From Pelagibacteraceae bacterium AG-390-C22 (lineage in GTDB: Bacteria > Pseudomonadota > Alphaproteobacteria > Pelagibacterales > Pelagibacteraceae), in contig QCGX01000006.1 of NCBI GenBank assembly GCA_003278125.1, positions 1 to 64,000 of the forward strand: 64,000 nucleotides of DNA. Direction: 5' to 3'. How positions within the stretch are numbered: position 1 is the stretch's first letter; every line of letters begins with the position of its first letter. Positions 1 through 64,000 of the stretch are shown in pieces. The notes beneath the pieces are model-generated. The model made no database searches. It was not told the DNA's origin and worked only from the letters and a program-made list of their open reading frames with translations. The position numbers and the translations under genes were made by a program.

Positions 1-311
1 ATAAGACATGGTGTTGTTGTACAAACTTGTACAAAATGTTTGCCTACAGGAGCAAGATTATACATTGTGTAAAATGTTGCTATTTCGTAAACAGAAATAT
101 AAGGCATTGAGAGATATTTAGCTATGTACTTCAATCCTGCTAATGGAATCCAATTATTATTTTGTCTTTGTGCCAAATAAAGAAAAGGCATTACTGCGCT
201 CTTTCTATTTTTTTTAGGATATCTTTTTAGTATTTCTTCAGCCTTTTTTAAATTCTCTTCTGTAAATTTAAATTCTTTTGGTTGTTCAGAGTGTACTTGT
301 TTTAAACTCAT
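1..311 (-). CDS. nuoE: NADH-quinone oxidoreductase subunit E (partial, runs off window start)
   Basis: Reverse-strand translation from ATG at 311 gives [84 protein letters not shown]..., NuoE-like; follows nuoD in the nuo gene order. Confidence 0.9.
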
Positions 312-1483
312 CGATCTACCTCTCCAAAAACTATGTCTAAAGAACCAAGAACTGCTGGCACATCAGCTAACATGTGGCCACGAATTAAATAGTCCATTGC
401 TTGAAGATGAGAAAAACCTGGGGCTCTAATTTTGCACCTATAAGGTTTATTACTTCCATCAGATATTAAATAAACACCAAACTCTCCTTTAGGAGCTTCA
501 ACAGCAGTATAAACATTCCCTTTAGGTACTCTATAACCCTCTGTAAATAGTTTAAAATGATGAATTAATGCCTCCATAGATTGTTTTATATCTTCTCTAT
601 TTGGAGGAGATATTTTTCCGTCTATGGATTTAATTGGTCCTTTAGGAATTTTTTCTACACATTGTAAAATAATTTTTACACTTTCTCTCATTTCCTCAAT
701 TCTGCAAAGATAGCGATCATAACAATCTCCATTTTTTCCTATAGGAATCTTAAAATCTAAGTCTTTATATATTTCATAAGGTTGAGATCTTCTGAGATCC
801 CAAGGAACACCGGATCCTCTTAGCATTACTCCTGAAAAGCTATGATCTAAAGCTTCTTTTTTTGTTACTATTCCAATTTCAACATTTCTTTGTTTAAATA
901 TACGATTGTCAGTTAAAAGACTTTCTAAGTCATCTATAATTTTTGGAAAAGATTTACAAAATTTTTCAATATCATCTATTAATCTTAAAGGTATATCTTG
1001 ATTAACACCGCCTGTTCTAAAATAATTTGCATGCAACCTTGATCCAGAAGCTCTCTCATAAAAAGTCATCAAGGTTTCTCTTTCTTCAAATCCCCATAAA
1101 GATGGTGTTAAAGCTCCAACATCTAATGCTTGAGTGGTAACATTAAGAATATGACTTAAGATTCTTCCAATTTCACAAAAAATTACTCTTATATATTTTG
1201 CTCGAATTGGGACCTCAACATTTAACAATTTTTCTGCAGCTAAAGCGAAAGCATGTTCTTGATTCATAGGGGCTACATAATCTAGTCTGTCAAAATAAGG
1301 TAATGCTTGAGTGTATGTTTTGTGTTCTATAAGTTTTTCTGTTCCTCTATGAAGCAATCCAATATGGGGGTCGGCTTTTTCTACAACCTCTCCATCTAAT
1401 TCTAGTATTAATCTTAAAACACCATGAGCAGCAGGGTGTTGAGGTCCGAAATTTAGATTTAATGATTTAGTTTTTTTTACCAT
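308..1483 (-). CDS. nuoD: NADH-quinone oxidoreductase subunit D
   Basis: [23 protein letters not shown]...DIVFGEVDR, classic 49 kDa subunit. Confidence 0.97.
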
Positions 1484-2084
1484 CTTTTTTTAAATTTTTA
1501 ATTTCTTTTATATAGCTAGTTCCCTCCCACGGACTTTCAAAATCAAAATTTCTATAATTCTGTTCAAGTTTAACAGGCTCATAAATAACTTTTTTTTCTT
1601 TTTCACTGTATCTAACTTCGTTAAAGCCTGTTAAAGGAAAATCTTTTCGTAATGGATGTCCTTTAAATCCATAATCAGTCAAAATTCTTCTTAGATCTGG
1701 ATGATTTTTAAATTTTATTCCGTACATATCAAAAACTTCTCTCTCCATCCAATTAGCAGAAGGAAAAATTTTTGTAATTGAATTTATTGTTTGATCTGTT
1801 TGAAATCTAATTGAAAGTTTTATTCTATTATTATTTTCATGTGACAAAAAAAGATAAACTAATTGAAATCGTTTTTCTTCTTCTGGATAGTCCACCCCAG
1901 CAATATCAATTAATTGTCTAAACTTACATTTTTCATTAGATTTTAAAAATTGCACAACATCAATTAAATCAGATTCATTGATTTCTATTAAAAATTCATT
2001 ATGTGAAATAATTGATTTTTGAATTTTACTTGCTAATTCTGAATTGATTAATTTTTCTAATTTTTGTAAACTTTCCTCTATCAT
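1467..2084 (-). CDS. nuoC: NADH-quinone oxidoreductase subunit C
   Basis: [37 protein letters not shown] motif of the 30 kDa subunit. Confidence 0.97.
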
Positions 2085-2620
2085 TATCTTTGCAAAGTTC
2101 CCTCTCTTCTTATTTTCTTTTGAAGTTGTAAAATGCCATAGAGAAGTGCTTCAGCTGAAGGCGGGCACCCTGGAATATAAATATCAACGGGAACTATTTT
2201 ATCACAACCTCTAACAACCGAGTAAGAGTAGTGATAATAACCTCCTCCATTGGCACAGCTTCCCATCGACACAACATATCTAGGCTCTGGCATCTGATCA
2301 TAAACTTTTCTAAGAGCTGGGGCCATTTTATTTGTTAAGGTTCCTGCAACAATCATCACATCTGATTGTCTTGGTGATGCTCTAGGAGCTGCACCAAATC
2401 TTTCAAGATCATATCTTGGCATAGAAGTTTGCATCATCTCAACCGCACAACAAGCAAGACCAAATGTCATCCAATGTAAAGAGCCTGTTCGAGCCCAATT
2501 AATTAAATTTTCAGACGAAGTTGTTATAAAACCTTTTTCTGCAAAATCTTTTGCTAGATCTTTAAATTCTTCAGGTATATCTTTTTCTTTTTTAGAAAAT
2601 GAGTCAAAGTTTATTCCCAT
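2084..2620 (-). CDS. nuoB: NADH-quinone oxidoreductase subunit B
   Basis: LACCAVEMM...[35 protein letters not shown]. Start placed at MGINFDSF (ATG at 2620); the listed ORF start at 2731 lies inside nuoA. Confidence 0.95.
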
Positions 2621-2979
2621 TCTAAAGCTCCTTTTTTCCATTCGTAAATAAATCCAACTGTTAAAATAGCTAGGAAAATCATCATTGACCAAAAACCAAG
2701 GGCTCCTAAACTTCCTAAAGATATTGCCCAAGGGAAGAGAAATGCTATTTCTAAATCAAATATAATGAATAAAATTGCTACTAAATAAAATCTTACGTCA
2801 AATTCCATTCTAGAGTCATCAAAAGCTTCGAAGCCACATTCATAAGCTGATAATTTTTCTGGATCAGGATTAGAAGGAGATGCTAAATAATTTGCAACGA
2901 TAAAACCAATACTTAAAAATAAAGCAATTAATAAAAAAATTACTATTGAAAGATAGTCTGTTAAAAAATTATAAATCAT
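2611..2979 (-). CDS. nuoA: NADH-quinone oxidoreductase subunit A
   Basis: [52 protein letters not shown], typical NuoA. Confidence 0.97.
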
Positions 2980-3101
2980 GTTTAATCAATACCTACCCTA
3001 ATACATTTAGCTTAGGGATTCTTATATTAATCGTTAAATACTTATAACATTTCAAATAGAACTGTACAGAAACATTATTAGCACAGTTACGAACTTTAGG
3101 T

Positions 3102-3120
3102 GAAAATGATTATCATGTAG
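3102..3120. promoter_or_regulatory. Fur-box-like palindrome upstream of nuoA and adjacent to the tRNA-Asp 3' end
   Basis: GAAAATGATTATCATGTAG contains the perfect ATGAT-T-ATCAT palindrome; 14/19 positions match GATAATGATTATCATTATC (reverse complement of the classical Fur consensus), counted by eye. Confidence 0.3.
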
Positions 3121-3197
3121 TGGCGGGAGTGACGGGACTCGAACCCGCGACCTCCTGCGTGACAGGCAGGCGCTCTAACCAACTGAGCTACACCCCC
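3121..3197 (-). tRNA. tRNA-Asp (GTC)
   Basis: Reverse strand GGGGGTGTAGCTCAGTTGGTTAGAGCGCCTGCCTGTCACGCAGGAGGTCGCGGGTTCGAGTCCCGTCACTCCCGCCA; loop CTGTCAC, encoded CCA. Confidence 0.97.
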
Positions 3198-3207
3198 ACA
3201 GAATCAA

Positions 3208-3283
3208 TGGTGGGCGGTAAAGGACTCGAACCTATGACCCTCTCGGTGTAAACGAGATGCTCTACCAACTGAGCTAACCGCCC
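3208..3283 (-). tRNA. tRNA-Val (TAC)
   Basis: Reverse strand GGGCGGTTAGCTCAGTTGGTAGAGCATCTCGTTTACACCGAGAGGGTCATAGGTTCGAGTCCTTTACCGCCCACCA; anticodon TAC, encoded CCA. Confidence 0.97.
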
Positions 3284-3371
3284 TAATCAAACAAAAACGA
3301 CATATACCATATTAATTTATAAAGTAAAAAAGTATTTAAGTTTTGATAAATAGCAGTAATATTGAATTATT

Positions 3372-3917
3372 ATGATTCTAAGCTGTAATTCTTGTGGCAA
3401 AAAATTTGTAGTGCCAGATAACGCTATTACCAAAGCTGGCAGATTAGTGCAATGTGGCGCCTGTGGAAATAAATGGAATCAATTTCCTGTCGAGATTGCT
3501 GAAAAAAAGAAGGTAATCTCAAAACCTGTTGCTAAAAAAAATATCACTAAACCTGAAAGTTCAAAAAAATCTATAAGTCCAAAAAAACCTAAAAGTATTA
3601 AAAGAAAAGTTCCAAAAAAGATGAGAGAAATAAATCTATACTCTCCAGAATATCTTGCAAAAAAACATGGTATCAAAATAAAAGATTCAGAACCAAAAGC
3701 TTCAAAAGGATCAATTCCTAAAAATAAAGTTTCATTTGGTTTTTATAGTACGCTACTAGTTTTTGTAGTATTTGTAATATTTTTTTCAAGATCTTTATAT
3801 TTTGCCCAAAGCTATATAATAACTTTATTTCCTATCGCAGAATTTTACCTAAGTTATTTTTTTGAAAATATAAGAAATATTTTTGAAATTTGGAAAAACT
3901 TGATTATTAATTATTAA
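3372..3917 (+). CDS. MJ0042-type zinc-ribbon membrane protein
   Basis: N-terminal CNSCGKKFVVPDNAITKAGRLVQCGACGNKW (two CxxC knuckles), Lys-rich linker, one hydrophobic segment near the C-terminus. Confidence 0.8.
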   Translation: MILSCNSCGKKFVVPDNAITKAGRLVQCGACGNKWNQFPVEIAEKKKVISKPVAKKNITKPESSKKSISPKKPKSIKRKVPKKMREINLYSPEYLAKKHGIKIKDSEPKASKGSIPKNKVSFGFYSTLLVFVVFVIFFSRSLYFAQSYIITLFPIAEFYLSYFFENIRNIFEIWKNLIINY

Positions 3918-6459
3918 TTTCTAGATCTTTAATATTAATAAAATTATCTGATAAATTATTATTATTTTTTTTTATATCTTTAAAAAAGTTCCAAGCTAAA
4001 ACAATTAAAGTGTTGTTCTTATTTTTAATATGAGATTTGTTTTTGATTGGAATTTTAACACCTGGAATGAATTTTTTATGTTTTAATTTATTATCTTCAA
4101 CTATGAAATCTATTTCATTTGAAATACCAAAAAAATTCAAAGCAGTAGTAGCTTTTGCTGGAGCTCCATATCCTATAATCAATTTATTTTTATTTTTTAA
4201 TTTTTTTATATTCTTTATTACATTTTCTCTAATTTTGTAAACTTTCTTTCCGAATTCTTGATATGTTTTAAATTTTTTTATTCCAAACTTTTCTTCCTCG
4301 TTAAGTAAATTTTTTACACTACTTTCAACTTTTGCTTTATTATCTTTTTTCACATAAATCCTAATAGAGCCGCCATGTGTATCTACTCTTTCAGATTTAT
4401 ATATCGTTGCTTTAAATTGATTAAAAAAGTTAACTAACGAAGTTAATGACCAATAATTATAATGTTCATGGTAAATGTTATCAAAGGTTAAATCTTTTAG
4501 TGTATTCATTAAATATTGTACCTCGATAACTATAACTCCTTTTTTATTTAATAGTTTTAACATGCATTCAGCCATTTCTTTTAGCTTATCAGAATGGGCA
4601 AATACATTTGATGCTAAAATTAGATCTGCATTTTTTTTTATCTTTTTAAGATTCTTTTTATCTAAAAAGCCATTAAATGTTTTTATCTTATTTTTGTTAG
4701 CTAGCTTAGCCAAATTTTTGGCTGGTTCTACGCCAAGTAAATGTTTAAATCCTAAATCTTTAAAAGGCTTAAGCGCTACACCATCATTACTTCCAATATC
4801 AATTATATATGATTTTTTTTTGTTTAATTTCAGATCTTTAATATATTTTTGAGCTGCATTAATAAAATGTCCTCTAAATAATTTAGAAGTGGAAGATGTA
4901 TAGAGATAATTAGAAAACATTTTTTTTGGATCAACAGCAACTGAGAGTTGGCAGTTATAACATTTTTCACAATAATTTACTTCTAAAGGATATAAGTCAC
5001 ATTTTTCGTTAACCTTTCTGAGTAAATTATTTGCTAAAGGCTGATATCCTAATGATACTACTCTTTTTAAATTTGTGTTGCCGCATGATCTGCAGTCAAA
5101 TTTGTAATACTTAAGTAATAAATTTTTTTCTTTTTCATCAACAAAAACATGTTTAATCGTATGGGTTATTCCATAATTATCATGATCTCTCTCGCCTCTA
5201 ACTAAATTTAAGAAAGTTGTATCTTTAGTAAAAACCATTGTGTGAGCAACATTGGGTTTAATTATAGAAAGTTGTCCTTCATTAACAACTTGGGTCATCT
5301 TAGGAGAATTAGGATTAATTATATCTTGAAAAACTTCAATAATTTGACCTTTTGTAAACAAGCATTTCTGCTCTTGTTGAGGGTGATAATGGTTGGCGCG
5401 AATTGTTCCTTTTTTAGAATCTATCAATCCAATTAAATTAATCGGTTCAGTTAATTCGTGATTACTAATTTTTCCTCTCTTGTCTACATACAAGTTGTCT
5501 CCATCCCTAACATGCTCCAAATCTGGAATGAAATCTTGTTGAGACCATTTTGCAATCATTTCTTTAATGCTTAAGTCTAGATCGTATAAAAACTTAAACC
5601 CTGTATTAAGAATTTTTTTATTAGATAATGAAAATCCTAGATTTGGAATTTCATCATTTGTCTCTCTTAATGTTATTTTTGGATTATGTTTTTTGCAAAT
5701 CTCCGCTACTGACTTAACTGTTAATGTGTCTTTCGTTAAATTAAATATTTCAGAAGATAAATCTTCTCTTTCTTCCATGAACTTAAAACATCTTGCGACA
5801 TCTATCAAAGGCACAAGACTTTTTACCTGTCTTCCTCCAGAAAAAAGTTTTAGTGTGCCATTTTGAGATGAAATTTTTGAAAATAAATTAGGCATTATAT
5901 CAATACGAGCGGTATCAGTTGAATATCCGTATACAGATCCTAGTCTTAAAACTATGTAATTTTTCCCTGATTCTTTTAATTGTTTTTCATTTATAGCTTT
6001 TGATGAAGAGTAGGATAACACAGGTTTAGATTCTTCATTTTCTTTAATATCATTTTTTACTTTTTCTATTCCTTCGTAAATAACGTGAGTAGATGGAAAA
6101 ATTATTTTACATTTATCACTGATAGAATCTAAAATATTTTGGGTGCCTTCTTTTCCAACTAGTTTAATCTTTTCATCTTTTTCTTTTGTAGACTCACTTT
6201 TAGTTCTTGGCACGTCAGTTATCCCAGCTAAATGATGAACTATATCTGCATCCTTAAAGTGCTTTTTTACAAGATTTTTATCTAGAATATCTCCATGTAT
6301 AAATTCCATATTCCATTTTCGGATTTGATTAACTCTTTCTGAAACAAATCTATTGTCGAGTACCAAGATTTTATGATACCAGCTAAAACCAGAATAAATT
6401 TTACAAAGCTCAGTTCCAATATATCCTAAGCCACCTGTAATGATGATCTTTTTTGCCAT
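3907..6459 (-). CDS. Three-domain sugar-modifying protein: NAD-dependent epimerase/dehydratase (SDR) + RmlC/FdtA-like cupin + zinc-binding C-methyltransferase
   Basis: aa 1-305 Rossmann GGLGYIG and YSSSK; aa ~310-450 cupin-like (RANHYHPQQEQKCLFTKGQI...KPNVAHTMVF); aa 456-850 CRSCG...YCEKCYNC zinc motif, DIGSNDGVALKPF SAM motif, NIYHEHYNYWS motif as in TylCIII-type sugar C-methyltransferases. Confidence 0.85.
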   Translation of the reverse strand: MAKKIIITGGLGYIGTELCKIYSGFSWYHKILVLDNRFVSERVNQIRKWNMEFIHGDILDKNLVKKHFKDADIVHHLAGITDVPRTKSESTKEKDEKIKLVGKEGTQNILDSISDKCKIIFPSTHVIYEGIEKVKNDIKENEESKPVLSYSSSKAINEKQLKESGKNYIVLRLGSVYGYSTDTARIDIMPNLFSKISSQNGTLKLFSGGRQVKSLVPLIDVARCFKFMEEREDLSSEIFNLTKDTLTVKSVAEICKKHNPKITLRETNDEIPNLGFSLSNKKILNTGFKFLYDLDLSIKEMIAKWSQQDFIPDLEHVRDGDNLYVDKRGKISNHELTEPINLIGLIDSKKGTIRANHYHPQQEQKCLFTKGQIIEVFQDIINPNSPKMTQVVNEGQLSIIKPNVAHTMVFTKDTTFLNLVRGERDHDNYGITHTIKHVFVDEKEKNLLLKYYKFDCRSCGNTNLKRVVSLGYQPLANNLLRKVNEKCDLYPLEVNYCEKCYNCQLSVAVDPKKMFSNYLYTSSTSKLFRGHFINAAQKYIKDLKLNKKKSYIIDIGSNDGVALKPFKDLGFKHLLGVEPAKNLAKLANKNKIKTFNGFLDKKNLKKIKKNADLILASNVFAHSDKLKEMAECMLKLLNKKGVIVIEVQYLMNTLKDLTFDNIYHEHYNYWSLTSLVNFFNQFKATIYKSERVDTHGGSIRIYVKKDNKAKVESSVKNLLNEEEKFGIKKFKTYQEFGKKVYKIRENVIKNIKKLKNKNKLIIGYGAPAKATTALNFFGISNEIDFIVEDNKLKHKKFIPGVKIPIKNKSHIKNKNNTLIVLAWNFFKDIKKNNNNLSDNFINIKDLEINN

Positions 6460-6509
6460 ATAATTATCTATTTACATTTACTTATATTAAATTTTATTAT
6501 AACTCAAAT

Positions 6510-7403
6510 ATGATGAATATCTATGATTGCTTCCAGTATTTTGACGAAGATCTTCTATTAGATATCAGGCTCAACGTTTTAAATCAATATGTTAAAAAAT
6601 TTGTAATAACCGAAGCTACCTATACTCATAATGGAGCTAAAAAAGAATTAAATTTTAATATTAATAATTTTAAAAAATTTAAAGATAAGATTAATTATTT
6701 GGTCATTGACCAGCCTCCTGCCAATCTCCTTGAGTTTGTTAAAAATGAGCCAGAGCATAAAAAAGGAGAGAAATTAATTTTAAATGGAATGGCTCGAGAT
6801 TATTTTCAAAGAGAAAATTTAGTTAAAGGGATAGATGAGGCAAAAGAAAATGACATGATATTGATTAGTGATTTAGATGAGATACCAGATCTGTCAAAAT
6901 TGAATTTATCAGAAATTAACAAAAAGATTATTATCTTTGAGCAAAAGATGTTTTATTACAAATTAAATCTAATTTATGAAAACTGTTCTTGGTATGGTAC
7001 CAAAGCATGTAGAAAAAAAGATTTAATCTCTCCTCAGTGGTTAAGAAATATTAAAGCAAAAAAATATCCTAATTGGAGATTTGATCTTTTTTTTTCAAAA
7101 AAAAAATATACCGATTTATTCTTTGTTAAGAACGGAGGTTGGCACTTCACTTATTTAAAGACCCCTGAAGATCTAGAAAAAAAACTCTTAAATTTTGCCC
7201 ATCATTATGAATTTGAAAGAAGCGGCTTGAAAATTAATGACATTAAAAAATTTATGGATGAAAAAAGAGTAGTATACGATCACAATGTTGATCAAAAAGA
7301 CTATAAATGGTCAGGAAAATCTAAGTTAAAAAAAATTCAAAACAGTTTCTTGCCATCATATATTTCCTCTAATTTGGATAAATATAAAAATTGGCTTGAT
7401 TAA
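6510..7403 (+). CDS. Glycosyltransferase family 17-like protein
   Basis: MMNIYDCFQYFDEDLLLDIRLNVLNQYVKKFVITEATYTHNGAKKEL...ISDLDEIPDLSK...GGWHFTYLKTPEDLEKKLLNFAHHYEF. Start set at the MMN pair; the listed start at 6453 overlaps the divergent gene. Confidence 0.8.
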   Translation: MMNIYDCFQYFDEDLLLDIRLNVLNQYVKKFVITEATYTHNGAKKELNFNINNFKKFKDKINYLVIDQPPANLLEFVKNEPEHKKGEKLILNGMARDYFQRENLVKGIDEAKENDMILISDLDEIPDLSKLNLSEINKKIIIFEQKMFYYKLNLIYENCSWYGTKACRKKDLISPQWLRNIKAKKYPNWRFDLFFSKKKYTDLFFVKNGGWHFTYLKTPEDLEKKLLNFAHHYEFERSGLKINDIKKFMDEKRVVYDHNVDQKDYKWSGKSKLKKIQNSFLPSYISSNLDKYKNWLD

Positions 7404-7409
7404 AAATTA

Positions 7410-9815
7410 TTAATGAGTGCTTAGCTCTTCTTTTTTAGTTTTATTTTTTTCAGCAATCTGGTCTACTTCAACCCATTCAACTCTTTTTAATGGTTTAATT
7501 AAAGCAACTTTTAAAACTTCATCTACATTTTTTACTGGAATGATTTCCATTGTTTCTAAAATGGTTTTTGGAACTTCAACTAGATCTTTTTTATTTTCCA
7601 TTGGTATCAATACTTTTTTAATTCCTGCTCTATGTGCTGCCAGTAATTTTTCTTTTAATCCTCCTATGGGAAGAACAATTCCTCTCAAAGTAATTTCACC
7701 TGTCATTGCGACCTTCTTATCAACTGGTATTTCTGTGATAGCTGAAATAATTGAAGTAACCATTCCTATTCCTGCTGAAGGTCCATCTTTAGGAGTTGCT
7801 CCTTCTGGAACGTGTATATGAAAATCTTTTTTATCAAATACTGGAGGTATAATTCCATACTCTAAACTTTTAGATCTAATATATGATTTAGCTGCTTTAA
7901 CAGACTCTTGCATAACATCACCTAATTTTCCTGTGATTTGCATCTTGCCTTTACCTGGCATCACTGCCGACTCTATTTTTAAAATTTCTCCACCTACTTC
8001 AGTCCAAGCAAGTCCAGTGACCACACCAATTCTATTTGCTTCTTCTATTTCTCCGTAATTAAATTTTTGCACTCCTAATAGGTCTTTAATATCCTCTTCT
8101 TTTACAGGATTATTAACTTTTTCCTTGTTATCTATTTTTTTAACAAGTTTTCTTGCAATTTTAGATATTTCCCTCTCCAGATTTCTTACTCCGGACTCCC
8201 TAGTATAGTTTCTTATAATTTTACGATTTACTTTCTCATTAATGTTCCATTCATCTTTTTTCAATCCATTATTCTCGCTTTGTTTAGGAATTAAAAATTT
8301 TTGAGATATGTTTACTTTTTCATCTTCTGTATATCCAGACAATCTAATTACTTCCATTCTATCAAGCAGAGGAGGCAATATATTTAACGTATTTGCAGTT
8401 GTTACAAACATAACGTCGGATAAATCATAATCGACCTCTAAATAATGGTCGTTAAATTCTTTATTTTGCTCTGGATCAAGTGCTTCCAATAACGCAGATG
8501 AAGGATCACCTCTATAATCATTTCCAACTTTATCAATTTCATCTAACAGAAAAAGAGGATTTTTTGTTCCTGCTTTTTTCATCATTTGTATAATTTTTCC
8601 AGGTAAAGAACCTATATAAGTTCTTCGATGTCCTCTAATTTCTGCTTCATCTCTAATTCCTCCAAGAGAAATTCTTATAAACTTTCTATTTGTAGCCTTT
8701 GCTATTGATTTACCTAGAGATGTTTTTCCAACGCCTGGTGGCCCGACTAAACATAAAATAGGGCCTTTCATTTTTTGAATTCTTTTTTGAACAGCTAAAA
8801 ATTCTATTATTCTTTCTTTCACTTTTTCCAAACCATAGTGATCTTCGTCTAATATTTTTTGCGCATTATTTAAATCAGTATTTATTTTTGATTTATTCGA
8901 CCAAGGTAATTCAGTCATCCAGTCTAAATAATTCCTTACTACTGTGGCTTCTGCTGACATAGGACTCATCGATTTTAATTTTTTTAATTCAGATAAACAT
9001 TTTTCTTTTGCTAGTTTCGGCATTTTTGCATTTGCAATAGCTTTTGAAATACTTGATAGTTCATCCTTACCTTCGTCGATCTCTCCGAGTTCTTTTTGAA
9101 TGGCTTTTAATTGTTCATTCAAATAATATTCTCGTTGAGTTTTTTCCATTTGGTTTTTTACTCTACCTCTAATCTTTTTCTCAACTGAAAGAACGCTAGT
9201 TTCTTTTTCAATAATTGTATGAATTTTTTCTAATCTTTTTTTTAAGTCTATAATTTCTAACAACTCTTGTTTCTCAAAAATTGGGATATTCAAATTTGAT
9301 GAGATATTATTTGCAATTTGAGAAGCATTTTTTAGGTTATTAAGATTATTTGAAGATTCATTAAAATCTTTTTTATTTAATATCATTAATTTTTCGTATT
9401 TTTTTATTAAACTCGTGGCGAAAGTATCTAAATCTTTTGAGGCATTTTGATCTTCTGCTACTTCAACTTCACAAGTTAAAAATCTATCTTCTTTTTCATT
9501 ATGTTTTAATATTTTAACTCTTTTTTCTCCCTCAACTAATACTTTAACTGTACCATCTGGTAGTTTTAAAAGTTGAAGAATTTTGCTTAAACATCCATAG
9601 CTAAAAAGATCCTTGTCTTCAGGATCGTCTATCTCTGAATTTTTTTGTGTTATCAAGACGATTGATTTGTCAGACTTCATTACCTCTTGTAAAGCCTTTA
9701 TAGATTTTTCCCTCCCAACAAATAAAGGAACTACCATTGATGGAAATATAACTATATCTCTCAAGGGTAACAGAGGTTTAATATAAGATGCTTTCATCAT
9801 TCTCTTATATGGCAA
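7410..9815 (-). CDS. lon: ATP-dependent protease Lon
   Basis: GPPGVGKTSLGKSIA, HVPEGATPKDGPSAGIGM catalytic Ser, full-length 801 aa; true start may be one of the MM codons a few residues in. Confidence 0.98.
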   Translation of the reverse strand: MPYKRMMKASYIKPLLPLRDIVIFPSMVVPLFVGREKSIKALQEVMKSDKSIVLITQKNSEIDDPEDKDLFSYGCLSKILQLLKLPDGTVKVLVEGEKRVKILKHNEKEDRFLTCEVEVAEDQNASKDLDTFATSLIKKYEKLMILNKKDFNESSNNLNNLKNASQIANNISSNLNIPIFEKQELLEIIDLKKRLEKIHTIIEKETSVLSVEKKIRGRVKNQMEKTQREYYLNEQLKAIQKELGEIDEGKDELSSISKAIANAKMPKLAKEKCLSELKKLKSMSPMSAEATVVRNYLDWMTELPWSNKSKINTDLNNAQKILDEDHYGLEKVKERIIEFLAVQKRIQKMKGPILCLVGPPGVGKTSLGKSIAKATNRKFIRISLGGIRDEAEIRGHRRTYIGSLPGKIIQMMKKAGTKNPLFLLDEIDKVGNDYRGDPSSALLEALDPEQNKEFNDHYLEVDYDLSDVMFVTTANTLNILPPLLDRMEVIRLSGYTEDEKVNISQKFLIPKQSENNGLKKDEWNINEKVNRKIIRNYTRESGVRNLEREISKIARKLVKKIDNKEKVNNPVKEEDIKDLLGVQKFNYGEIEEANRIGVVTGLAWTEVGGEILKIESAVMPGKGKMQITGKLGDVMQESVKAAKSYIRSKSLEYGIIPPVFDKKDFHIHVPEGATPKDGPSAGIGMVTSIISAITEIPVDKKVAMTGEITLRGIVLPIGGLKEKLLAAHRAGIKKVLIPMENKKDLVEVPKTILETMEIIPVKNVDEVLKVALIKPLKRVEWVEVDQIAEKNKTKKEELSTH

Positions 9816-9847
9816 TTAGTATACTAATTTCAAGGATCAAATTGTAA

Positions 9848-11101
9848 CTAAGCTACTGATGTTGATTGTTTTTTACCGTATGTAATAATTGGTTCTGAGA
9901 CACCTTTAACAGAATCTTTATCAACTGTAACCTTTATTATATCCTCCATATCGGGTAGCTCAAACATTGTTTTTAAGAGAATATTTTCTAAAATTGATCT
10001 TAACCCTCTTGCACCTGTTTTTTTGGAAATTGCTTTTTTTGCAATTTCTGAAATTGCTTCATCCTTAAATACCAGATCAACATTTTCAAATTCAAATAAT
10101 CTTTGATATTGTTTAATCAAAGAGTTTTTTGGCTCTTTTAAAATTTTTACTAACGATTTTTCATCTAGATCATTTAATGTTGCGATAATAGGCATTCTTC
10201 CAATAAACTCTGGGATTAAACCGTACTTTATTAAATCTTCTGGTTCTAGTTGTTTCATAATTTCTGACAATGATCGTTCTTTATAATCTTGAACTTTAGC
10301 TCCAAAACCTATTGAACTTCCTTTTCCTCTGCTATCGATTAATTTATCAAGTCCGGCAAATGCACCGCCACAAATAAATAATATATTTGTTGTATCAACT
10401 TGTAAAAATTCTTGCTGAGGATGTTTTCTTCCTCCTTGAGGAGGAACGCTTGCAATAGTTCCCTCCATAATCTTAAGTAAAGCTTGTTGCACTCCCTCGC
10501 CAGAAACATCTCTAGTTATTGAGGGGTTTTCTGATTTTCTGCTAATTTTATCTACTTCGTCAATATAAACAATTCCTCTTTGAGCTTTTTCAACATTGTA
10601 GTCTGCAGATTGTAAAAGTTTTAAAATAATATTTTCCACATCCTCGCCAACATAACCTGCTTCGGTTAATGTAGTCGCATCAGCCATTGTAAATGGAACA
10701 TCCAAAATTCTTGCAAGAGTTTGAGCTAACAAAGTTTTACCACAGCCAGTTGGGCCAACTAAAAGTATATTTGATTTTGATAATTCTATATCTTTATTAT
10801 TTTTTGTTTCGTGGTTTAATCTTTTATAATGGTTGTGAACTGCTACAGATAAGATTTCTTTAGCAAATTTTTGACCTATCACATAATCATCCAAAACATT
10901 ACATATTTCTTTAGGAGTAGGAACTCCATCTTGATGTTTGACAAAAGCACTTTTGTTTTCTTCCTTAATAATGTCCATACAAAGTTCGACGCACTCATCA
11001 CAGATGAACACAGTTGGTCCTGCAATAAGTTTTCTAACTTCATGCTGACTTTTTCCACAAAAAGAACAGTAAAGAATATTTTTGTTAGTTTTTTCTGTCA
11101 T
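9848..11101 (-). CDS. clpX: ATP-dependent Clp protease ATP-binding subunit ClpX
   Basis: N-terminal [11 protein letters not shown] zinc domain; [25 protein letters not shown]. Confidence 0.98.
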
Positions 11102-11180
11102 AACGAATCAATAGATACATAATAAATGCCTGAAATATTCTTATCAAGCTGAAGTTGTAAGTAAACCTATATGTTGTGCT

Positions 11181-11792
11181 TTATTTCCTTTTTTCCACAA
11201 CTGAGTCAATCAAACCAAATGTCTTAGCATCGTCTGCTGTCATGAAATTATCTCTCTCTAAAGCCTTGGATATTTCATCAACTGATTTGCCTGTGTGCTT
11301 AGAATATATTTTATTAAGTCTTTCTTTAAGAGAAAGAATCTCTTTAGCATGAATTTGTATATCAGTTGCCTGTCCTTGAAATCCTGCAGAAGGTTGGTGC
11401 ACCATAATTCTTGAATTTGGTAGTGAATATCTTTTACCTTTCTCACCTGCTGCTAGTAAAAAAGAACCCATTGAAGACGCTTGACCAATACATAAAGTAG
11501 AGACAGGTGAATTGATATACTGCATGGTATCGTAAATACCAAGACCAGCTGTAACTAGTCCTCCGGGACTATTAATATAAAAGTTTATCTCTTTTTTAGG
11601 ATTTTCAGACTCTAAAAACAAAAGCTGGGCAGTAACTAAAGATGCAACTGAGTCATTTACTGGTCCAACTAAAAAAACTATTCTTTCTTTTAAAAGTCTA
11701 GAATATATATCATATGCTCTCTCTCCTTTGCTTGTTTGTTCAACAACCATTGGAATCAGGCTATTCATTTGTTCTTCGTAATCGCGACTCAT
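11181..11792 (-). CDS. clpP: ATP-dependent Clp protease proteolytic subunit
   Basis: [43 protein letters not shown]. Confidence 0.98.
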
Positions 11793-11815
11793 AGAATGAT
11801 TTATACAACTATTGG

Positions 11816-13189
11816 TTACTTTTTACTAATTTTTTTTGGCTTTGCTTTGTTTTTATCAGAAGATTTAGTTTTTTTTGTATTCCCCTGATCTAGATTTGGT
11901 TTGTTAAATTTAGAAATAATTTTTTCTGCTTCTTTTGTATTTATGTTTTTAATTTCAAGCTTAATTTTTGATTTAATCAAATTAATGATTTTTTCTTCAT
12001 AAATTGAGCCTTTTAAGCTTTGAGATGCACTAGGATTTTTTTGATAGTAATCAAGAACCATTTTTTCTTGTCCTGGCATTCCTTTAATTTGCTTTTGAAT
12101 TTCTGCCCTTACTTCGTCGTCTGTAACTTTTAAACTATTTTTTTCTCCATATTCATTAAGAAGTAAACCTAATTTAATTCTGGATTTTGCAATTTTTTCA
12201 TTGTTGATTTTATGTTTTTCTTTTTCTTCTTTTTTTAAATTTTTAGTCATTATTAATATTTCTTGATCTATTAAGTTTTTAGGAAGATTCAATTCATGGT
12301 TTTTCTCTATTTGATCTAATATTTCTTTTTTTGTAATAGAGTTTAAAGCTTGAGAATATTGATTAGAAATTTGACTTTCTATCAATTTTTTTAGATCTTT
12401 TAAATCTTTAGCTCCCATAATTTTAGCGAAATTATCATCAATTTTATTTTCTATAGCTTTTTTAATATTTAAAATTTTACATTCAAATTTTGTTTTTTTA
12501 TTTGCTAATTCTTTTTTTGGATGATTGGCTGGTAAAACTGCATCTAAATTTTTTAAATCATTTTTTTTAACGCCAACTAATTGCTCATCAAAACCTTTTA
12601 AAAATAAATCTTTTCCAAGTTCTAGTTGCACACCTTTGCCTTCACTGCCTTCAAATTTATTTCCATCTACAGTAGCTGAGTAATCAAATGTAACTTGATC
12701 TCCAAGTATTGCTTTTTCATCTTCTTTTTTATCTTCAAATTGTTTATTTTGAATTGACAATTCTTTTAGTTTTTCATTGATTATTTTTTCTTCAATTTTA
12801 ATTTTGTATTCTATAGCTTTATAACTATCAAAGGGCTTGAGCTTAATATCTGGCAAAGAATCTATTTGTAATTCATAATTTAAATCTTTTCCTTCTCCAA
12901 AAGTTTTTAAGTCTATTTTTGGTTGGCCTGCTACTTTTATTTTTTTTTCTTCAATAGCTTTTGTGGAAGTTTCTCTTAGGATTTTATCAATAACTTCACC
13001 GTAAATAGATTTTCCAAATTGATTTTTAATTACAGATGTAGGAACTTTTCCTGTTCTAAATCCTTTCAAAGAAACCTCTTTTTGTAATTCATTGAGTCTC
13101 TCATCCATCTTTTTTTGTATAGTTTCTTTATCAACGGATACTGAAAGAATTGTTCTGAGACCTTTTTTTGATTGTATTTCTGTTTTCAT
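11816..13189 (-). CDS. tig: Trigger factor
   Basis: [17 protein letters not shown]-like middle domain, C-terminal chaperone region, syntenic with clpP-clpX-lon. Start at MKTEIQ (13189), because the listed start at 13237 is inside tRNA-Leu. Confidence 0.95.
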
Positions 13190-13195
13190 ATTTTT

Positions 13196-13280
13196 TGGTG
13201 GGCAAGAAGAGACTCGAACTCTTAAGCCTTGCGGCACTGGTTTCTAAGACCAGCGCGTATACCAATTCCGCCACTTGCCC
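13196..13280 (-). tRNA. tRNA-Leu (TAG)
   Basis: Reverse strand GGGCAAGTGGCGGAATTGGTATACGCGCTGGTCTTAGAAACCAGTGCCGCAAGGCTTAAGAGTTCGAGTCTCTTCTTGCCCACCA; class II with variable arm; anticodon TAG. Confidence 0.96.
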
Positions 13281-13295
13281 AATTATTAAATTTTA

Positions 13296-14660
13296 ATGGT
13301 TTATATAACATTCTTGTATAAACTTAAATTAAGAAATATAGATACAAAAATCGCTTTTAACTTAGTAAAGGAAATGTATAAAAATATTAAAAGTAATCAA
13401 AGCTTAATTATCCTTACGTCATTTTTAATAATTATTTCTTATGCGTTGGGATTTTATCTCAATGAAGATAGCGCTGGTGGAGGTAAGATTGATTATATAG
13501 GACATGAATGGGGCACAATTCAACTTTTTACCAATAATAAACTAAATATTGCTTTAAATAGTGTTTTATATGAATCTTCTAGAACACCACTTTTTTATAT
13601 AATAAATACATTTATCCCATTTAAATACGATATCGAAAGTTTAAGATTATTTTGGTTTATTTTTTCAATAACTATACCTATCTTGTTTTATTACACTTTG
13701 AAACTTACTATTTTAGAAAGGCTAAATAAAATTCATATTGCTTTATTTGCTATTATACTTTTATTAAGCCCATATTTCAGAACAAATGCTTATTGGCCAA
13801 GTAGTGAGAATTTACAAATTTTTTTTGTAATATTATCTTTGTTCTTCTACTTTTTATTAATTAATAAAAAGAAGAACAAAAAATTTGAATTATACTCTTT
13901 TTCAAGCTTAAGCATTTTTTTTGCCTATTGTGCTTTTTATACGGATCAGAAAGCCTTTTTTTTAGTAGCTTTAATATATTTTGATTTAATTCGAAGGAAT
14001 AATCTTTTTTTCTTTATGATATTTAGTTTTATTAACCTTGTTTTATTTCTCCCGACAATTTATTTATTTATTTCTTGGGGTGGAATTGTTCCTGTTGAAA
14101 GTCAATTTAGAGTCTCAAAATATACTCAGGGAACTAATATTTTTATTTCAACTATAGGTATATATTTTACTTTAATTTTTATATCTAATTTTTTTAGAGT
14201 TGATATTTGGAAGAAAATTAATTTTAAGCAATTTGATCGTATCTTAATTTTTGTTTTAGCTGTATTCTTATTTTTTACCCTTCCAGCTGAACCAATAACT
14301 TTTGGAAGTGGAATTATCTCAAAATTTCTGGGAATAATTTCAATTAAATTTAATTTTAATTGGGACATAATTAAGTATGTTTATTTTATAATAAACTTAT
14401 TGTTTGTTGGAATAATCTTTTTGGTTGTTAAACAGTCTTTAAAAAATCTTATAATTTTTTCATCTTTTTTGTTGGTATACAATTTAACTTATGTGACTTA
14501 TCAATCTTATCTTGATCCAATTTTTTACATTTTAATATTAACAATTTTAGATTTTAAAAAAGATATTGTTATCTTTAATAAAAAGACCTGTTATCTCTTT
14601 TTATTTTTTTACAGCTTTATGTTATCTGGCTCCATAATAATGAGAAATTATATTATTTAG
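13296..14660 (+). CDS. Multi-pass membrane protein, probable GT-C fold glycosyltransferase
   Basis: Many hydrophobic helices; early acidic loop YLNEDSAGGGKIDYIGHEWGT resembling GT-C/PMT-like enzymes. The start may be the internal Met at ~13374 (MYKNIKSN). Confidence 0.55.
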   Translation: MVYITFLYKLKLRNIDTKIAFNLVKEMYKNIKSNQSLIILTSFLIIISYALGFYLNEDSAGGGKIDYIGHEWGTIQLFTNNKLNIALNSVLYESSRTPLFYIINTFIPFKYDIESLRLFWFIFSITIPILFYYTLKLTILERLNKIHIALFAIILLLSPYFRTNAYWPSSENLQIFFVILSLFFYFLLINKKKNKKFELYSFSSLSIFFAYCAFYTDQKAFFLVALIYFDLIRRNNLFFFMIFSFINLVLFLPTIYLFISWGGIVPVESQFRVSKYTQGTNIFISTIGIYFTLIFISNFFRVDIWKKINFKQFDRILIFVLAVFLFFTLPAEPITFGSGIISKFLGIISIKFNFNWDIIKYVYFIINLLFVGIIFLVVKQSLKNLIIFSSFLLVYNLTYVTYQSYLDPIFYILILTILDFKKDIVIFNKKTCYLFLFFYSFMLSGSIIMRNYII

Positions 14661-15591
14661 ATTTAAAATCTTTTATTTCTTTAATAATATATTTTTCTCT
14701 TCCACGAGCTTGTTCAAAAATTCTTGCAATATAAATACCCATTATTCCTAAAGTGAATAGTAGAATTCCTGAAAAAAAAGATACAGCTATCAAAATTCCC
14801 GTAGTTCCAGGTATAGCTAAATCATTAAATTTTGCATAAAGTGCATATACAATAAGAAAGACTGAAAAGAGAAGCGAAAAGAAGCCTAAAAATATTCCAA
14901 TATATAGTGGCTTTAAAGAATACGAAGTCACGCCATTAATGAATTCAGAGATAGGTCCTTGTGAAAATAATGAAAATTTAGATTCTCCGTGTGCTCTTGC
15001 TTCACGAGTATAATAAACGAAACTTTGTTTAAAGCCCACCCATACTGATAAACCTCTGACATAAGGCCTAAATTCTTTCTGAGATAATATTTTTTGCAAA
15101 ACTCTTTTTGAGATTAATTTAAAATCACCGGCTTCTATAGGTAAATCAATCTCAGAGAGTTTATTAATTGTTTTATAAGCGAGTTTAGTAAAAAATAATT
15201 TTACTCCGCTCTCACCGAGTCTTTTTTCTCTAACCGTATGAACAACATCATGTCCTTTTTCAAATTCAACCAAAAGTTTGGGTATTAATTCTGGTGGGTC
15301 TTGTAAATCTGAATCTAGATAAACTACACAGTCGCCTGAAGAATGTTTAAATCCTGCAAGCACACAAGGCCCAACACCGAAAGTCCTGCTCATATTAATG
15401 ATTTTTATATTGTGAGATTCTTGTAGTTCCTCTAAAATTTTTTCTGAGTCATCATTAGAGTCATCATTAACAAATATTAGCTCATATTTATAATTTTCAA
15501 CTTTTTTAAAAGTAGCATCAACTCTGCTTATGAGCTCATTTAAATTTTTTTCTTCATTTCTAAATGAAAAAACTATCGAAACTAATTTCAT
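14653..15591 (-). CDS. Family 2 glycosyltransferase with C-terminal membrane helices (polyprenyl-phosphate glycosyltransferase type)
   Basis: VSIVFSFRNEEKNLNELISRVD...VYLDSDLQDPPELIPKLL...two C-terminal TM segments as in ArnC/DPM1-like proteins. Confidence 0.9.
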   Translation of the reverse strand: MKLVSIVFSFRNEEKNLNELISRVDATFKKVENYKYELIFVNDDSNDDSEKILEELQESHNIKIINMSRTFGVGPCVLAGFKHSSGDCVVYLDSDLQDPPELIPKLLVEFEKGHDVVHTVREKRLGESGVKLFFTKLAYKTINKLSEIDLPIEAGDFKLISKRVLQKILSQKEFRPYVRGLSVWVGFKQSFVYYTREARAHGESKFSLFSQGPISEFINGVTSYSLKPLYIGIFLGFFSLLFSVFLIVYALYAKFNDLAIPGTTGILIAVSFFSGILLFTLGIMGIYIARIFEQARGREKYIIKEIKDFKSK

Positions 15592-15659
15592 AAATTAAAT
15601 TATTTAACTTTTTAACAATAACTTAAAATGATAAAAAAGTAACTGTTCAATTTAAAATT

Positions 15660-16841
15660 ATGGATAAAGTTGATTTAGTAATTCTAGCGGGTGGTAAAGG
15701 GACCAGAATTAAGCGTCTTTTGACTGATAAACCTAAGCCTATGGCAAAGTTTAATGGAAAGTACTTTATAGAATATATTATACAAAACTTAAGTAAGTAT
15801 AATTTTGAAAATATCTATATTTTGACTGGCTATAAATCTAAAATTATTTTTAAAAATTTTAATAATAAAAAGTATAATTTTACCAATATAACTTGTTTAA
15901 AAGAAAAAGAACCAATGGGTACCGGGGGTGCTCTTTATTCTTTAAAAAAAAGAAAAATAAATAATTTCATATTAGTTAATGGAGATACAATTTTTGATGT
16001 CAATATAAAGCATTTAATTAATTCCACGAAAAAAAATAATATTGCTTCAATAGCTCTTGTAAAAAATAATAAAGATAAAAAAAATAAAAAACTTAATAAC
16101 TTAAATATCAAAAATGGAAATATTGTTTTAAGAAAAAAAAGCAGTTTCATGAATGGAGGAGTATATTTTTTTAAAAAATCAATATTTAATCATATTAGGA
16201 ATAAACATTTATCATTAGAAAATGATATATTTCCGAAATTGATAAGAAAAAAACAAATTGCTGGGAAATTATTTAAAAATTTTTTTATAGATATTGGAAC
16301 TCCTAATAATTTTAAAAGAGCTCAAAATGCTCTACTTTTATATTTTAAAAGACCAGCAGTATTTCTAGATAGGGATGGTGTTATAAATCATGATTATGAG
16401 TATGTATATAAATACAAAGATTTTAAGTTTAGAAAAGGCGTTTTAAAAGGTTTAGATTTTTTAATTAAAAAAAACTTTTATCTATTTATAATTACTAATC
16501 AAGCAGGTATAGCAAAAAATGTTTTTAAAGAAAGAGATTTTTTAAAACTACATAAAACTCTTAAGCAAAAACTATCATTAAAAAATATATATTTTGATGA
16601 AGTCCAGTTTTGTCCTTACCATCCTAAAGCAAAGATAAAGAAATACAAAAAGATTACCTCACTAAGAAAGCCTGGAAATAAAATGATAAAAAATATAACA
16701 TCCAAATGGCTTATAAGTAAAAATAAAAGCTTTATGATAGGCGATAAATTATCTGATCAACAATGTGCGCTTAAAAGCAAAATAAAATTTGAGTATGCTC
16801 GTGAGAATTTTTTCAACCAGGTTAAAAAAATAGTAAATTAA
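15660..16841 (+). CDS. Bifunctional sugar-1-phosphate nucleotidyltransferase (HddC-like) / D-glycero-D-manno-heptose bisphosphate phosphatase (GmhB-like HAD)
   Basis: N-terminal LVILAGGKGTRIKRLLTDKPKPMAKFNGK nucleotidyltransferase signature; C-terminal VFLDRDGVINHD...FCPYHP...KPGNKMI...MIGDKLSDQQCA, histidinol-phosphatase/GmhB-like HAD. Confidence 0.88.
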   Translation: MDKVDLVILAGGKGTRIKRLLTDKPKPMAKFNGKYFIEYIIQNLSKYNFENIYILTGYKSKIIFKNFNNKKYNFTNITCLKEKEPMGTGGALYSLKKRKINNFILVNGDTIFDVNIKHLINSTKKNNIASIALVKNNKDKKNKKLNNLNIKNGNIVLRKKSSFMNGGVYFFKKSIFNHIRNKHLSLENDIFPKLIRKKQIAGKLFKNFFIDIGTPNNFKRAQNALLLYFKRPAVFLDRDGVINHDYEYVYKYKDFKFRKGVLKGLDFLIKKNFYLFIITNQAGIAKNVFKERDFLKLHKTLKQKLSLKNIYFDEVQFCPYHPKAKIKKYKKITSLRKPGNKMIKNITSKWLISKNKSFMIGDKLSDQQCALKSKIKFEYARENFFNQVKKIVN

Positions 16842-17776
16842 TAATTATTTATTACTTTGTTTTTATCGTTAGTAAAAATTTTTATTAATTCTGATATACC
16901 ATCCTCTAAAGAAATTTTAGCTTTAAATCCCTTTTTTTCAATTTTTTTGTTACTTACAAAATAATCTCTTTTATCCGGATCTTTTCTATTAGTCACAATT
17001 TTAATTTTCAACTTTTTATATTGTTTTTGTATTTTTCGAGCCAACATTATTTTGCTGATATTTGCAGATGATAAACCTAAATTGTATACATTATCTTTTA
17101 GTCTATTAAAGTTCTTCATCGTAAAGATTATTGCGTTCACAACATCCCTTACATGAATAAAATTTCTTCTAAAATGCGGTTCAAACAATGTTAGTTTTTT
17201 CTTTTTTATAGCAGTGTATACAAAATTATTTACTAATAGATCGCTTCTCATTCTATAGCTATGTCCAAATACTGTAGCTAATCTAAAACAAACATGATTT
17301 TGTATTTTTGATCTGACTAAGTCTTCACCATCACATTTGGTTCTTCCATAAAGTGAGATTGGTTTAAGAGGGCTTTTTTCATCACAATATTTATTTTTTT
17401 CTCCTATTCCGTAGCCTGAATTAGTCGTCAAATAAATTACTTTATTCTTTTTTGTTGCAAAATTACATAAAGTTTTTATCGAACCTAAATTTGTACTTAA
17501 TGCCTCTTTTTTAAATTTTTCACACAAAGGAGCACCAACAAGTGCCGCCAAAGGTATTATAAAATCATGTTGTTTAATTAGTTTTTTCATTAAATTCACT
17601 TTTCTAATATCATCACAAATTAATTTAAAATTTTTGTTAAAATAAAGATGGTTTAGTGATCCTTTGTCATACTTAAGGAGGTCTACAACAGTTACCATAT
17701 GGCCTTCTTCTAACAATTTAGTACAAAGCATCGAACCAATATAACCTGCTCCTCCTGTAATAAGTATTTTGCTCAT
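16838..17776 (-). CDS. NAD-dependent epimerase/dehydratase family (extended SDR), nucleotide-sugar
   Basis: ILITGGAGYIGSML; YGRTK catalytic YxxxK; no TDE motif typical of 4,6-dehydratases noticed. Confidence 0.88.
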   Translation of the reverse strand: MSKILITGGAGYIGSMLCTKLLEEGHMVTVVDLLKYDKGSLNHLYFNKNFKLICDDIRKVNLMKKLIKQHDFIIPLAALVGAPLCEKFKKEALSTNLGSIKTLCNFATKKNKVIYLTTNSGYGIGEKNKYCDEKSPLKPISLYGRTKCDGEDLVRSKIQNHVCFRLATVFGHSYRMRSDLLVNNFVYTAIKKKKLTLFEPHFRRNFIHVRDVVNAIIFTMKNFNRLKDNVYNLGLSSANISKIMLARKIQKQYKKLKIKIVTNRKDPDKRDYFVSNKKIEKKGFKAKISLEDGISELIKIFTNDKNKVINNY

Positions 17777-17779
17777 AAT

Positions 17780-18271
17780 TTATAAAAGTTTGGATATTTT
17801 ATCTCTTTTACTTAATATTGGTTTTTTTACGGGCCATTTTATTTTAAGTTTTGGATCATTCCATCTGTAACTGTTTTGTTTGTTCGCATCAATGTATTTT
17901 CCTTTATAACTCCACTTATAATGCAATATACATATTTTGGTTAAACACAAATGTGCATTTGCATAATATGGGGGTACTAAAATAATTTTTGGTTTTTTAT
18001 GATCCAATATCCATTTCTTATGCTTTAAATAGTTTTTTGAATTTTTTCTCATATCAACTACAACAAATAAAAACTTTCCATAAATGCATGTAATCATTTT
18101 CCAGGATTTAAAATCGCAATGAATACCTCTTAATGTTTTGTGCTTTGAGAGTGAAAATTTGTCATGATTAAACTTTATATTATTAAAAACTCCCTTTTTC
18201 CAAGTTGTCCATAAAAAACCTCTATTGTCTTTAAAACCAGAATTTTTTATTACCTTAATATCTTTAAACAT
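17780..18271 (-). CDS. RmlC-like (dTDP-4-dehydrorhamnose 3,5-epimerase family) cupin
   Basis: NRGFLWTTW...KTLRGIHCDF (catalytic His context)...ILVPPYYANAHLCL...LHYKWSYKGKY. Confidence 0.82.
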   Translation of the reverse strand: MFKDIKVIKNSGFKDNRGFLWTTWKKGVFNNIKFNHDKFSLSKHKTLRGIHCDFKSWKMITCIYGKFLFVVVDMRKNSKNYLKHKKWILDHKKPKIILVPPYYANAHLCLTKICILHYKWSYKGKYIDANKQNSYRWNDPKLKIKWPVKKPILSKRDKISKLL

Positions 18272-18277
18272 AATATT

Positions 18278-19834
18278 TTATTGCAGTTGATCACCTTTAA
18301 TTTTTCTCTTTAATTTTATTTTTGTCATTTCAATTATGTTTTCTGCAGCTTTTTTTCCAAATTTTTTTTCTATAAGTTGCAAAAATGGTTTGTGATTATG
18401 ATATCTATTAAATGCTTCATCTCTCAATGTTATAATTTCTTTAGCTGATAATTTTTCTGTTGGTAAGGGTAAAGTTTCATAGGAGTGAAAAGAATATCCT
18501 TCATAGTTTTCTGGTAACTTTATTCCTTTTTCTAATGCATCTTTATATAAAAAACTTCCAGGTAACGCCATAGCGCCATAAGTGTTCCATCCTGCTGTAC
18601 ATAGTTCTAAACTTAATTTAAATGTTTTTTCAATTGTTTCTTTTGTGTCTCCTGGTAGACCATAAATATAATTAGCCATTACATTAATACCTGCTTCATG
18701 AACCTTGTTTATTACTTTTTTAACATCTACATCCTCAAATTTTCCTTTATCAACCTCAAGCCGAACAGATTTCTCTCCGCTTTCAATTCCAAGTGCTAAC
18801 CATTTTATTCCTGCGCTTCTTACTAATTTTAAAATTTCGTGACGTTTAACCGTATCAATCCTACTATAGCTCCATATTCTTAAAGAATCGTCTTTGTTTC
18901 TTTTAGCTAACTCTTTGCACAAGGGTAAATAGTATTTAGGGTTTAATAAAAACATCTCATCTACTATTCTTATCGTTCGCACGCCCATTGAGATAAGTTT
19001 ATCGAATTCTTTTATGATAAACTCTGGAGACCAAAAACGCATACTGCTAAAATCTGAAGCTACACCGACTTCATCAGTATTATTTCTGTTAACAATATTG
19101 ATCATGCAAAAATTACATTTAAAAACACATCCCAAACTTGTTTGAATACTTGCGTAAGGACTTCTTTTTTTAAAATCATACTCTGCATGCCACATTGGAG
19201 CTCTGTATAAATCTAATGGTTTATCTTTAAATGGTAATAAATCCCAAGCATATCCTGGTAAGTCAATATCCATTCTTTCTGTAGGAACAACTTTTTCTGG
19301 CTGATTTATTGAAATTTTATTGTTTTCCCTAAAGGCAATGCCTTTTATATTTTTTAGAGTTGAAGTAGTAAAACTTTCTAACTTAAGAACATTTCTTAAA
19401 GCATAAACCCCCTCATTTGTGAAAATAAAATCTATATTTTTTTCTTTTTCCAAAGTCTCTTTTGGTAATGCTTGTGCGTGGGAACCAATTAGTGAAATGC
19501 TTTTGCCAATTTTATTATCTTTTAAATAGTTTATAAGATTAACTGCTCCACTCATGTTTGTCGTTCCTGCATTAACATTTTGTCCATAAACTACGATGCA
19601 TATAAGTTTTGGTGACATTGATTTAATTTTCTTAAAAATCTCTTCTTCAGTAAGATTTTCAGCAGCTGCGTCTAAAATTTTAGGGTTAAGATTTACAGAT
19701 CTTATAGACTGAGCTAATAATAGTGCCCAGGTCGGAGGTTCTATTGCAGAATATGTTTCTGACAATTTTTGGTAAGATTTTTTTGAATTCGAAGGTATTA
19801 CAAATACACAATCAATACCTGGTTTTTTTTCCAT
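18278..19834 (-). CDS. B12-binding-domain radical SAM protein
   Basis: N-terminal cobalamin-binding-like Rossmann region (LIGSHAQALP), then SLGCVFKCNFCMI (CxxxCxxC) and TIM-barrel motifs WLALGIESGEKSVR, YIYGLPGDTKETI. Confidence 0.9.
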   Translation of the reverse strand: MEKKPGIDCVFVIPSNSKKSYQKLSETYSAIEPPTWALLLAQSIRSVNLNPKILDAAAENLTEEEIFKKIKSMSPKLICIVVYGQNVNAGTTNMSGAVNLINYLKDNKIGKSISLIGSHAQALPKETLEKEKNIDFIFTNEGVYALRNVLKLESFTTSTLKNIKGIAFRENNKISINQPEKVVPTERMDIDLPGYAWDLLPFKDKPLDLYRAPMWHAEYDFKKRSPYASIQTSLGCVFKCNFCMINIVNRNNTDEVGVASDFSSMRFWSPEFIIKEFDKLISMGVRTIRIVDEMFLLNPKYYLPLCKELAKRNKDDSLRIWSYSRIDTVKRHEILKLVRSAGIKWLALGIESGEKSVRLEVDKGKFEDVDVKKVINKVHEAGINVMANYIYGLPGDTKETIEKTFKLSLELCTAGWNTYGAMALPGSFLYKDALEKGIKLPENYEGYSFHSYETLPLPTEKLSAKEIITLRDEAFNRYHNHKPFLQLIEKKFGKKAAENIIEMTKIKLKRKIKGDQLQ

Positions 19835-19837
19835 TTT

Positions 19838-21025
19838 TCAAATTTTAATTTTATTCAAAATTATAGCAATCTCTTTTATTTTACTTTTTTTCAAAGTGGG
19901 GTAATTTCCGATATAATATCCAAAAAAATGAATATGGTCTACGTTTTTAAATTTATTAAAATTTATGTTTTTAGAAAATTCTTTTAAATAAGGTTGACGT
20001 AATTGGTTTCCTCCTCCAGCTGTTCCTCTTCTAAATTCAATGCCATTTTTTTCTAATGTTCTTTCAAATAAATTTCTTTTACTAATATTCTTTGTTTTTA
20101 AAATTATTGGAAATGCATAATTGCTATTGCCTTTGAAATCAAAAGCCTTCCAGTATTTATTTCCATCTAGAAGATTAATGAAATATTTAAAATTATTTGA
20201 CCTATTTGAATTATTTTTAGTTAAATTTTTTAATTGATTCAATCCTATTGCAGCTCCTATCTCAGTATTTCTAAAATTCAAAGCTGGATATAAAAAAGTA
20301 AATTGCGGCGACAAAGTTTTATTCTTTTTTATAACTTTTTTTTCATAAGATTTGTTGCCGGACTCTCTTAGCATGCCGTGAGACCTTAGAATCCGAGACA
20401 TTTCATAAATCTTCTTATCATTTGTACAGATCATTCCTCCTTCTATGGTAGTCATATGATGTGCATAATAGAATGAAAAATTCGAAATTAATCCAAAAGT
20501 TCCCAGTTTTTTATTTTTAAAAGTTGCACCGTGGCTTTCACAAACATCTTCTATTAAATGAATTTTTTTTCTTTTAAGGGTTTTAATTAGTTTTTCATTT
20601 AGCCCGTTAAAACCTAAAGTATGTGTTATAAAAACAGCTAAAGTTTTTTTTGATATCTTTTTAATAACTTGATCAACATTCATTGATAAATTTTCTAGAT
20701 TAGCATCTACAAAGACTGGTTTAAATCCATTCATAATTACTGAAGCTACATCAGATATCCAGGTAAGAGATGGTACTATAATTTGATTTTTATTTTTATT
20801 TTTATTAGAATGTTTAAGTATCGCTAAAGTAATAAAATTTGCTGAAGCTCCAGAATTTACAAAAGTTGAATACTTAACTCCTAGCCATCTAGACCATTTA
20901 TTTTCAAATTGTCTTACATTTTTTGATTGGGTTAAAACTAAATTTTTTACACTTATAACTTTTTTCACTGCACTCATATCGGAGCGTGTAAAATTATTTT
21001 TCATTAAAGGATGTTTTGATTTCAT
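19838..21025 (-). CDS. DegT/DnrJ/EryC1-fold PLP enzyme, probable nucleotide-sugar 3-dehydratase (ColD-like, active-site Lys to His)
   Basis: FSFYYAHHMTTIEGGMICT: His189 aligns with the PLP Lys of ArnB-type aminotransferases (FSFHAIKNITCAEGG); matches the ColD/E1 dehydratase signature. Confidence 0.8.
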   Translation of the reverse strand: MKSKHPLMKNNFTRSDMSAVKKVISVKNLVLTQSKNVRQFENKWSRWLGVKYSTFVNSGASANFITLAILKHSNKNKNKNQIIVPSLTWISDVASVIMNGFKPVFVDANLENLSMNVDQVIKKISKKTLAVFITHTLGFNGLNEKLIKTLKRKKIHLIEDVCESHGATFKNKKLGTFGLISNFSFYYAHHMTTIEGGMICTNDKKIYEMSRILRSHGMLRESGNKSYEKKVIKKNKTLSPQFTFLYPALNFRNTEIGAAIGLNQLKNLTKNNSNRSNNFKYFINLLDGNKYWKAFDFKGNSNYAFPIILKTKNISKRNLFERTLEKNGIEFRRGTAGGGNQLRQPYLKEFSKNINFNKFKNVDHIHFFGYYIGNYPTLKKSKIKEIAIILNKIKI

Positions 21026-22002
21026 AAATTATTCAATATAACTTGACTTCCATCTTTTGTAAAATTAAACGGCACATTTATAATATTTTTATGTCTTCTA
21101 AAAAATTTTTTTGCTTTTTCTTTTTTCATGTACATAAGTAAAAATCCTCCTCCTCCAGCACCTAATAACTTACCTCCTAAAGCTCCATAATTAATAGCTT
21201 CATTATACAATTCATCAATTTTTTTGTTTGTAATAAGATTGCTTAAACTTTTCTTTTCTTCCCAAGAAGTATTTAAAAGTCTCCCAAAGTCATCTACATT
21301 ACCAGATTCTAAAATTTTTTTACCTTCGTTCACGAAACTCATTATTTTTTCTATGTGGTTTTTTTTACTTTTTGTTAGCTTTCTTACATAACTATTTGCA
21401 ATTTTATGAGCTGTTCTATTTATTCCGGTATAAATTAAAACTAAATTTTTATTTAATTTTTCAACGTTTATACTAGATGATATTTTTTGAACTTTAATTT
21501 TATTATTTTTATTAAATATTATCTTATTAAAACCACCATAGGAAGCTATTGTCTGATCTTGAGATCCAACAATTTCTTTCATAATTTTTTGTTCAAATTC
21601 AATTGTTTTTTTAGCAAGCTGTTGTTTTGACAACTCTTGGCCTTTAATTTTATATAAAGCTTTGCTTAATCCTACTGCGAAACACGAGCTCGATCCCATA
21701 CCGCTCCTTGCAGGCAAGTCCCCGTCATAGTGTATCTCTAATCCTTGTTTAACTTTTAAATGCTCTAAAAGCTTTTTAACTGCTCTGTGTTGAATTTGGT
21801 TTATGTCTGTTACATTCTCAATTTTAGACCAGACTATTCTATATTTATGCTTAAAAAATTTAGGCAGGTATCTACATGAAATATATATGTATTTATCTAT
21901 AGTTGTTGACAAAACCATGCCGCCATATTTTTTATACCATTCTGGATAGTCACTGCCCCCTCCAAAAAAAGATATTCTGTATGGTGTTTTAGTAATAATC
22001 AT
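21022..22002 (-). CDS. hddA: D-glycero-alpha-D-manno-heptose 7-phosphate kinase (GHMP family)
   Basis: TPYRISFFGGGSDYPEWYKKYGG, LPARSGMGSSSCFAVGL, GALGGKLLGAGGGGFLLMY. Confidence 0.88.
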   Translation of the reverse strand: MIITKTPYRISFFGGGSDYPEWYKKYGGMVLSTTIDKYIYISCRYLPKFFKHKYRIVWSKIENVTDINQIQHRAVKKLLEHLKVKQGLEIHYDGDLPARSGMGSSSCFAVGLSKALYKIKGQELSKQQLAKKTIEFEQKIMKEIVGSQDQTIASYGGFNKIIFNKNNKIKVQKISSSINVEKLNKNLVLIYTGINRTAHKIANSYVRKLTKSKKNHIEKIMSFVNEGKKILESGNVDDFGRLLNTSWEEKKSLSNLITNKKIDELYNEAINYGALGGKLLGAGGGGFLLMYMKKEKAKKFFRRHKNIINVPFNFTKDGSQVILNNL

Positions 22003-22004
22003 TT

Positions 22005-22550
22005 TTATTTTTCGTTGTAATAGTCTCCAAATTCAACAATTAAAGTATTTCTTCCATCTGTTCTGGTAAATGCTTTTTCGTAAGCAGGAAAAATATCCTC
22101 TGGCTCCATTAACTTTATAACATCAATTGTCGTACACATTTTTTTAATCGAATCAGTAAAATCACCTATATGTTGGTATTGAGGATGCAGAGGTCTTTGT
22201 GAACCAACTCCTGTTCTTATAATTATCTTAATATTTTCTTCTTTACCTGTCATCACACTATACTTATCTATGTGATTGATAAGCTGATTCATTCCGTACA
22301 ATAAGAAATTCCATCTAGGAAATATGCTTATAGGAATATTTCCATCCATGGCTAAACCTAAAGTCATCCCCATTTGCATTTCCTCAGCAACAGGTAATTC
22401 TAATAATTTATTTTTAGAGACATCGGACAAAGTATTTGACATTGCAGTTCCTGGAACTTCAACAGCTTGACCAATAAAAATTGTGTTTTTTTGAGAGCCT
22501 AAAAAATTCATTGATTTTTTTAATTCGTCAAAATACATTTTTTTTTTCAA
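22005..22550 (-). CDS. Thiamine-diphosphate enzyme, PDH-E1-beta/transketolase Pyr-domain-like subunit
   Basis: FIGQAVEVPGTAMSNTL...ELPVAEEMQMGMTLGLAMDGNIPISIFPRWNFLLYGMNQLINHIDKY; 181 aa, lacks the C-terminal domain of a full E1-beta. Confidence 0.8.
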   Translation of the reverse strand: MKKKMYFDELKKSMNFLGSQKNTIFIGQAVEVPGTAMSNTLSDVSKNKLLELPVAEEMQMGMTLGLAMDGNIPISIFPRWNFLLYGMNQLINHIDKYSVMTGKEENIKIIIRTGVGSQRPLHPQYQHIGDFTDSIKKMCTTIDVIKLMEPEDIFPAYEKAFTRTDGRNTLIVEFGDYYNEK

Positions 22551-23146
22551 AATTGAACTCTCTTTCCTGCCCCTGCATGAGGATAGTCTAGTTCATACTG
22601 GTAATAAGTAACATAATCATCTGAAAAATTTTCATAAGTAAGTTTTTTTTGGGACCAAGCAGTTCTAGTATCTGTGCATACTGATTTTTTATTATCTTCG
22701 ATAATAAAATGAATTGGTAATTTTTTATTTCTACTATATTTTATACATTCGTGAGCAATGCCTGTTTCTGATGTCATATCTCCAATAAAAGTGTAGACTT
22801 TTTCATTTTTATTATTTCTTTTTAAAGAAAGAGCAACACCAACAGCTGTAGGTAAATTGCCTCCAACTATTGCTGATGAATAAATTTTATAATCAGGAAA
22901 ACAAAGAGATATTGATTTTCCATCTAAAATTTCTTGCTTAAGTCTCTTTTCTGGAACTCCTTTAAGCAGGCATTGGTAATGAGATCTCCACGAGCAAAAA
23001 ACCCAATCTTGTTTCTTTATTTTTTTAAAAAAATTTATTAAAAAATCTTCATTTCCAGAATAAAGATGGATTGGAGCTCTAATCTTTTTATTATTAAAAA
23101 GTTCTGCTATTTCTTTCTCAAATTTTATTAAGTCTTTTTTTTCCAT
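22547..23146 (-). CDS. Thiamine-diphosphate enzyme, PDH-E1-alpha-like subunit
   Basis: SWRSHYQCLLKGVP...YSSAIVGGNLPTAVGVALSLKRNNKNEKVYTFIGDMTSETGIAHECIKYSRNKKLPIHFIIEDN: GD-x(n)-N ThDP-binding pattern; 4-nt ATGA overlap with the partner subunit. Confidence 0.82.
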   Translation of the reverse strand: MEKKDLIKFEKEIAELFNNKKIRAPIHLYSGNEDFLINFFKKIKKQDWVFCSWRSHYQCLLKGVPEKRLKQEILDGKSISLCFPDYKIYSSAIVGGNLPTAVGVALSLKRNNKNEKVYTFIGDMTSETGIAHECIKYSRNKKLPIHFIIEDNKKSVCTDTRTAWSQKKLTYENFSDDYVTYYQYELDYPHAGAGKRVQF

Positions 23147-23159
23147 TTTAGAATAAACT

Positions 23160-23729
23160 TTAATTAGGCGGGTATTCTCTTTTACCTATAATCAGATCAC
23201 AAACAGTTAATAACCAAAGTTGGTGAGTATTTTCTATAAAGTTATAAGCTTTGCTTTCTATCCATAAATTAATATCCCCTAATTTTGATAGTGGGTTGTT
23301 TTTTTCATGGCCCGTTAAAGTAATAATTTTTAAAATATTTTTTCTCTTTGCTGCTTTACATGCATTAATCATGTTGAGTGATTTGCCACTAGAAGAAACC
23401 AAAATCAAAATATCTTTACCTTCACCATAAAATTCAATGGCTTTTTCAATCCATCGCTCATATCCATAATCATTAGAGAAACATGTTATGAGATCAGCTT
23501 CATTATAGTTCACTGCTCTTATTCCAGCATTTTTAGTCAGATCAACACTAACGTGGCTGGCTATAGCTGCGCTCCCTCCATTACCAAAAATCATGACTTT
23601 TGAATTATTTTTTTTTACATCTAATAAAGTTTTTTTAATAAGAGAAATTTTTTCAATTATTTCATCAGTGGGTGTAATTAATGATGAAAAATCTTTTAAA
23701 TATTTTTTTACAAAATCTTTATCTGACAT
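23160..23729 (-). CDS. gmhA: Phosphoheptose isomerase (SIS domain)
   Basis: VMIFGNGGSAAIASHVSVDLTKNAG...FSNDYGYERWIEKAI...ILVSSSGKSLNMINACKAAK. Confidence 0.87.
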   Translation of the reverse strand: MSDKDFVKKYLKDFSSLITPTDEIIEKISLIKKTLLDVKKNNSKVMIFGNGGSAAIASHVSVDLTKNAGIRAVNYNEADLITCFSNDYGYERWIEKAIEFYGEGKDILILVSSSGKSLNMINACKAAKRKNILKIITLTGHEKNNPLSKLGDINLWIESKAYNFIENTHQLWLLTVCDLIIGKREYPPN

Positions 23730-23769
23730 AAAAATATATATTAATTAACTTTTAAACGTTTATAAAACA

Positions 23770-24828
23770 CTATTTAACAGTTTTGTATAATCGCATGTAA
23801 AATACTATATAAAACACTAATAAAACAAAAAACCAACATTTACTAAATAAGGGATTATGCATAAAATATATTCCTGGAGAAACTAAGATCAAGTAGACAA
23901 TATTTAAATACAATGATGTTAGGTAATTATTATTTTCAGAAGGGTAATTTTTTTCTAAATATTTATATATCAACATATGTAGGTGGTTTTGGTCTGGTAA
24001 GAGAGGAGATTTTTTTTGTATCAATTTTCTAAAAAAAGAAAAAAATACTTCAAAAAATAGATAGAACAATAAGACGCAAAAGAAAAATGCTGATATAGAG
24101 GGGTCTAAATTATTTGTAAAAATTATATTTAAAGCTATTAAAGATCCAAATAGATAAGATCCGCTGTCACCGAGAAAAATTTTAGCTTTTGGAAAATTAA
24201 AAAGAAGAAAGCAAAGTATAATTATAATTTGAGCTGTTATAAAAAGTGAAAATTCAAAAATATTATTATCTATATTAATATATAATAGAACAGAATTTAT
24301 AATTATTGAATTAATGGCTAAAAGTCCATTGAAACCATCTATTAGATTTGCTCCGTTCACGATAAATAAAAAGCATAAAAGTACAAAAATTGAAGAAAAA
24401 ATTTTATTATCTAACCAATTACTTAAAAAAATTAAGTCTACATTTTTAATTTCTATTGAAAATATATTTATAAAAATAATTAAAAATACAATCATCAATA
24501 TTAATCTTATGTTTGAGCTTACTCTTTTTTTTATATCGTCTAAGTAACCAACTAAGAATAAGCTAGTACAAATAAAAAAATATTGATAAAGAATTTTTGA
24601 AAAAAGAAGGTAGTAAATGCTTAAAAATATAAGCAGAGATAATAATGCGGCTATTCCTCCACTTCGTGAAATTGCTTCATTATGAAATGCTTGGGGTTTT
24701 AAAAAATCTTTATCTAATAGAATTCCCTGATTTAATTTATGAGAATATTTACTTACGATTAAAAAGATAAAAAAAGTTATAAATGTAAAAAGCGATAAAA
24801 AACTTAATTCAATTGAATCTGTTTGCAT
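23770..24828 (-). CDS. MraY/WecA/TagO-type undecaprenyl-phosphate sugar-phosphate transferase
   Basis: GYLDDIKKR, GANLIDGFNGLLA, FLGDSGSYLFGSL motifs; polytopic. Confidence 0.9.
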   Translation of the reverse strand: MQTDSIELSFLSLFTFITFFIFLIVSKYSHKLNQGILLDKDFLKPQAFHNEAISRSGGIAALLSLLIFLSIYYLLFSKILYQYFFICTSLFLVGYLDDIKKRVSSNIRLILMIVFLIIFINIFSIEIKNVDLIFLSNWLDNKIFSSIFVLLCFLFIVNGANLIDGFNGLLAINSIIINSVLLYINIDNNIFEFSLFITAQIIIILCFLLFNFPKAKIFLGDSGSYLFGSLIALNIIFTNNLDPSISAFFFCVLLFYLFFEVFFSFFRKLIQKKSPLLPDQNHLHMLIYKYLEKNYPSENNNYLTSLYLNIVYLILVSPGIYFMHNPLFSKCWFFVLLVFYIVFYMRLYKTVK

Positions 24829-25716
24829 TTATTTTTCTACACCTTTATTGTTTTTTTTTACAATATAAATACCTAATATTATTATAATCAATGAAATTAA
24901 AACTCTCCAAGTAATTATTTCATTCATCAAAAAATATCCAAATAAAACTCCAAAAATAGGAATTAAATAAGCTACTTGAGTTTGAAAAACTAAACCATTC
25001 ACAGTTAAAATCCTAAATCTAATCAACCAAGCTAATCCAGTCGCAACCACTCCAAGATATAATAGTGCTAGAGTAGACTCTATCGAAGGAATTGATTGCC
25101 ATGGAGTTTCAAATATTATTGATAAGGGAAATAAGAAAATTACTGACCAAAGAGTTGTAGACGTAGTAACATTCTCATTTCCTTTTGCTTTTAATTTTAA
25201 AGTTAATATTCCGCCTATAGAATAAAATGTAGAACCTAAAATAGTAATTAATACATAAATGAAATTACTTTCATTTATGATCAATTTATCAAAAAATAAA
25301 AAAAGTATACCTAAAAAACCAATTAAGATTCCAATAGATTTTAACAAAGTAATCTTCTCATCTTTAGTAAAAAAATGAGCAAGAATCGATCCGCTCATCG
25401 GTGTAGTGCTCATTAACATAGCTGCTAAATAACTATTTATTTTAGCAGTTCCAATAGCAATTAAAGTAAATGGAATTGCAATGTTGCAAAGGCCAATAAG
25501 TGCATAAGGTTTCCAATTTTCTGAAAATGCTAAAACTTTTATCTTTTTATACCGGCAAAGAATTAATAAAGGTAAGCTCGCAAAAATTACTCTTATTAAA
25601 GCTAAGGTGAAAGGTTCGTAGGAATAAGTAGCAATTTTAATATTAAAAAACGAAGAACCCCAAATCAAACCTAGTAAGGTTAAAAGTAATATATCGCCTG
25701 ATTTAGCTTCTCTCAT
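24829..25716 (-). CDS. EamA/DMT-family transporter
   Basis: Duplicated ~5-TM EamA pattern: LLGLIWGSSFFNIKIATYSYEPFTLALIRVIFASLPLL...GVVATGLAWLIRFRIL. Confidence 0.9.
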   Translation of the reverse strand: MREAKSGDILLLTLLGLIWGSSFFNIKIATYSYEPFTLALIRVIFASLPLLILCRYKKIKVLAFSENWKPYALIGLCNIAIPFTLIAIGTAKINSYLAAMLMSTTPMSGSILAHFFTKDEKITLLKSIGILIGFLGILFLFFDKLIINESNFIYVLITILGSTFYSIGGILTLKLKAKGNENVTTSTTLWSVIFLFPLSIIFETPWQSIPSIESTLALLYLGVVATGLAWLIRFRILTVNGLVFQTQVAYLIPIFGVLFGYFLMNEIITWRVLISLIIIILGIYIVKKNNKGVEK

Positions 25717-25839
25717 TTCAAGTAATGATTGTATTATGAATAAAATGCATAGCTGATATATACTAATTATTATATATTGAAAGCAATACTTATGTATGTT
25801 CAGTAAAAAATTTAAACATTAAACAATACAAGAGGTTCA

Positions 25840-27246
25840 ATGAGCTCAAAAGACATTATTAAATTAATGAAAGACAAACAAGTAGAGTTTGTTGATTTAA
25901 GATTTACAGATCCTAGAGGAAAGCTTCAACATGTAACAATGGACGCTACCGTTGTTGATGATGAGTTGCTAAATGATGGTGTGTTTTTTGATGGTTCATC
26001 AATCGCTGGCTGGAAAGCTATTAATCAGTCAGACATGCTTTTAAAACCTGACTTAACTAGACCAATTATCGATCCGTTTAATTCTCATACAACGCTAAAT
26101 ATTTTTTGTGACATTCTTGATGCAGTAAATAAAGATCCTTATGAAAGAGATCCAAGGGGAACTGCTAAAAAAGCTGAGGCTTATTTAAAAAAATCTGGAA
26201 TTGGAGATAAATCTTATTTTGGTCCTGAACCAGAATTTTTTGTATTCGACGACGTTAGATTTAAAAATGATATGAACGAAACAAGTTTTAGCATCGATAG
26301 TTCTGAAGGTCCGTACAATACCGGGAAAAAATATGAAAATGGCAACATGGGTCACAGACCTGGAATTAAAGGAGGATATTTTCCTGTTCCTCCTGTAGAT
26401 AGTGCGCAAGATATGAGAGGAGAGTATTTAAAAGCTCTTAAAGATATGGGTGTTAAAGTAGAAAAACACCACCACGAGGTTGCTCCTAGTCAACACGAGC
26501 TAGGTATGTATTTTGGAACATTAACTAACATGGCTGATAATCTGCAACTTTATAAATATGCAGTTCAAATGGTTACCCACTCATTTGGAAAGACAGCTAC
26601 TTTTATGCCTAAACCTGTAAAAGGTGATAATGGATCAGGTATGCACTGTCACCAGTCAATTTGGAAAGGAAGTACACCAGTATTTATGGGTAAAGAATAT
26701 TCTGGATTATCGAAAACAGCTTTATACTATATTGGAGGAATCTTAAAACATGCTAAAGCAATAAACGCTTTTTCTAATGCTACTACGAACAGCTATAAAA
26801 GACTTATACCTGGTTTTGAAGCTCCTGTAATTTTAGCCTACTCGGCAAGAAATAGATCTGCATCATGTAGAATTCCAATCATAAACAATCCTAAGGCTGC
26901 TAGAATGGAAATTAGATTCCCTGATGCCGCTGGTAATCCTTACTTAACATTCGCGTCAATGTTAATGGCAGGAATTGATGGAATTAAGAATAAAATTGAC
27001 CCAGGTAAATCTTTCGATAAAGATTTGTATACACTATCTGAAAGTGAAGTGAAAAAGTTACCTACAGTATGCGGTTCATTAAGGGAAGCAATGCAAAGTC
27101 TTGACAAAGATAGAAAGTTTTTAACTCAAGGTGGTGTATTTACAGATGATCAAATAGACGCTTATATCGATTTAAAATTCCAAGAAATTTATAAGTTTGA
27201 GCATACTCCACATCCTATTGAGTTTGAAATGTATTATAGTGGATAA
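25840..27246 (+). CDS. glnA: Type I glutamine synthetase
   Basis: VEFVDLRFTDPRGKLQHVT, FDGSSIAGW, HHEVAPSQHE, GSGMHCHQS. Confidence 0.98.
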   Translation: MSSKDIIKLMKDKQVEFVDLRFTDPRGKLQHVTMDATVVDDELLNDGVFFDGSSIAGWKAINQSDMLLKPDLTRPIIDPFNSHTTLNIFCDILDAVNKDPYERDPRGTAKKAEAYLKKSGIGDKSYFGPEPEFFVFDDVRFKNDMNETSFSIDSSEGPYNTGKKYENGNMGHRPGIKGGYFPVPPVDSAQDMRGEYLKALKDMGVKVEKHHHEVAPSQHELGMYFGTLTNMADNLQLYKYAVQMVTHSFGKTATFMPKPVKGDNGSGMHCHQSIWKGSTPVFMGKEYSGLSKTALYYIGGILKHAKAINAFSNATTNSYKRLIPGFEAPVILAYSARNRSASCRIPIINNPKAARMEIRFPDAAGNPYLTFASMLMAGIDGIKNKIDPGKSFDKDLYTLSESEVKKLPTVCGSLREAMQSLDKDRKFLTQGGVFTDDQIDAYIDLKFQEIYKFEHTPHPIEFEMYYSG

Positions 27247-27582
27247 TTAAACCTTAAAAGACTCTCCGCAACCACATCTCTCCGTCTCGTTCGGATTTTT
27301 AAAAACAAATTGAGATGAAAATTTCTCTTTTTTATAATCCATTTCAGTACCTAAGAGATACATTATTGCTTTTGGATCTATTAAAACTTTTACTCCTTTG
27401 TCTTCAATAACTTCTTCGTTTGGTTTAACTTCTTTAGCGTACTCCATAACGTAAGACATGCCTGCACAACCTCCGGATTTTACTCCTACCCTTACTCCTA
27501 TAGTTGAGTTTTGAGCTTGAGACATAATTTCTTTAATTCTATTTACTGCTTTATCACTAAGTTTTATTACTTTCTCACTCAT
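27247..27582 (-). CDS. sufA: A-type iron-sulfur carrier (HesB/IscA/SufA family)
   Basis: GGCAGMSYVMEYA and CGCGESF cysteines; end of suf operon. Confidence 0.9.
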   Translation of the reverse strand: MSEKVIKLSDKAVNRIKEIMSQAQNSTIGVRVGVKSGGCAGMSYVMEYAKEVKPNEEVIEDKGVKVLIDPKAIMYLLGTEMDYKKEKFSSQFVFKNPNETERCGCGESFKV

Positions 27583-27881
27583 AAATTTAATTCTAATTTT
27601 GCTACTTCTGACATTTTATCTTTTGTCCATGGAGGATCCCAGACTAAATTTAAGTCTACATCTGAAATACCTTCGATCTTTAATATATTGTTTTTAACCA
27701 TTTTTGGCAAACTATCTGCCACTGGGCAATTAGGAGTCGTTAAAGTCATGTCTATATTTACTTTTTTCTCATCAATTATCTCTATTTTGTATATCAAGCC
27801 TAATTCGTATATATTTACTGGTATCTCTGGATCGTAAATTTTCTTAATTTCTTTAATTACTTTTTCTTTTAAATCACTCAT
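27579..27881 (-). CDS. DUF59/MIP18-family Fe-S assembly protein
   Basis: IYDPEIPVNIYELGLIYKIEI...MTLTTPNCPVADSLP...VWDPPWTKDKMS. Start at MSDLKEK; the listed start lies inside sufU. Confidence 0.9.
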   Translation of the reverse strand: MSDLKEKVIKEIKKIYDPEIPVNIYELGLIYKIEIIDEKKVNIDMTLTTPNCPVADSLPKMVKNNILKIEGISDVDLNLVWDPPWTKDKMSEVAKLELNL

Positions 27882-28329
27882 GTTCAACTTCTTTCTTTTC
27901 AATAGCAGATAATAATGCGTGCCACGCCATAGTAGCACATTTTATTCTCATAGGAAATTCTTGTACTCCTGATAATGAATTAATTGTAGTTATTTGATCT
28001 TCTGAAAGGCTATTTAAAGTTATTTTGTTTTTAGTTTTTATCATTTTTAAAAAATCATCTGTAACTTTTTTTGTAAAAGATAAATCTTTTCCTTTTAGTG
28101 TATCAGTCAAAATTGATGCTGATGCTAAAGAAATTGCACATCCTTCACCTTCAAAACTCAAACCTTTGATATTTTTACCTTTTTCTAAGTTTAAATAAAT
28201 ATGAACTTTATCTCCACACAAAGCATTATAAGCTTTTGCATCATGATTATAATTTTCACATTTGCCTTTATTACGAGGGTTCTTTGCATGATCTAAAATA
28301 ATTTCTTGATATAATTCTTTAAGATCCAT
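27874..28329 (-). CDS. sufU: SUF system NifU/IscU-like protein
   Basis: YQEIILDHAKNPRNKG, NALCGDKVHIY, FEGEGCAISLASAS, IKCATMAWHAL. Confidence 0.92.
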   Translation of the reverse strand: MDLKELYQEIILDHAKNPRNKGKCENYNHDAKAYNALCGDKVHIYLNLEKGKNIKGLSFEGEGCAISLASASILTDTLKGKDLSFTKKVTDDFLKMIKTKNKITLNSLSEDQITTINSLSGVQEFPMRIKCATMAWHALLSAIEKKEVEHE

Positions 28330-29547
28330 TTAAATATTAAAAACCTTCTTGCAGTTATTTATAGCGTTACATAATATATCTATGTCTTCTTTAGAGTTAT
28401 AAACTCCAATTGATGCTCTTGCAGTGGCTGCTATACCAACCTTATCATGAAATATTTGACAACAATGATGACCTGCTCTGATGGCAACACCATCTTCATC
28501 TAATATTGTCGCAATATCATGCGGGTGTATTCCTTTTATAGTAAAACTCATGACAGAACCTCTTTCCTTAGGCTCTCCAATTATATTTACAGAATTATTC
28601 TTTTTTAATTTTTCAATACCGTATTGCAAAATTTCTTTTTCATGATTTTGGATATTTTTAATTCCTAATTCTTCAATAAAGTTAATTGCCTCTGAAAAAG
28701 CTACAACATCAGCAGTTTGCATGGTACCCGCTTCAAATTTAGTAGGAGTGTCAGCATAAGAAACTTTATCTTTTAGCACTTCGCTTATCATCCCGCCACC
28801 ACCTTGATAGGGTGGCAATTCTTCTAACCATTTTTTTTTCGCATAAAGAATTCCTAACCCATTTGGACCGTACATTTTATGACAGGATATTGCATAAAAA
28901 TCACAACCTAGTTCTTGAATATCTATTTTCAAATGAGGAGCTCCTTGAGTTCCATCTACTAAAACAGGAATTTTTTTCTCTTTAGCTAAATCAACAATCT
29001 TTTTTATAGGCAGTATGGCACCTGTTACATTAGATATATGTGTAACAGCTATTATTTTTGTTTTAGAATTTATAAGTTTTTTAATTTCGTCAATTTCAAC
29101 TTCTCCTCGCTTATTGACGGGCGCAAATTTAATTTTTGCACCTTTTTTTTGTCTGATAAAATGCCAAGGGACGTAATTTGAATGATGTTCTAGTTCTGTT
29201 GTCAAAATCTCGTCGCCTTCTTTTATAAATTTATCTCCGAAAGATGAGGCTATTAAATTAATCGATTCAGTAGCACTTTTTGTGAATATGATTTCTTCTC
29301 TGTGCTTTGCATTTAAATATTTTTGGACTTTATCTCTAGTTTCCTCGAACCTATTAGTTGCTGTTACTGCCAATGAATGAACACTTCTTCCTACATTAGA
29401 AAACTCAGTCTCATAAAAATTCGACAATCTATTTATAACAGCTTTTGGTTTTTGTGATGAATTAGCGCTATCCAGATAAACTAAAGGCTTACCATTTATT
29501 TTTTGTTTAAAAATTGGAAACTCTGATTTAATGTTTTTTATATCCAT
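28330..29547 (-). CDS. sufS: Cysteine desulfurase
   Basis: FPIFKQKINGKPLVYLDSANSSQKP, SCHKMYGPNGLGIL, RAGHHCCQ. Confidence 0.96.
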   Translation of the reverse strand: MDIKNIKSEFPIFKQKINGKPLVYLDSANSSQKPKAVINRLSNFYETEFSNVGRSVHSLAVTATNRFEETRDKVQKYLNAKHREEIIFTKSATESINLIASSFGDKFIKEGDEILTTELEHHSNYVPWHFIRQKKGAKIKFAPVNKRGEVEIDEIKKLINSKTKIIAVTHISNVTGAILPIKKIVDLAKEKKIPVLVDGTQGAPHLKIDIQELGCDFYAISCHKMYGPNGLGILYAKKKWLEELPPYQGGGGMISEVLKDKVSYADTPTKFEAGTMQTADVVAFSEAINFIEELGIKNIQNHEKEILQYGIEKLKKNNSVNIIGEPKERGSVMSFTIKGIHPHDIATILDEDGVAIRAGHHCCQIFHDKVGIAATARASIGVYNSKEDIDILCNAINNCKKVFNI

Positions 29548-30790
29548 TTAGTAATTGGGTCTCCATTTTAGTTTTAATAAAATTTCTTATTGAATTACTT
29601 TTAATTGTATCAGCTATTTCATTTAAAAAAGCGTTTACTAATAATTGCTTAGATTCTAGTTGGTTTAAACCTCTAGTCATCAAATAATAAATCGAGTCTT
29701 TATCTAAATTACCTGATGTAGACCCATGTGAGCATTTCACATCGTCAGCATAAATTTCTAATTCTGGCTTTGAGTCAAATTCAGAACTTTCACTTAATAA
29801 AATTGCTTTACTTAATTGATACGCATCTGTTTTTTGAGCTACATCTTTAACAAATATTTTTCCTTGATAAACGCCTTTGCTTTCAGCATTTAGGACATTT
29901 TTTACTTTTTGATGACTTTTACAATTTGGAGATAAATGATTTATACGCGTTTTAATCTCTTGATGTTCTTTGCCATCTAAAAAAGAAGCAGATTGTAAAT
30001 TACATTCACTTCTTTCACCCTCTAAATTAAATTCTAGATCTAATTTATTAAATTTTAAACCAGCAGGAAAAATAAAAGATGTATAATGTGATCCGGTAAG
30101 TAATTTGTTTTTTGAATATTTGTGAAAATAACCTGAGCTTTTACTATTTTGAAGGTAAATATTTTTAAAAATAGCAGAATTTTCTAAGATAATATCTTCA
30201 TGTACATTGTTAAAAAAGTTCTTTTTTGAGTCATTTACAAAGTAATCTAATAAATGAAGTTCAGAATTTTTTCCGATTTTGATTCTATTTTTGCTGTTTA
30301 AAATATTTTCATCTAAATCTTTTGTAAATAAGTAATAAATTACTAAAATTTTTTTAAATTTATAGTTTTCTTTGATCTCTAAAAAAAAACCTTTATCAGA
30401 TAAAGCATGATTTAAATTTATAAGAGGATTTTTCTCTTTTTTATTTGAATAATTATCGTTAGTAAAAGATTTTAATGTTATATTACTTTTTTCTTCGTAT
30501 TTAAAATCGCTTATAGTTAATTCTCCATTAACAACTACAATATAGTTGTGTTCAAAATCTTTAATAAAATCTACTTTTTGTTTTTTAGATTTTGATAACT
30601 GTATATCTAATTTACTAAAATTTTTTGAGACTATTGCCTTTAAATCTGAAAATTTCCAATCTTCACTTTTTTTATTTGGAAATCCAATATCATTAAAATA
30701 ATCTAAATTCTTTAATCTAAAATCCTTTTCTTCTTTTGTAAAATTTCCAATTTTATCAATTTCATCAGAGTTAATTTTATAGTTAAGCAT
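29528..30790 (-). CDS. sufD: Fe-S cluster assembly protein SufD
   Basis: KPELEIYADDVKCSHGSTSGNLDKDSIYYLMTRGL. Confidence 0.95.
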   Translation of the reverse strand: MLNYKINSDEIDKIGNFTKEEKDFRLKNLDYFNDIGFPNKKSEDWKFSDLKAIVSKNFSKLDIQLSKSKKQKVDFIKDFEHNYIVVVNGELTISDFKYEEKSNITLKSFTNDNYSNKKEKNPLINLNHALSDKGFFLEIKENYKFKKILVIYYLFTKDLDENILNSKNRIKIGKNSELHLLDYFVNDSKKNFFNNVHEDIILENSAIFKNIYLQNSKSSGYFHKYSKNKLLTGSHYTSFIFPAGLKFNKLDLEFNLEGERSECNLQSASFLDGKEHQEIKTRINHLSPNCKSHQKVKNVLNAESKGVYQGKIFVKDVAQKTDAYQLSKAILLSESSEFDSKPELEIYADDVKCSHGSTSGNLDKDSIYYLMTRGLNQLESKQLLVNAFLNEIADTIKSNSIRNFIKTKMETQLLNGYKKH

Positions 30791-30791
30791 T

Positions 30792-31526
30792 TTAATGAAT
30801 TCCTTTGTAGCCCGTTTTTTCTAATTCTATTGCAAGATCTTTAGTTCCAGACTTAATTATTCTGCCGTCAGAAAGCACATGAACAAAGTCTGGTTTTATA
30901 AAATTTAATAATCTTTGATAATGGGTAATAATAAGAAAAGATTTTTTACTATTTCTCGATGAATTTACTCCCTCTGCTACAATTTTTAAAGCGTCTATAT
31001 CAAGACCAGAGTCTGTTTCATCAAGAATAATTAAATTTGGATCTAAAATTTTCATTTGTAAAATTTCATTTTTTTTCTTTTCTCCCCCTGAGAAGCCCAC
31101 ATTCAGTTGTCTGGATAACATTTTTTCATCCATTCCTAGTTCATTTGATTTTTCCTTAACAATTTTTAAAAATGATAAAGCATCTAATTCTTTTTTTCCT
31201 TGTGCTTTCCGCACCTTATTCAATGATGTTCTAAGAAAATTACTTGTATTAACTCCTGGAATTTCTGTGGGGTATTGAAAGGCTAAAAAAATTCCTTTTT
31301 GAGCTCTTTCGTCTATAGGTATTTCATCGAGTCTGCTCCCTTGATATTTTAAATCTCCAGAAATTTTATATCCTTCTTTACCAGAGAGAACATTTGCTAA
31401 TGTGCTTTTACCAGAACCATTTGGGCCCATAATGGCATGAACTTCTCCTGGAAGAATCTTAAGATTAAATCCTTTTAATATATCTTTATTATTAATTGAT
31501 GCTTTTAAATTTTTAATTTCTAACAT
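30792..31526 (-). CDS. sufC: Fe-S cluster assembly ATPase SufC
   Basis: IMGPNGSGKSTLANVLSGKEGY, FSGGEKKKNEILQM. Confidence 0.97.
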   Translation of the reverse strand: MLEIKNLKASINNKDILKGFNLKILPGEVHAIMGPNGSGKSTLANVLSGKEGYKISGDLKYQGSRLDEIPIDERAQKGIFLAFQYPTEIPGVNTSNFLRTSLNKVRKAQGKKELDALSFLKIVKEKSNELGMDEKMLSRQLNVGFSGGEKKKNEILQMKILDPNLIILDETDSGLDIDALKIVAEGVNSSRNSKKSFLIITHYQRLLNFIKPDFVHVLSDGRIIKSGTKDLAIELEKTGYKGIH

Positions 31527-31926
31527 TTTTTATTTTCGCAATCATCATTTCTATCATTTCAAAAAAACCTGTTTTTCTATTCATGGTAAGTAGTTCATCC
31601 ATCTTTATTTTTTTAAAATCATCGACAGTGATTTTTTTTGCTTGATCTAATTTTAAAGAGTTAAATATATCTATTAACACATATGCATATCCCGCTGCGA
31701 CCATTGCCTTACTCCAAGCTTTAAATTTTCCATTTTCATAGTCTACAAATAAATCAAACTGACATTTTTTTACTTTATTTTTTTCTATTCTTTTTTCTTC
31801 ACTTAAAGGATCATCATTCAATTTTTCCCCTAAAGACATCAGCCATCTATAAACTTCAAGACTCTCAATTGATTTGAGTTCCTCTATATTACTTTTGTAT
31901 TCATTTAGCTTGGTTTCTAAATTCAT
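31513..31926 (-). CDS. sufE: SufE-family sulfur acceptor
   Basis: WLMSLGEKLNDDPLSEEKRIEKNKVKKCQFDLFVDYENGKF, SufE catalytic Cys context. Confidence 0.88.
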   Translation of the reverse strand: MNLETKLNEYKSNIEELKSIESLEVYRWLMSLGEKLNDDPLSEEKRIEKNKVKKCQFDLFVDYENGKFKAWSKAMVAAGYAYVLIDIFNSLKLDQAKKITVDDFKKIKMDELLTMNRKTGFFEMIEMMIAKIKNVRN

Positions 31927-31932
31927 ATTGTT

Positions 31933-32364
31933 TTATTTTTTAAATAGTGTGCTTGGATTCTTCATTGTTTTAATTTCCATACAATTGCCATTTGGATCCT
32001 CTAGAAACATGGTTTCTTGTTCAATATCTTCTCCTTTAAATCTTATGTATGGAGGGTCAATAAATTTTATCTTTTTATCAATTAGTCTTTGTTTGAGAGT
32101 TTGAAATGTCACATTGTCTAAGTGAACTCCAAAATGAGGAACAGTAACATTTCCCATGTCTACATTATGGCGTTCGCTAATATTTTTTTTATCTGGATCT
32201 GTTGCGTGCAAAGTTAATTCATTTCCCCAAAAGTTTATGTCTGCCCAAGCATCGGGGTATTTAAATTCGGAGTTTCCTCTTTCACAGCCTAGAACTTCAC
32301 AATAAAATTTAATTGCTTTGTCTAGATCCCCTGCTGGTATTGCTAAATGAAATCTGTTCTCCAT
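31933..32364 (-). CDS. VOC/glyoxalase-family protein embedded in the suf operon
   Basis: FHLAIPAGDLDKAIKFYCEVLGCERG...FGVHLDN...MFLEDPNGNCMEIKTM. Confidence 0.9.
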   Translation of the reverse strand: MENRFHLAIPAGDLDKAIKFYCEVLGCERGNSEFKYPDAWADINFWGNELTLHATDPDKKNISERHNVDMGNVTVPHFGVHLDNVTFQTLKQRLIDKKIKFIDPPYIRFKGEDIEQETMFLEDPNGNCMEIKTMKNPSTLFKK

Positions 32365-33800
32365 TAACCCACACTTCCCTCGAGGCTGATACCAACTAGT
32401 TTTTGAGCTTCTACAGCAAATTCCATAGGAAGTTGTTGTAGCACTTCTTTACAGAAACCGTTAACTATCAAGCTTACAGCTTCTTCTTGATTTAATCCTC
32501 TTTGATTACAATAAAATAATTGATCATCGTTTATTTTGGAAGTGGTCGCCTCATGTTCAATTGTAGAGGAAGAGTTCTTATTTTTAATATATGGAACAGT
32601 ATGGGCTCCACACTCATTGCCCATTAATAAAGAATCGCACTGAGTGTAATTTCTTGAGTTTAGAGCTTTTCTCCCTATATCAACTAATCCTCTGTAGGTA
32701 TTGTCAGCTTTGCCAGCTGATATTCCTTTTGAAATAATTTTACTTTTTGTATTTTTGCCTAAATGTATCATTTTGGTTCCAGTGTCGGCCTTTTGATGAT
32801 TATTAGTAATTGCTATAGAGTAGAACTCTCCAACAGAATTATCTCCTTGTAATATACAACTTGGGTATTTCCAAGTTATAGCTGAACCTGTTTCGACTTG
32901 TGTCCAAGAAATTTTTGAATTTTTTCCTCTACAAGCTCCTCTTTTTGTTACAAAATTATAAATTCCACCAACTCCCTCTTTATCTCCTGGATACCAGTTT
33001 TGGACTGTTGAATATTTAATTTCAGCATCGTCTAATGCGATTAGTTCAACATTAGCTGCATGTAACTGATTTTCATCTCTCATAGGAGCTGTACAGCCTT
33101 CTAAATAACTTACGTAACTTCCTTTATCAGCAATGATTAAAGTTCTTTCAAATTGTCCGGTCTCAGAGGCATTAATTCTAAAATATGTAGATAATTCCAT
33201 AGGACACCTCGTGTTAGGGGGAATGTAAACGAAGGATCCATCAGTAAAAACAGCGGAGTTAAGAGTTGCAAAATAATGATCACTGATTGGGATTACTGAA
33301 CCTAAATATTTTTTAACTAAGTCAGGATGGTTTTGAATAGCCTCTGAAATAGGACAAAAAATAATACCTTTTTTTGTCAACTCTTCTTTATAAGTCGTAG
33401 CTACTGAAACTGAATCGAATACTGCATCAACTGCAACCCCGCTTAATTTTTTTTGCTCATTTAATGGAATTCCTAATTTGTTATAAGTTTCAATAAGTTT
33501 GGGGTCAACTTCATCCAAACTTTTTGGTTTATCTTTCATGCTTTTTGGGGCTGAATAATAATACAAATCTTGATAATCTATTTTTGGATATTTAGGTTTT
33601 TGCCAATTAGGTTCTTTAGAAACTTTTAATCTGTTAAAAGCTTTAAGTCTCCAGTCTAACATCCACTTAGGCTCTTTTTTAATTTTTGAAATAAACCTGA
33701 TTGTTTTTTCGGAGAGACCTTTGGGAGCCTTAATATTTTCTATATCTGTAGTAAAGCCATACTTATAATCTTTATTATGATTTATATTTTTATTTTTCAT
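32364..33800 (-). CDS. sufB: Fe-S cluster assembly protein SufB
   Basis: [47 protein letters not shown]. Confidence 0.97.
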
Positions 33801-34220
33801 TTATATATTAGAGTTCTGTTTTACAAGGTCTTGTAGTTTTACTTTTTCAAAAAAATCATGGATATGTTGATCTAGTTCATCCCATAAATTATGCGTAATA
33901 CATTTAGTTGATTTATTATTACATCCTTTTTTAGAATTTTTTTTGCAATTGAGCATTTTTACTTCTTCATCTACTGCAGAAATTATATATGACAATTTAA
34001 TTTCAGAAGCTGGTCTTTCTAATCTGTAACCACCATTTGCTCCTCTAGTGCTTTTCACAAGTTTCTTATTTTTCAACTTAATAAAAATTTGCTCTAAATA
34101 TGCTAAAGAAATATTCTGTCTTGAAGAAATCTCAGTTAAACTTATCGTGCTTCCATTGGCATTGGTTGCTAAATCTGCCATTGCCATAACAGCATATCTT
34201 CCTTTTGTAGTAAGCTTCAT
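33801..34220 (-). CDS. iscR: Rrf2-family Fe-S regulator (IscR-like)
   Basis: MKLTTKGRYAVMAMADLA...SLAYLEQIFIKLKNKKLVKSTRGANGGYRL; three-Cys segment CKKNSKKGCNNKSTKC; heads the suf operon. Confidence 0.93.
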   Translation of the reverse strand: MKLTTKGRYAVMAMADLATNANGSTISLTEISSRQNISLAYLEQIFIKLKNKKLVKSTRGANGGYRLERPASEIKLSYIISAVDEEVKMLNCKKNSKKGCNNKSTKCITHNLWDELDQHIHDFFEKVKLQDLVKQNSNI

Positions 34221-34252
34221 AAATTAATGTTGTAATACAATAATTTTAAGAT

Positions 34253-34277
34253 AATTCCTACAAAAATAGTCGGAATT
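34253..34277. promoter_or_regulatory. Inverted repeat with IscR type-1-like half site upstream of iscR
   Basis: AATTCC-TACAAAAATAGTC-GGAATT; reverse strand AATTCCGACTATTTTTGTAGGAATT contains YYGACTRWWWY of the E. coli IscR type-1 consensus; 17/25 by eye. Confidence 0.35.
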
Positions 34278-34328
34278 AAATAAATTTATTTGACGCAGAA
34301 AAACGTGATATAAGCTTTATCTTTTTTT

Positions 34329-34347
34329 GAAAATAATAATCATTATT
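34329..34347. promoter_or_regulatory. Fur-box-like sequence in front of the alpha/beta hydrolase gene
   Basis: GAAAATAATAATCATTATT matches 16/19 of GATAATGATAATCATTATC by eye; ends 4 nt before the ATG. Confidence 0.35.
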
Positions 34348-34351
34348 AAAA

Positions 34352-35008
34352 ATGAAACCTAAAAGTTTAGAGATTTTTATCCCAGGACCTGCAGGAAGAC
34401 TTGAAGCAAAATATTATAAAAATCCTAAATTCGGATCACCAGTGGCAATAGTTTTACATCCTCATCCTCAGTATGGTGGAACAATGAATAATCGAATTGT
34501 TCAATTAATGTATAATATTTTTTTAGAAAATGGTTTTTCAGTTATTAAAGTAAATTTTAGAGGGGTTGGAAAAAGCGATGGAATTTTTGATAATGGTCAA
34601 GGAGAATTGTCAGATGCAGCAGCAGCACTAGATTGGATAGAAAGGCAAAACCTAGATTATAGCCAATGTTGGGTGTCAGGATTTTCATTTGGATCGTTAA
34701 TATGCATGCAACTTATTATGAGGAGACCTGAGGTAAATAATTTTGTAGCTTTATCACCACAACCAAATGTCTATGACTTTTCTTTTTTGGCTCCATGTCC
34801 AACTTCTGGTCAAGTAATATATAGCGATAATGATGAGCTTGTTACCACAGAAAGTATAACAGAACTTGATAATAGAATTAAGAGCCAAAAAGGAGTAGAG
34901 GTTATTTTTTCAAAAATAAAAAACTCTAATCATTTTTTCAAAAATAAAGAAAAAGAATTAACTGCAGAAATTGAAAAATATATTAAAGAAAAAACAGCTC
35001 TTATTTAA
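34352..35008 (+). CDS. Alpha/beta hydrolase
   Basis: LHPHPQYGGTMNNRIVQ...VNFRGVGKSDG...GFSFGSLICM nucleophile elbow. Confidence 0.85.
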   Translation: MKPKSLEIFIPGPAGRLEAKYYKNPKFGSPVAIVLHPHPQYGGTMNNRIVQLMYNIFLENGFSVIKVNFRGVGKSDGIFDNGQGELSDAAAALDWIERQNLDYSQCWVSGFSFGSLICMQLIMRRPEVNNFVALSPQPNVYDFSFLAPCPTSGQVIYSDNDELVTTESITELDNRIKSQKGVEVIFSKIKNSNHFFKNKEKELTAEIEKYIKEKTALI

Positions 35009-36164
35009 ATTTTATTATTTTGCCACCTGTGATCGGTTTTTTACAACCCGTCGTCTCAGGAAAAGAAATTGGTAATTTGAGATAAGATCTTACTGCAAGG
35101 TAAGCAAAAGCTTGTGACTCTACAAAATCTCCATTAATTTTTAAATCATCTATCAGCTTTATCTTTTTTTTAGTCTTTTTTTTTATTCTCTCGATCAAAA
35201 AATTGTTTTTTCTACCTCCCCCAGAAATTAAAAAATGTAAGTTCTTATTCCATTTATTGTTTTTAAAAATAATATCTAAATCATCTATAATGCTTGCAGC
35301 TGTGTATTCAGTTAAAGATGCCGCTCCATCTTTAAAAGATAATTTATTAAAATGATAAAATAATTCAGTAAAATCTTTCACATCGTATGAATCTTGTAAT
35401 TTTATATACGGAGCATCTTTAATAATTGTTTTATTTATTATTCCTGATTTAGCTACCTTTCCATTCTTATCAAAAAGTTTTTTGGAGTGTTTTCTAATCC
35501 ACTGGTCGATTAGACAATTACCTGGCCCTGTGTCTCCAGCAAACAAACGATTTTGTTTTGTCCATTTTTTATTTTTCCAATTTACAGATGAATATTGAGC
35601 TGGAGATAATTCTTTATAAATAAGAGTGAAATTAGTTATACCGCCTATGTTTAAAATAATTACTGGAGTTTTTATTTTATATTGATCAACAAGTAATTTG
35701 TGAAAAATAGGGGTTAGAGGCGCTCCTTGACCTCCATTTCTCAAATCATTCTTCCTTAAATCATAAACAACTTTTTTATTAGTGAGTTTTGATAACAACT
35801 TTCCATCACCCAATTGTTTAGTAATTTTTTCTTCTGCTTTATGAAAAATAGTTTGTCCGTGAAATCCTACAAAATCTATATTTATTCTCTTTTTCTTAAG
35901 CATATCATTTACTACTTTGGCATGAAAAATTGTTATTTTTTTTTCAAGAGATTTGATTTGATGCTGTTTTTTTTTTAAATCTTTAGAACTGATTATTTTA
36001 TCTCTAAGTGCCGTTAAACTTTTAAAAATATCTTTAGGATATTCAAAATATTTGTCCAAAATAGGCTTATAACTGGACTTTCCATCAGTTTGTATTACTG
36101 ATGCATCAACTCCATCCATTGATGTTCCGCTCATTAAACCTAGGCTATAATAGTTTTTACTCAT
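35001..36164 (-). CDS. anmK: Anhydro-N-acetylmuramic acid kinase
   Basis: GLMSGTSMDGVDASVI, GFHGQTIFH, GDTGPGNCLIDQW, SGGGRKNNFL. Confidence 0.96.
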   Translation of the reverse strand: MSKNYYSLGLMSGTSMDGVDASVIQTDGKSSYKPILDKYFEYPKDIFKSLTALRDKIISSKDLKKKQHQIKSLEKKITIFHAKVVNDMLKKKRINIDFVGFHGQTIFHKAEEKITKQLGDGKLLSKLTNKKVVYDLRKNDLRNGGQGAPLTPIFHKLLVDQYKIKTPVIILNIGGITNFTLIYKELSPAQYSSVNWKNKKWTKQNRLFAGDTGPGNCLIDQWIRKHSKKLFDKNGKVAKSGIINKTIIKDAPYIKLQDSYDVKDFTELFYHFNKLSFKDGAASLTEYTAASIIDDLDIIFKNNKWNKNLHFLISGGGRKNNFLIERIKKKTKKKIKLIDDLKINGDFVESQAFAYLAVRSYLKLPISFPETTGCKKPITGGKIIKFK

Positions 36165-36222
36165 ATGTATTTTTTAATTAATTCAAATAAAGTATATTGA
36201 TTCTACACTGTTTTTAAAAAAT

Positions 36223-37458
36223 ATGGAAAATTCATTTTTATCTGAATTTAAAGAAAGAGAATATTTCAATCAATGTACTAATTCTGAAGAATTAGAACAA
36301 TTGATGAGTAAAAAGAAAATTAAAGCATATATTGGTTTTGATTGTACTGCCTCAAGTTTACATGTGGGAAGTTTACTGCAAATAATGTGTTTAAGACTTT
36401 TACAAAAACATGGTCATCAACCTATTGTTTTGCTGGGTGGTGGAACAACAAGAATTGGAGATCCTTCAGGAAAAGAAGAAACTAGAAAAATACTTTCAGA
36501 AAAACAAATAGAAAAAAATATAAAAAATATTGAAAAAGTTTTTAAAATTTATTTAAAAACAAACAATCCAAAATTAAAGCCAATTTTTGTGAATAATTAC
36601 AAATGGCTTGGAAAATTAAATTATATAAAATTTTTAAGAGAAATTGGAAAACATTTTACTATTAATAAAATGTTAAGTTTTGATAGTGTAAAATTAAGAC
36701 TGGATAGAGAGCAATCGTTAAGCTATATGGAATTTAATTATATGATTTTGCAAGCTTATGACTTTCTTGAACTTAACAAATCTAAAAACTGTCAAATGCA
36801 AATAGGTGGTTCGGACCAATGGGGTAATATTGTTAACGGAGTTGAACTTATTAAAAGATATTCTAGCAAACAAGTTTTCGGATTAACAACTCCTTTAATT
36901 ACGTTAGCATCAGGAGCAAAAATGGGCAAAACTGAAAAAGGTGCTGTCTGGCTTGATGGTAAACTTTTATCCTCTTATGACTACTGGCAGTTTTGGAGAA
37001 ATACAGATGACAGAGATGTAATAAAATTTCTTAAAATGTTTACAGATCTAAAATTAAAAAAAATTGAGGAAATAAAAAATGAAAATATTAATAAATTAAA
37101 AATTATCTTGGCAAATGAAGCCACTTCAATGCTACACGGTAAACTTTCAGCTATTAAAGCAGAAAAAACAGCTAAAGAAACTTTCGAGTCTGGTGGTTCT
37201 GGAACTAATCTTCCAGAAATAAAAATAAAAAAAGTTGAATTAGAACTTGGAATTAAGATCTTAGACCTATTATCATCAAATAAGATCGTTTCTTCAAAAA
37301 GTGATGCCAGAAGAGCAATTAAAAGCAATGCGTTAAAAATTAATAATAAAGTCTTAACTGAAGAAAATAAAATAATTAAACTTAATGATTTCAACAATGA
37401 AAAAGTTTTAAAAATTTCTTTTGGCAAAAAGAAACATTATCTTGTTAAAATTATTTAG
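36223..37458 (+). CDS. tyrS: Tyrosyl-tRNA synthetase
   Basis: YIGFDCTASSLHVGSLLQI, GGSDQWGNIVNG, KMGKTEKG (KMSKS-like), S4 domain at C-terminus. Confidence 0.97.
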   Translation: MENSFLSEFKEREYFNQCTNSEELEQLMSKKKIKAYIGFDCTASSLHVGSLLQIMCLRLLQKHGHQPIVLLGGGTTRIGDPSGKEETRKILSEKQIEKNIKNIEKVFKIYLKTNNPKLKPIFVNNYKWLGKLNYIKFLREIGKHFTINKMLSFDSVKLRLDREQSLSYMEFNYMILQAYDFLELNKSKNCQMQIGGSDQWGNIVNGVELIKRYSSKQVFGLTTPLITLASGAKMGKTEKGAVWLDGKLLSSYDYWQFWRNTDDRDVIKFLKMFTDLKLKKIEEIKNENINKLKIILANEATSMLHGKLSAIKAEKTAKETFESGGSGTNLPEIKIKKVELELGIKILDLLSSNKIVSSKSDARRAIKSNALKINNKVLTEENKIIKLNDFNNEKVLKISFGKKKHYLVKII

Positions 37459-39643
37459 ATTCTTTTGATTTTTCTAAAGCTTTAGTAATAAAACGAGGCG
37501 TCAGTGTCTTAATTGGATTAATTGTAGTTTTCATTTTACCAGGCATTCCTTTCATTTTAAAACTAACACCAAACAAACCTTCACCAACTTCCTCAGGAAT
37601 TATAATCTTTCCAATAACTGGTATTTTTGACAAAAATTTATTTAGGTTTTTAGCTGGAACTAAAGTGCCTTTTAAACTAGTCAATCCACTTTCCTCTTTG
37701 TATCCTTCCATAAGCACTGACACACTTGGACCTACTGCATAAAGTTCATTTAACTTTAAAAACCCTTTGTTGTTATTAATTTTAATTTCCATTTTTTCAA
37801 AAGACAATCCTTCTCCCTCTGCCAAATCTGCAAGTCCGCCAAAGTCGGCTAGAGATAAAAGTTTTACAACACCGGGAGCGTTTACTACTTTAAAGTTTTC
37901 AATAATTAATTTTGAGGAAGACGTATTGTCTTCAATTATTGACGAGAATATCAAAACTCCCTCCGTCAATCCTTTGAAAAAACTATATTCTGAAAGTAGT
38001 GGTTGAGGTAAATCCGAATAAACTTCTAAATATTTTCTTTTATTTTTTTTGTCATTTTTCATGGAGATATCTAAAAATTTATTATCTCCAAAATCTCCTT
38101 TAGATGAAATTTTAACAAATTTTCCTTTTTCTATTACCCCTAACAATCTAAAATTCATAAGTTTTTTTGATAATGGTGTGTCAATATTTTTCAAATCAAT
38201 ATGAATTTCTTTGCTTATTTTTTTTAGCATATTATTTTTTGTTTTTTGATTTAAATACTTATTCAAATTCTTAGCATCGTATTTATTACCAGATATTGTT
38301 ATCTTTTTTCCAAAATCTAAAGTAAAATCATTTTTTAGATCTTTTTTTTCAAATGTTTTAACTTTAATTTTTTTTAATGAAGTTAAATTTTTTTTATTAA
38401 TTTCAATTTTTTCCACTTCTATTAAATTTTTATTTTCTTTATACTGTAATTCTTTAATATCAATCTTGTCTTTTTTTGTACTAACTTTTAAAAATATTTT
38501 AGCAATTTTATTTTCTTCTTTTTCATAATTAATAAAATCAATACTCAATTTTTGAGCAAATTCAAAATCTAGATCAATATTTGAAATTTCCTTGAAGAAA
38601 TTATTCTTAAAATCATAGTAATAAAAATCTTTATTATTAGCGCTATAACTTCCTGAAGCACTAATATTATTTTTTTTGTCCGAACTATAACGAATGTTTA
38701 AATCAGAATCTTTAAAACTTAAGCTATGAATTTCGTCTTTTAAAAAGGAATTTTTAAAAGATTTATCAAATTCAAAGAATAATTCATTTACTTTACCTTT
38801 GTTTGTATAAACATAATTTGTCACTTTAAAAGTTTTGTCGAAAGTAATATCTAAGAAGTTATCTAAGTTGGCGCTAATATTTAATTCTTCGTTAACAAAT
38901 TTAATATTTTCAAAGAACGACAAGTAATTAACAATATTTCTTTTGTTAATTTTAATTTCTGTAGAAAAATCAGATTTGATATTTATTTCATCATTTCTTT
39001 TTATACTTAAATTTCCATTTTTTATCAAAATACCTTGAGTTTTACTTGATATGTTTTTAATTAAAATATCTGAAGAATCTGCAAAAAAATTAAAGCTTAC
39101 ATTTGTTAAATTTAAATCATTTCTTATAATTATGTCAGCTTCTTTAATCTCGCCTCTTAATATGAAATCACCAAAATTTAAGTTTTCTTTGAAATACATT
39201 TCTAAATTAATAAATAATTTTCCATTTTTAATTTTGTTAATTACTAAGCTATTTAAATTAGAAGGTTTTGTTTTAATAATAATCTTTTTTAACTGATCAA
39301 TATTAATTTCTTTTGAAGATATATTGATTTTATCAATTTTGGGCTTTGATTTTACAAGTGAAATAAAATCTAAATAAGCCTTAACATTATCTACTGGAAT
39401 TTTTGAGTCTTTATAAATTAATTTAGGATTATTAGTCTCTAAAAATAAATTAATATCTCTAATATCAAATTTAAATTTTATCTTTTCTAATTTTAATGAA
39501 ATATTCTTATTATTTTCTGTAATCTTGTTGGAAATAAATTTATTAAATCTATCTGTTTCAAAACCTATAGTGGACAAAACTAGTGTTAAAGAAACCAAAA
39601 GAAATATTAAAATTATACTTGTGGTAAAAAATATTTTTCTCAT
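37451..39643 (-). CDS. Large AsmA-like/DUF3971-type envelope protein
   Basis: N-terminal signal/TM; C-terminal LIIENFKVVNAPGVVKLLSLADFGGLADLAEGEGLSFEKMEI...KGTLVPAKNLNKFLSKIPVIGKII pattern of AsmA-like C-terminal domains. Confidence 0.75.
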   Translation of the reverse strand: MRKIFFTTSIILIFLLVSLTLVLSTIGFETDRFNKFISNKITENNKNISLKLEKIKFKFDIRDINLFLETNNPKLIYKDSKIPVDNVKAYLDFISLVKSKPKIDKINISSKEINIDQLKKIIIKTKPSNLNSLVINKIKNGKLFINLEMYFKENLNFGDFILRGEIKEADIIIRNDLNLTNVSFNFFADSSDILIKNISSKTQGILIKNGNLSIKRNDEINIKSDFSTEIKINKRNIVNYLSFFENIKFVNEELNISANLDNFLDITFDKTFKVTNYVYTNKGKVNELFFEFDKSFKNSFLKDEIHSLSFKDSDLNIRYSSDKKNNISASGSYSANNKDFYYYDFKNNFFKEISNIDLDFEFAQKLSIDFINYEKEENKIAKIFLKVSTKKDKIDIKELQYKENKNLIEVEKIEINKKNLTSLKKIKVKTFEKKDLKNDFTLDFGKKITISGNKYDAKNLNKYLNQKTKNNMLKKISKEIHIDLKNIDTPLSKKLMNFRLLGVIEKGKFVKISSKGDFGDNKFLDISMKNDKKNKRKYLEVYSDLPQPLLSEYSFFKGLTEGVLIFSSIIEDNTSSSKLIIENFKVVNAPGVVKLLSLADFGGLADLAEGEGLSFEKMEIKINNNKGFLKLNELYAVGPSVSVLMEGYKEESGLTSLKGTLVPAKNLNKFLSKIPVIGKIIIPEEVGEGLFGVSFKMKGMPGKMKTTINPIKTLTPRFITKALEKSKESK

Positions 39644-40732
39644 TACTTGTTTGTTATCCCGGCTTCTATAAATTGATCAATATTTCCATCTAGGACATCT
39701 GATGGATTGCTACTTTCAACTTTATTTCTTAAATCCTTTACAAGTTGATAAGGTTGCAAAACATAAGATCTGATTTGATGTCCCCAGCCTATATCTGTTT
39801 TAGAATTTAACTCTTTTAGGTTCTCTTGTTCTCTTTTCTGCATTTCATGTTCGTAGAGTCTTGCTTTAAGCATTTTATAACAAGTTTCTTTATTTTTATG
39901 TTGAGACCTCTCATTTTGACATTGAACAACTATCTTGGTCGGAGTGTGGGTTATTCTTACGGCACTATCAGTTGTATTGACATGCTGTCCTCCAGCGCCG
40001 CTTGATCTATAAGTATCAATTCTTAAATCTTTTTCATCAATCTTAACGCTAATATCTTCATCTACTGCAGGATATACCCATACACTTGCAAAACTTGTAT
40101 GTCTTCGAGCTCCGCTATCAAAAGGAGATATTCTTACTAATCTATGAACTCCAGACTCTGCTCTCATCAATCCATAAAGATAATCTCCGTCTACTTTTAA
40201 AGTTGATGATTTTATTCCAGCCTCTTCACCTTTATGCTCACTAATTATCTGATATTTGAAATTTTTTTTATCAAACCATCTTAAATACATTCTTCTTAGC
40301 ATTTCAGCCCAATCTTGGCTTTCTGTACCCCCTGCTCCAGCATGTATTTCAAGATAAATATCGAAATTATCATTTTCTCCTGAAAGAAAACAATTAATTT
40401 GTATTTTTTTACTCGTTTTTAATAATTGATTAATCTTAACATCACAGTCTTGTAAAATTTCATCGTTTTTTTCTTCTGAGGCTAAATTATATAAGTCTTT
40501 TAGATTATTAATTTCTTTAGAAAAGGTTTGATAAGAATTTAAAATATCTTCATAATTTTTTTTTTCTTTTACTGTTTTTTTAACTTTTAGTTTATCTTTC
40601 CAGAAATTTTGATCTAAAAGAGCTTTTTCTATTTCCTTTAGCTTTAAGGCAATATCATTATTCTCAAAGATACCCCCTGATATTATTCAGAGTTTTTTCT
40701 ACTTTGATTAATTTATTTTCAAAATTTTGCAT
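39643..40732 (-). CDS. prfB: Peptide chain release factor 2, expressed via programmed +1 frameshift
   Basis: SSGAGGQHVNTTDSAVRITH; ATG at 40732 reads MQNFENKLIKVEKTLNNIRGYL then CTT TGA; +1 shift restores ENNDIALKLKEIEKALLDQNFWKDK..., in frame with the listed 39643..40302 ORF. Confidence 0.96.
40664..40678 (-). other. prfB programmed +1 frameshift signal (SD-like AGGGGG + CTT TGA)
   Basis: Reverse strand AGGGGGTATCTTTGA; SD-like element at 40673-40678, slippery CTT 40667-40669, in-frame TGA 40664-40666. Confidence 0.96.
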
Positions 40733-43080
40733 TAATAAAATTGTCTGTATTTAATAAGTTTATCATAACTATTAATTGAAATTAATTCGTTATTATCAAT
40801 ATTGTTAATATCTCTAGCTTTTAAAGCTTCTATAATTGTATCTTTTTCTCCGAAAGCAGCTTTTAATCCTGTATTATAATTTAAAGAAGTTAGATAAATT
40901 CCTTCAGGTATTTCAAATTCTTTAAAATCCTCTTTAAAAAGAGAGCTCTTAACAAATTCTTTGAAAATTGGAAGAGCGGCCTTTGAGCCAGTTTCATATC
41001 TGCCTAAAGTCTCAGGATTGTCATAGCCTACGTATACTCCTATAACAAGATTTGAAGAGAATCCAATGAACCATGCATCATAATTTTTATTTGTAGTTCC
41101 TGTTTTACCTGCCAAAGGAACTTTCAAATCTTTAAGTTTTTTTCCAGTTCCACGTTTTACAACACCTTCTAAAATTGAAGTCATTTGATAAGCCGTCTCT
41201 TCACTAAATACTCGTTTGTTTTTATATTCAATTTTTGGATGGGTTTCTGAGTCATTTGAAAATTTATCACAACCAATACATTGTTTGTTTTCTAATTTAA
41301 AAATTGTTTTTCCTCTTCTATCTTGAATTCTATTGATTAAATTCGGTTTAATTTTTCTCCCCCCATTTGCAAATGATGCATAAGCAGAAGTAAGATTTAA
41401 CAAAGATGTTTCTGCAGCACCTAGGGAAACGGAAAGCAATTCTGGGATATCATTATAAATCTCAAGTTCATTTGATAATTCTAAAATTTTACTTAATCCT
41501 AATTGTTTGGCAATTCTGACTGTCATTAAATTTCTAGAATATTCAATTCCTTTTCTTAATGTTGAAGGGCCGTAAAATTTTTTTCCATAGTTCTCTGGTT
41601 TCCAGTCTTTTAATCCCACTCCTTGGCTCTCTACAAAAGGAGCATCTAATATAATTGAATTAGGAGAGTATCCATTTTCTAATGCCGCCGCATATACAAT
41701 GGGTTTAAAAGCAGACCCAGGTTGTCTTTTAGCCTGTGTAACTCTATTAAATTCGCTAGATTTAAAATTAAATCCTCCCACTAAAGCTTTTACGTCTCCT
41801 GAATGTGGGTCAAGAACTACTATTCCACCGTTTACTTTTGGATATTGTTTTAAATCCCAAATATTATTTTCTCCCTTAACAAAAATAATGTCAGCAATGT
41901 TAAATATATCAAAGATATTTTTTTTATTTGGGATTGCCCATTTAAGTTTTTTTAAAGCAATATTGCCCTTGAGACCTGAAAATGTTTCAAAATTTATCCC
42001 ACCTTCATTAATTCCTGTGATCTCAGCTTTTTTCCAATTTAAAGTTGGGTCGATTCTCAAATTTTTAATTATCTTTTCCCAATTTGGATTCTTTATTTTA
42101 TTTGTTATCGCTCCTCTCCATCCATGTCTTCTATCGTAAGCCTCTATTCCATTTCTTAAAGAAATAATTGCTTGTATCTGGTAATTAACATCTAGCGGAG
42201 TCCGAATAGACAATCCTTCTGAATAGAGTGTTTTGAATCCATATTTTTCCTTAATAGATCTTCTAACTTCTTCCGTATACGAATTAGCTTCATTCAAAAT
42301 TTCTATTTTTCTTCTTTTTAATATAATTTTGGATTCTTTAAGCTCATTAAACTGTTCTTTTGAAATGTAATTATTATCCTCTAAATTTTGAAGCACCAGA
42401 TTTCTTCTAAATTTTGCAACATCAGGATACCTAAACGGATCATATCTGCTTGGCGCTTTAGGCAAAGCTGCTAATAAAGCTGCTTCGGTATAACTTAAAT
42501 CTTTGACTGATTTATCAAAGTATTCTAAACTTGCCGCTGCTATACCATAAGTTCCTTGGCCTAAATAAATCTGATTCAAATATAACTCTAAAATTCTGTC
42601 TTTTGAATAAGCCCGTTCTATTCTAAATGCTAATATAGCTTCTTTAATCTTTCTTTTTAAAGAAACTTCATTTGTAAGCAAAAAATTTTTTGCTACTTGC
42701 TGTGTAATAGTAGAGGCTCCCTCTAATCTCTTATTTTCACTAATGTTCTTTAAGTTTTTCAAAAAAGCTCTGAGTATTCCTTTGGCATCCACACCTGGAT
42801 GGTTGAAGAAGTTTTTGTCTTCTGCAGATAAAAACGAGTGAATTACCTTTTTAGGAATTGATTCAAATGGAATAAATAGCCTTTTCTCTAAAGCGTATTC
42901 AGCAATTAATTTTCCATTATCAGAATATACTCTGCTTGAGATTGGAGGTTGATAATTTGACAATTTCTTATAATCAGGTAACCCAATAGAAAAGTACCAG
43001 AGAGTAGAAAAAGCAAAAAGTAAACAAATTAATGCAAATATGATAAAAAATTTAATTGAAAAGTTTAAAAATTTGAACAT
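40732..43080 (-). CDS. mrcA: Penicillin-binding protein 1A (transglycosylase/transpeptidase)
   Basis: SAEDKNFFNHPGVDAKGILRAF, EGASTITQQVAKNFLL, RQPGSAFKPIVY, KTGTTNKNYDAWF. Confidence 0.95.
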   Translation of the reverse strand: MFKFLNFSIKFFIIFALICLLFAFSTLWYFSIGLPDYKKLSNYQPPISSRVYSDNGKLIAEYALEKRLFIPFESIPKKVIHSFLSAEDKNFFNHPGVDAKGILRAFLKNLKNISENKRLEGASTITQQVAKNFLLTNEVSLKRKIKEAILAFRIERAYSKDRILELYLNQIYLGQGTYGIAAASLEYFDKSVKDLSYTEAALLAALPKAPSRYDPFRYPDVAKFRRNLVLQNLEDNNYISKEQFNELKESKIILKRRKIEILNEANSYTEEVRRSIKEKYGFKTLYSEGLSIRTPLDVNYQIQAIISLRNGIEAYDRRHGWRGAITNKIKNPNWEKIIKNLRIDPTLNWKKAEITGINEGGINFETFSGLKGNIALKKLKWAIPNKKNIFDIFNIADIIFVKGENNIWDLKQYPKVNGGIVVLDPHSGDVKALVGGFNFKSSEFNRVTQAKRQPGSAFKPIVYAAALENGYSPNSIILDAPFVESQGVGLKDWKPENYGKKFYGPSTLRKGIEYSRNLMTVRIAKQLGLSKILELSNELEIYNDIPELLSVSLGAAETSLLNLTSAYASFANGGRKIKPNLINRIQDRRGKTIFKLENKQCIGCDKFSNDSETHPKIEYKNKRVFSEETAYQMTSILEGVVKRGTGKKLKDLKVPLAGKTGTTNKNYDAWFIGFSSNLVIGVYVGYDNPETLGRYETGSKAALPIFKEFVKSSLFKEDFKEFEIPEGIYLTSLNYNTGLKAAFGEKDTIIEALKARDINNIDNNELISINSYDKLIKYRQFY

Positions 43081-43234
43081 CTTAAATAACCTAATAAATA
43101 AAATCTGGCTATCTTAGGGCATTATAATCTTATTATATTATTATAAGTGCAATTAATAATGAAATTGTATAGTATATAGATATGTTAAAAAACAAAATTC
43201 AAAATTTCAACAGATTAGAAGGAATCCAAATAAA

Positions 43235-45055
43235 ATGGAAAAAAATTTATATATCGATGCTTCGCATCCAAATGAAACCCGTATTGTTCTTAAATCAAAC
43301 TCCTCAATTGAGGAGTATGAATTTGAAGATAAAAACAAGTTAAACTTTAAAAATAATATTTATCTTGGGACTATCAGCAGAGTTGAACCCTCATTGCAAG
43401 CTGCCTTTATTAACTTTGGTAGAATTAGACACGGTTTTTTAGCATTTAACGATATTCAGTCGGATTACTATCAAATTCCGTCTGAAGACAAGGAGAGAAT
43501 AAAAAATGCTGAAGAAAAAATAAGGGAAAATCTTAAAAATAAAACTCTGGAAGATCTACCTAACGGAAAGCATGATAGTGATCACACTGAAAAAACAGAT
43601 GAAAAAAATTCAACTAAAACTGATGAAGATGTAAAAAAAGAATATAGGGAAGAATTAAATACTTCTTACGGATTAAAAAAATATAAAATACAAGAGGTAA
43701 TAAAACCAGGCCAAGTCATATTAATTCAAGTTATCAAAGAAGAGAGAGGTCAAAAAGGAGCGGCCTTAACTACTTTTATTTCTCTAGCAGGAAAGTACAT
43801 AGTCTTAATGCCAAATACTCCTAGGGGAGGAGGTATTTCTAGAAAAATATTTAATTCTTCAGATAGACAAAAGATCAGAGGAATTTTAAATCAAATTGAA
43901 ATTCCAAAAAGCATGGGAGTTATAGTTAGAACTGCTGGTGCTAATAAAACAAGAAATGAAATAGAAAAAGATTTTCAGAACACTCTAAAAACTTGGGAAG
44001 ATATTGGAGAGAAAGCATTAAATTCTAACGCTCCGTCTCTAGTTTATGAGGAGGGAGACATCATCAAAAGAACTCTTAGAGATACGTACGATAATGAGAC
44101 AAAAAATGTTTATATTGATGGCAATGAAGCTTATCAAAAAGCAAAAAAATTTATGAAAGAATTAATGCCTAAAAATGTCAAGAATGTAAAAAAATATCGA
44201 GGTAAAATTCCTCTTTTTCATGATGCAAATATAGAAAAAGAATTAAATAATATCTTTGAGCCTAAGGTAAAATTAAAATCTGGTGGATACTTAGTAATCA
44301 ATCCAACTGAAGCACTTGTCGCAATAGATATAAATTCTGGACAATCAACTAAACAAATGAATATTGAAAAAACTGCATTAAATACGAACCTAGAAGCAGC
44401 TGAAGAAATAGCTCGCCAAATAAAAATTAGGGACTTGTCTGGTTTAATCGTAATAGATTTTATAGATATGATGAATTTTTATAATAGAAGAATAGTAGAA
44501 AAAAAAATGAGAGAAAGCATAAGAAAAGATAGGGCTAGAATTCAAGTAGGTAAAATTAGTAATTTTGGTTTACTTGAGATGACAAGACAAAGACTTAGGG
44601 AAGGTTCTATTAATTGGGAAACTATACTTTCTATAGATTCTTTTGCGCAAAAAATTATAAAAACTATTGAATATCTAGCATTTACTAATAAGGCAAAAAT
44701 CACAAAAGCTCATATTCCTGAAAAAGTGAAAATTTTTATAGATAACAAATTATCAAAAGAAATAGAATATTTTGAAAAAAAATACTCTTTTAAAATTAAT
44801 CTTATAGCTGATACTAAACTAATTATACCTGAATATAAAATTGAACTTCTAAATAAATCAAAAAAAGTTATTAACACATTTGAAAAAATTGAAAAAATTA
44901 ATGAAGTAAATTTAAATTCAAAAAATAAAGAAAAAGTAACCAAAAATAAAGCCAGCAGTAAAGCAGAACAAAAAAAATTAAAAAAAATTAAAACTCCGAA
45001 AAAAAAAATTAAAACTTTAAGAACATTGTGGGTTAGAAGAAAGAAAAAAAATTAA
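43235..45055 (+). CDS. rne: Ribonuclease E/G family
   Basis: [20 protein letters not shown](R)[43 protein letters not shown]; 606 aa. Confidence 0.95.
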
Positions 45056-45822
45056 ATCAAACCATCTATAGGAGAAGTGGGCGTAGCAAAAAATTTTTTT
45101 TTCATTCTACCTGCCAAATATGAGTCTCTGCCAGAAATTACTGCATTTTTAAATGCGCTAGCCATTTTAATTGGATTTTTTGCATTGGCTATTGCACTAT
45201 TTATTAAAACTCCGTCACAACCCATTTCCATTGCAATTGTTGCATCAGATGCTGTACCTATACCAGCGTCAACAATTACTGGAACTTTTGATTTTTTAAT
45301 TATTATAGAAATATTAACTTTATTTTGTAAACCTAGTCCTGAACCGATAGGAGACGCTAACGGCATAATCGCTGACGCACCATAGTCTTCAAGTTTTTTA
45401 GCTAACAACGGATCATCGGTACAATAAACCATTACCTTAAATCCTTCTTTAACAAGTATTTTTGTTGATTTAAGAGTTTCGATCATATTTGGGTATAAAG
45501 TTTTTCTATCTCCTAAAACTTCTAGCTTAACTAATTTCCACCCTCCCATTTCTCTCGCTAGTCTCAAAGTTCTTAAAGCTTCTTCAGAACTATAACAGCC
45601 TGCGGTGTTAGGTAAATAAATTATCTTCTTTGGATTTAAGTAGTCAGTTAAAATTGGTTTTTTTTTATCTAAAATATTTATTCTTCTTACGGCGACTGTA
45701 ACCATGTCAGCTCCAGATGTTTTTACTGCTTGAGCTGTTTCCTTAAAATTTTTATACTTTCCAGTTCCAACAATTAATCTAGATTTTAACTTTATATTTG
45801 CAACTTTAAAAATATCTTTCAA
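45052..45822 (-). CDS. thiG: Thiazole synthase
   Basis: [63 protein letters not shown]. Confidence 0.97.
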
Positions 45823-45826
45823 GAAA

Positions 45827-46030
45827 TTAACCTCCCCCTATGAAGTGCACTACTTCTAATTTATCCTCATTTTTCAAGTATTTCTTTTTATAATTTACTT
45901 TTGGAATAATAATTCCATTATGCTCTATAGCTACTTTTTTATTATTAAGTTTAAATCTTTTTAATAATTCATAAATAGTTATCTTAGGTCTTATTGTAAT
46001 TTTTTTTCCATTTAATTGTATTTTTGCCAT
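45827..46030 (-). CDS. thiS: Sulfur carrier protein ThiS
   Basis: 67 aa, ends in VVHFIGGG (C-terminal GG); adjacent to thiG. Confidence 0.95.
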
Positions 46031-46061
46031 AATTGAGTTAATTAATTAATTTATATAATTA

Positions 46062-46499
46062 ATGATGAATAAAATTATAATTCTTAACGGACCAAACCTC
46101 AACCTTTTAGGTGAGCGAGAAAAAGAGAAATACGGTAATATTACATTAAAAGATATTGAAAAAAATTGTAAAGAATTTGCCCAAAAAAATAATATTGATC
46201 TAGCTTTATTTCAATCTAACATTGAAGGAGAGTTAGTTGAAGAAATTCAAAAAGCAAGGAAAGAACATCATGGATTAATCATAAATGCTGGCGGCTACAC
46301 TCACACTTCTGTTGCAATACATGATGCATTAAAAATACTCAAAATGCCAATAATCGAATTGCATATTACTAATATTTACAATAGAGAAGAATTCAGGCAT
46401 AAATCGCTAATAAGTAAAATAGCAACAGGCGTTATATGTGGTTTTGGGACTGATGGGTATCTAATGGCATTAACAGCTATGAAGGCTTATTTAAAATAA
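46062..46499 (+). CDS. aroQ: 3-dehydroquinate dehydratase type II
   Basis: ILNGPNLNLLGEREKEKYG, FQSNIEGELVEEIQ, INAGGYTHTSVAIHDAL. Confidence 0.97.
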   Translation: MMNKIIILNGPNLNLLGEREKEKYGNITLKDIEKNCKEFAQKNNIDLALFQSNIEGELVEEIQKARKEHHGLIINAGGYTHTSVAIHDALKILKMPIIELHITNIYNREEFRHKSLISKIATGVICGFGTDGYLMALTAMKAYLK

Positions 46500-46924
46500 T
46501 GAAAATAGATAAAAAATTAATTAAAGAACTAGTCGATCATTTAGCTGAATTTAATTTAACTGAACTTGAGTATCAAGAAGGTCAAACGAAAATCAAAGTT
46601 TCAAAAGCTTCTAAAGGAATAGAGCAAATTAAATCTTCATCAGTAGTTTCTCCTAATAAAGCAGTTCTGAGTGAAAAAGATGAAAGTGATGGAGTAAGAG
46701 TAAAATCTCCAATAATAGGTACAGCTTATTTAGCTCCGGAACCTGGTGCAAAAAAATTTGTTGAAGTTGGAGATAAAATTAAAAAAGGACAAACAGTTAT
46801 GATTGTTGAAGCGATGAAAACAATGAATCATGTTCCCTCAACAAGTGATGGTACAGTAAAAAAAATCCTTGTAAACGATGGTCAACCAGTTGAGTTTGGG
46901 CAGCCATTAATTATTCTCAAATAA
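46499..46924 (+). CDS. accB: Biotin carboxyl carrier protein
   Basis: VEAMKTMNHV biotinylation motif. Confidence 0.97.
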   Translation: MKIDKKLIKELVDHLAEFNLTELEYQEGQTKIKVSKASKGIEQIKSSSVVSPNKAVLSEKDESDGVRVKSPIIGTAYLAPEPGAKKFVEVGDKIKKGQTVMIVEAMKTMNHVPSTSDGTVKKILVNDGQPVEFGQPLIILK

Positions 46925-46930
46925 AAAATA

Positions 46931-48268
46931 ATGTTTAAAAAAGTATTGATAGCTAACAGAGGAGAGATTGCTGTTAGAATAATTAGAGCATGCAAAGAAT
47001 GGGGTATTGGAACTGTAGCAGTACACTCTGACGTAGACTCGGATGCTATGCACGTAAGATTAGCTGATGAAAGTGTTTGTATAGGATCTCATCAACCTCA
47101 AAATAGTTATCTAAATATTTCATCAATTATGTCTGCTGTAGATTTGACTGGAGCAGAGGCTATTCATCCAGGTTATGGTTTTTTGTCAGAGAATGCTAAA
47201 TTTGCAGAAATAGTTAGTAAACATGGTATTAAATTTGTTGGTCCAAGCTCCGACTTGATTTCTAAAATGGGAGATAAAATTGAAGCAAAAAGAATAGCAA
47301 AAAAGTATGGTTTGCCAATAATCGAGGGATCTGAAGGAGCAGTAAAATCATTTTCTGAAGCAAAATCTATATGTAAAGAAATTGGGTATCCGGTTTTAAT
47401 AAAAGCTGCAGGTGGTGGAGGTGGAAAAGGAATGAAAATTGTTGAGAAAGAAAGTCAATTAGAAAATCTATTTTTAACTGCAAAAAATGAAGCAAAAAAA
47501 TATTTTGGTAATGATGAGTTATATATTGAAAAATATTTTAAACACCCGAGGCATATTGAGGTACAAATTATGTCTGCAGAAAATAAAACCGTACATTTAG
47601 GAGAAAGAGATTGTTCAGTGCAAAGACGGCATCAAAAACTAATTGAAGAAACTCCTAGTCCAGTTCTAACAGATGAGCAAAGAAAAGACTTATTAGAAAA
47701 AACTGTAAAAATGGTGGAAAAAATCGGTTATGAAGGCGCAGGAACTGTAGAGTTTATTTATGAGAATGGAAAATTCTATTTTTTAGAAATGAACACAAGA
47801 GTTCAAGTTGAACATCCTGTTACTGAAGTTCAAACAGGCATTGATATAGTTAAAGAACAATTATGGATAGCTTTTACTGGAAAAACTGCTTTAAAACAAA
47901 GTGACATAGATCCAAGGGGTCATTCTATTGAATGTAGAATTAACGCGGAAAATCCAGCTTTAGATTTTCAACCTAGTCCAGGATTGATTAGTGTATGCCA
48001 CCAGCCATCTGGATTTCGAACTCGAGTTGATGGTTCAATCTTTCAAGGATGTAAGATAACTCCTTACTATGATAGTTTAATTGCAAAAGTTATTTGCAAA
48101 GGAAGAAATAGGAAAGAAGCAATTCAAAGAACGTTGAGATCCTTAGATGAGTTTGTTTTAGAAGGGATTACAACAACTATAGATCTTCATAAAAAAATAT
48201 TAAATCATAAAAAATTTTTAAACTCAGATTTTGACACAAATTGGTTAAGTAAGGAAAAATTCTATTAA
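46931..48268 (+). CDS. accC: Biotin carboxylase
   Basis: KVLIANRGEIAVRIIRACKEWGI, GGGGKGMKIV, EMNTRVQVEHPVTE. Confidence 0.98.
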   Translation: MFKKVLIANRGEIAVRIIRACKEWGIGTVAVHSDVDSDAMHVRLADESVCIGSHQPQNSYLNISSIMSAVDLTGAEAIHPGYGFLSENAKFAEIVSKHGIKFVGPSSDLISKMGDKIEAKRIAKKYGLPIIEGSEGAVKSFSEAKSICKEIGYPVLIKAAGGGGGKGMKIVEKESQLENLFLTAKNEAKKYFGNDELYIEKYFKHPRHIEVQIMSAENKTVHLGERDCSVQRRHQKLIEETPSPVLTDEQRKDLLEKTVKMVEKIGYEGAGTVEFIYENGKFYFLEMNTRVQVEHPVTEVQTGIDIVKEQLWIAFTGKTALKQSDIDPRGHSIECRINAENPALDFQPSPGLISVCHQPSGFRTRVDGSIFQGCKITPYYDSLIAKVICKGRNRKEAIQRTLRSLDEFVLEGITTTIDLHKKILNHKKFLNSDFDTNWLSKEKFY

Positions 48269-48774
48269 ACTTTATTGCAATTTACTAATTGTAAATCATA
48301 AATTGCATGATCAAATGGCGCTATCGTAGGATCTGAAGAAAATGTCCAACCATTAAAAATAAAAACTTTTTCATTTTCATTTTCAGACACATCTTTGACT
48401 TGTATATAAGCGACGCTATCATCTTTATTTTCTGAATTAATTTTTCCACACCTTAATACTTTAATTTCGAGTGGGCCAAATTTCTTTGTTTCACCCAAAT
48501 TAACTATTATGTCTGAAGTTTTAGCTGTAATTTTATCTAAACCTATAAACTTTGCATTTGATAATTTGTTTTTTGGTAAAAAATTTTTTTTTTGCTTTAT
48601 TGTATCATTGATTGGCACTTCGTCTTCAGAATTATCAACTTCTTCAAAGCTCGGTTTTAGTTCATTCAAATTAATTAAAGGCGCACTAATAATCTTATCT
48701 TCAGATAAAGAAGATTGACAATAAAAAAGTATAAGAAAAGTTGATAATACAATTCTACTATTTCCAAGTTTCAT
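48265..48774 (-). CDS. DUF2155-family protein
   Basis: Signal peptide; ITAKTSDIIVNLGETKKFGPLEIKVLRCGK...VFIFNGWTFSSDPTIAPFDHAIYDLQLVNC. Confidence 0.85.
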   Translation of the reverse strand: MKLGNSRIVLSTFLILFYCQSSLSEDKIISAPLINLNELKPSFEEVDNSEDEVPINDTIKQKKNFLPKNKLSNAKFIGLDKITAKTSDIIVNLGETKKFGPLEIKVLRCGKINSENKDDSVAYIQVKDVSENENEKVFIFNGWTFSSDPTIAPFDHAIYDLQLVNCNKV

Positions 48775-49108
48775 ATTTTCTTAACTTATCACCTTTCTTA
48801 ATCTTTGTTGGTTTATAGCTATCTTTGGTTCCAGTTTTGTTTTCAGAGTGATTTTTTTGCCAGTTATATTTTTTTTCATTATTATTAGGAATCTTGTCGA
48901 TTGTATGATGCATCCACATAAACCAATCAGAGGTAATTTTCGTTGCTTCTATTTTGTTGGAATATATCACCCAACGTTCATTCTGTTTACTTTTATAGTA
49001 CTTGTTGCCAAATTCATCTCTACCTACATATTTTCCAAAAAATAAAGTTTTCAAAAAAGTTCCAAGCGTCTGTCTGTTCCACCAAGTAAAAAATATTTTT
49101 AAATTCAT
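48758..49108 (-). CDS. NDUFA12/B17.2-family complex I accessory protein
   Basis: GKYVGRDEFGNKYYKSKQNERWVIYSNKIEATKITSDWFMWMHHTIDKIP. Start at MNLKIFF. Confidence 0.9.
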   Translation of the reverse strand: MNLKIFFTWWNRQTLGTFLKTLFFGKYVGRDEFGNKYYKSKQNERWVIYSNKIEATKITSDWFMWMHHTIDKIPNNNEKKYNWQKNHSENKTGTKDSYKPTKIKKGDKLRKYETWK

Positions 49109-49215
49109 TTTTTTGATTTTTATAAATCCACACAATTAATAAGTGTATAATTATATATATCAGACACTCGTTATATTTGCTATATATCTTTAATAAACAG
49201 AATCCTTTTTATAAA

Positions 49216-50037
49216 ATGAAAAAATTTATAGTTGAAACTTATTATACGTGTACCTTTAAAACAGTTCACACTCTAGATAATCTTAATGATCAAGAATTAG
49301 CAAGAATTGACTCCAGAAATGATGGAGAAGTTGAAGTTATTGATGTCAAATTAAATAATCGTAAAACAAAAAAGATTGGCGAAAACAAAAAATCCTCAGA
49401 AAAAATCAAAAAAACAGATAGTCTATTATCTTCATCAGTTACAAAACAAGTTACCAATACTAAAAGTCAAAATATTGTTAATGATATTAATTCTATTAAA
49501 GTAAAAAATAATGCAAGATTTAAAATGCCTGACCGTAGAAAAGGTTATATTCAGAAAGCACAAATAGGAGATCACAAAGTTTATTTACACACTGGGGAAT
49601 ATGATGATGGTAAAATAGGTGAAATTTTTATTGATACAAACAAAGAAGGTGAGTTGGTTAAAGCCATGATGAATAATTTTGCAATAGCAATTTCTCTTGG
49701 TTTACAATACGGCGTTCCACTTGATGAATACGTTGATGCATTTATTGACACCAAGTTTGAACCATCTGGAAATGTAATTGGCAATGATAGGATTTTAAGT
49801 GCTTCTTCCATTTTAGATTATGTTTTCAGAGAACTTGCGATATCGTATTTAGGGAAGGAAGAATTAGCTCACACTCCTTCTATAGCAAGCACTAAAGATA
49901 TAAATACTGATAGTGCAGATGATAAATTTCTAAAAATTGTTAAAAATATAACTTCTAAAGGTTTTGTAAGAAGTAATTACGAGGAAAAATTAGTCGATCT
50001 TTCTGATGTAAGAATTAATCTGAAATCCAAAAATTAA
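49216..50037 (+). CDS. Stand-alone protein resembling the C-terminal (TSCPD) part of B12-dependent ribonucleotide reductase NrdJ
   Basis: [113 protein letters not shown] resembles alphaproteobacterial NrdJ C-termini; catalytic barrel absent. Start at MKKFIVE. Confidence 0.8.
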
Positions 50038-51821
50038 TTTTTTTTAATATCGATCTTTATTCCAAGTTCTTTTAATTGTTTAGCGTCGACCTCTGAAGGG
50101 GCTTTCATCATTAAATCTTGAGCATTTTGGTTCATAGGAAATAAAGTTACTTCTCTTATATTTTTTTCATTTGCAAGTAACATTACTATCCTGTCTACGC
50201 CTGGTGCTATTCCCCCATGAGGTGGTGCTCCATAGCTTAAAGCATTTAACATCCCGCTAAATTTTTCTTCAACTTTTTTTTTGTCATACCCTGCTATTGA
50301 AAAAAGTTTATACATTAATTCTGGTATATGATTTCTTATAGCACCAGAAGATAGTTCAACTCCATTACAAACAATATCGTATTGAAATGCTTTTATTTCT
50401 AAAGGATTGTTAAAGTTTAACTTATGTGCTTCCCCTTGTGGCATTGAGAATGGATTGTGGCTAAATTTAATTTTTTTAGTCTGGTCGTCTAACTCATACA
50501 TTGGATAGTCAACTATCCAACAAAATGCAAATTGTTTTTCATCAATTAAATCTAAATCTTTTGCTATTTTATCTCTAGAAATTGATAAAATTTTTTCAAC
50601 TTCTTTAATTTTACCACAAGCCAAAAATATACTGTCTCCTATCTCTGCTTTACAAATCTTCATTATTTCTTTTAAAGAATCTTCACTAAAAAATTTACCT
50701 ACAGGGCCTTTACCTGAAATTTTTTCGTTTTTTTCAATTGTAAAATAAGCTAAACCAGAAGCTCCTTGTTCCTTTGCCCAATTATCGATATTATCAAAAA
50801 AACTTCTTGGTTTATCTTTTGTATTTTTAGTGACAATACATCTTGCTTTACCCCCTGATTTTACTAATTTCTTAAAAATATCAAATTTTACATCATCTCT
50901 AGTAAAAATATTTGTAATATCATTTATCAATAAAGGGTTCCTTAAATCGGGTTTGTCAGTGCCATATCTTGTCATTGCCTCTTGGTATGGAATTTTTGGA
51001 AATTTATCATTCATTATTTTTTTTGATGAAAAATTTTTAAATAAATTTATCATTAAAGTTTCTACTACTTTAAAAACATCTTCTTGTTCAACAAAAGACA
51101 TTTCAATATCAAGTTGATAAAACTCACCTGGACTTCTATCAGCTCTTGCATCTTCATCTCTAAAACATGGTGCAATTTGAAAATATTTATCAAATCCTGA
51201 AATCATAATTAGCTGCTTAAATTGTTGAGGTGCTTGGGGTAAAGCATAAAATTTACCTGGATTTAATCTGCTAGGTACTAAAAAATCTCTAGCACCTTCG
51301 GGGCTCGACGAGGTTAAAATTGGAGTTTGATATTCAAGAAAACCTAATTTTAACATTTCTGTCCTGATAAAAGATATCACTTTTGATCTTAATATAATAT
51401 TTTTATGCATTTCTTCTCTCCGCAAATCTAAAAACCTATATTTTAATCTAATATCTTCTGGATAATCTTGTTCACCAAAAACTGGCATAGGTAAGTCTTT
51501 TGACTCTGATAAAATTTTAATTGATTGAATATTAATCTCGATTTTACCTGTCGATAATTCTAAATTTTCTGTGCCCTTTTCTCTTTTAATAACTTTTCCT
51601 GTAACGGTTAAAACAGACTCAGGTCTAAGTTTTTCTAGTTCTGAAAAAAATTTACTATTATTTTCTATAACGCATTGAGTTAATCCAAAATGATCTCTTA
51701 AATCTATAAATAGTAAATTTCCATGGTCTCTTTTTCTGTGTAGCCAGCCCGATATAGAAACTGTTTTTCCAGAATCTTTTTCTGTTAACTCAGAACAATT
51801 ATGAGATCTATATTTATTCAT
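50034..51821 (-). CDS. aspS: Aspartyl-tRNA synthetase (bacterial type)
   Basis: [72 protein letters not shown]. Confidence 0.97.
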
Positions 51822-52494
51822 TATTTAATACTTTTTTTATTAAATTAATATTTATCGATTTTCCAGAAGATAAAGACAAATCATCGATTTCTTTTATAAA
51901 TTTAAATACTTTTTCATAAGAACGTTCTATATTCTTTATAATATACTCTGATATTTTGGGGGTTATTTCTATTTGCTTATCAGAGAAAGATTTGGAAATT
52001 ATTACTCTAAGCAAGTCATCAGTCGGTAATTCAATTCCTAAATTTATAAAACTTTCAGTTCTAGATCTTAAATCTTTTAAATCAAATTTTATATTTCCTA
52101 AAGGCAAAATAGAGTTTACAAGCAAATAACTGTCTGATTGTTTTGATTGATTTAATAATGAATAAAAAATTTTTTCATCAATATTCTTTTCATAGTTATC
52201 TATTATTAAACAATCTAATTTTTCAAATTTTGATATTGTTTCATTGCCTACTTTTTTTGCATCCATTATATGAATGAGATTAATTTTTTTTTTCAAAATA
52301 TTAGATAAATGTGTCTTACCACAACCTTTTGGGCCAAAAATATTTACCCATTTACCTGGCCAATTCGGCCAGCTTTCAATTAGCCTATAAGCTGAAAAAT
52401 TATTGCTAGAAACATAATAATCTTGTTCGTAATATTTTGTTTTAAAGGGAAATTTAAATACTAATTGACTCATCAAATTATAGTTAGTTGCCAC
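51814..52494 (-). CDS. DnaA-related Hda-like ATPase
   Basis: [66 protein letters not shown]. Confidence 0.85.
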
Positions 52495-53516
52495 TGTCCT
52501 GCTATCATTTTTAAATTAATATTTTGATCTTTTAACTTATTTATAATTTTATTAATTTTACCAAGGTATTTTATTTTTACCAAAACGTAATCTTTGTTTA
52601 ACTTTTGAACATAAAAATTATCAATCAAATCTATCTTATTTAATCTATTACTAAACTCAACTAAGTTACTTTTTTTATTCAATTTAATTTCAACATTCAA
52701 AAAAGAAGGAGTTCTTACATCAATTAAATTTTGTGATTTAATCAAATCTCTTATTATACCATTAATTTCAAAAATAATTTCTCTATAAAACTCTTTCTTA
52801 TTCAAATTATTTTTGTTTTTGATAGATAAATTTTTATTTATTTTTTTACCTTCAATCCGTGTATTTAAAAAAACTTCAGCAGTATCTTTCTTTATTTCGA
52901 TATTGGCAAATACTATATTATCTGTTTCGTGCTCTTTAAAAAAATCAGAAACTTCTATTTTATAAATATTGTCTTTATTTAAATTAATCCTTTGAATATT
53001 TTCAATATTTTCTGTGGTTAGAATATATTGAATTAAATTATCAGATTTTTCTTCATTCCAATTTTCATAAAAATAATTTTGTGTATAAATAAAATATTGT
53101 TCTTCTTTTTTTAATAAAGGAAATAATATTACTTCTGTATTAATTATATCTGAGTAAAGAATATTTTTACCATAGAAAAAGTCATGCATTTTATCTTTAT
53201 CAAAAAAAACATTAACCTTTGCATTATTATTTTCTTTGTTCTCATCCTCGCTGATAATTTGGTAGTATGAAATTAATTTTTTAATTTGTTCTAAATTAGT
53301 CTTAGAAATTCTTTTATAATCCTCTTCTAATAAAAGCCTGTTAATCAACTCATCAAATGCTTTTTTAAAAGCATAGCTAATTAATTTTTCTTTATTTTTA
53401 GAAGTTTCTTTGCTTATCTCAATATTATTAACATTAAATATGTTGTTATCTGATAAAACTGTTTCAGTTTTAAATAAAATAATTAATATGCTGCATATAA
53501 ATATTAAATTTTTCAT
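52473..53516 (-). CDS. DUF2066-like periplasmic protein
   Basis: Signal peptide, SKNKEKLISYAFKKAFDELINRLL..., position between hda and purM as known for DUF2066 proteins. Confidence 0.6.
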   Translation of the reverse strand: MKNLIFICSILIILFKTETVLSDNNIFNVNNIEISKETSKNKEKLISYAFKKAFDELINRLLLEEDYKRISKTNLEQIKKLISYYQIISEDENKENNNAKVNVFFDKDKMHDFFYGKNILYSDIINTEVILFPLLKKEEQYFIYTQNYFYENWNEEKSDNLIQYILTTENIENIQRINLNKDNIYKIEVSDFFKEHETDNIVFANIEIKKDTAEVFLNTRIEGKKINKNLSIKNKNNLNKKEFYREIIFEINGIIRDLIKSQNLIDVRTPSFLNVEIKLNKKSNLVEFSNRLNKIDLIDNFYVQKLNKDYVLVKIKYLGKINKIINKLKDQNINLKMIAGQWQLTII

Positions 53517-53541
53517 AGTTAGCTAATTATCATTTTTATTA

Positions 53542-54570
53542 ATGAAAAAAATACAAAATAGTTATAAAAAAAGTGGTGTTAATATTTCTATAGCTAATAA
53601 ATTCGTTAATCACATTGCAAAAATATCCAAAAAAAATGTCAAAAAAACGGATAAGTCATTTAATGCAGATAATATAGGTGCTTTTGGATCTGCTTTTGAC
53701 ATAAGTAATATTAAGATTAAAGATCCTGTTGTCGTTTCTTGCACAGATGGTGTGGGCACTAAAATTGTTTTAGCTAATAAATTTAAAAAATTTGATACGA
53801 TTGGAATAGATTTAGTCGCAATGTGTGTTAATGACTTGATTGTCCAAGGTGCAAAACCTTTATTTTTTTTAGATTACATAGCTGTAGGAAAACTAAATTT
53901 AGATAGAACAAAAAGTATTTTAAAAGGAATTCTTAAGGGCTGTGAGGTTTCAAACTGTAAACTAATCGGTGGCGAAACTGCGGAAATGCCAGGAATTTAT
54001 TCTGAGGATAAATTTGATTTGGCGGGTTTTAGCGTAGGTATTGTTTCTAAAAGAAAAATTTTAAATAAAAAAAATGTAAGGAAAAACAATTTAATTTTAG
54101 CCATTCCCTCTAGTGGTATTCATTCAAATGGTTATTCCTTGGTAAGATCAATTTTAAAGAAAAACAAGATTACAAAAAAATTAAAGAAAGAGTTATTAAG
54201 ACCAACAAAAATTTATACAAAAGAAATATTAAAATTAGTAAGTAAAAATTTAATCAATTCAGCAGCACATATCACGGGAGGTGGGTTAATTGAAAATATA
54301 ACAAGATCAATTCCAAATAATTTATCTATTAATATAGATCTTTCAAAAATTAAAACAAAAAAGATATTCAAATGGTTGAAATCAAAAAATATATCAAATT
54401 ACGAAATGTTAAGAACTTTTAATTGTGGTGTTGGTTTTTGTATAATAATAGATAAAAAAAATATAAAAAAAATTAAAAAATATTTTTCTAAAGACTATAT
54501 GCCTTACGAAATTGGTTACGTTTCTTCTAAGGGAAAAAAATTAAATTTATATAACTCTATTAAATGGTAA
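53542..54570 (+). CDS. purM: Phosphoribosylformylglycinamidine cyclo-ligase
   Basis: YKKSGVNISIANKFV, SCTDGVGTKIVLA, GGETAEMPGIY, HITGGGLIENI. Confidence 0.97.
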   Translation: MKKIQNSYKKSGVNISIANKFVNHIAKISKKNVKKTDKSFNADNIGAFGSAFDISNIKIKDPVVVSCTDGVGTKIVLANKFKKFDTIGIDLVAMCVNDLIVQGAKPLFFLDYIAVGKLNLDRTKSILKGILKGCEVSNCKLIGGETAEMPGIYSEDKFDLAGFSVGIVSKRKILNKKNVRKNNLILAIPSSGIHSNGYSLVRSILKKNKITKKLKKELLRPTKIYTKEILKLVSKNLINSAAHITGGGLIENITRSIPNNLSINIDLSKIKTKKIFKWLKSKNISNYEMLRTFNCGVGFCIIIDKKNIKKIKKYFSKDYMPYEIGYVSSKGKKLNLYNSIKW

Positions 54571-55127
54571 AAAAAAATGCATGTATTTTTATTTCAGGTT
54601 ATGGATCAAATTTAAAAGCTTTGATACATAATACAAGGGATCATAATTTTCCTATTAATATAAGTCTTGTAGTCAGCAATAACTCAAAAGCAAAAGGAAT
54701 TTTGCATGCAAAAAAAAATTCAATTCCTTATTTAATTATAAATACTAAAAAAAGAAATTTTGAAAATGTTATTTTAGCTGAAATCAAGAAGTATAAAATA
54801 TCTCTAATTTGTTTAGCAGGATATATGAAAATTATTTCAAAAAAATTTATAAAAAATTCTGGAAAAAAAATAATTAACATACATCCATCTTTACTTCCTA
54901 AATTTAAAGGACTTAATACTTTCGAAAGAGTATTAAAAAATAATGAAAAAAAAACAGGATGCACAGTTCACTTTATTAATGATAAATTAGATAGTGGAAA
55001 AACAATTGTTCAGAAAAGTTTTTTTATTAATAAAGGTGATAATGTAAAAGTTTTGAAAGAAAAAACTCAAAAACTAGAACATAAAGCATTTTCTGAGGCT
55101 ATTATTAGAATTTACAGATATAACTAG
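54564..55127 (+). CDS. purN: Phosphoribosylglycinamide formyltransferase
   Basis: FISGYGSNLKALI, CLAGYMKIIS, NIHPSLLPKFKGL. Confidence 0.96.
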   Translation: MVKKNACIFISGYGSNLKALIHNTRDHNFPINISLVVSNNSKAKGILHAKKNSIPYLIINTKKRNFENVILAEIKKYKISLICLAGYMKIISKKFIKNSGKKIINIHPSLLPKFKGLNTFERVLKNNEKKTGCTVHFINDKLDSGKTIVQKSFFINKGDNVKVLKEKTQKLEHKAFSEAIIRIYRYN

Positions 55128-55534
55128 TTTTTAAAAAAAAAACTAATTTCTTTTTTTGCATTATCTACTGAGTCAGATCCATGAACAGAATTTTTGTCAA
55201 TTGATATACCATAGAGTTTTCTAATCGTGTTATCTTCTGCTTTTTTTGGATCAGTTGCTCCCATCAATTTTCTGTTAGATAACACAGCGTTTTCACCCTC
55301 TAAAATCATAGCTACTATTGGTCCAGATGATAAATATGTGCACAAATCATCATAAAAGGGCTTAGATTGATGTACTTTATAAAATTCAGCGGCTTCTTCT
55401 TTTGTTAAATGAATTTTTTTATCTTCCTTAATATTTAAATTATTTTTTGTAAAAATATTTTTGATTTCATCTATTAGATTTCTTTCTACAGCATCAGGTT
55501 TAATTATTGAAAGAGTTTGCTCTATATTACTCAT
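55124..55534 (-). CDS. ndk: Nucleoside diphosphate kinase
   Basis: QTLSIIKPDAVERN, RKLMGATDPKKAEDNTIRKLYG, NSVHGSDS. Confidence 0.97.
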   Translation of the reverse strand: MSNIEQTLSIIKPDAVERNLIDEIKNIFTKNNLNIKEDKKIHLTKEEAAEFYKVHQSKPFYDDLCTYLSSGPIVAMILEGENAVLSNRKLMGATDPKKAEDNTIRKLYGISIDKNSVHGSDSVDNAKKEISFFFKN

Positions 55535-56984
55535 AATTTTCTTCTATTAATTGGTTCAATAGTCTCACCCCAAATCCAGTTGCACCCCCTGAATTTAAAG
55601 CACCTCCATATTTTGAAAAAGCCATTCCAGCTATATCTAAGTGAGCCCAAGGAGTTTTATTTAAAATAAACCTTTGTAAGAATTGAGCTGCAGTTGTTGA
55701 TCCAGCTCCACCAACATAATTTATATTTTGCATATCTGCATTTTTAGAGTTCATAAGCTTATCATAATTTTTATGTAAAGGCATTCTCCACAATTTTTCC
55801 TCAACTTTTTCTCCTGCATTTAAAATTTGTTTAGATAGTTTGTCATCGTTAGAAAAAAGTCCGGCATATTCTGATCCTAAAGAAACTATGATAGCGCCCG
55901 TTAGGGTTGCTAAATCAACTATAAATTTTGGCTTAAATTTTTTTTCAGTAAAAGTTAATGCATCTGCTAAAACCAATCGACCTTCTGCATCTGTGTTTAA
56001 CACTTCAATAGTTTTACCACTATAAGATTTAACAATATCTCCAGGTCTTTGAGCAACTCCACTTACCATGTTCTCCACAAGCCCTACAACTCCGACGGCA
56101 TTAATTTTTGCTTTTCTTAACGCTAAACTCTTCATTAAACCGACTACTGCAGCAGAGCCTGCCATATCATAGGTCATGTCTTCCATAAATCTTGCTGGTT
56201 TTAATGAGTAACCACCAGTATCAAAAGTAACTCCCTTTCCAACAAAGGCTAATGGTTTAGAATTATTTTTTGCCCCGTTCCATTCCATTGTTACAAGATA
56301 TGAACCTCTAATACTGCCCATACCTACTCCGAGCAAGGCATTCATACCAAGTTTTTTTAATTTTTTTTCATCGTATATATTTACTTTTAAACCGTCTTTT
56401 CTAAGAGAGTTTAATCTTTTAGCATATTCATCTGGATGCAGAATATTTCCTGGCTCAGAAACTAAATCTCTTGCGTAAAACGTTCCTTCTTCCAAGGCTT
56501 TGAATTTTAATTGATTTTGAGCTGAAGGTTTATTTTTACTTCCTAAAACATTTATAGAAATAATTCTTGTTTCTTTTTTCGTTTTATATTTTTTGAATTC
56601 ATAAGATTTTAATTTAAGTCCATGAAGAAAATGGCCTATAAGGTTTTCATGTTTGCCTACTACACTATCTGAGTTTATAAAATACTCACTGTTCTTCCCA
56701 TAGTTTACACGTCCGTAGAATTCGGCACCTAAATTTTCTATATCAAAGGTTTTAAAATCTTTTTTGATTGAAATTAAAACTATCTTTTTTTTTGAATTGA
56801 CCTCAAAAACAAACATATTTTTTTTCAAATCGCTAGTTTTTAGCAAATCTTTTATGTAAGAAAACTCTGAGCTAGAAAGGTATTTTTTCAAACCATTAAT
56901 ATTAAATTTTTCATCAGCAAATAGGACATTATTAGCTGAAGATTTGCCGATGTTTTTGTTTGAAAAGTTAATTTTTATAGACAT
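55527..56984 (-). CDS. pepA: Leucyl aminopeptidase
   Basis: GKGVTFDTGGYSLKPA, NTDAEGRLVLADAL. Confidence 0.96.
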   Translation of the reverse strand: MSIKINFSNKNIGKSSANNVLFADEKFNINGLKKYLSSSEFSYIKDLLKTSDLKKNMFVFEVNSKKKIVLISIKKDFKTFDIENLGAEFYGRVNYGKNSEYFINSDSVVGKHENLIGHFLHGLKLKSYEFKKYKTKKETRIISINVLGSKNKPSAQNQLKFKALEEGTFYARDLVSEPGNILHPDEYAKRLNSLRKDGLKVNIYDEKKLKKLGMNALLGVGMGSIRGSYLVTMEWNGAKNNSKPLAFVGKGVTFDTGGYSLKPARFMEDMTYDMAGSAAVVGLMKSLALRKAKINAVGVVGLVENMVSGVAQRPGDIVKSYSGKTIEVLNTDAEGRLVLADALTFTEKKFKPKFIVDLATLTGAIIVSLGSEYAGLFSNDDKLSKQILNAGEKVEEKLWRMPLHKNYDKLMNSKNADMQNINYVGGAGSTTAAQFLQRFILNKTPWAHLDIAGMAFSKYGGALNSGGATGFGVRLLNQLIEENYE

Positions 56985-57116
56985 AAGTTTTAAATAAATA
57001 AAGTTGAGAGGTATATATGTTCAAATATATCATATTTCAATGGAAAATTCATTATAGTGTACTATCATAGGTTGAGTTTTGGTTAAAGTTACATTATTTT
57101 AACATATCAAATTACA

Positions 57117-58256
57117 ATGCTACAAAACAAAATTTATCAAAATTTTATTAAAGAGATACTAAAAACATTTTTTGTTATACTTTTAGGGCTCACCCTAATT
57201 GCCTGGACAGTAAGAGCAGTTAATTTTTTAGATCTTATTGTTGAAAGTGGCTATTCTATCTCCAATTATTTTCAATACTCATTTTTAAATTTATTTGGTA
57301 TTTTGACAAAATTTATACCTCTAGCTTTCTTGTTATCTTTAATAATTTTTATAGTAAAGCAAATTCAAGAAAAAGAATTTATAATATTATGGACCTCTGG
57401 AGTAAAAAAAATAAAAGTAGTAAATCTTTTTTTTCTAGTCTCATGTTTTGTTTTAATATTATATATTTTTTTTTCAACTTTGATAACTCCTTTAGCTTTA
57501 AACAAATCTCGCTCAATAATTAGTCAAAATAATTATAATTCATTTTTGCCTACTATAAGAATTCAGCAATTTAGCGATTCCTTTGAAGGTTTTACATTTA
57601 TAGTAGAAAAAAAGATCAAAAATAATATAGAAAAAGTTTTTATTCATGATAATTCCAATACATTAAAAAATTTAACATCAGAACAAGATGAAAATTCTTC
57701 AACTACAATCGTTGCTGAAAATGGTGTAGTTGAAGAAAAAAAAATGATTTTATTTAATGGCCAAATTATTTCATCGAGAAGAAATAATAGTAAAAATGAA
57801 ATCATTAAATTTGAACAATTGAACATAGATTTAAAGAATCTTCAAACTGGAACGATTAAACAACCAAAATTACAAGAGACTTCTACCCTTAAATTATTTC
57901 AGTGTATTAATGACTCAGTAAATAAAAGTGAAATTAACTGTAAGGAAAATGCAAAAAAAGAAATTGTTACAGTATTAAATAGAAGAATTGTACTTCCTTT
58001 ATATATTCCGATTATAGCTCTTTTATGCTCTTTTTTATTAATTAAAACTAAGACACAGAGAAGTCTTTTTTTAAACAAATATAGTATATTTGTTTTAAGT
58101 TTTTTAATATTGCTTTATGCGGAACTAATCATTAGGTACACAGGTATATCAAAAACTATTGGTGTTTTGTTTACTATCTCTCCAATAATTCTGATTCCAA
58201 TAATATATTTATTATTAACTTTTAAACTATCAAGAGAGTCTATCTATAATGAATAA
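57117..58256 (+). CDS. lptF: LPS export permease LptF
   Basis: YjgP/YjgQ topology; first of an LptF-LptG-LptD series. Confidence 0.9.
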   Translation: MLQNKIYQNFIKEILKTFFVILLGLTLIAWTVRAVNFLDLIVESGYSISNYFQYSFLNLFGILTKFIPLAFLLSLIIFIVKQIQEKEFIILWTSGVKKIKVVNLFFLVSCFVLILYIFFSTLITPLALNKSRSIISQNNYNSFLPTIRIQQFSDSFEGFTFIVEKKIKNNIEKVFIHDNSNTLKNLTSEQDENSSTTIVAENGVVEEKKMILFNGQIISSRRNNSKNEIIKFEQLNIDLKNLQTGTIKQPKLQETSTLKLFQCINDSVNKSEINCKENAKKEIVTVLNRRIVLPLYIPIIALLCSFLLIKTKTQRSLFLNKYSIFVLSFLILLYAELIIRYTGISKTIGVLFTISPIILIPIIYLLLTFKLSRESIYNE

Positions 58257-59337
58257 AGTTTTATTTAATTATTTATTTACTGGCTACCTAAAAAAAATTT
58301 TAGTAGTAATCTTTTTAGCTTATTGTTTTGGGATAATATTAAATTTATTTGAAGAAATAGAATTTTTTAAAAATCTAGACTCTTCAATTTTAATACCTTT
58401 ATCCCTTACAGCATTATATGTCCCTAATATAATTATTAAATTACTTCCTTTTATAATCTTTATTTCGAGCATGTGGTTTTTATTAGATCTAAGAAATTCT
58501 ACAGACCTTCTAACTATGAAAGTTTTTGGATATTCAAATTTTAAAATTTTTTTTATAATAGCTTTAATGTCTTTTATATTTGGTTGGATAATATTATTCG
58601 CTTTTAACCCAATAACTTCAACTATGATGAAGTATTACGAGCAAACAAAATCTAAATTTTCCCGAGATATAGATCACTTAGTCTCAATTAACAAAAATGG
58701 TTTATGGATTAAAGAAAATATCAATGGTGGGTACAGAATAATTTCTGCAGATGAAGCGAGGAATAATATTATTAAAAACGTATTAATTTTTAATTTAGAT
58801 GAAAATAATGTTCTAACTAGTAAAATTTACTCAAAAAAAGCAGATATATCAGAAAATAGATGGGGTTTAACTGATGTAGTTATCAATAAATTTGAAAATG
58901 GAATAAATGTCGAAAATTATTTAAATGAATATTCAATATTATCAAAATATAATTATGATAAAATTACAAGTTTATTTAAAAATTTCGATACAATGTCTTT
59001 CTTAGAATTATTATTGAATTATGATGACCTTCTTAGACAAGGCTATAACAAAATATATCTAGATCAAAATCTAAATTCTATGCTATCTATGCCTTTTTTC
59101 TTATTTATCATGACCTCTCTGGCTTCAATATTAACCATGAATACTCTTAAAAAATCAAATAATTTTGCAATTATAATTGCAGGTCTTGTTGCTTGTGTAG
59201 CTATTTATTACTTTAAAGATTTATCCTTAGCACTAGGTCAAACTAACAGAATATCTTTATCATTAGCAGTTTGGATACCAGTAGTTACTCTAGGATTATT
59301 TAGTTCAATCGGAGTTTTACAAATAAATGAAAAATAG
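58249..59337 (+). CDS. lptG: LPS export permease LptG
   Basis: YjgP/YjgQ family topology; SMLSMPFFLFIMTSLASILTM; overlaps lptF. Confidence 0.9.
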   Translation: MNKVLFNYLFTGYLKKILVVIFLAYCFGIILNLFEEIEFFKNLDSSILIPLSLTALYVPNIIIKLLPFIIFISSMWFLLDLRNSTDLLTMKVFGYSNFKIFFIIALMSFIFGWIILFAFNPITSTMMKYYEQTKSKFSRDIDHLVSINKNGLWIKENINGGYRIISADEARNNIIKNVLIFNLDENNVLTSKIYSKKADISENRWGLTDVVINKFENGINVENYLNEYSILSKYNYDKITSLFKNFDTMSFLELLLNYDDLLRQGYNKIYLDQNLNSMLSMPFFLFIMTSLASILTMNTLKKSNNFAIIIAGLVACVAIYYFKDLSLALGQTNRISLSLAVWIPVVTLGLFSSIGVLQINEK

Positions 59338-61636
59338 AATAATTATTTTTTTAACATATATATTTTTTTTTGTACCAGTATTAGCTGAAAATCTTAATAT
59401 TGAGTCCTCAATTATCACAGTAGATAAAAAAACAAGAATTACTATTTTTAAAGATCAAGTCTCTGTTAAAGATGAAAAAAATAATCAACTTTTAACAGAG
59501 TCTGCTGAATATAATAAGGACCTTCAAATATTAAAAACATTTGGAAAAACTACAGTTATGACTTCAGGAGGCTTTACTATAGAAGGTCAAGACTTTTTTT
59601 TTGACAATAATGAAAATTATATAAAATCAGATAGCCCAGCAACTGTTTTAGATTTAGAAAAGAACAAAATTTACTTAGATAATTTTAAATACTCAACTTC
59701 AGATGGTTTCTTTAAATCAGCTGGAAAAATAGAAGTTATAGATTCTAAAAATAATAAATACAACTTTTCTCAAATTTATATAGATGAAAAGAAAAAAGAA
59801 ATTGTAGGAACTGATTCTAAAGCATTTCTAAATCAAGAAGACTTTAAAATCAGCAAAGATAACAAGCCTCGTATTTTTTCAAACACTGTTAATATGTATG
59901 AAGAAAAAACTAAATTTACTAAAAGTATCTTTACATTATGTGATTATAGAAAAAATGATAAATGTCCGCCATGGTCAATACAAGCTAATGAAATGCTTCA
60001 CGATCAAAAAAAGAAAACAGTTTTTTACGATAACGCAGTAATAAAAGTTTATGATTTTCCAATTCTTTTTCTACCAAAATTGTCACATCCTGACCCTACT
60101 GTGGACAGAAGATCAGGTTTTTTGGTTCCGTCATTTTCTGACTCTAAAAATCTAGGATCAGGTTTTGATATTCCTTATTTTTGGGCCTTAGGAAAAGATA
60201 AAGATTTCACTTTGAGAAATAATATTTTTGCTTCAGAAAATCCTTTATTCTTAGGCGAATATAGACAAGCATTTAAAAAATCAAACTTAATTTTAGATTT
60301 TGGTTACACAGAGGGTTATAAAAAAACTTCAGAAACAAAAAAATCCGGAGATAAATCACATTTCTTTTCTAAATTTGTAAAAAATTTTAAGGGAAAAAAT
60401 AACTCTAGCAATAGCGTTGAACTTACAGTGCAAGAAGTGTCAAATGATAAATATTTGAAATTATACAAGATAAAATCAGACTTAGTTGATTATGAAACAG
60501 ATGTTCTTGAAAATTCTTTAGTTTTCAACAGAGAAAGTGAAAAATCTTTTTTAGGTTTTAAAGCAAGCGCATATGAAACATTAAAAGATAATTACAATGA
60601 CAAATATGAATATATTTTACCAGACGTTATTTATGATAGAAATTTATTCGCTAGTAATAAATATGGAAGTTTAGATCTTACTTCAAATTTAAATGTTCAT
60701 AACTATGATACCAATAAGTTTACAAAATTTTTTGTTAATGATCTAGATTGGAAATTTAGAACTAACATTTTTACATCTGGCCTAAAAGGGAATTGGATAG
60801 GAAAATTAAAAAATGTTAATTATGAAGCCAAAAATACAACTGAATATAAAGAAGAAACAGAAACAGAATTATTCGGAGCTCTTGGTTATCTAGGTAAAAT
60901 TGATCTTTTTAAAAATGATAACAATAATAATTACCTATTAACTCCTAAAATGCTTTTAAGATATTCCCCAGGAAGCATGCGTAAAGATAATAGTAGTTTT
61001 AGAATAAATAATAAAAATATATTTAGTTTAGATAGATTGAACTCTTATAACAATTTTGAGAATGGTCTGAGTACTACTGTTGGATTTGACTATGAAGTCA
61101 AAGATAATGACAAAGAGTTTAATTTTTCTATAGGTCAAATAATAAATAAAAAAGAAAATAAAGATATGCCTTCTTCTTCAAGCTTAGATGAAAAATTGTC
61201 TGATTTGGTAGGTAATACAAATATTAAAATTAACAATAAATTAGATTTTAATTACAATTTTGCTTTAGATCAAAACTACAAAGATTTAAATTATAATGAG
61301 ATGGGATTTAATGTTGATTTAAATCCTATTAAATTCGATATAGATTATCTTCAAGAAAAAAAACACATTGGTAACCAAGAATATTTCAAAACTAGTGCGC
61401 AATATTTAAAAGGTGATAATGGGCTCTTTGCTTTTGAAATGAAAAGAAATATAGTTACGAATTCTTCAGAATATTATAATTTAAGTTATGAATATCTAAA
61501 TGATTGTCTTAGAGCAGGCTTAGTTTATAGAAGAGAATTTTATAATGATTCTGAATTAGAGGCAGAAAATTCATTGATGTTCAAAATCACATTAACTCCT
61601 TTTGGAGATATTAAATCGCCCTCTTTTAACAAATAA
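59327..61636 (+). CDS. lptD: LPS-assembly outer membrane protein LptD
   Basis: N-terminal OstA-like region, PILFLPKLSHPDPTVDRRSGFLVPSFSDSKNLGSGFDIPYFWAL. Confidence 0.95.
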   Translation: MKNRIIIFLTYIFFFVPVLAENLNIESSIITVDKKTRITIFKDQVSVKDEKNNQLLTESAEYNKDLQILKTFGKTTVMTSGGFTIEGQDFFFDNNENYIKSDSPATVLDLEKNKIYLDNFKYSTSDGFFKSAGKIEVIDSKNNKYNFSQIYIDEKKKEIVGTDSKAFLNQEDFKISKDNKPRIFSNTVNMYEEKTKFTKSIFTLCDYRKNDKCPPWSIQANEMLHDQKKKTVFYDNAVIKVYDFPILFLPKLSHPDPTVDRRSGFLVPSFSDSKNLGSGFDIPYFWALGKDKDFTLRNNIFASENPLFLGEYRQAFKKSNLILDFGYTEGYKKTSETKKSGDKSHFFSKFVKNFKGKNNSSNSVELTVQEVSNDKYLKLYKIKSDLVDYETDVLENSLVFNRESEKSFLGFKASAYETLKDNYNDKYEYILPDVIYDRNLFASNKYGSLDLTSNLNVHNYDTNKFTKFFVNDLDWKFRTNIFTSGLKGNWIGKLKNVNYEAKNTTEYKEETETELFGALGYLGKIDLFKNDNNNNYLLTPKMLLRYSPGSMRKDNSSFRINNKNIFSLDRLNSYNNFENGLSTTVGFDYEVKDNDKEFNFSIGQIINKKENKDMPSSSSLDEKLSDLVGNTNIKINNKLDFNYNFALDQNYKDLNYNEMGFNVDLNPIKFDIDYLQEKKHIGNQEYFKTSAQYLKGDNGLFAFEMKRNIVTNSSEYYNLSYEYLNDCLRAGLVYRREFYNDSELEAENSLMFKITLTPFGDIKSPSFNK

Positions 61637-62581
61637 ATGGAAATAAAAAAAAATCTAAAGATTCTTTTCATTATAATCTTACTAAATATTGGAACTAATT
61701 CATTTGCATCAACAAAAAATAAAATAGTTGTAAGTGTTGAAAATCAAATAATCAGTTCATATGAGTTAAAGAATAAAATAAAAACAATACTATTTCTAAG
61801 TGACCAAAACTTAAGTCAAAAAAATATTGATTTTACAAAACAAATAGCGTTACAACAACTAATTGATTATAAATTAAAAAAAATTCAAATAACAAAATTT
61901 AATATTAAATCAGACAATAATATTCAGACTAAGAATCATTTAGAAAGCCTATCTTCAAAGTATGAGACAAATATTGATGGAATGAAAAAAATTTTTAAAA
62001 ACAATAATCTTGATTTTGAACTGTATGTAAATGAAATTGAAACTGAATTTAATTGGCAAAAATTAATTTTCCGTACTTTTAGAGATAAAATTACTTTAGA
62101 TAAAAATGAAATAGATAATGAGTTAAATGATCTATTAGAAACCAAAAGTAATCTTCAAGAATATGAATTAGCAGAAATTGAAATATCATTGAAAAATAAT
62201 TCAGATGACAAAAATACTATTATAGAAGTTAATAACCAAATTGAAAAAATTGGATTTGAAAAAACAGCAATAAAATATAGTATGTCGACCACATCTTTGG
62301 ACGGTGGAAAAATAGGTTGGATAAACTCTAAATCTTTATCAAAAAAAATTTTGACTATTTTGGATAAAATGAAAATCGGTGATATTTCAGAGCCTATAGT
62401 ACAAACAAATACTGCAACTATAATAAAGTTATTAGATAAAAAAACTATAAATCTTAACGAAATGGATCTGAATGAATTAAGAAAAAAAATAGTCAACAAT
62501 AAAAAAAATGAACTTCTAAGTCTTTATTCTAACAATTATCTTTCAAAAATAAAGAATAATGCTCTAATTGAAATAAGATGA
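61637..62581 (+). CDS. surA: SurA-like periplasmic chaperone/peptidyl-prolyl isomerase
   Basis: Signal peptide, NKIVVSVENQIISSYELKNKIK (SurA_N), single parvulin-like segment (LDGGKIGWINSKSLSKKILTILDKMKIGDISEPI); between lptD and pdxA. Confidence 0.85.
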   Translation: MEIKKNLKILFIIILLNIGTNSFASTKNKIVVSVENQIISSYELKNKIKTILFLSDQNLSQKNIDFTKQIALQQLIDYKLKKIQITKFNIKSDNNIQTKNHLESLSSKYETNIDGMKKIFKNNNLDFELYVNEIETEFNWQKLIFRTFRDKITLDKNEIDNELNDLLETKSNLQEYELAEIEISLKNNSDDKNTIIEVNNQIEKIGFEKTAIKYSMSTTSLDGGKIGWINSKSLSKKILTILDKMKIGDISEPIVQTNTATIIKLLDKKTINLNEMDLNELRKKIVNNKKNELLSLYSNNYLSKIKNNALIEIR

Positions 62582-63543
62582 AGAAAAAAATTATTATAGT
62601 AGCTGGTGATCCAAATAGTATTAACTCTGAGATAATTTCAAAAACTTGGAAAGCAGTTAATACATCTATTAAAAGAAAGATATATCTAATAGGCAATTTT
62701 AATTTGATTTATAAACAATTTAAAAAGCTTAAACGTAAGGTTACAATTATTAAAGTGAAACAATTAAAAGATCGCTCTTCTCCAAACAAATTAAAAATAA
62801 TTGATATCCCTTTAAATTTTAAAAATCCATTTAAAGTCTCATTGCAAAACTCAACAAAATATATAACTGAGTCTTTTAATTTAGCTCATAAATTAGCTCA
62901 AAATAAGAAAGTTAAAGGATTAATCAACTGTCCTATTGATAAAAAATTATTAAATAAGTCGAAAAAAATTGGTGTTACTGAGTTTTTAGCATCAAAAAAT
63001 AAAATAAATAAAGATTCTGAAGTAATGTTTATTCATAATAAAAAACTCTCGGTTGTGCCAATTACAACTCATATAAATATTAAAAATGTATCAAAAAAAA
63101 TAAATATAAATCTTATAATAAAAAAAATGAATACATTACAAAAAGATTTTAAAAAACTATTTGGTAAAAGCCCTAAAATTGGAATTTTGGGCCTTAACCC
63201 TCATAATGCTGAGTTAAACAGTAATTCAGAGGAGGTGCGAATAATTAATCCAGCCATACTAAAACTTAAGAAAAAAGGATTTTATGTGGAGGGCCCCTTA
63301 TCAGCAGACACTTTGTTTATAAATAATTATAAAAAATATGACGTTATAGTTGGAATGTATCATGATCAAGTTTTAACACCTTTTAAATCTCTATTTCAAT
63401 TTGATGCTATTAACATAACTCTTGGATTAGATTACTTGCGAGTATCTCCAGATCATGGGCCTGCTAAAGATAGAATTAATAAAAATACAGCTAATCATTT
63501 GAGTTTGTTAAGTTGTGTTAAGTTTATTAATAGTCTTAATTAA
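62578..63543 (+). CDS. pdxA: 4-hydroxythreonine-4-phosphate dehydrogenase
   Basis: GDPNSINSEII, ILGLNPHNAE, GPLSADTLF, GMYHDQVLTPFK, RVSPDHGPAKD. Confidence 0.95.
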   Translation: MKKKIIIVAGDPNSINSEIISKTWKAVNTSIKRKIYLIGNFNLIYKQFKKLKRKVTIIKVKQLKDRSSPNKLKIIDIPLNFKNPFKVSLQNSTKYITESFNLAHKLAQNKKVKGLINCPIDKKLLNKSKKIGVTEFLASKNKINKDSEVMFIHNKKLSVVPITTHINIKNVSKKININLIIKKMNTLQKDFKKLFGKSPKIGILGLNPHNAELNSNSEEVRIINPAILKLKKKGFYVEGPLSADTLFINNYKKYDVIVGMYHDQVLTPFKSLFQFDAINITLGLDYLRVSPDHGPAKDRINKNTANHLSLLSCVKFINSLN

Positions 63544-64000
63544 TGCGCTACGCAAAAAAATCTCTTGGGCAAAACTATTTAACAGATTTAAATATAGTAA
63601 AAAAAATAGTCAATTTAACAAAAATTTTTAATAAAAATATTTTAGAAATTGGTCCTGGTAAAGGAGCTCTCACAGATGAAATCTTAAAATATAAACCAAA
63701 ATCTCTTATGTTAATTGAGAAAGATGATAACCTGACAAAAGAATTAAGATCAAAATATGCAAATAATAAAAAAATAACAATTTATAATAAAGATATTCTT
63801 AAATTTGATTTTGAAAAAAAATTAAAAGAAAACTCTATTATTTTTGGGAATCTTCCTTACAATATTTCTTCTCAAATACTGGTTAAAATAATTAAATTCA
63901 AGAAATGGCCTCCTAAATACTCTGACATAATTTTCATGTTTCAAAAAGAGTTAGCAGAAAGAGTCGTTGGAAAATTACATACATCAAAATATGGAAGATT
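63543..64000 (+). CDS. rsmA: 16S rRNA dimethyladenosine transferase (partial, runs off window end)
   Basis: ATG overlaps the pdxA stop (TAATG); MRYAKKSLGQNYLTDLNIVKKIVN...ILEIGPGKGALTDEIL...IIFGNLPYNISSQIL. Confidence 0.95.
   Translation, partial: MRYAKKSLGQNYLTDLNIVKKIVNLTKIFNKNILEIGPGKGALTDEILKYKPKSLMLIEKDDNLTKELRSKYANNKKITIYNKDILKFDFEKKLKENSIIFGNLPYNISSQILVKIIKFKKWPPKYSDIIFMFQKELAERVVGKLHTSKYGR

Follow-up and report, generated by a model that had tools for sequence, protein, structure and literature searches.

A GDP-heptose operon of a SAR11 bacterium with a split ThDP enzyme and a radical SAM enzyme, predicted to make a 3-deoxy, C4-branched higher sugar

Introduction

The described systems closest to the locus considered here are the GDP-heptose pathways of Campylobacter jejuni (Cj1427, Cj1430/DdahB/MlghB and the HS:5 C3-dehydratase), which are built on the same GDP-D-glycero-D-manno-heptose scaffold and share with the locus the C4-dehydrogenase family, the cupin epimerase family and the type of C3-dehydratase. 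In vitro, Cj1427 and the HS:5 C3-dehydratase yield GDP-3-deoxy-4-keto-heptose, and a C3,5-epimerase then acts on the product (PMC10680097). However, neither a ThDP nor a radical SAM enzyme is among the enzymes described for these pathways, whereas the locus encodes both.

The attachment of pyruvate-derived C2 branches to keto sugars is known from E1-type α/β carboligases (PMC12247030). For the alphaKADH2 enzymes of the aldgamycin, kibdelomycin and avilamycin pathways, which are likewise two-subunit PDH-E1-like proteins encoded in nucleotide-sugar clusters, C2 addition from pyruvate to a ketosugar has been proposed or shown (PMC12247030). YerE also places a C2 branch at C4 of a 3-deoxy-4-keto nucleotide sugar, in the LPS synthesis that involves yersiniose A, but it belongs to the decarboxylase superfamily of ThDP enzymes and its substrate is a CDP-3,6-dideoxyhexose, and the yersiniose A pathway has no radical SAM step. 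Cobalamin-dependent radical SAM enzymes are mostly methylases, while the known non-methylase members all carry out ring formation or rearrangement (PMC13142503).

Here, we analyze a window of 64,000 nucleotides from Pelagibacteraceae bacterium AG-390-C22 (contig QCGX01000006.1), for which an earlier note had suggested that a heptose operon makes a 3-deoxy branched sugar.

Operon Structure

All nine genes of the set (Table 1) are open in an ORF check of the window and lie where they had been placed before; family scans match the gene names, which upholds the description of a tight minus-strand operon with a convergent fusion gene. Along the operon, gmhA and the E1-α gene are 13 nt apart, the E1-α and E1-β genes overlap by 4 nt, and E1-β and hddA are separated by 2 nt; hddA and the DegT gene again overlap by 4 nt, followed by gaps of 3 nt (DegT/radical SAM), 6 nt (radical SAM/RmlC-like) and 3 nt (RmlC-like/SDR). 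The ends of the SDR and fusion genes converge with an overlap of 4 nt, an orientation of the fusion gene that is kept across SAR11 relatives. Within the fusion protein, residues 1-220 match HddC and residues 232-377 match GmhB, both under the curated NCBIfam cut-offs. The neighboring GT2 glycosyltransferase gene, syntenic in most SAR11 copies (L035, L036, L128-L138), is a candidate acceptor-side enzyme.

Table 1. Genes of the operon and its surroundings in the window.
Feature	Position	Strand	Match
GmhA-like sedoheptulose-7-phosphate isomerase, 189 aa	23160..23729	-	NCBIfam gmhA 6e-25, Pfam SIS_2
E1-α-like ThDP (PP) subunit, short form, 199 aa	22547..23146	-	Pfam E1_dh 3e-17
E1-β-like PYR subunit, 181 aa, TTG start	22005..22550	-	Pfam Transket_pyr
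HddA, GHMP kinase	21022..22002	-	best match NCBIfam HddA 3e-41, under curated cut-off
ColD-type PLP/PMP 3-dehydratase (predicted), DegT fold, AHH motif	19838..21025	-	PDB ColD 5e-54
B12-binding-type radical SAM enzyme, 518 aa, CxxxCxxC 236-243	18278..19834	-	Pfam Radical_SAM and B12-binding
RmlC-like cupin, GDP-4-keto-heptose 3- and/or 5-epimerase-like	17780..18271	-	PDB 7ani/8dcl/8dco/7m14 ~1e-43
Cj1427-type SDR, predicted GDP-D-glycero-D-manno-heptose C4-dehydrogenase	16838..17776	-	PDB 6vo6/6vo8 2e-88
HddC-like nucleotidyltransferase-GmhB phosphatase fusion	15660..16841	+ (convergent)	NCBIfam HddC 4e-33, GmhB 1e-35
GT2 glycosyltransferase	14653..15591	-	Pfam Glycos_transf_2 1e-28

GDP-heptose Chemistry

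By sequence, the SDR belongs to the Cj1427-type GDP-heptose C4-dehydrogenases: in the PDB sequence search it matches C. jejuni Cj1427 with 300 bits over 303 residues (2e-88), compared to 75 bits (9e-20) for the next family. The site residues of the TNSxYG and YxxxK motifs are conserved in its relatives (TN in 80 of 82; S, YG, Y, and K in 82/82), and the alignment with these relatives lacks the TDE motif of 4,6-dehydratases. Roles as a final reductase or as a 4,6-dehydratase were both rejected. The earlier note had assigned the SDR to a closing reduction and held a C4 oxidase to be missing; neither view is borne out, and since the SDR falls into a C4-dehydrogenase family, no 4,6-dehydratase is required. 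A gene for L-2-hydroxyglutarate oxidase (lhgO) adjoins the Solidesulfovibrio plasmid copy of the cluster, which would fit the α-ketoglutarate-dependent Cj1427 reaction, but is only suggestive.

The RmlC-like protein is likewise assigned to the GDP-4-keto-heptose epimerase type, being closer to the Campylobacter enzymes (~1e-43) than to the best other RmlC (3e-18) in the PDB search. Its catalytic residues are intact: His51, Lys58, and Tyr118 are present in all 36 relatives and Asp157 in 35 of them. Tyr132, which positions the heptose in MlghB, is not kept (Leu in the window protein, Phe in 32/36 relatives), so that the substrate pocket differs from that of MlghB. The proposed GDP-heptose scaffold is supported by the analysis. 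While the C. jejuni pathways finish with a C4 reduction, no GFS-type C4 reductase was found in this genome, which is what conversion of C4 to a tertiary alcohol would predict.

The DegT-fold enzyme is classified as a ColD-type 3-dehydratase, as had been claimed: His190, which aligns with the catalytic His188 of ColD and replaces the PLP-binding lysine, occurs in all 78 relatives, and its AHH aligns with SHH of ColD. A plain aminotransferase, which would have spoken against the proposal, was rejected on the grounds of this substitution. With 204 bits on the NCBIfam RfbH model (cut-off 423), the enzyme is a relative of RfbH rather than an equivalog.

The Split ThDP Enzyme

The two E1-like proteins make up a ThDP enzyme that is truncated yet complete and falls into a clade of its own. 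The GD(M)..EDN cofactor motif and WRxH of the α subunit are kept in 65-66 of 66 relatives, with Asp123 of the ThDP motif replaced by Glu in 19 of them, and the catalytic Glu56 and His127 of the β subunit are invariant (64/64 each). The β subunit consists of the PYR domain only; its AF2 model (pLDDT 87.6) is closest in Foldseek to PDH/BCKDH E1-β, with a TMq of ~0.8. The short pair groups separately from full-length E1s, which removes an objection named beforehand, namely firm clustering with bona fide transketolase or PDH. Compared by description, both subunits are much shorter than those of the aldgamycin, kibdelomycin and avilamycin enzymes, the β subunit lacks the C-terminal transketolase domain of the alphaKADH2-type β, and the predicted acceptor here is a GDP-heptose in a marine bacterium or virus. 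By analogy with the known E1-like carboligases, the pair most likely attaches a C2 unit from pyruvate to C4. The earlier comparison with YerE holds as an analogy but not as homology, since YerE is of another ThDP superfamily (PMC12247030).

Distribution of the Gene Set

A second SAR11 genome has the complete set in synteny, with the eight operon genes at 90-97% identity, and a third has it without gmhA and with different flanks (68-83%). GmhA is 90% identical in copy L035, while no gmhA lies beside the cassette of genome G030; it is not always part of the cluster. The same set is also found in Nitrospira, Verrucomicrobiota, methanotrophs, Bradyrhizobium, cyanobacteria, and about 40 viral contigs, and because of this recurrence across phyla and viruses the array is more than a chance arrangement. 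Among plasmid records, matches occur only in Azospirillum, Solidesulfovibrio and, weakly, Lawsonia. Nucleosidase and APRT-like genes are frequent in the viral copies.

Of 46 genome loci with a length of 19 kb or more, 45 have a ThDP pair next to the radical SAM gene, and ColD, HddA, and the SDR occur in 38, 39, and 35, respectively. Within SAR11, each of the ten genomes that carry the radical SAM gene also encodes the ThDP pair; both are swapped jointly, while the HddA-DegT-RmlC-SDR frame around them stays constant. A single-genome Fisher test gives 3.5e-8, a value that ignores phylogeny and incomplete genomes and is supportive only. The genes co-occur strongly in other genomes, a lack of which would have counted against the proposal, and a split ThDP enzyme working with the heptose and 3-dehydratase enzymes is supported. 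GFS-type proteins, possible C4 reducers, are encoded in 17 of the 46 loci and RmlC in 8, with none carrying both, although these loci are not phylogenetically independent. In some copies, the ThDP pair is a split transketolase, i.e., true transketolase halves. Radical SAM cassettes of pelagimyophages have been mentioned, with no function given (PMC7029224), and a description of the pathway was not found in the literature searched (radical SAM/O-antigen/heptose/transketolase; cyanophage).

Proposed Pathway

We propose that the operon probably produces a higher sugar for the cell surface that is GDP-activated, 3-deoxy, and branched at C4. The GmhA/HddA/nucleotidyltransferase-GmhB set would supply the GDP-D-glycero-manno-heptose scaffold, which the SDR would oxidize to the 4-keto sugar; the ColD-type enzyme would remove the C3 oxygen to give GDP-3-deoxy-4-keto-heptose, and the cupin may epimerize a GDP-4-keto-heptose intermediate. 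The E1-α/β pair would then add the pyruvate-derived C2 unit at C4, and the radical SAM enzyme would remodel the branched product, so that a 3-deoxy, C4-branched heptose altered further by this enzyme may result. The proposal draws on the enzyme families and their co-occurrence, and two steps after GDP-heptose have an in vitro precedent with the C. jejuni homologues. Several observations count against it: the unit donated by split-transketolase copies would be hydroxyacetyl instead of acetyl, GFS-type proteins could reduce C4 and thereby compete with branching, the ThDP-motif Asp is variable, and gmhA is not always clustered.

The Radical SAM Enzyme and the Nature of the Product

Because the radical SAM gene is swapped together with the ThDP pair in an otherwise constant SAR11 operon, its product probably acts on the branched sugar. 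The Cys triad of CxxxCxxC is found in 121/121 relatives. The B12-binding-type architecture is common to HpnJ, BchE, and AprD4, which differ from the operon enzyme in gene neighborhood and substrate; its scores on their NCBIfam models lie far under the curated cut-offs (HpnJ, 124.7 vs. 577.6 bits; BchE, 112.4 vs. 481; AprD4, 59.5 vs. 500). HpnJ membership by HMM score was rejected, since the HpnJ model gives genuine BchE a score of 125-130 as well.

A 1,2-diol dehydratase of the AprD4 kind (acting, e.g., on C6-C7), or another radical dehydratase or epimerase, is a tentative alternative that would yield a branched, further deoxygenated but ringless heptose. AprD4 leads both the Foldseek search with the AF2 model (pLDDT 81.6; E 4e-20, TM 0.64/0.73) and the PDB sequence search (51 bits), and it too works on a sugar diol, which the heptose offers at C6-C7. 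However, identity is 17%, TsrM, CysS, and OxsB score nearly as high, and AprD4 is the nearest solved fold only; for the closest HMMs, HpnJ and BchE, these searches contained no solved structure. Moreover, the strict pairing with the ThDP genes would be left unexplained.

This pairing is accommodated if the radical SAM enzyme links the tail of the heptose to the new C2 branch and so forms a ring, a doubtful option that accords with its best HMMs and with the ring chemistry of the known non-methylase enzymes. The resulting carbocyclic sugar would resemble caryose of Pseudomonas (Trinickia) caryophylli LPS which, likened by sugar structure alone, shares the predicted skeleton, a 3-deoxy nonose whose C4 carries a C2 unit with a methyl group. 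By Fischer rules, caryose agrees with D-glycero-D-manno-heptose at C2 and C6 and is inverted only at C5, which is the center changed by a GDP-4-keto-heptose epimerase. In the specific form of this idea, which we consider rather unlikely, GDP-3-deoxy-4-keto-heptose is C5-epimerized and C4-acetylated by the E1 pair, and the radical SAM enzyme connects C7 with the carbonyl carbon of the acetyl group; the 4,8-cyclo-3,9-dideoxynonose so formed would be cyclopentane-fused like caryose. Against ring closure, the HpnJ scores are unspecific, the nearest solved fold is that of a diol dehydratase, and the genome has just one protein over the B12-binding cut-off. The literature searched contained no account of caryose biosynthesis. 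Bradyrhizose was considered as another product, since Bradyrhizobium carries the cluster and the bradyrhizose genes are uncertain (PMC4743980), and was rejected: only 1 of 20 puf-positive photosynthetic Bradyrhizobium genomes has the radical SAM gene and the Cj1427-type SDR.

A methylcobalamin-dependent C-methyltransferase is improbable: it would agree with the majority function of cobalamin radical SAM enzymes and with weak matches to several methylase models, but these score far under HpnJ and BchE, and the viral nucleosidase and APRT-like neighbors are compatible with any radical SAM chemistry. Least probable is a transketolase-like ThDP pair that supplies the ketose phosphate of GmhA without any branching, as the adjoining gmhA and the true transketolase halves of some copies might suggest, given that the window pair is PDH-E1-like, that a pyruvate-derived 1-deoxyketose could not be isomerized to an aldose, and that exchange of the pair in SAR11 involves the radical SAM gene and not gmhA, which G030 lacks at this place.

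Implications

The proposed route to a C4-branched sugar would unite Campylobacter-type GDP-heptose chemistry, antibiotic-type ThDP branching, and B12-type radical SAM chemistry in one pathway, which would be widely shared, phage-mobile, and present in very abundant bacteria of the ocean. Published protocols suffice to reconstitute its first steps. The exchangeable cassette of ThDP and radical SAM genes points to a way in which a single surface sugar is diversified by cells and phages. If true, the carbocyclic reading would reveal genes for making a carbocyclic LPS sugar that extend across phyla and are carried by marine phages, and the gene set offers a testable hypothesis on the genetics of carbocyclic sugars in bacteria.

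Operon Layout and Genomic Context

The heptose operon and its convergent HddC-GmhB gene are a real, widely conserved and partly phage-borne nucleotide-sugar pathway, for which sequence and structure comparison gave the enzyme families, intact active sites and co-occurrence. Each of the nine genes is an open reading frame at exactly the position given in the earlier note, and their Pfam and NCBIfam assignments agree with its description. Two tandem junctions and the convergent end overlap by 4 nt; the remaining gaps are 2-13 nt. The window is part of a 74.6-kb contig in a genome of 1.04 Mb, and the two flanking genes are consistent with surface polysaccharide assembly. An uncultured Pelagibacteraceae single-cell genome (L128) is a close relative with the operon, which makes the host SAR11-like. 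Elsewhere in this genome, a second, full-length E1-alpha/beta pair adjoins two Lys-type DegT aminotransferases, forming a different sugar cluster with the same kind of ThDP enzyme.

Coordinates of the operon, its flanks and related loci
Feature	Locus	Position
Membrane protein, 454 aa, no Pfam match (operon flank)	window	13296-14660
Fused HddC-like-GmhB gene, plus strand	window	15660-16841
Operon, minus strand	window	16838-23729
Radical SAM gene	window	18278-19834
Glycos_transf_4 (WecA/MraY-like) gene (operon flank)	window	23770-24828
Second E1-alpha/beta pair, same genome	L263 (G000:C5:58500-63000)	460-2494
Related SAR11 heptose cluster	L037 (G044:C12:68000-87900)	2827-10440
Fused E1, cyanophage P-TIM68	L001	9983-11191
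Fused E1, cyanophage S-SM2	L002	9971-11179
Additional genes in a viral copy	L093	12340-14141

Proposed Route from GDP-Heptose to a Branched Sugar

The C4 oxidase that had at first seemed to be missing is supplied by the SDR, a Cj1427-type enzyme, which matches PDB entries 6vo6/6vo8 at 2e-88, compared with 9e-20 for the next family. The RmlC-like protein retains the active-site His, Lys, Tyr and Asp and matches Campylobacter GDP-4-keto-heptose 3- and 3,5-epimerases (~1e-43), whereas dTDP RmlC scores far weaker (3e-18). ColD is the nearest match of the DegT protein (5e-54); the catalytic His aligns between the two and occurs in 78/78 relatives. Cj1427 and the C3-dehydratase from C. jejuni HS:5 (PLP, glutamate) are reported to convert GDP-D-glycero-manno-heptose in vitro to GDP-3-deoxy-4-keto-heptose, which is accepted by a C3,5-epimerase (PMC10680097). 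The front half of the proposed pathway is thus well supported, since homologues have been shown to carry out this chemistry. On plasmid pDMC1 of Solidesulfovibrio magneticus (L222), the gene set ends with an L-2-hydroxyglutarate oxidase gene, fittingly, as its product would recycle the by-product of Cj1427-type, alpha-ketoglutarate-dependent sugar oxidation.

The ThDP enzyme combines a PP subunit (alpha), which carries the ThDP motif and active-site His, with a PYR subunit (beta), which carries the catalytic Glu and His, has no C-terminal domain and can be modelled well as the N-terminal domain of PDH-E1-beta. Short alpha subunits and fused cyanophage versions separate from full-length E1s in the tree (support 100/99; long branches flagged). 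In antibiotic pathways, E1-type alpha/beta ThDP enzymes attach pyruvate-derived C2 branches to ketosugars, and split transketolases are proposed to attach hydroxyacetyl units (PMC12247030). Here, the pair likely transfers a C2 unit to C4. A GFS-type C4 reductase was not found in the window's own genome, which would be expected if C4 became a tertiary alcohol. A related SAR11 heptose cluster (L037) has a short E1 pair of ~47-49% identity and no close copy of the radical SAM enzyme, so that the branch may be added even where this enzyme is lacking. In cyanophages P-TIM68 and S-SM2, the short pair is fused as a single 402-aa protein, annotated merely "transketolase central region"; its neighbours are a zinc alcohol dehydrogenase and genes whose annotations read kinase, nucleotidyltransferase and phosphoheptose isomerase.

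The Radical SAM Enzyme

The CxxxCxxC motif is present in 121/121 relatives of the radical SAM protein. Its best HMMs are HpnJ and BchE, with all scores below cut-offs, and its best solved fold is AprD4, a sugar diol dehydratase, with TsrM, CysS and OxsB close behind. It is the sole protein above the Pfam B12-binding cut-off in its genome, and may therefore work without cobalamin or depend on scavenged B12; AprD4 works without cobalamin. Every known cobalamin radical SAM enzyme that does not methylate forms or rearranges a ring (PMC13142503).

Conservation and Cassette Exchange

With the radical SAM protein as query, matches came from 41 viral contigs, most of them at 59-65% identity, with the genes frequently ordered SDR - radical SAM - E1-alpha - E1-beta - ColD - RmlC. 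Viral copies (e.g., L093) often carry a phosphoribosyltransferase and a nucleoside phosphorylase-family protein directly downstream of RmlC, possibly for salvage of 5'-deoxyadenosine or SAH, and often an HldE-kinase-like PfkB protein too. In a scan of named genomes, hundreds of loci gave matches; the 80 that were retained came from SAR11, SAR116, Nitrospira, Verrucomicrobiota, Planctomycetota, Spirulina, Methylomonas, Methylomicrobium, Pseudomonas turukhanskensis and Bradyrhizobium diazoefficiens. Where the locus spans 19 kb or more (46 loci), the radical SAM gene is accompanied by a ThDP pair (45), HddA (39), ColD with the His motif (38), the Cj1427-type SDR (35), HddC (31), GFS (17) and RmlC (8). 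GFS, which also reduces C4 besides epimerising, and RmlC never share one of these loci, and are thus possibly alternative epimerases.

Among 101 searched genomes of relatives, ten carry the radical SAM gene, each with an adjoining ThDP gene; the Cj1427-type SDR occurs in 8 of these ten vs 3 of the 91 others. Within a constant frame of HddA - DegT - RmlC - SDR (SDR 71-97% identical) with convergent HddC-GmhB, the radical SAM gene and the ThDP genes vary in concert: short E1 pair and radical SAM (the window's genome G000, G005, G030), split transketolase and radical SAM (G022, G038), longer E1 pair and a 46%-identical radical SAM protein (G010, G018, and G013 on a short contig), or another combination (G003). 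This joint exchange argues that each enzyme works on what the other produces and that together they determine the final structure.

A Candidate Product

Caryose, as we derived from its name by IUPAC rules, has C2 left, C4 right, C5 left and C6 right; D-glycero-D-manno-heptose has C2 left, C5 right and C6 right. With C2 and C6 shared and C5 alone inverted, the heptose would become caryose by removal of O3, inversion of C5, addition of acetyl (C8-C9) onto C4 and closure of C7-C8. This route would give every predicted enzyme a role, and its only inverted centre is the one that a 4-keto-heptose epimerase changes. The correspondence is a chemical fit, which is no evidence of caryose production by SAR11. 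Bradyrhizose, a related idea, was tested and not supported. As a whole, the pathway is new in its combination of enzymes.
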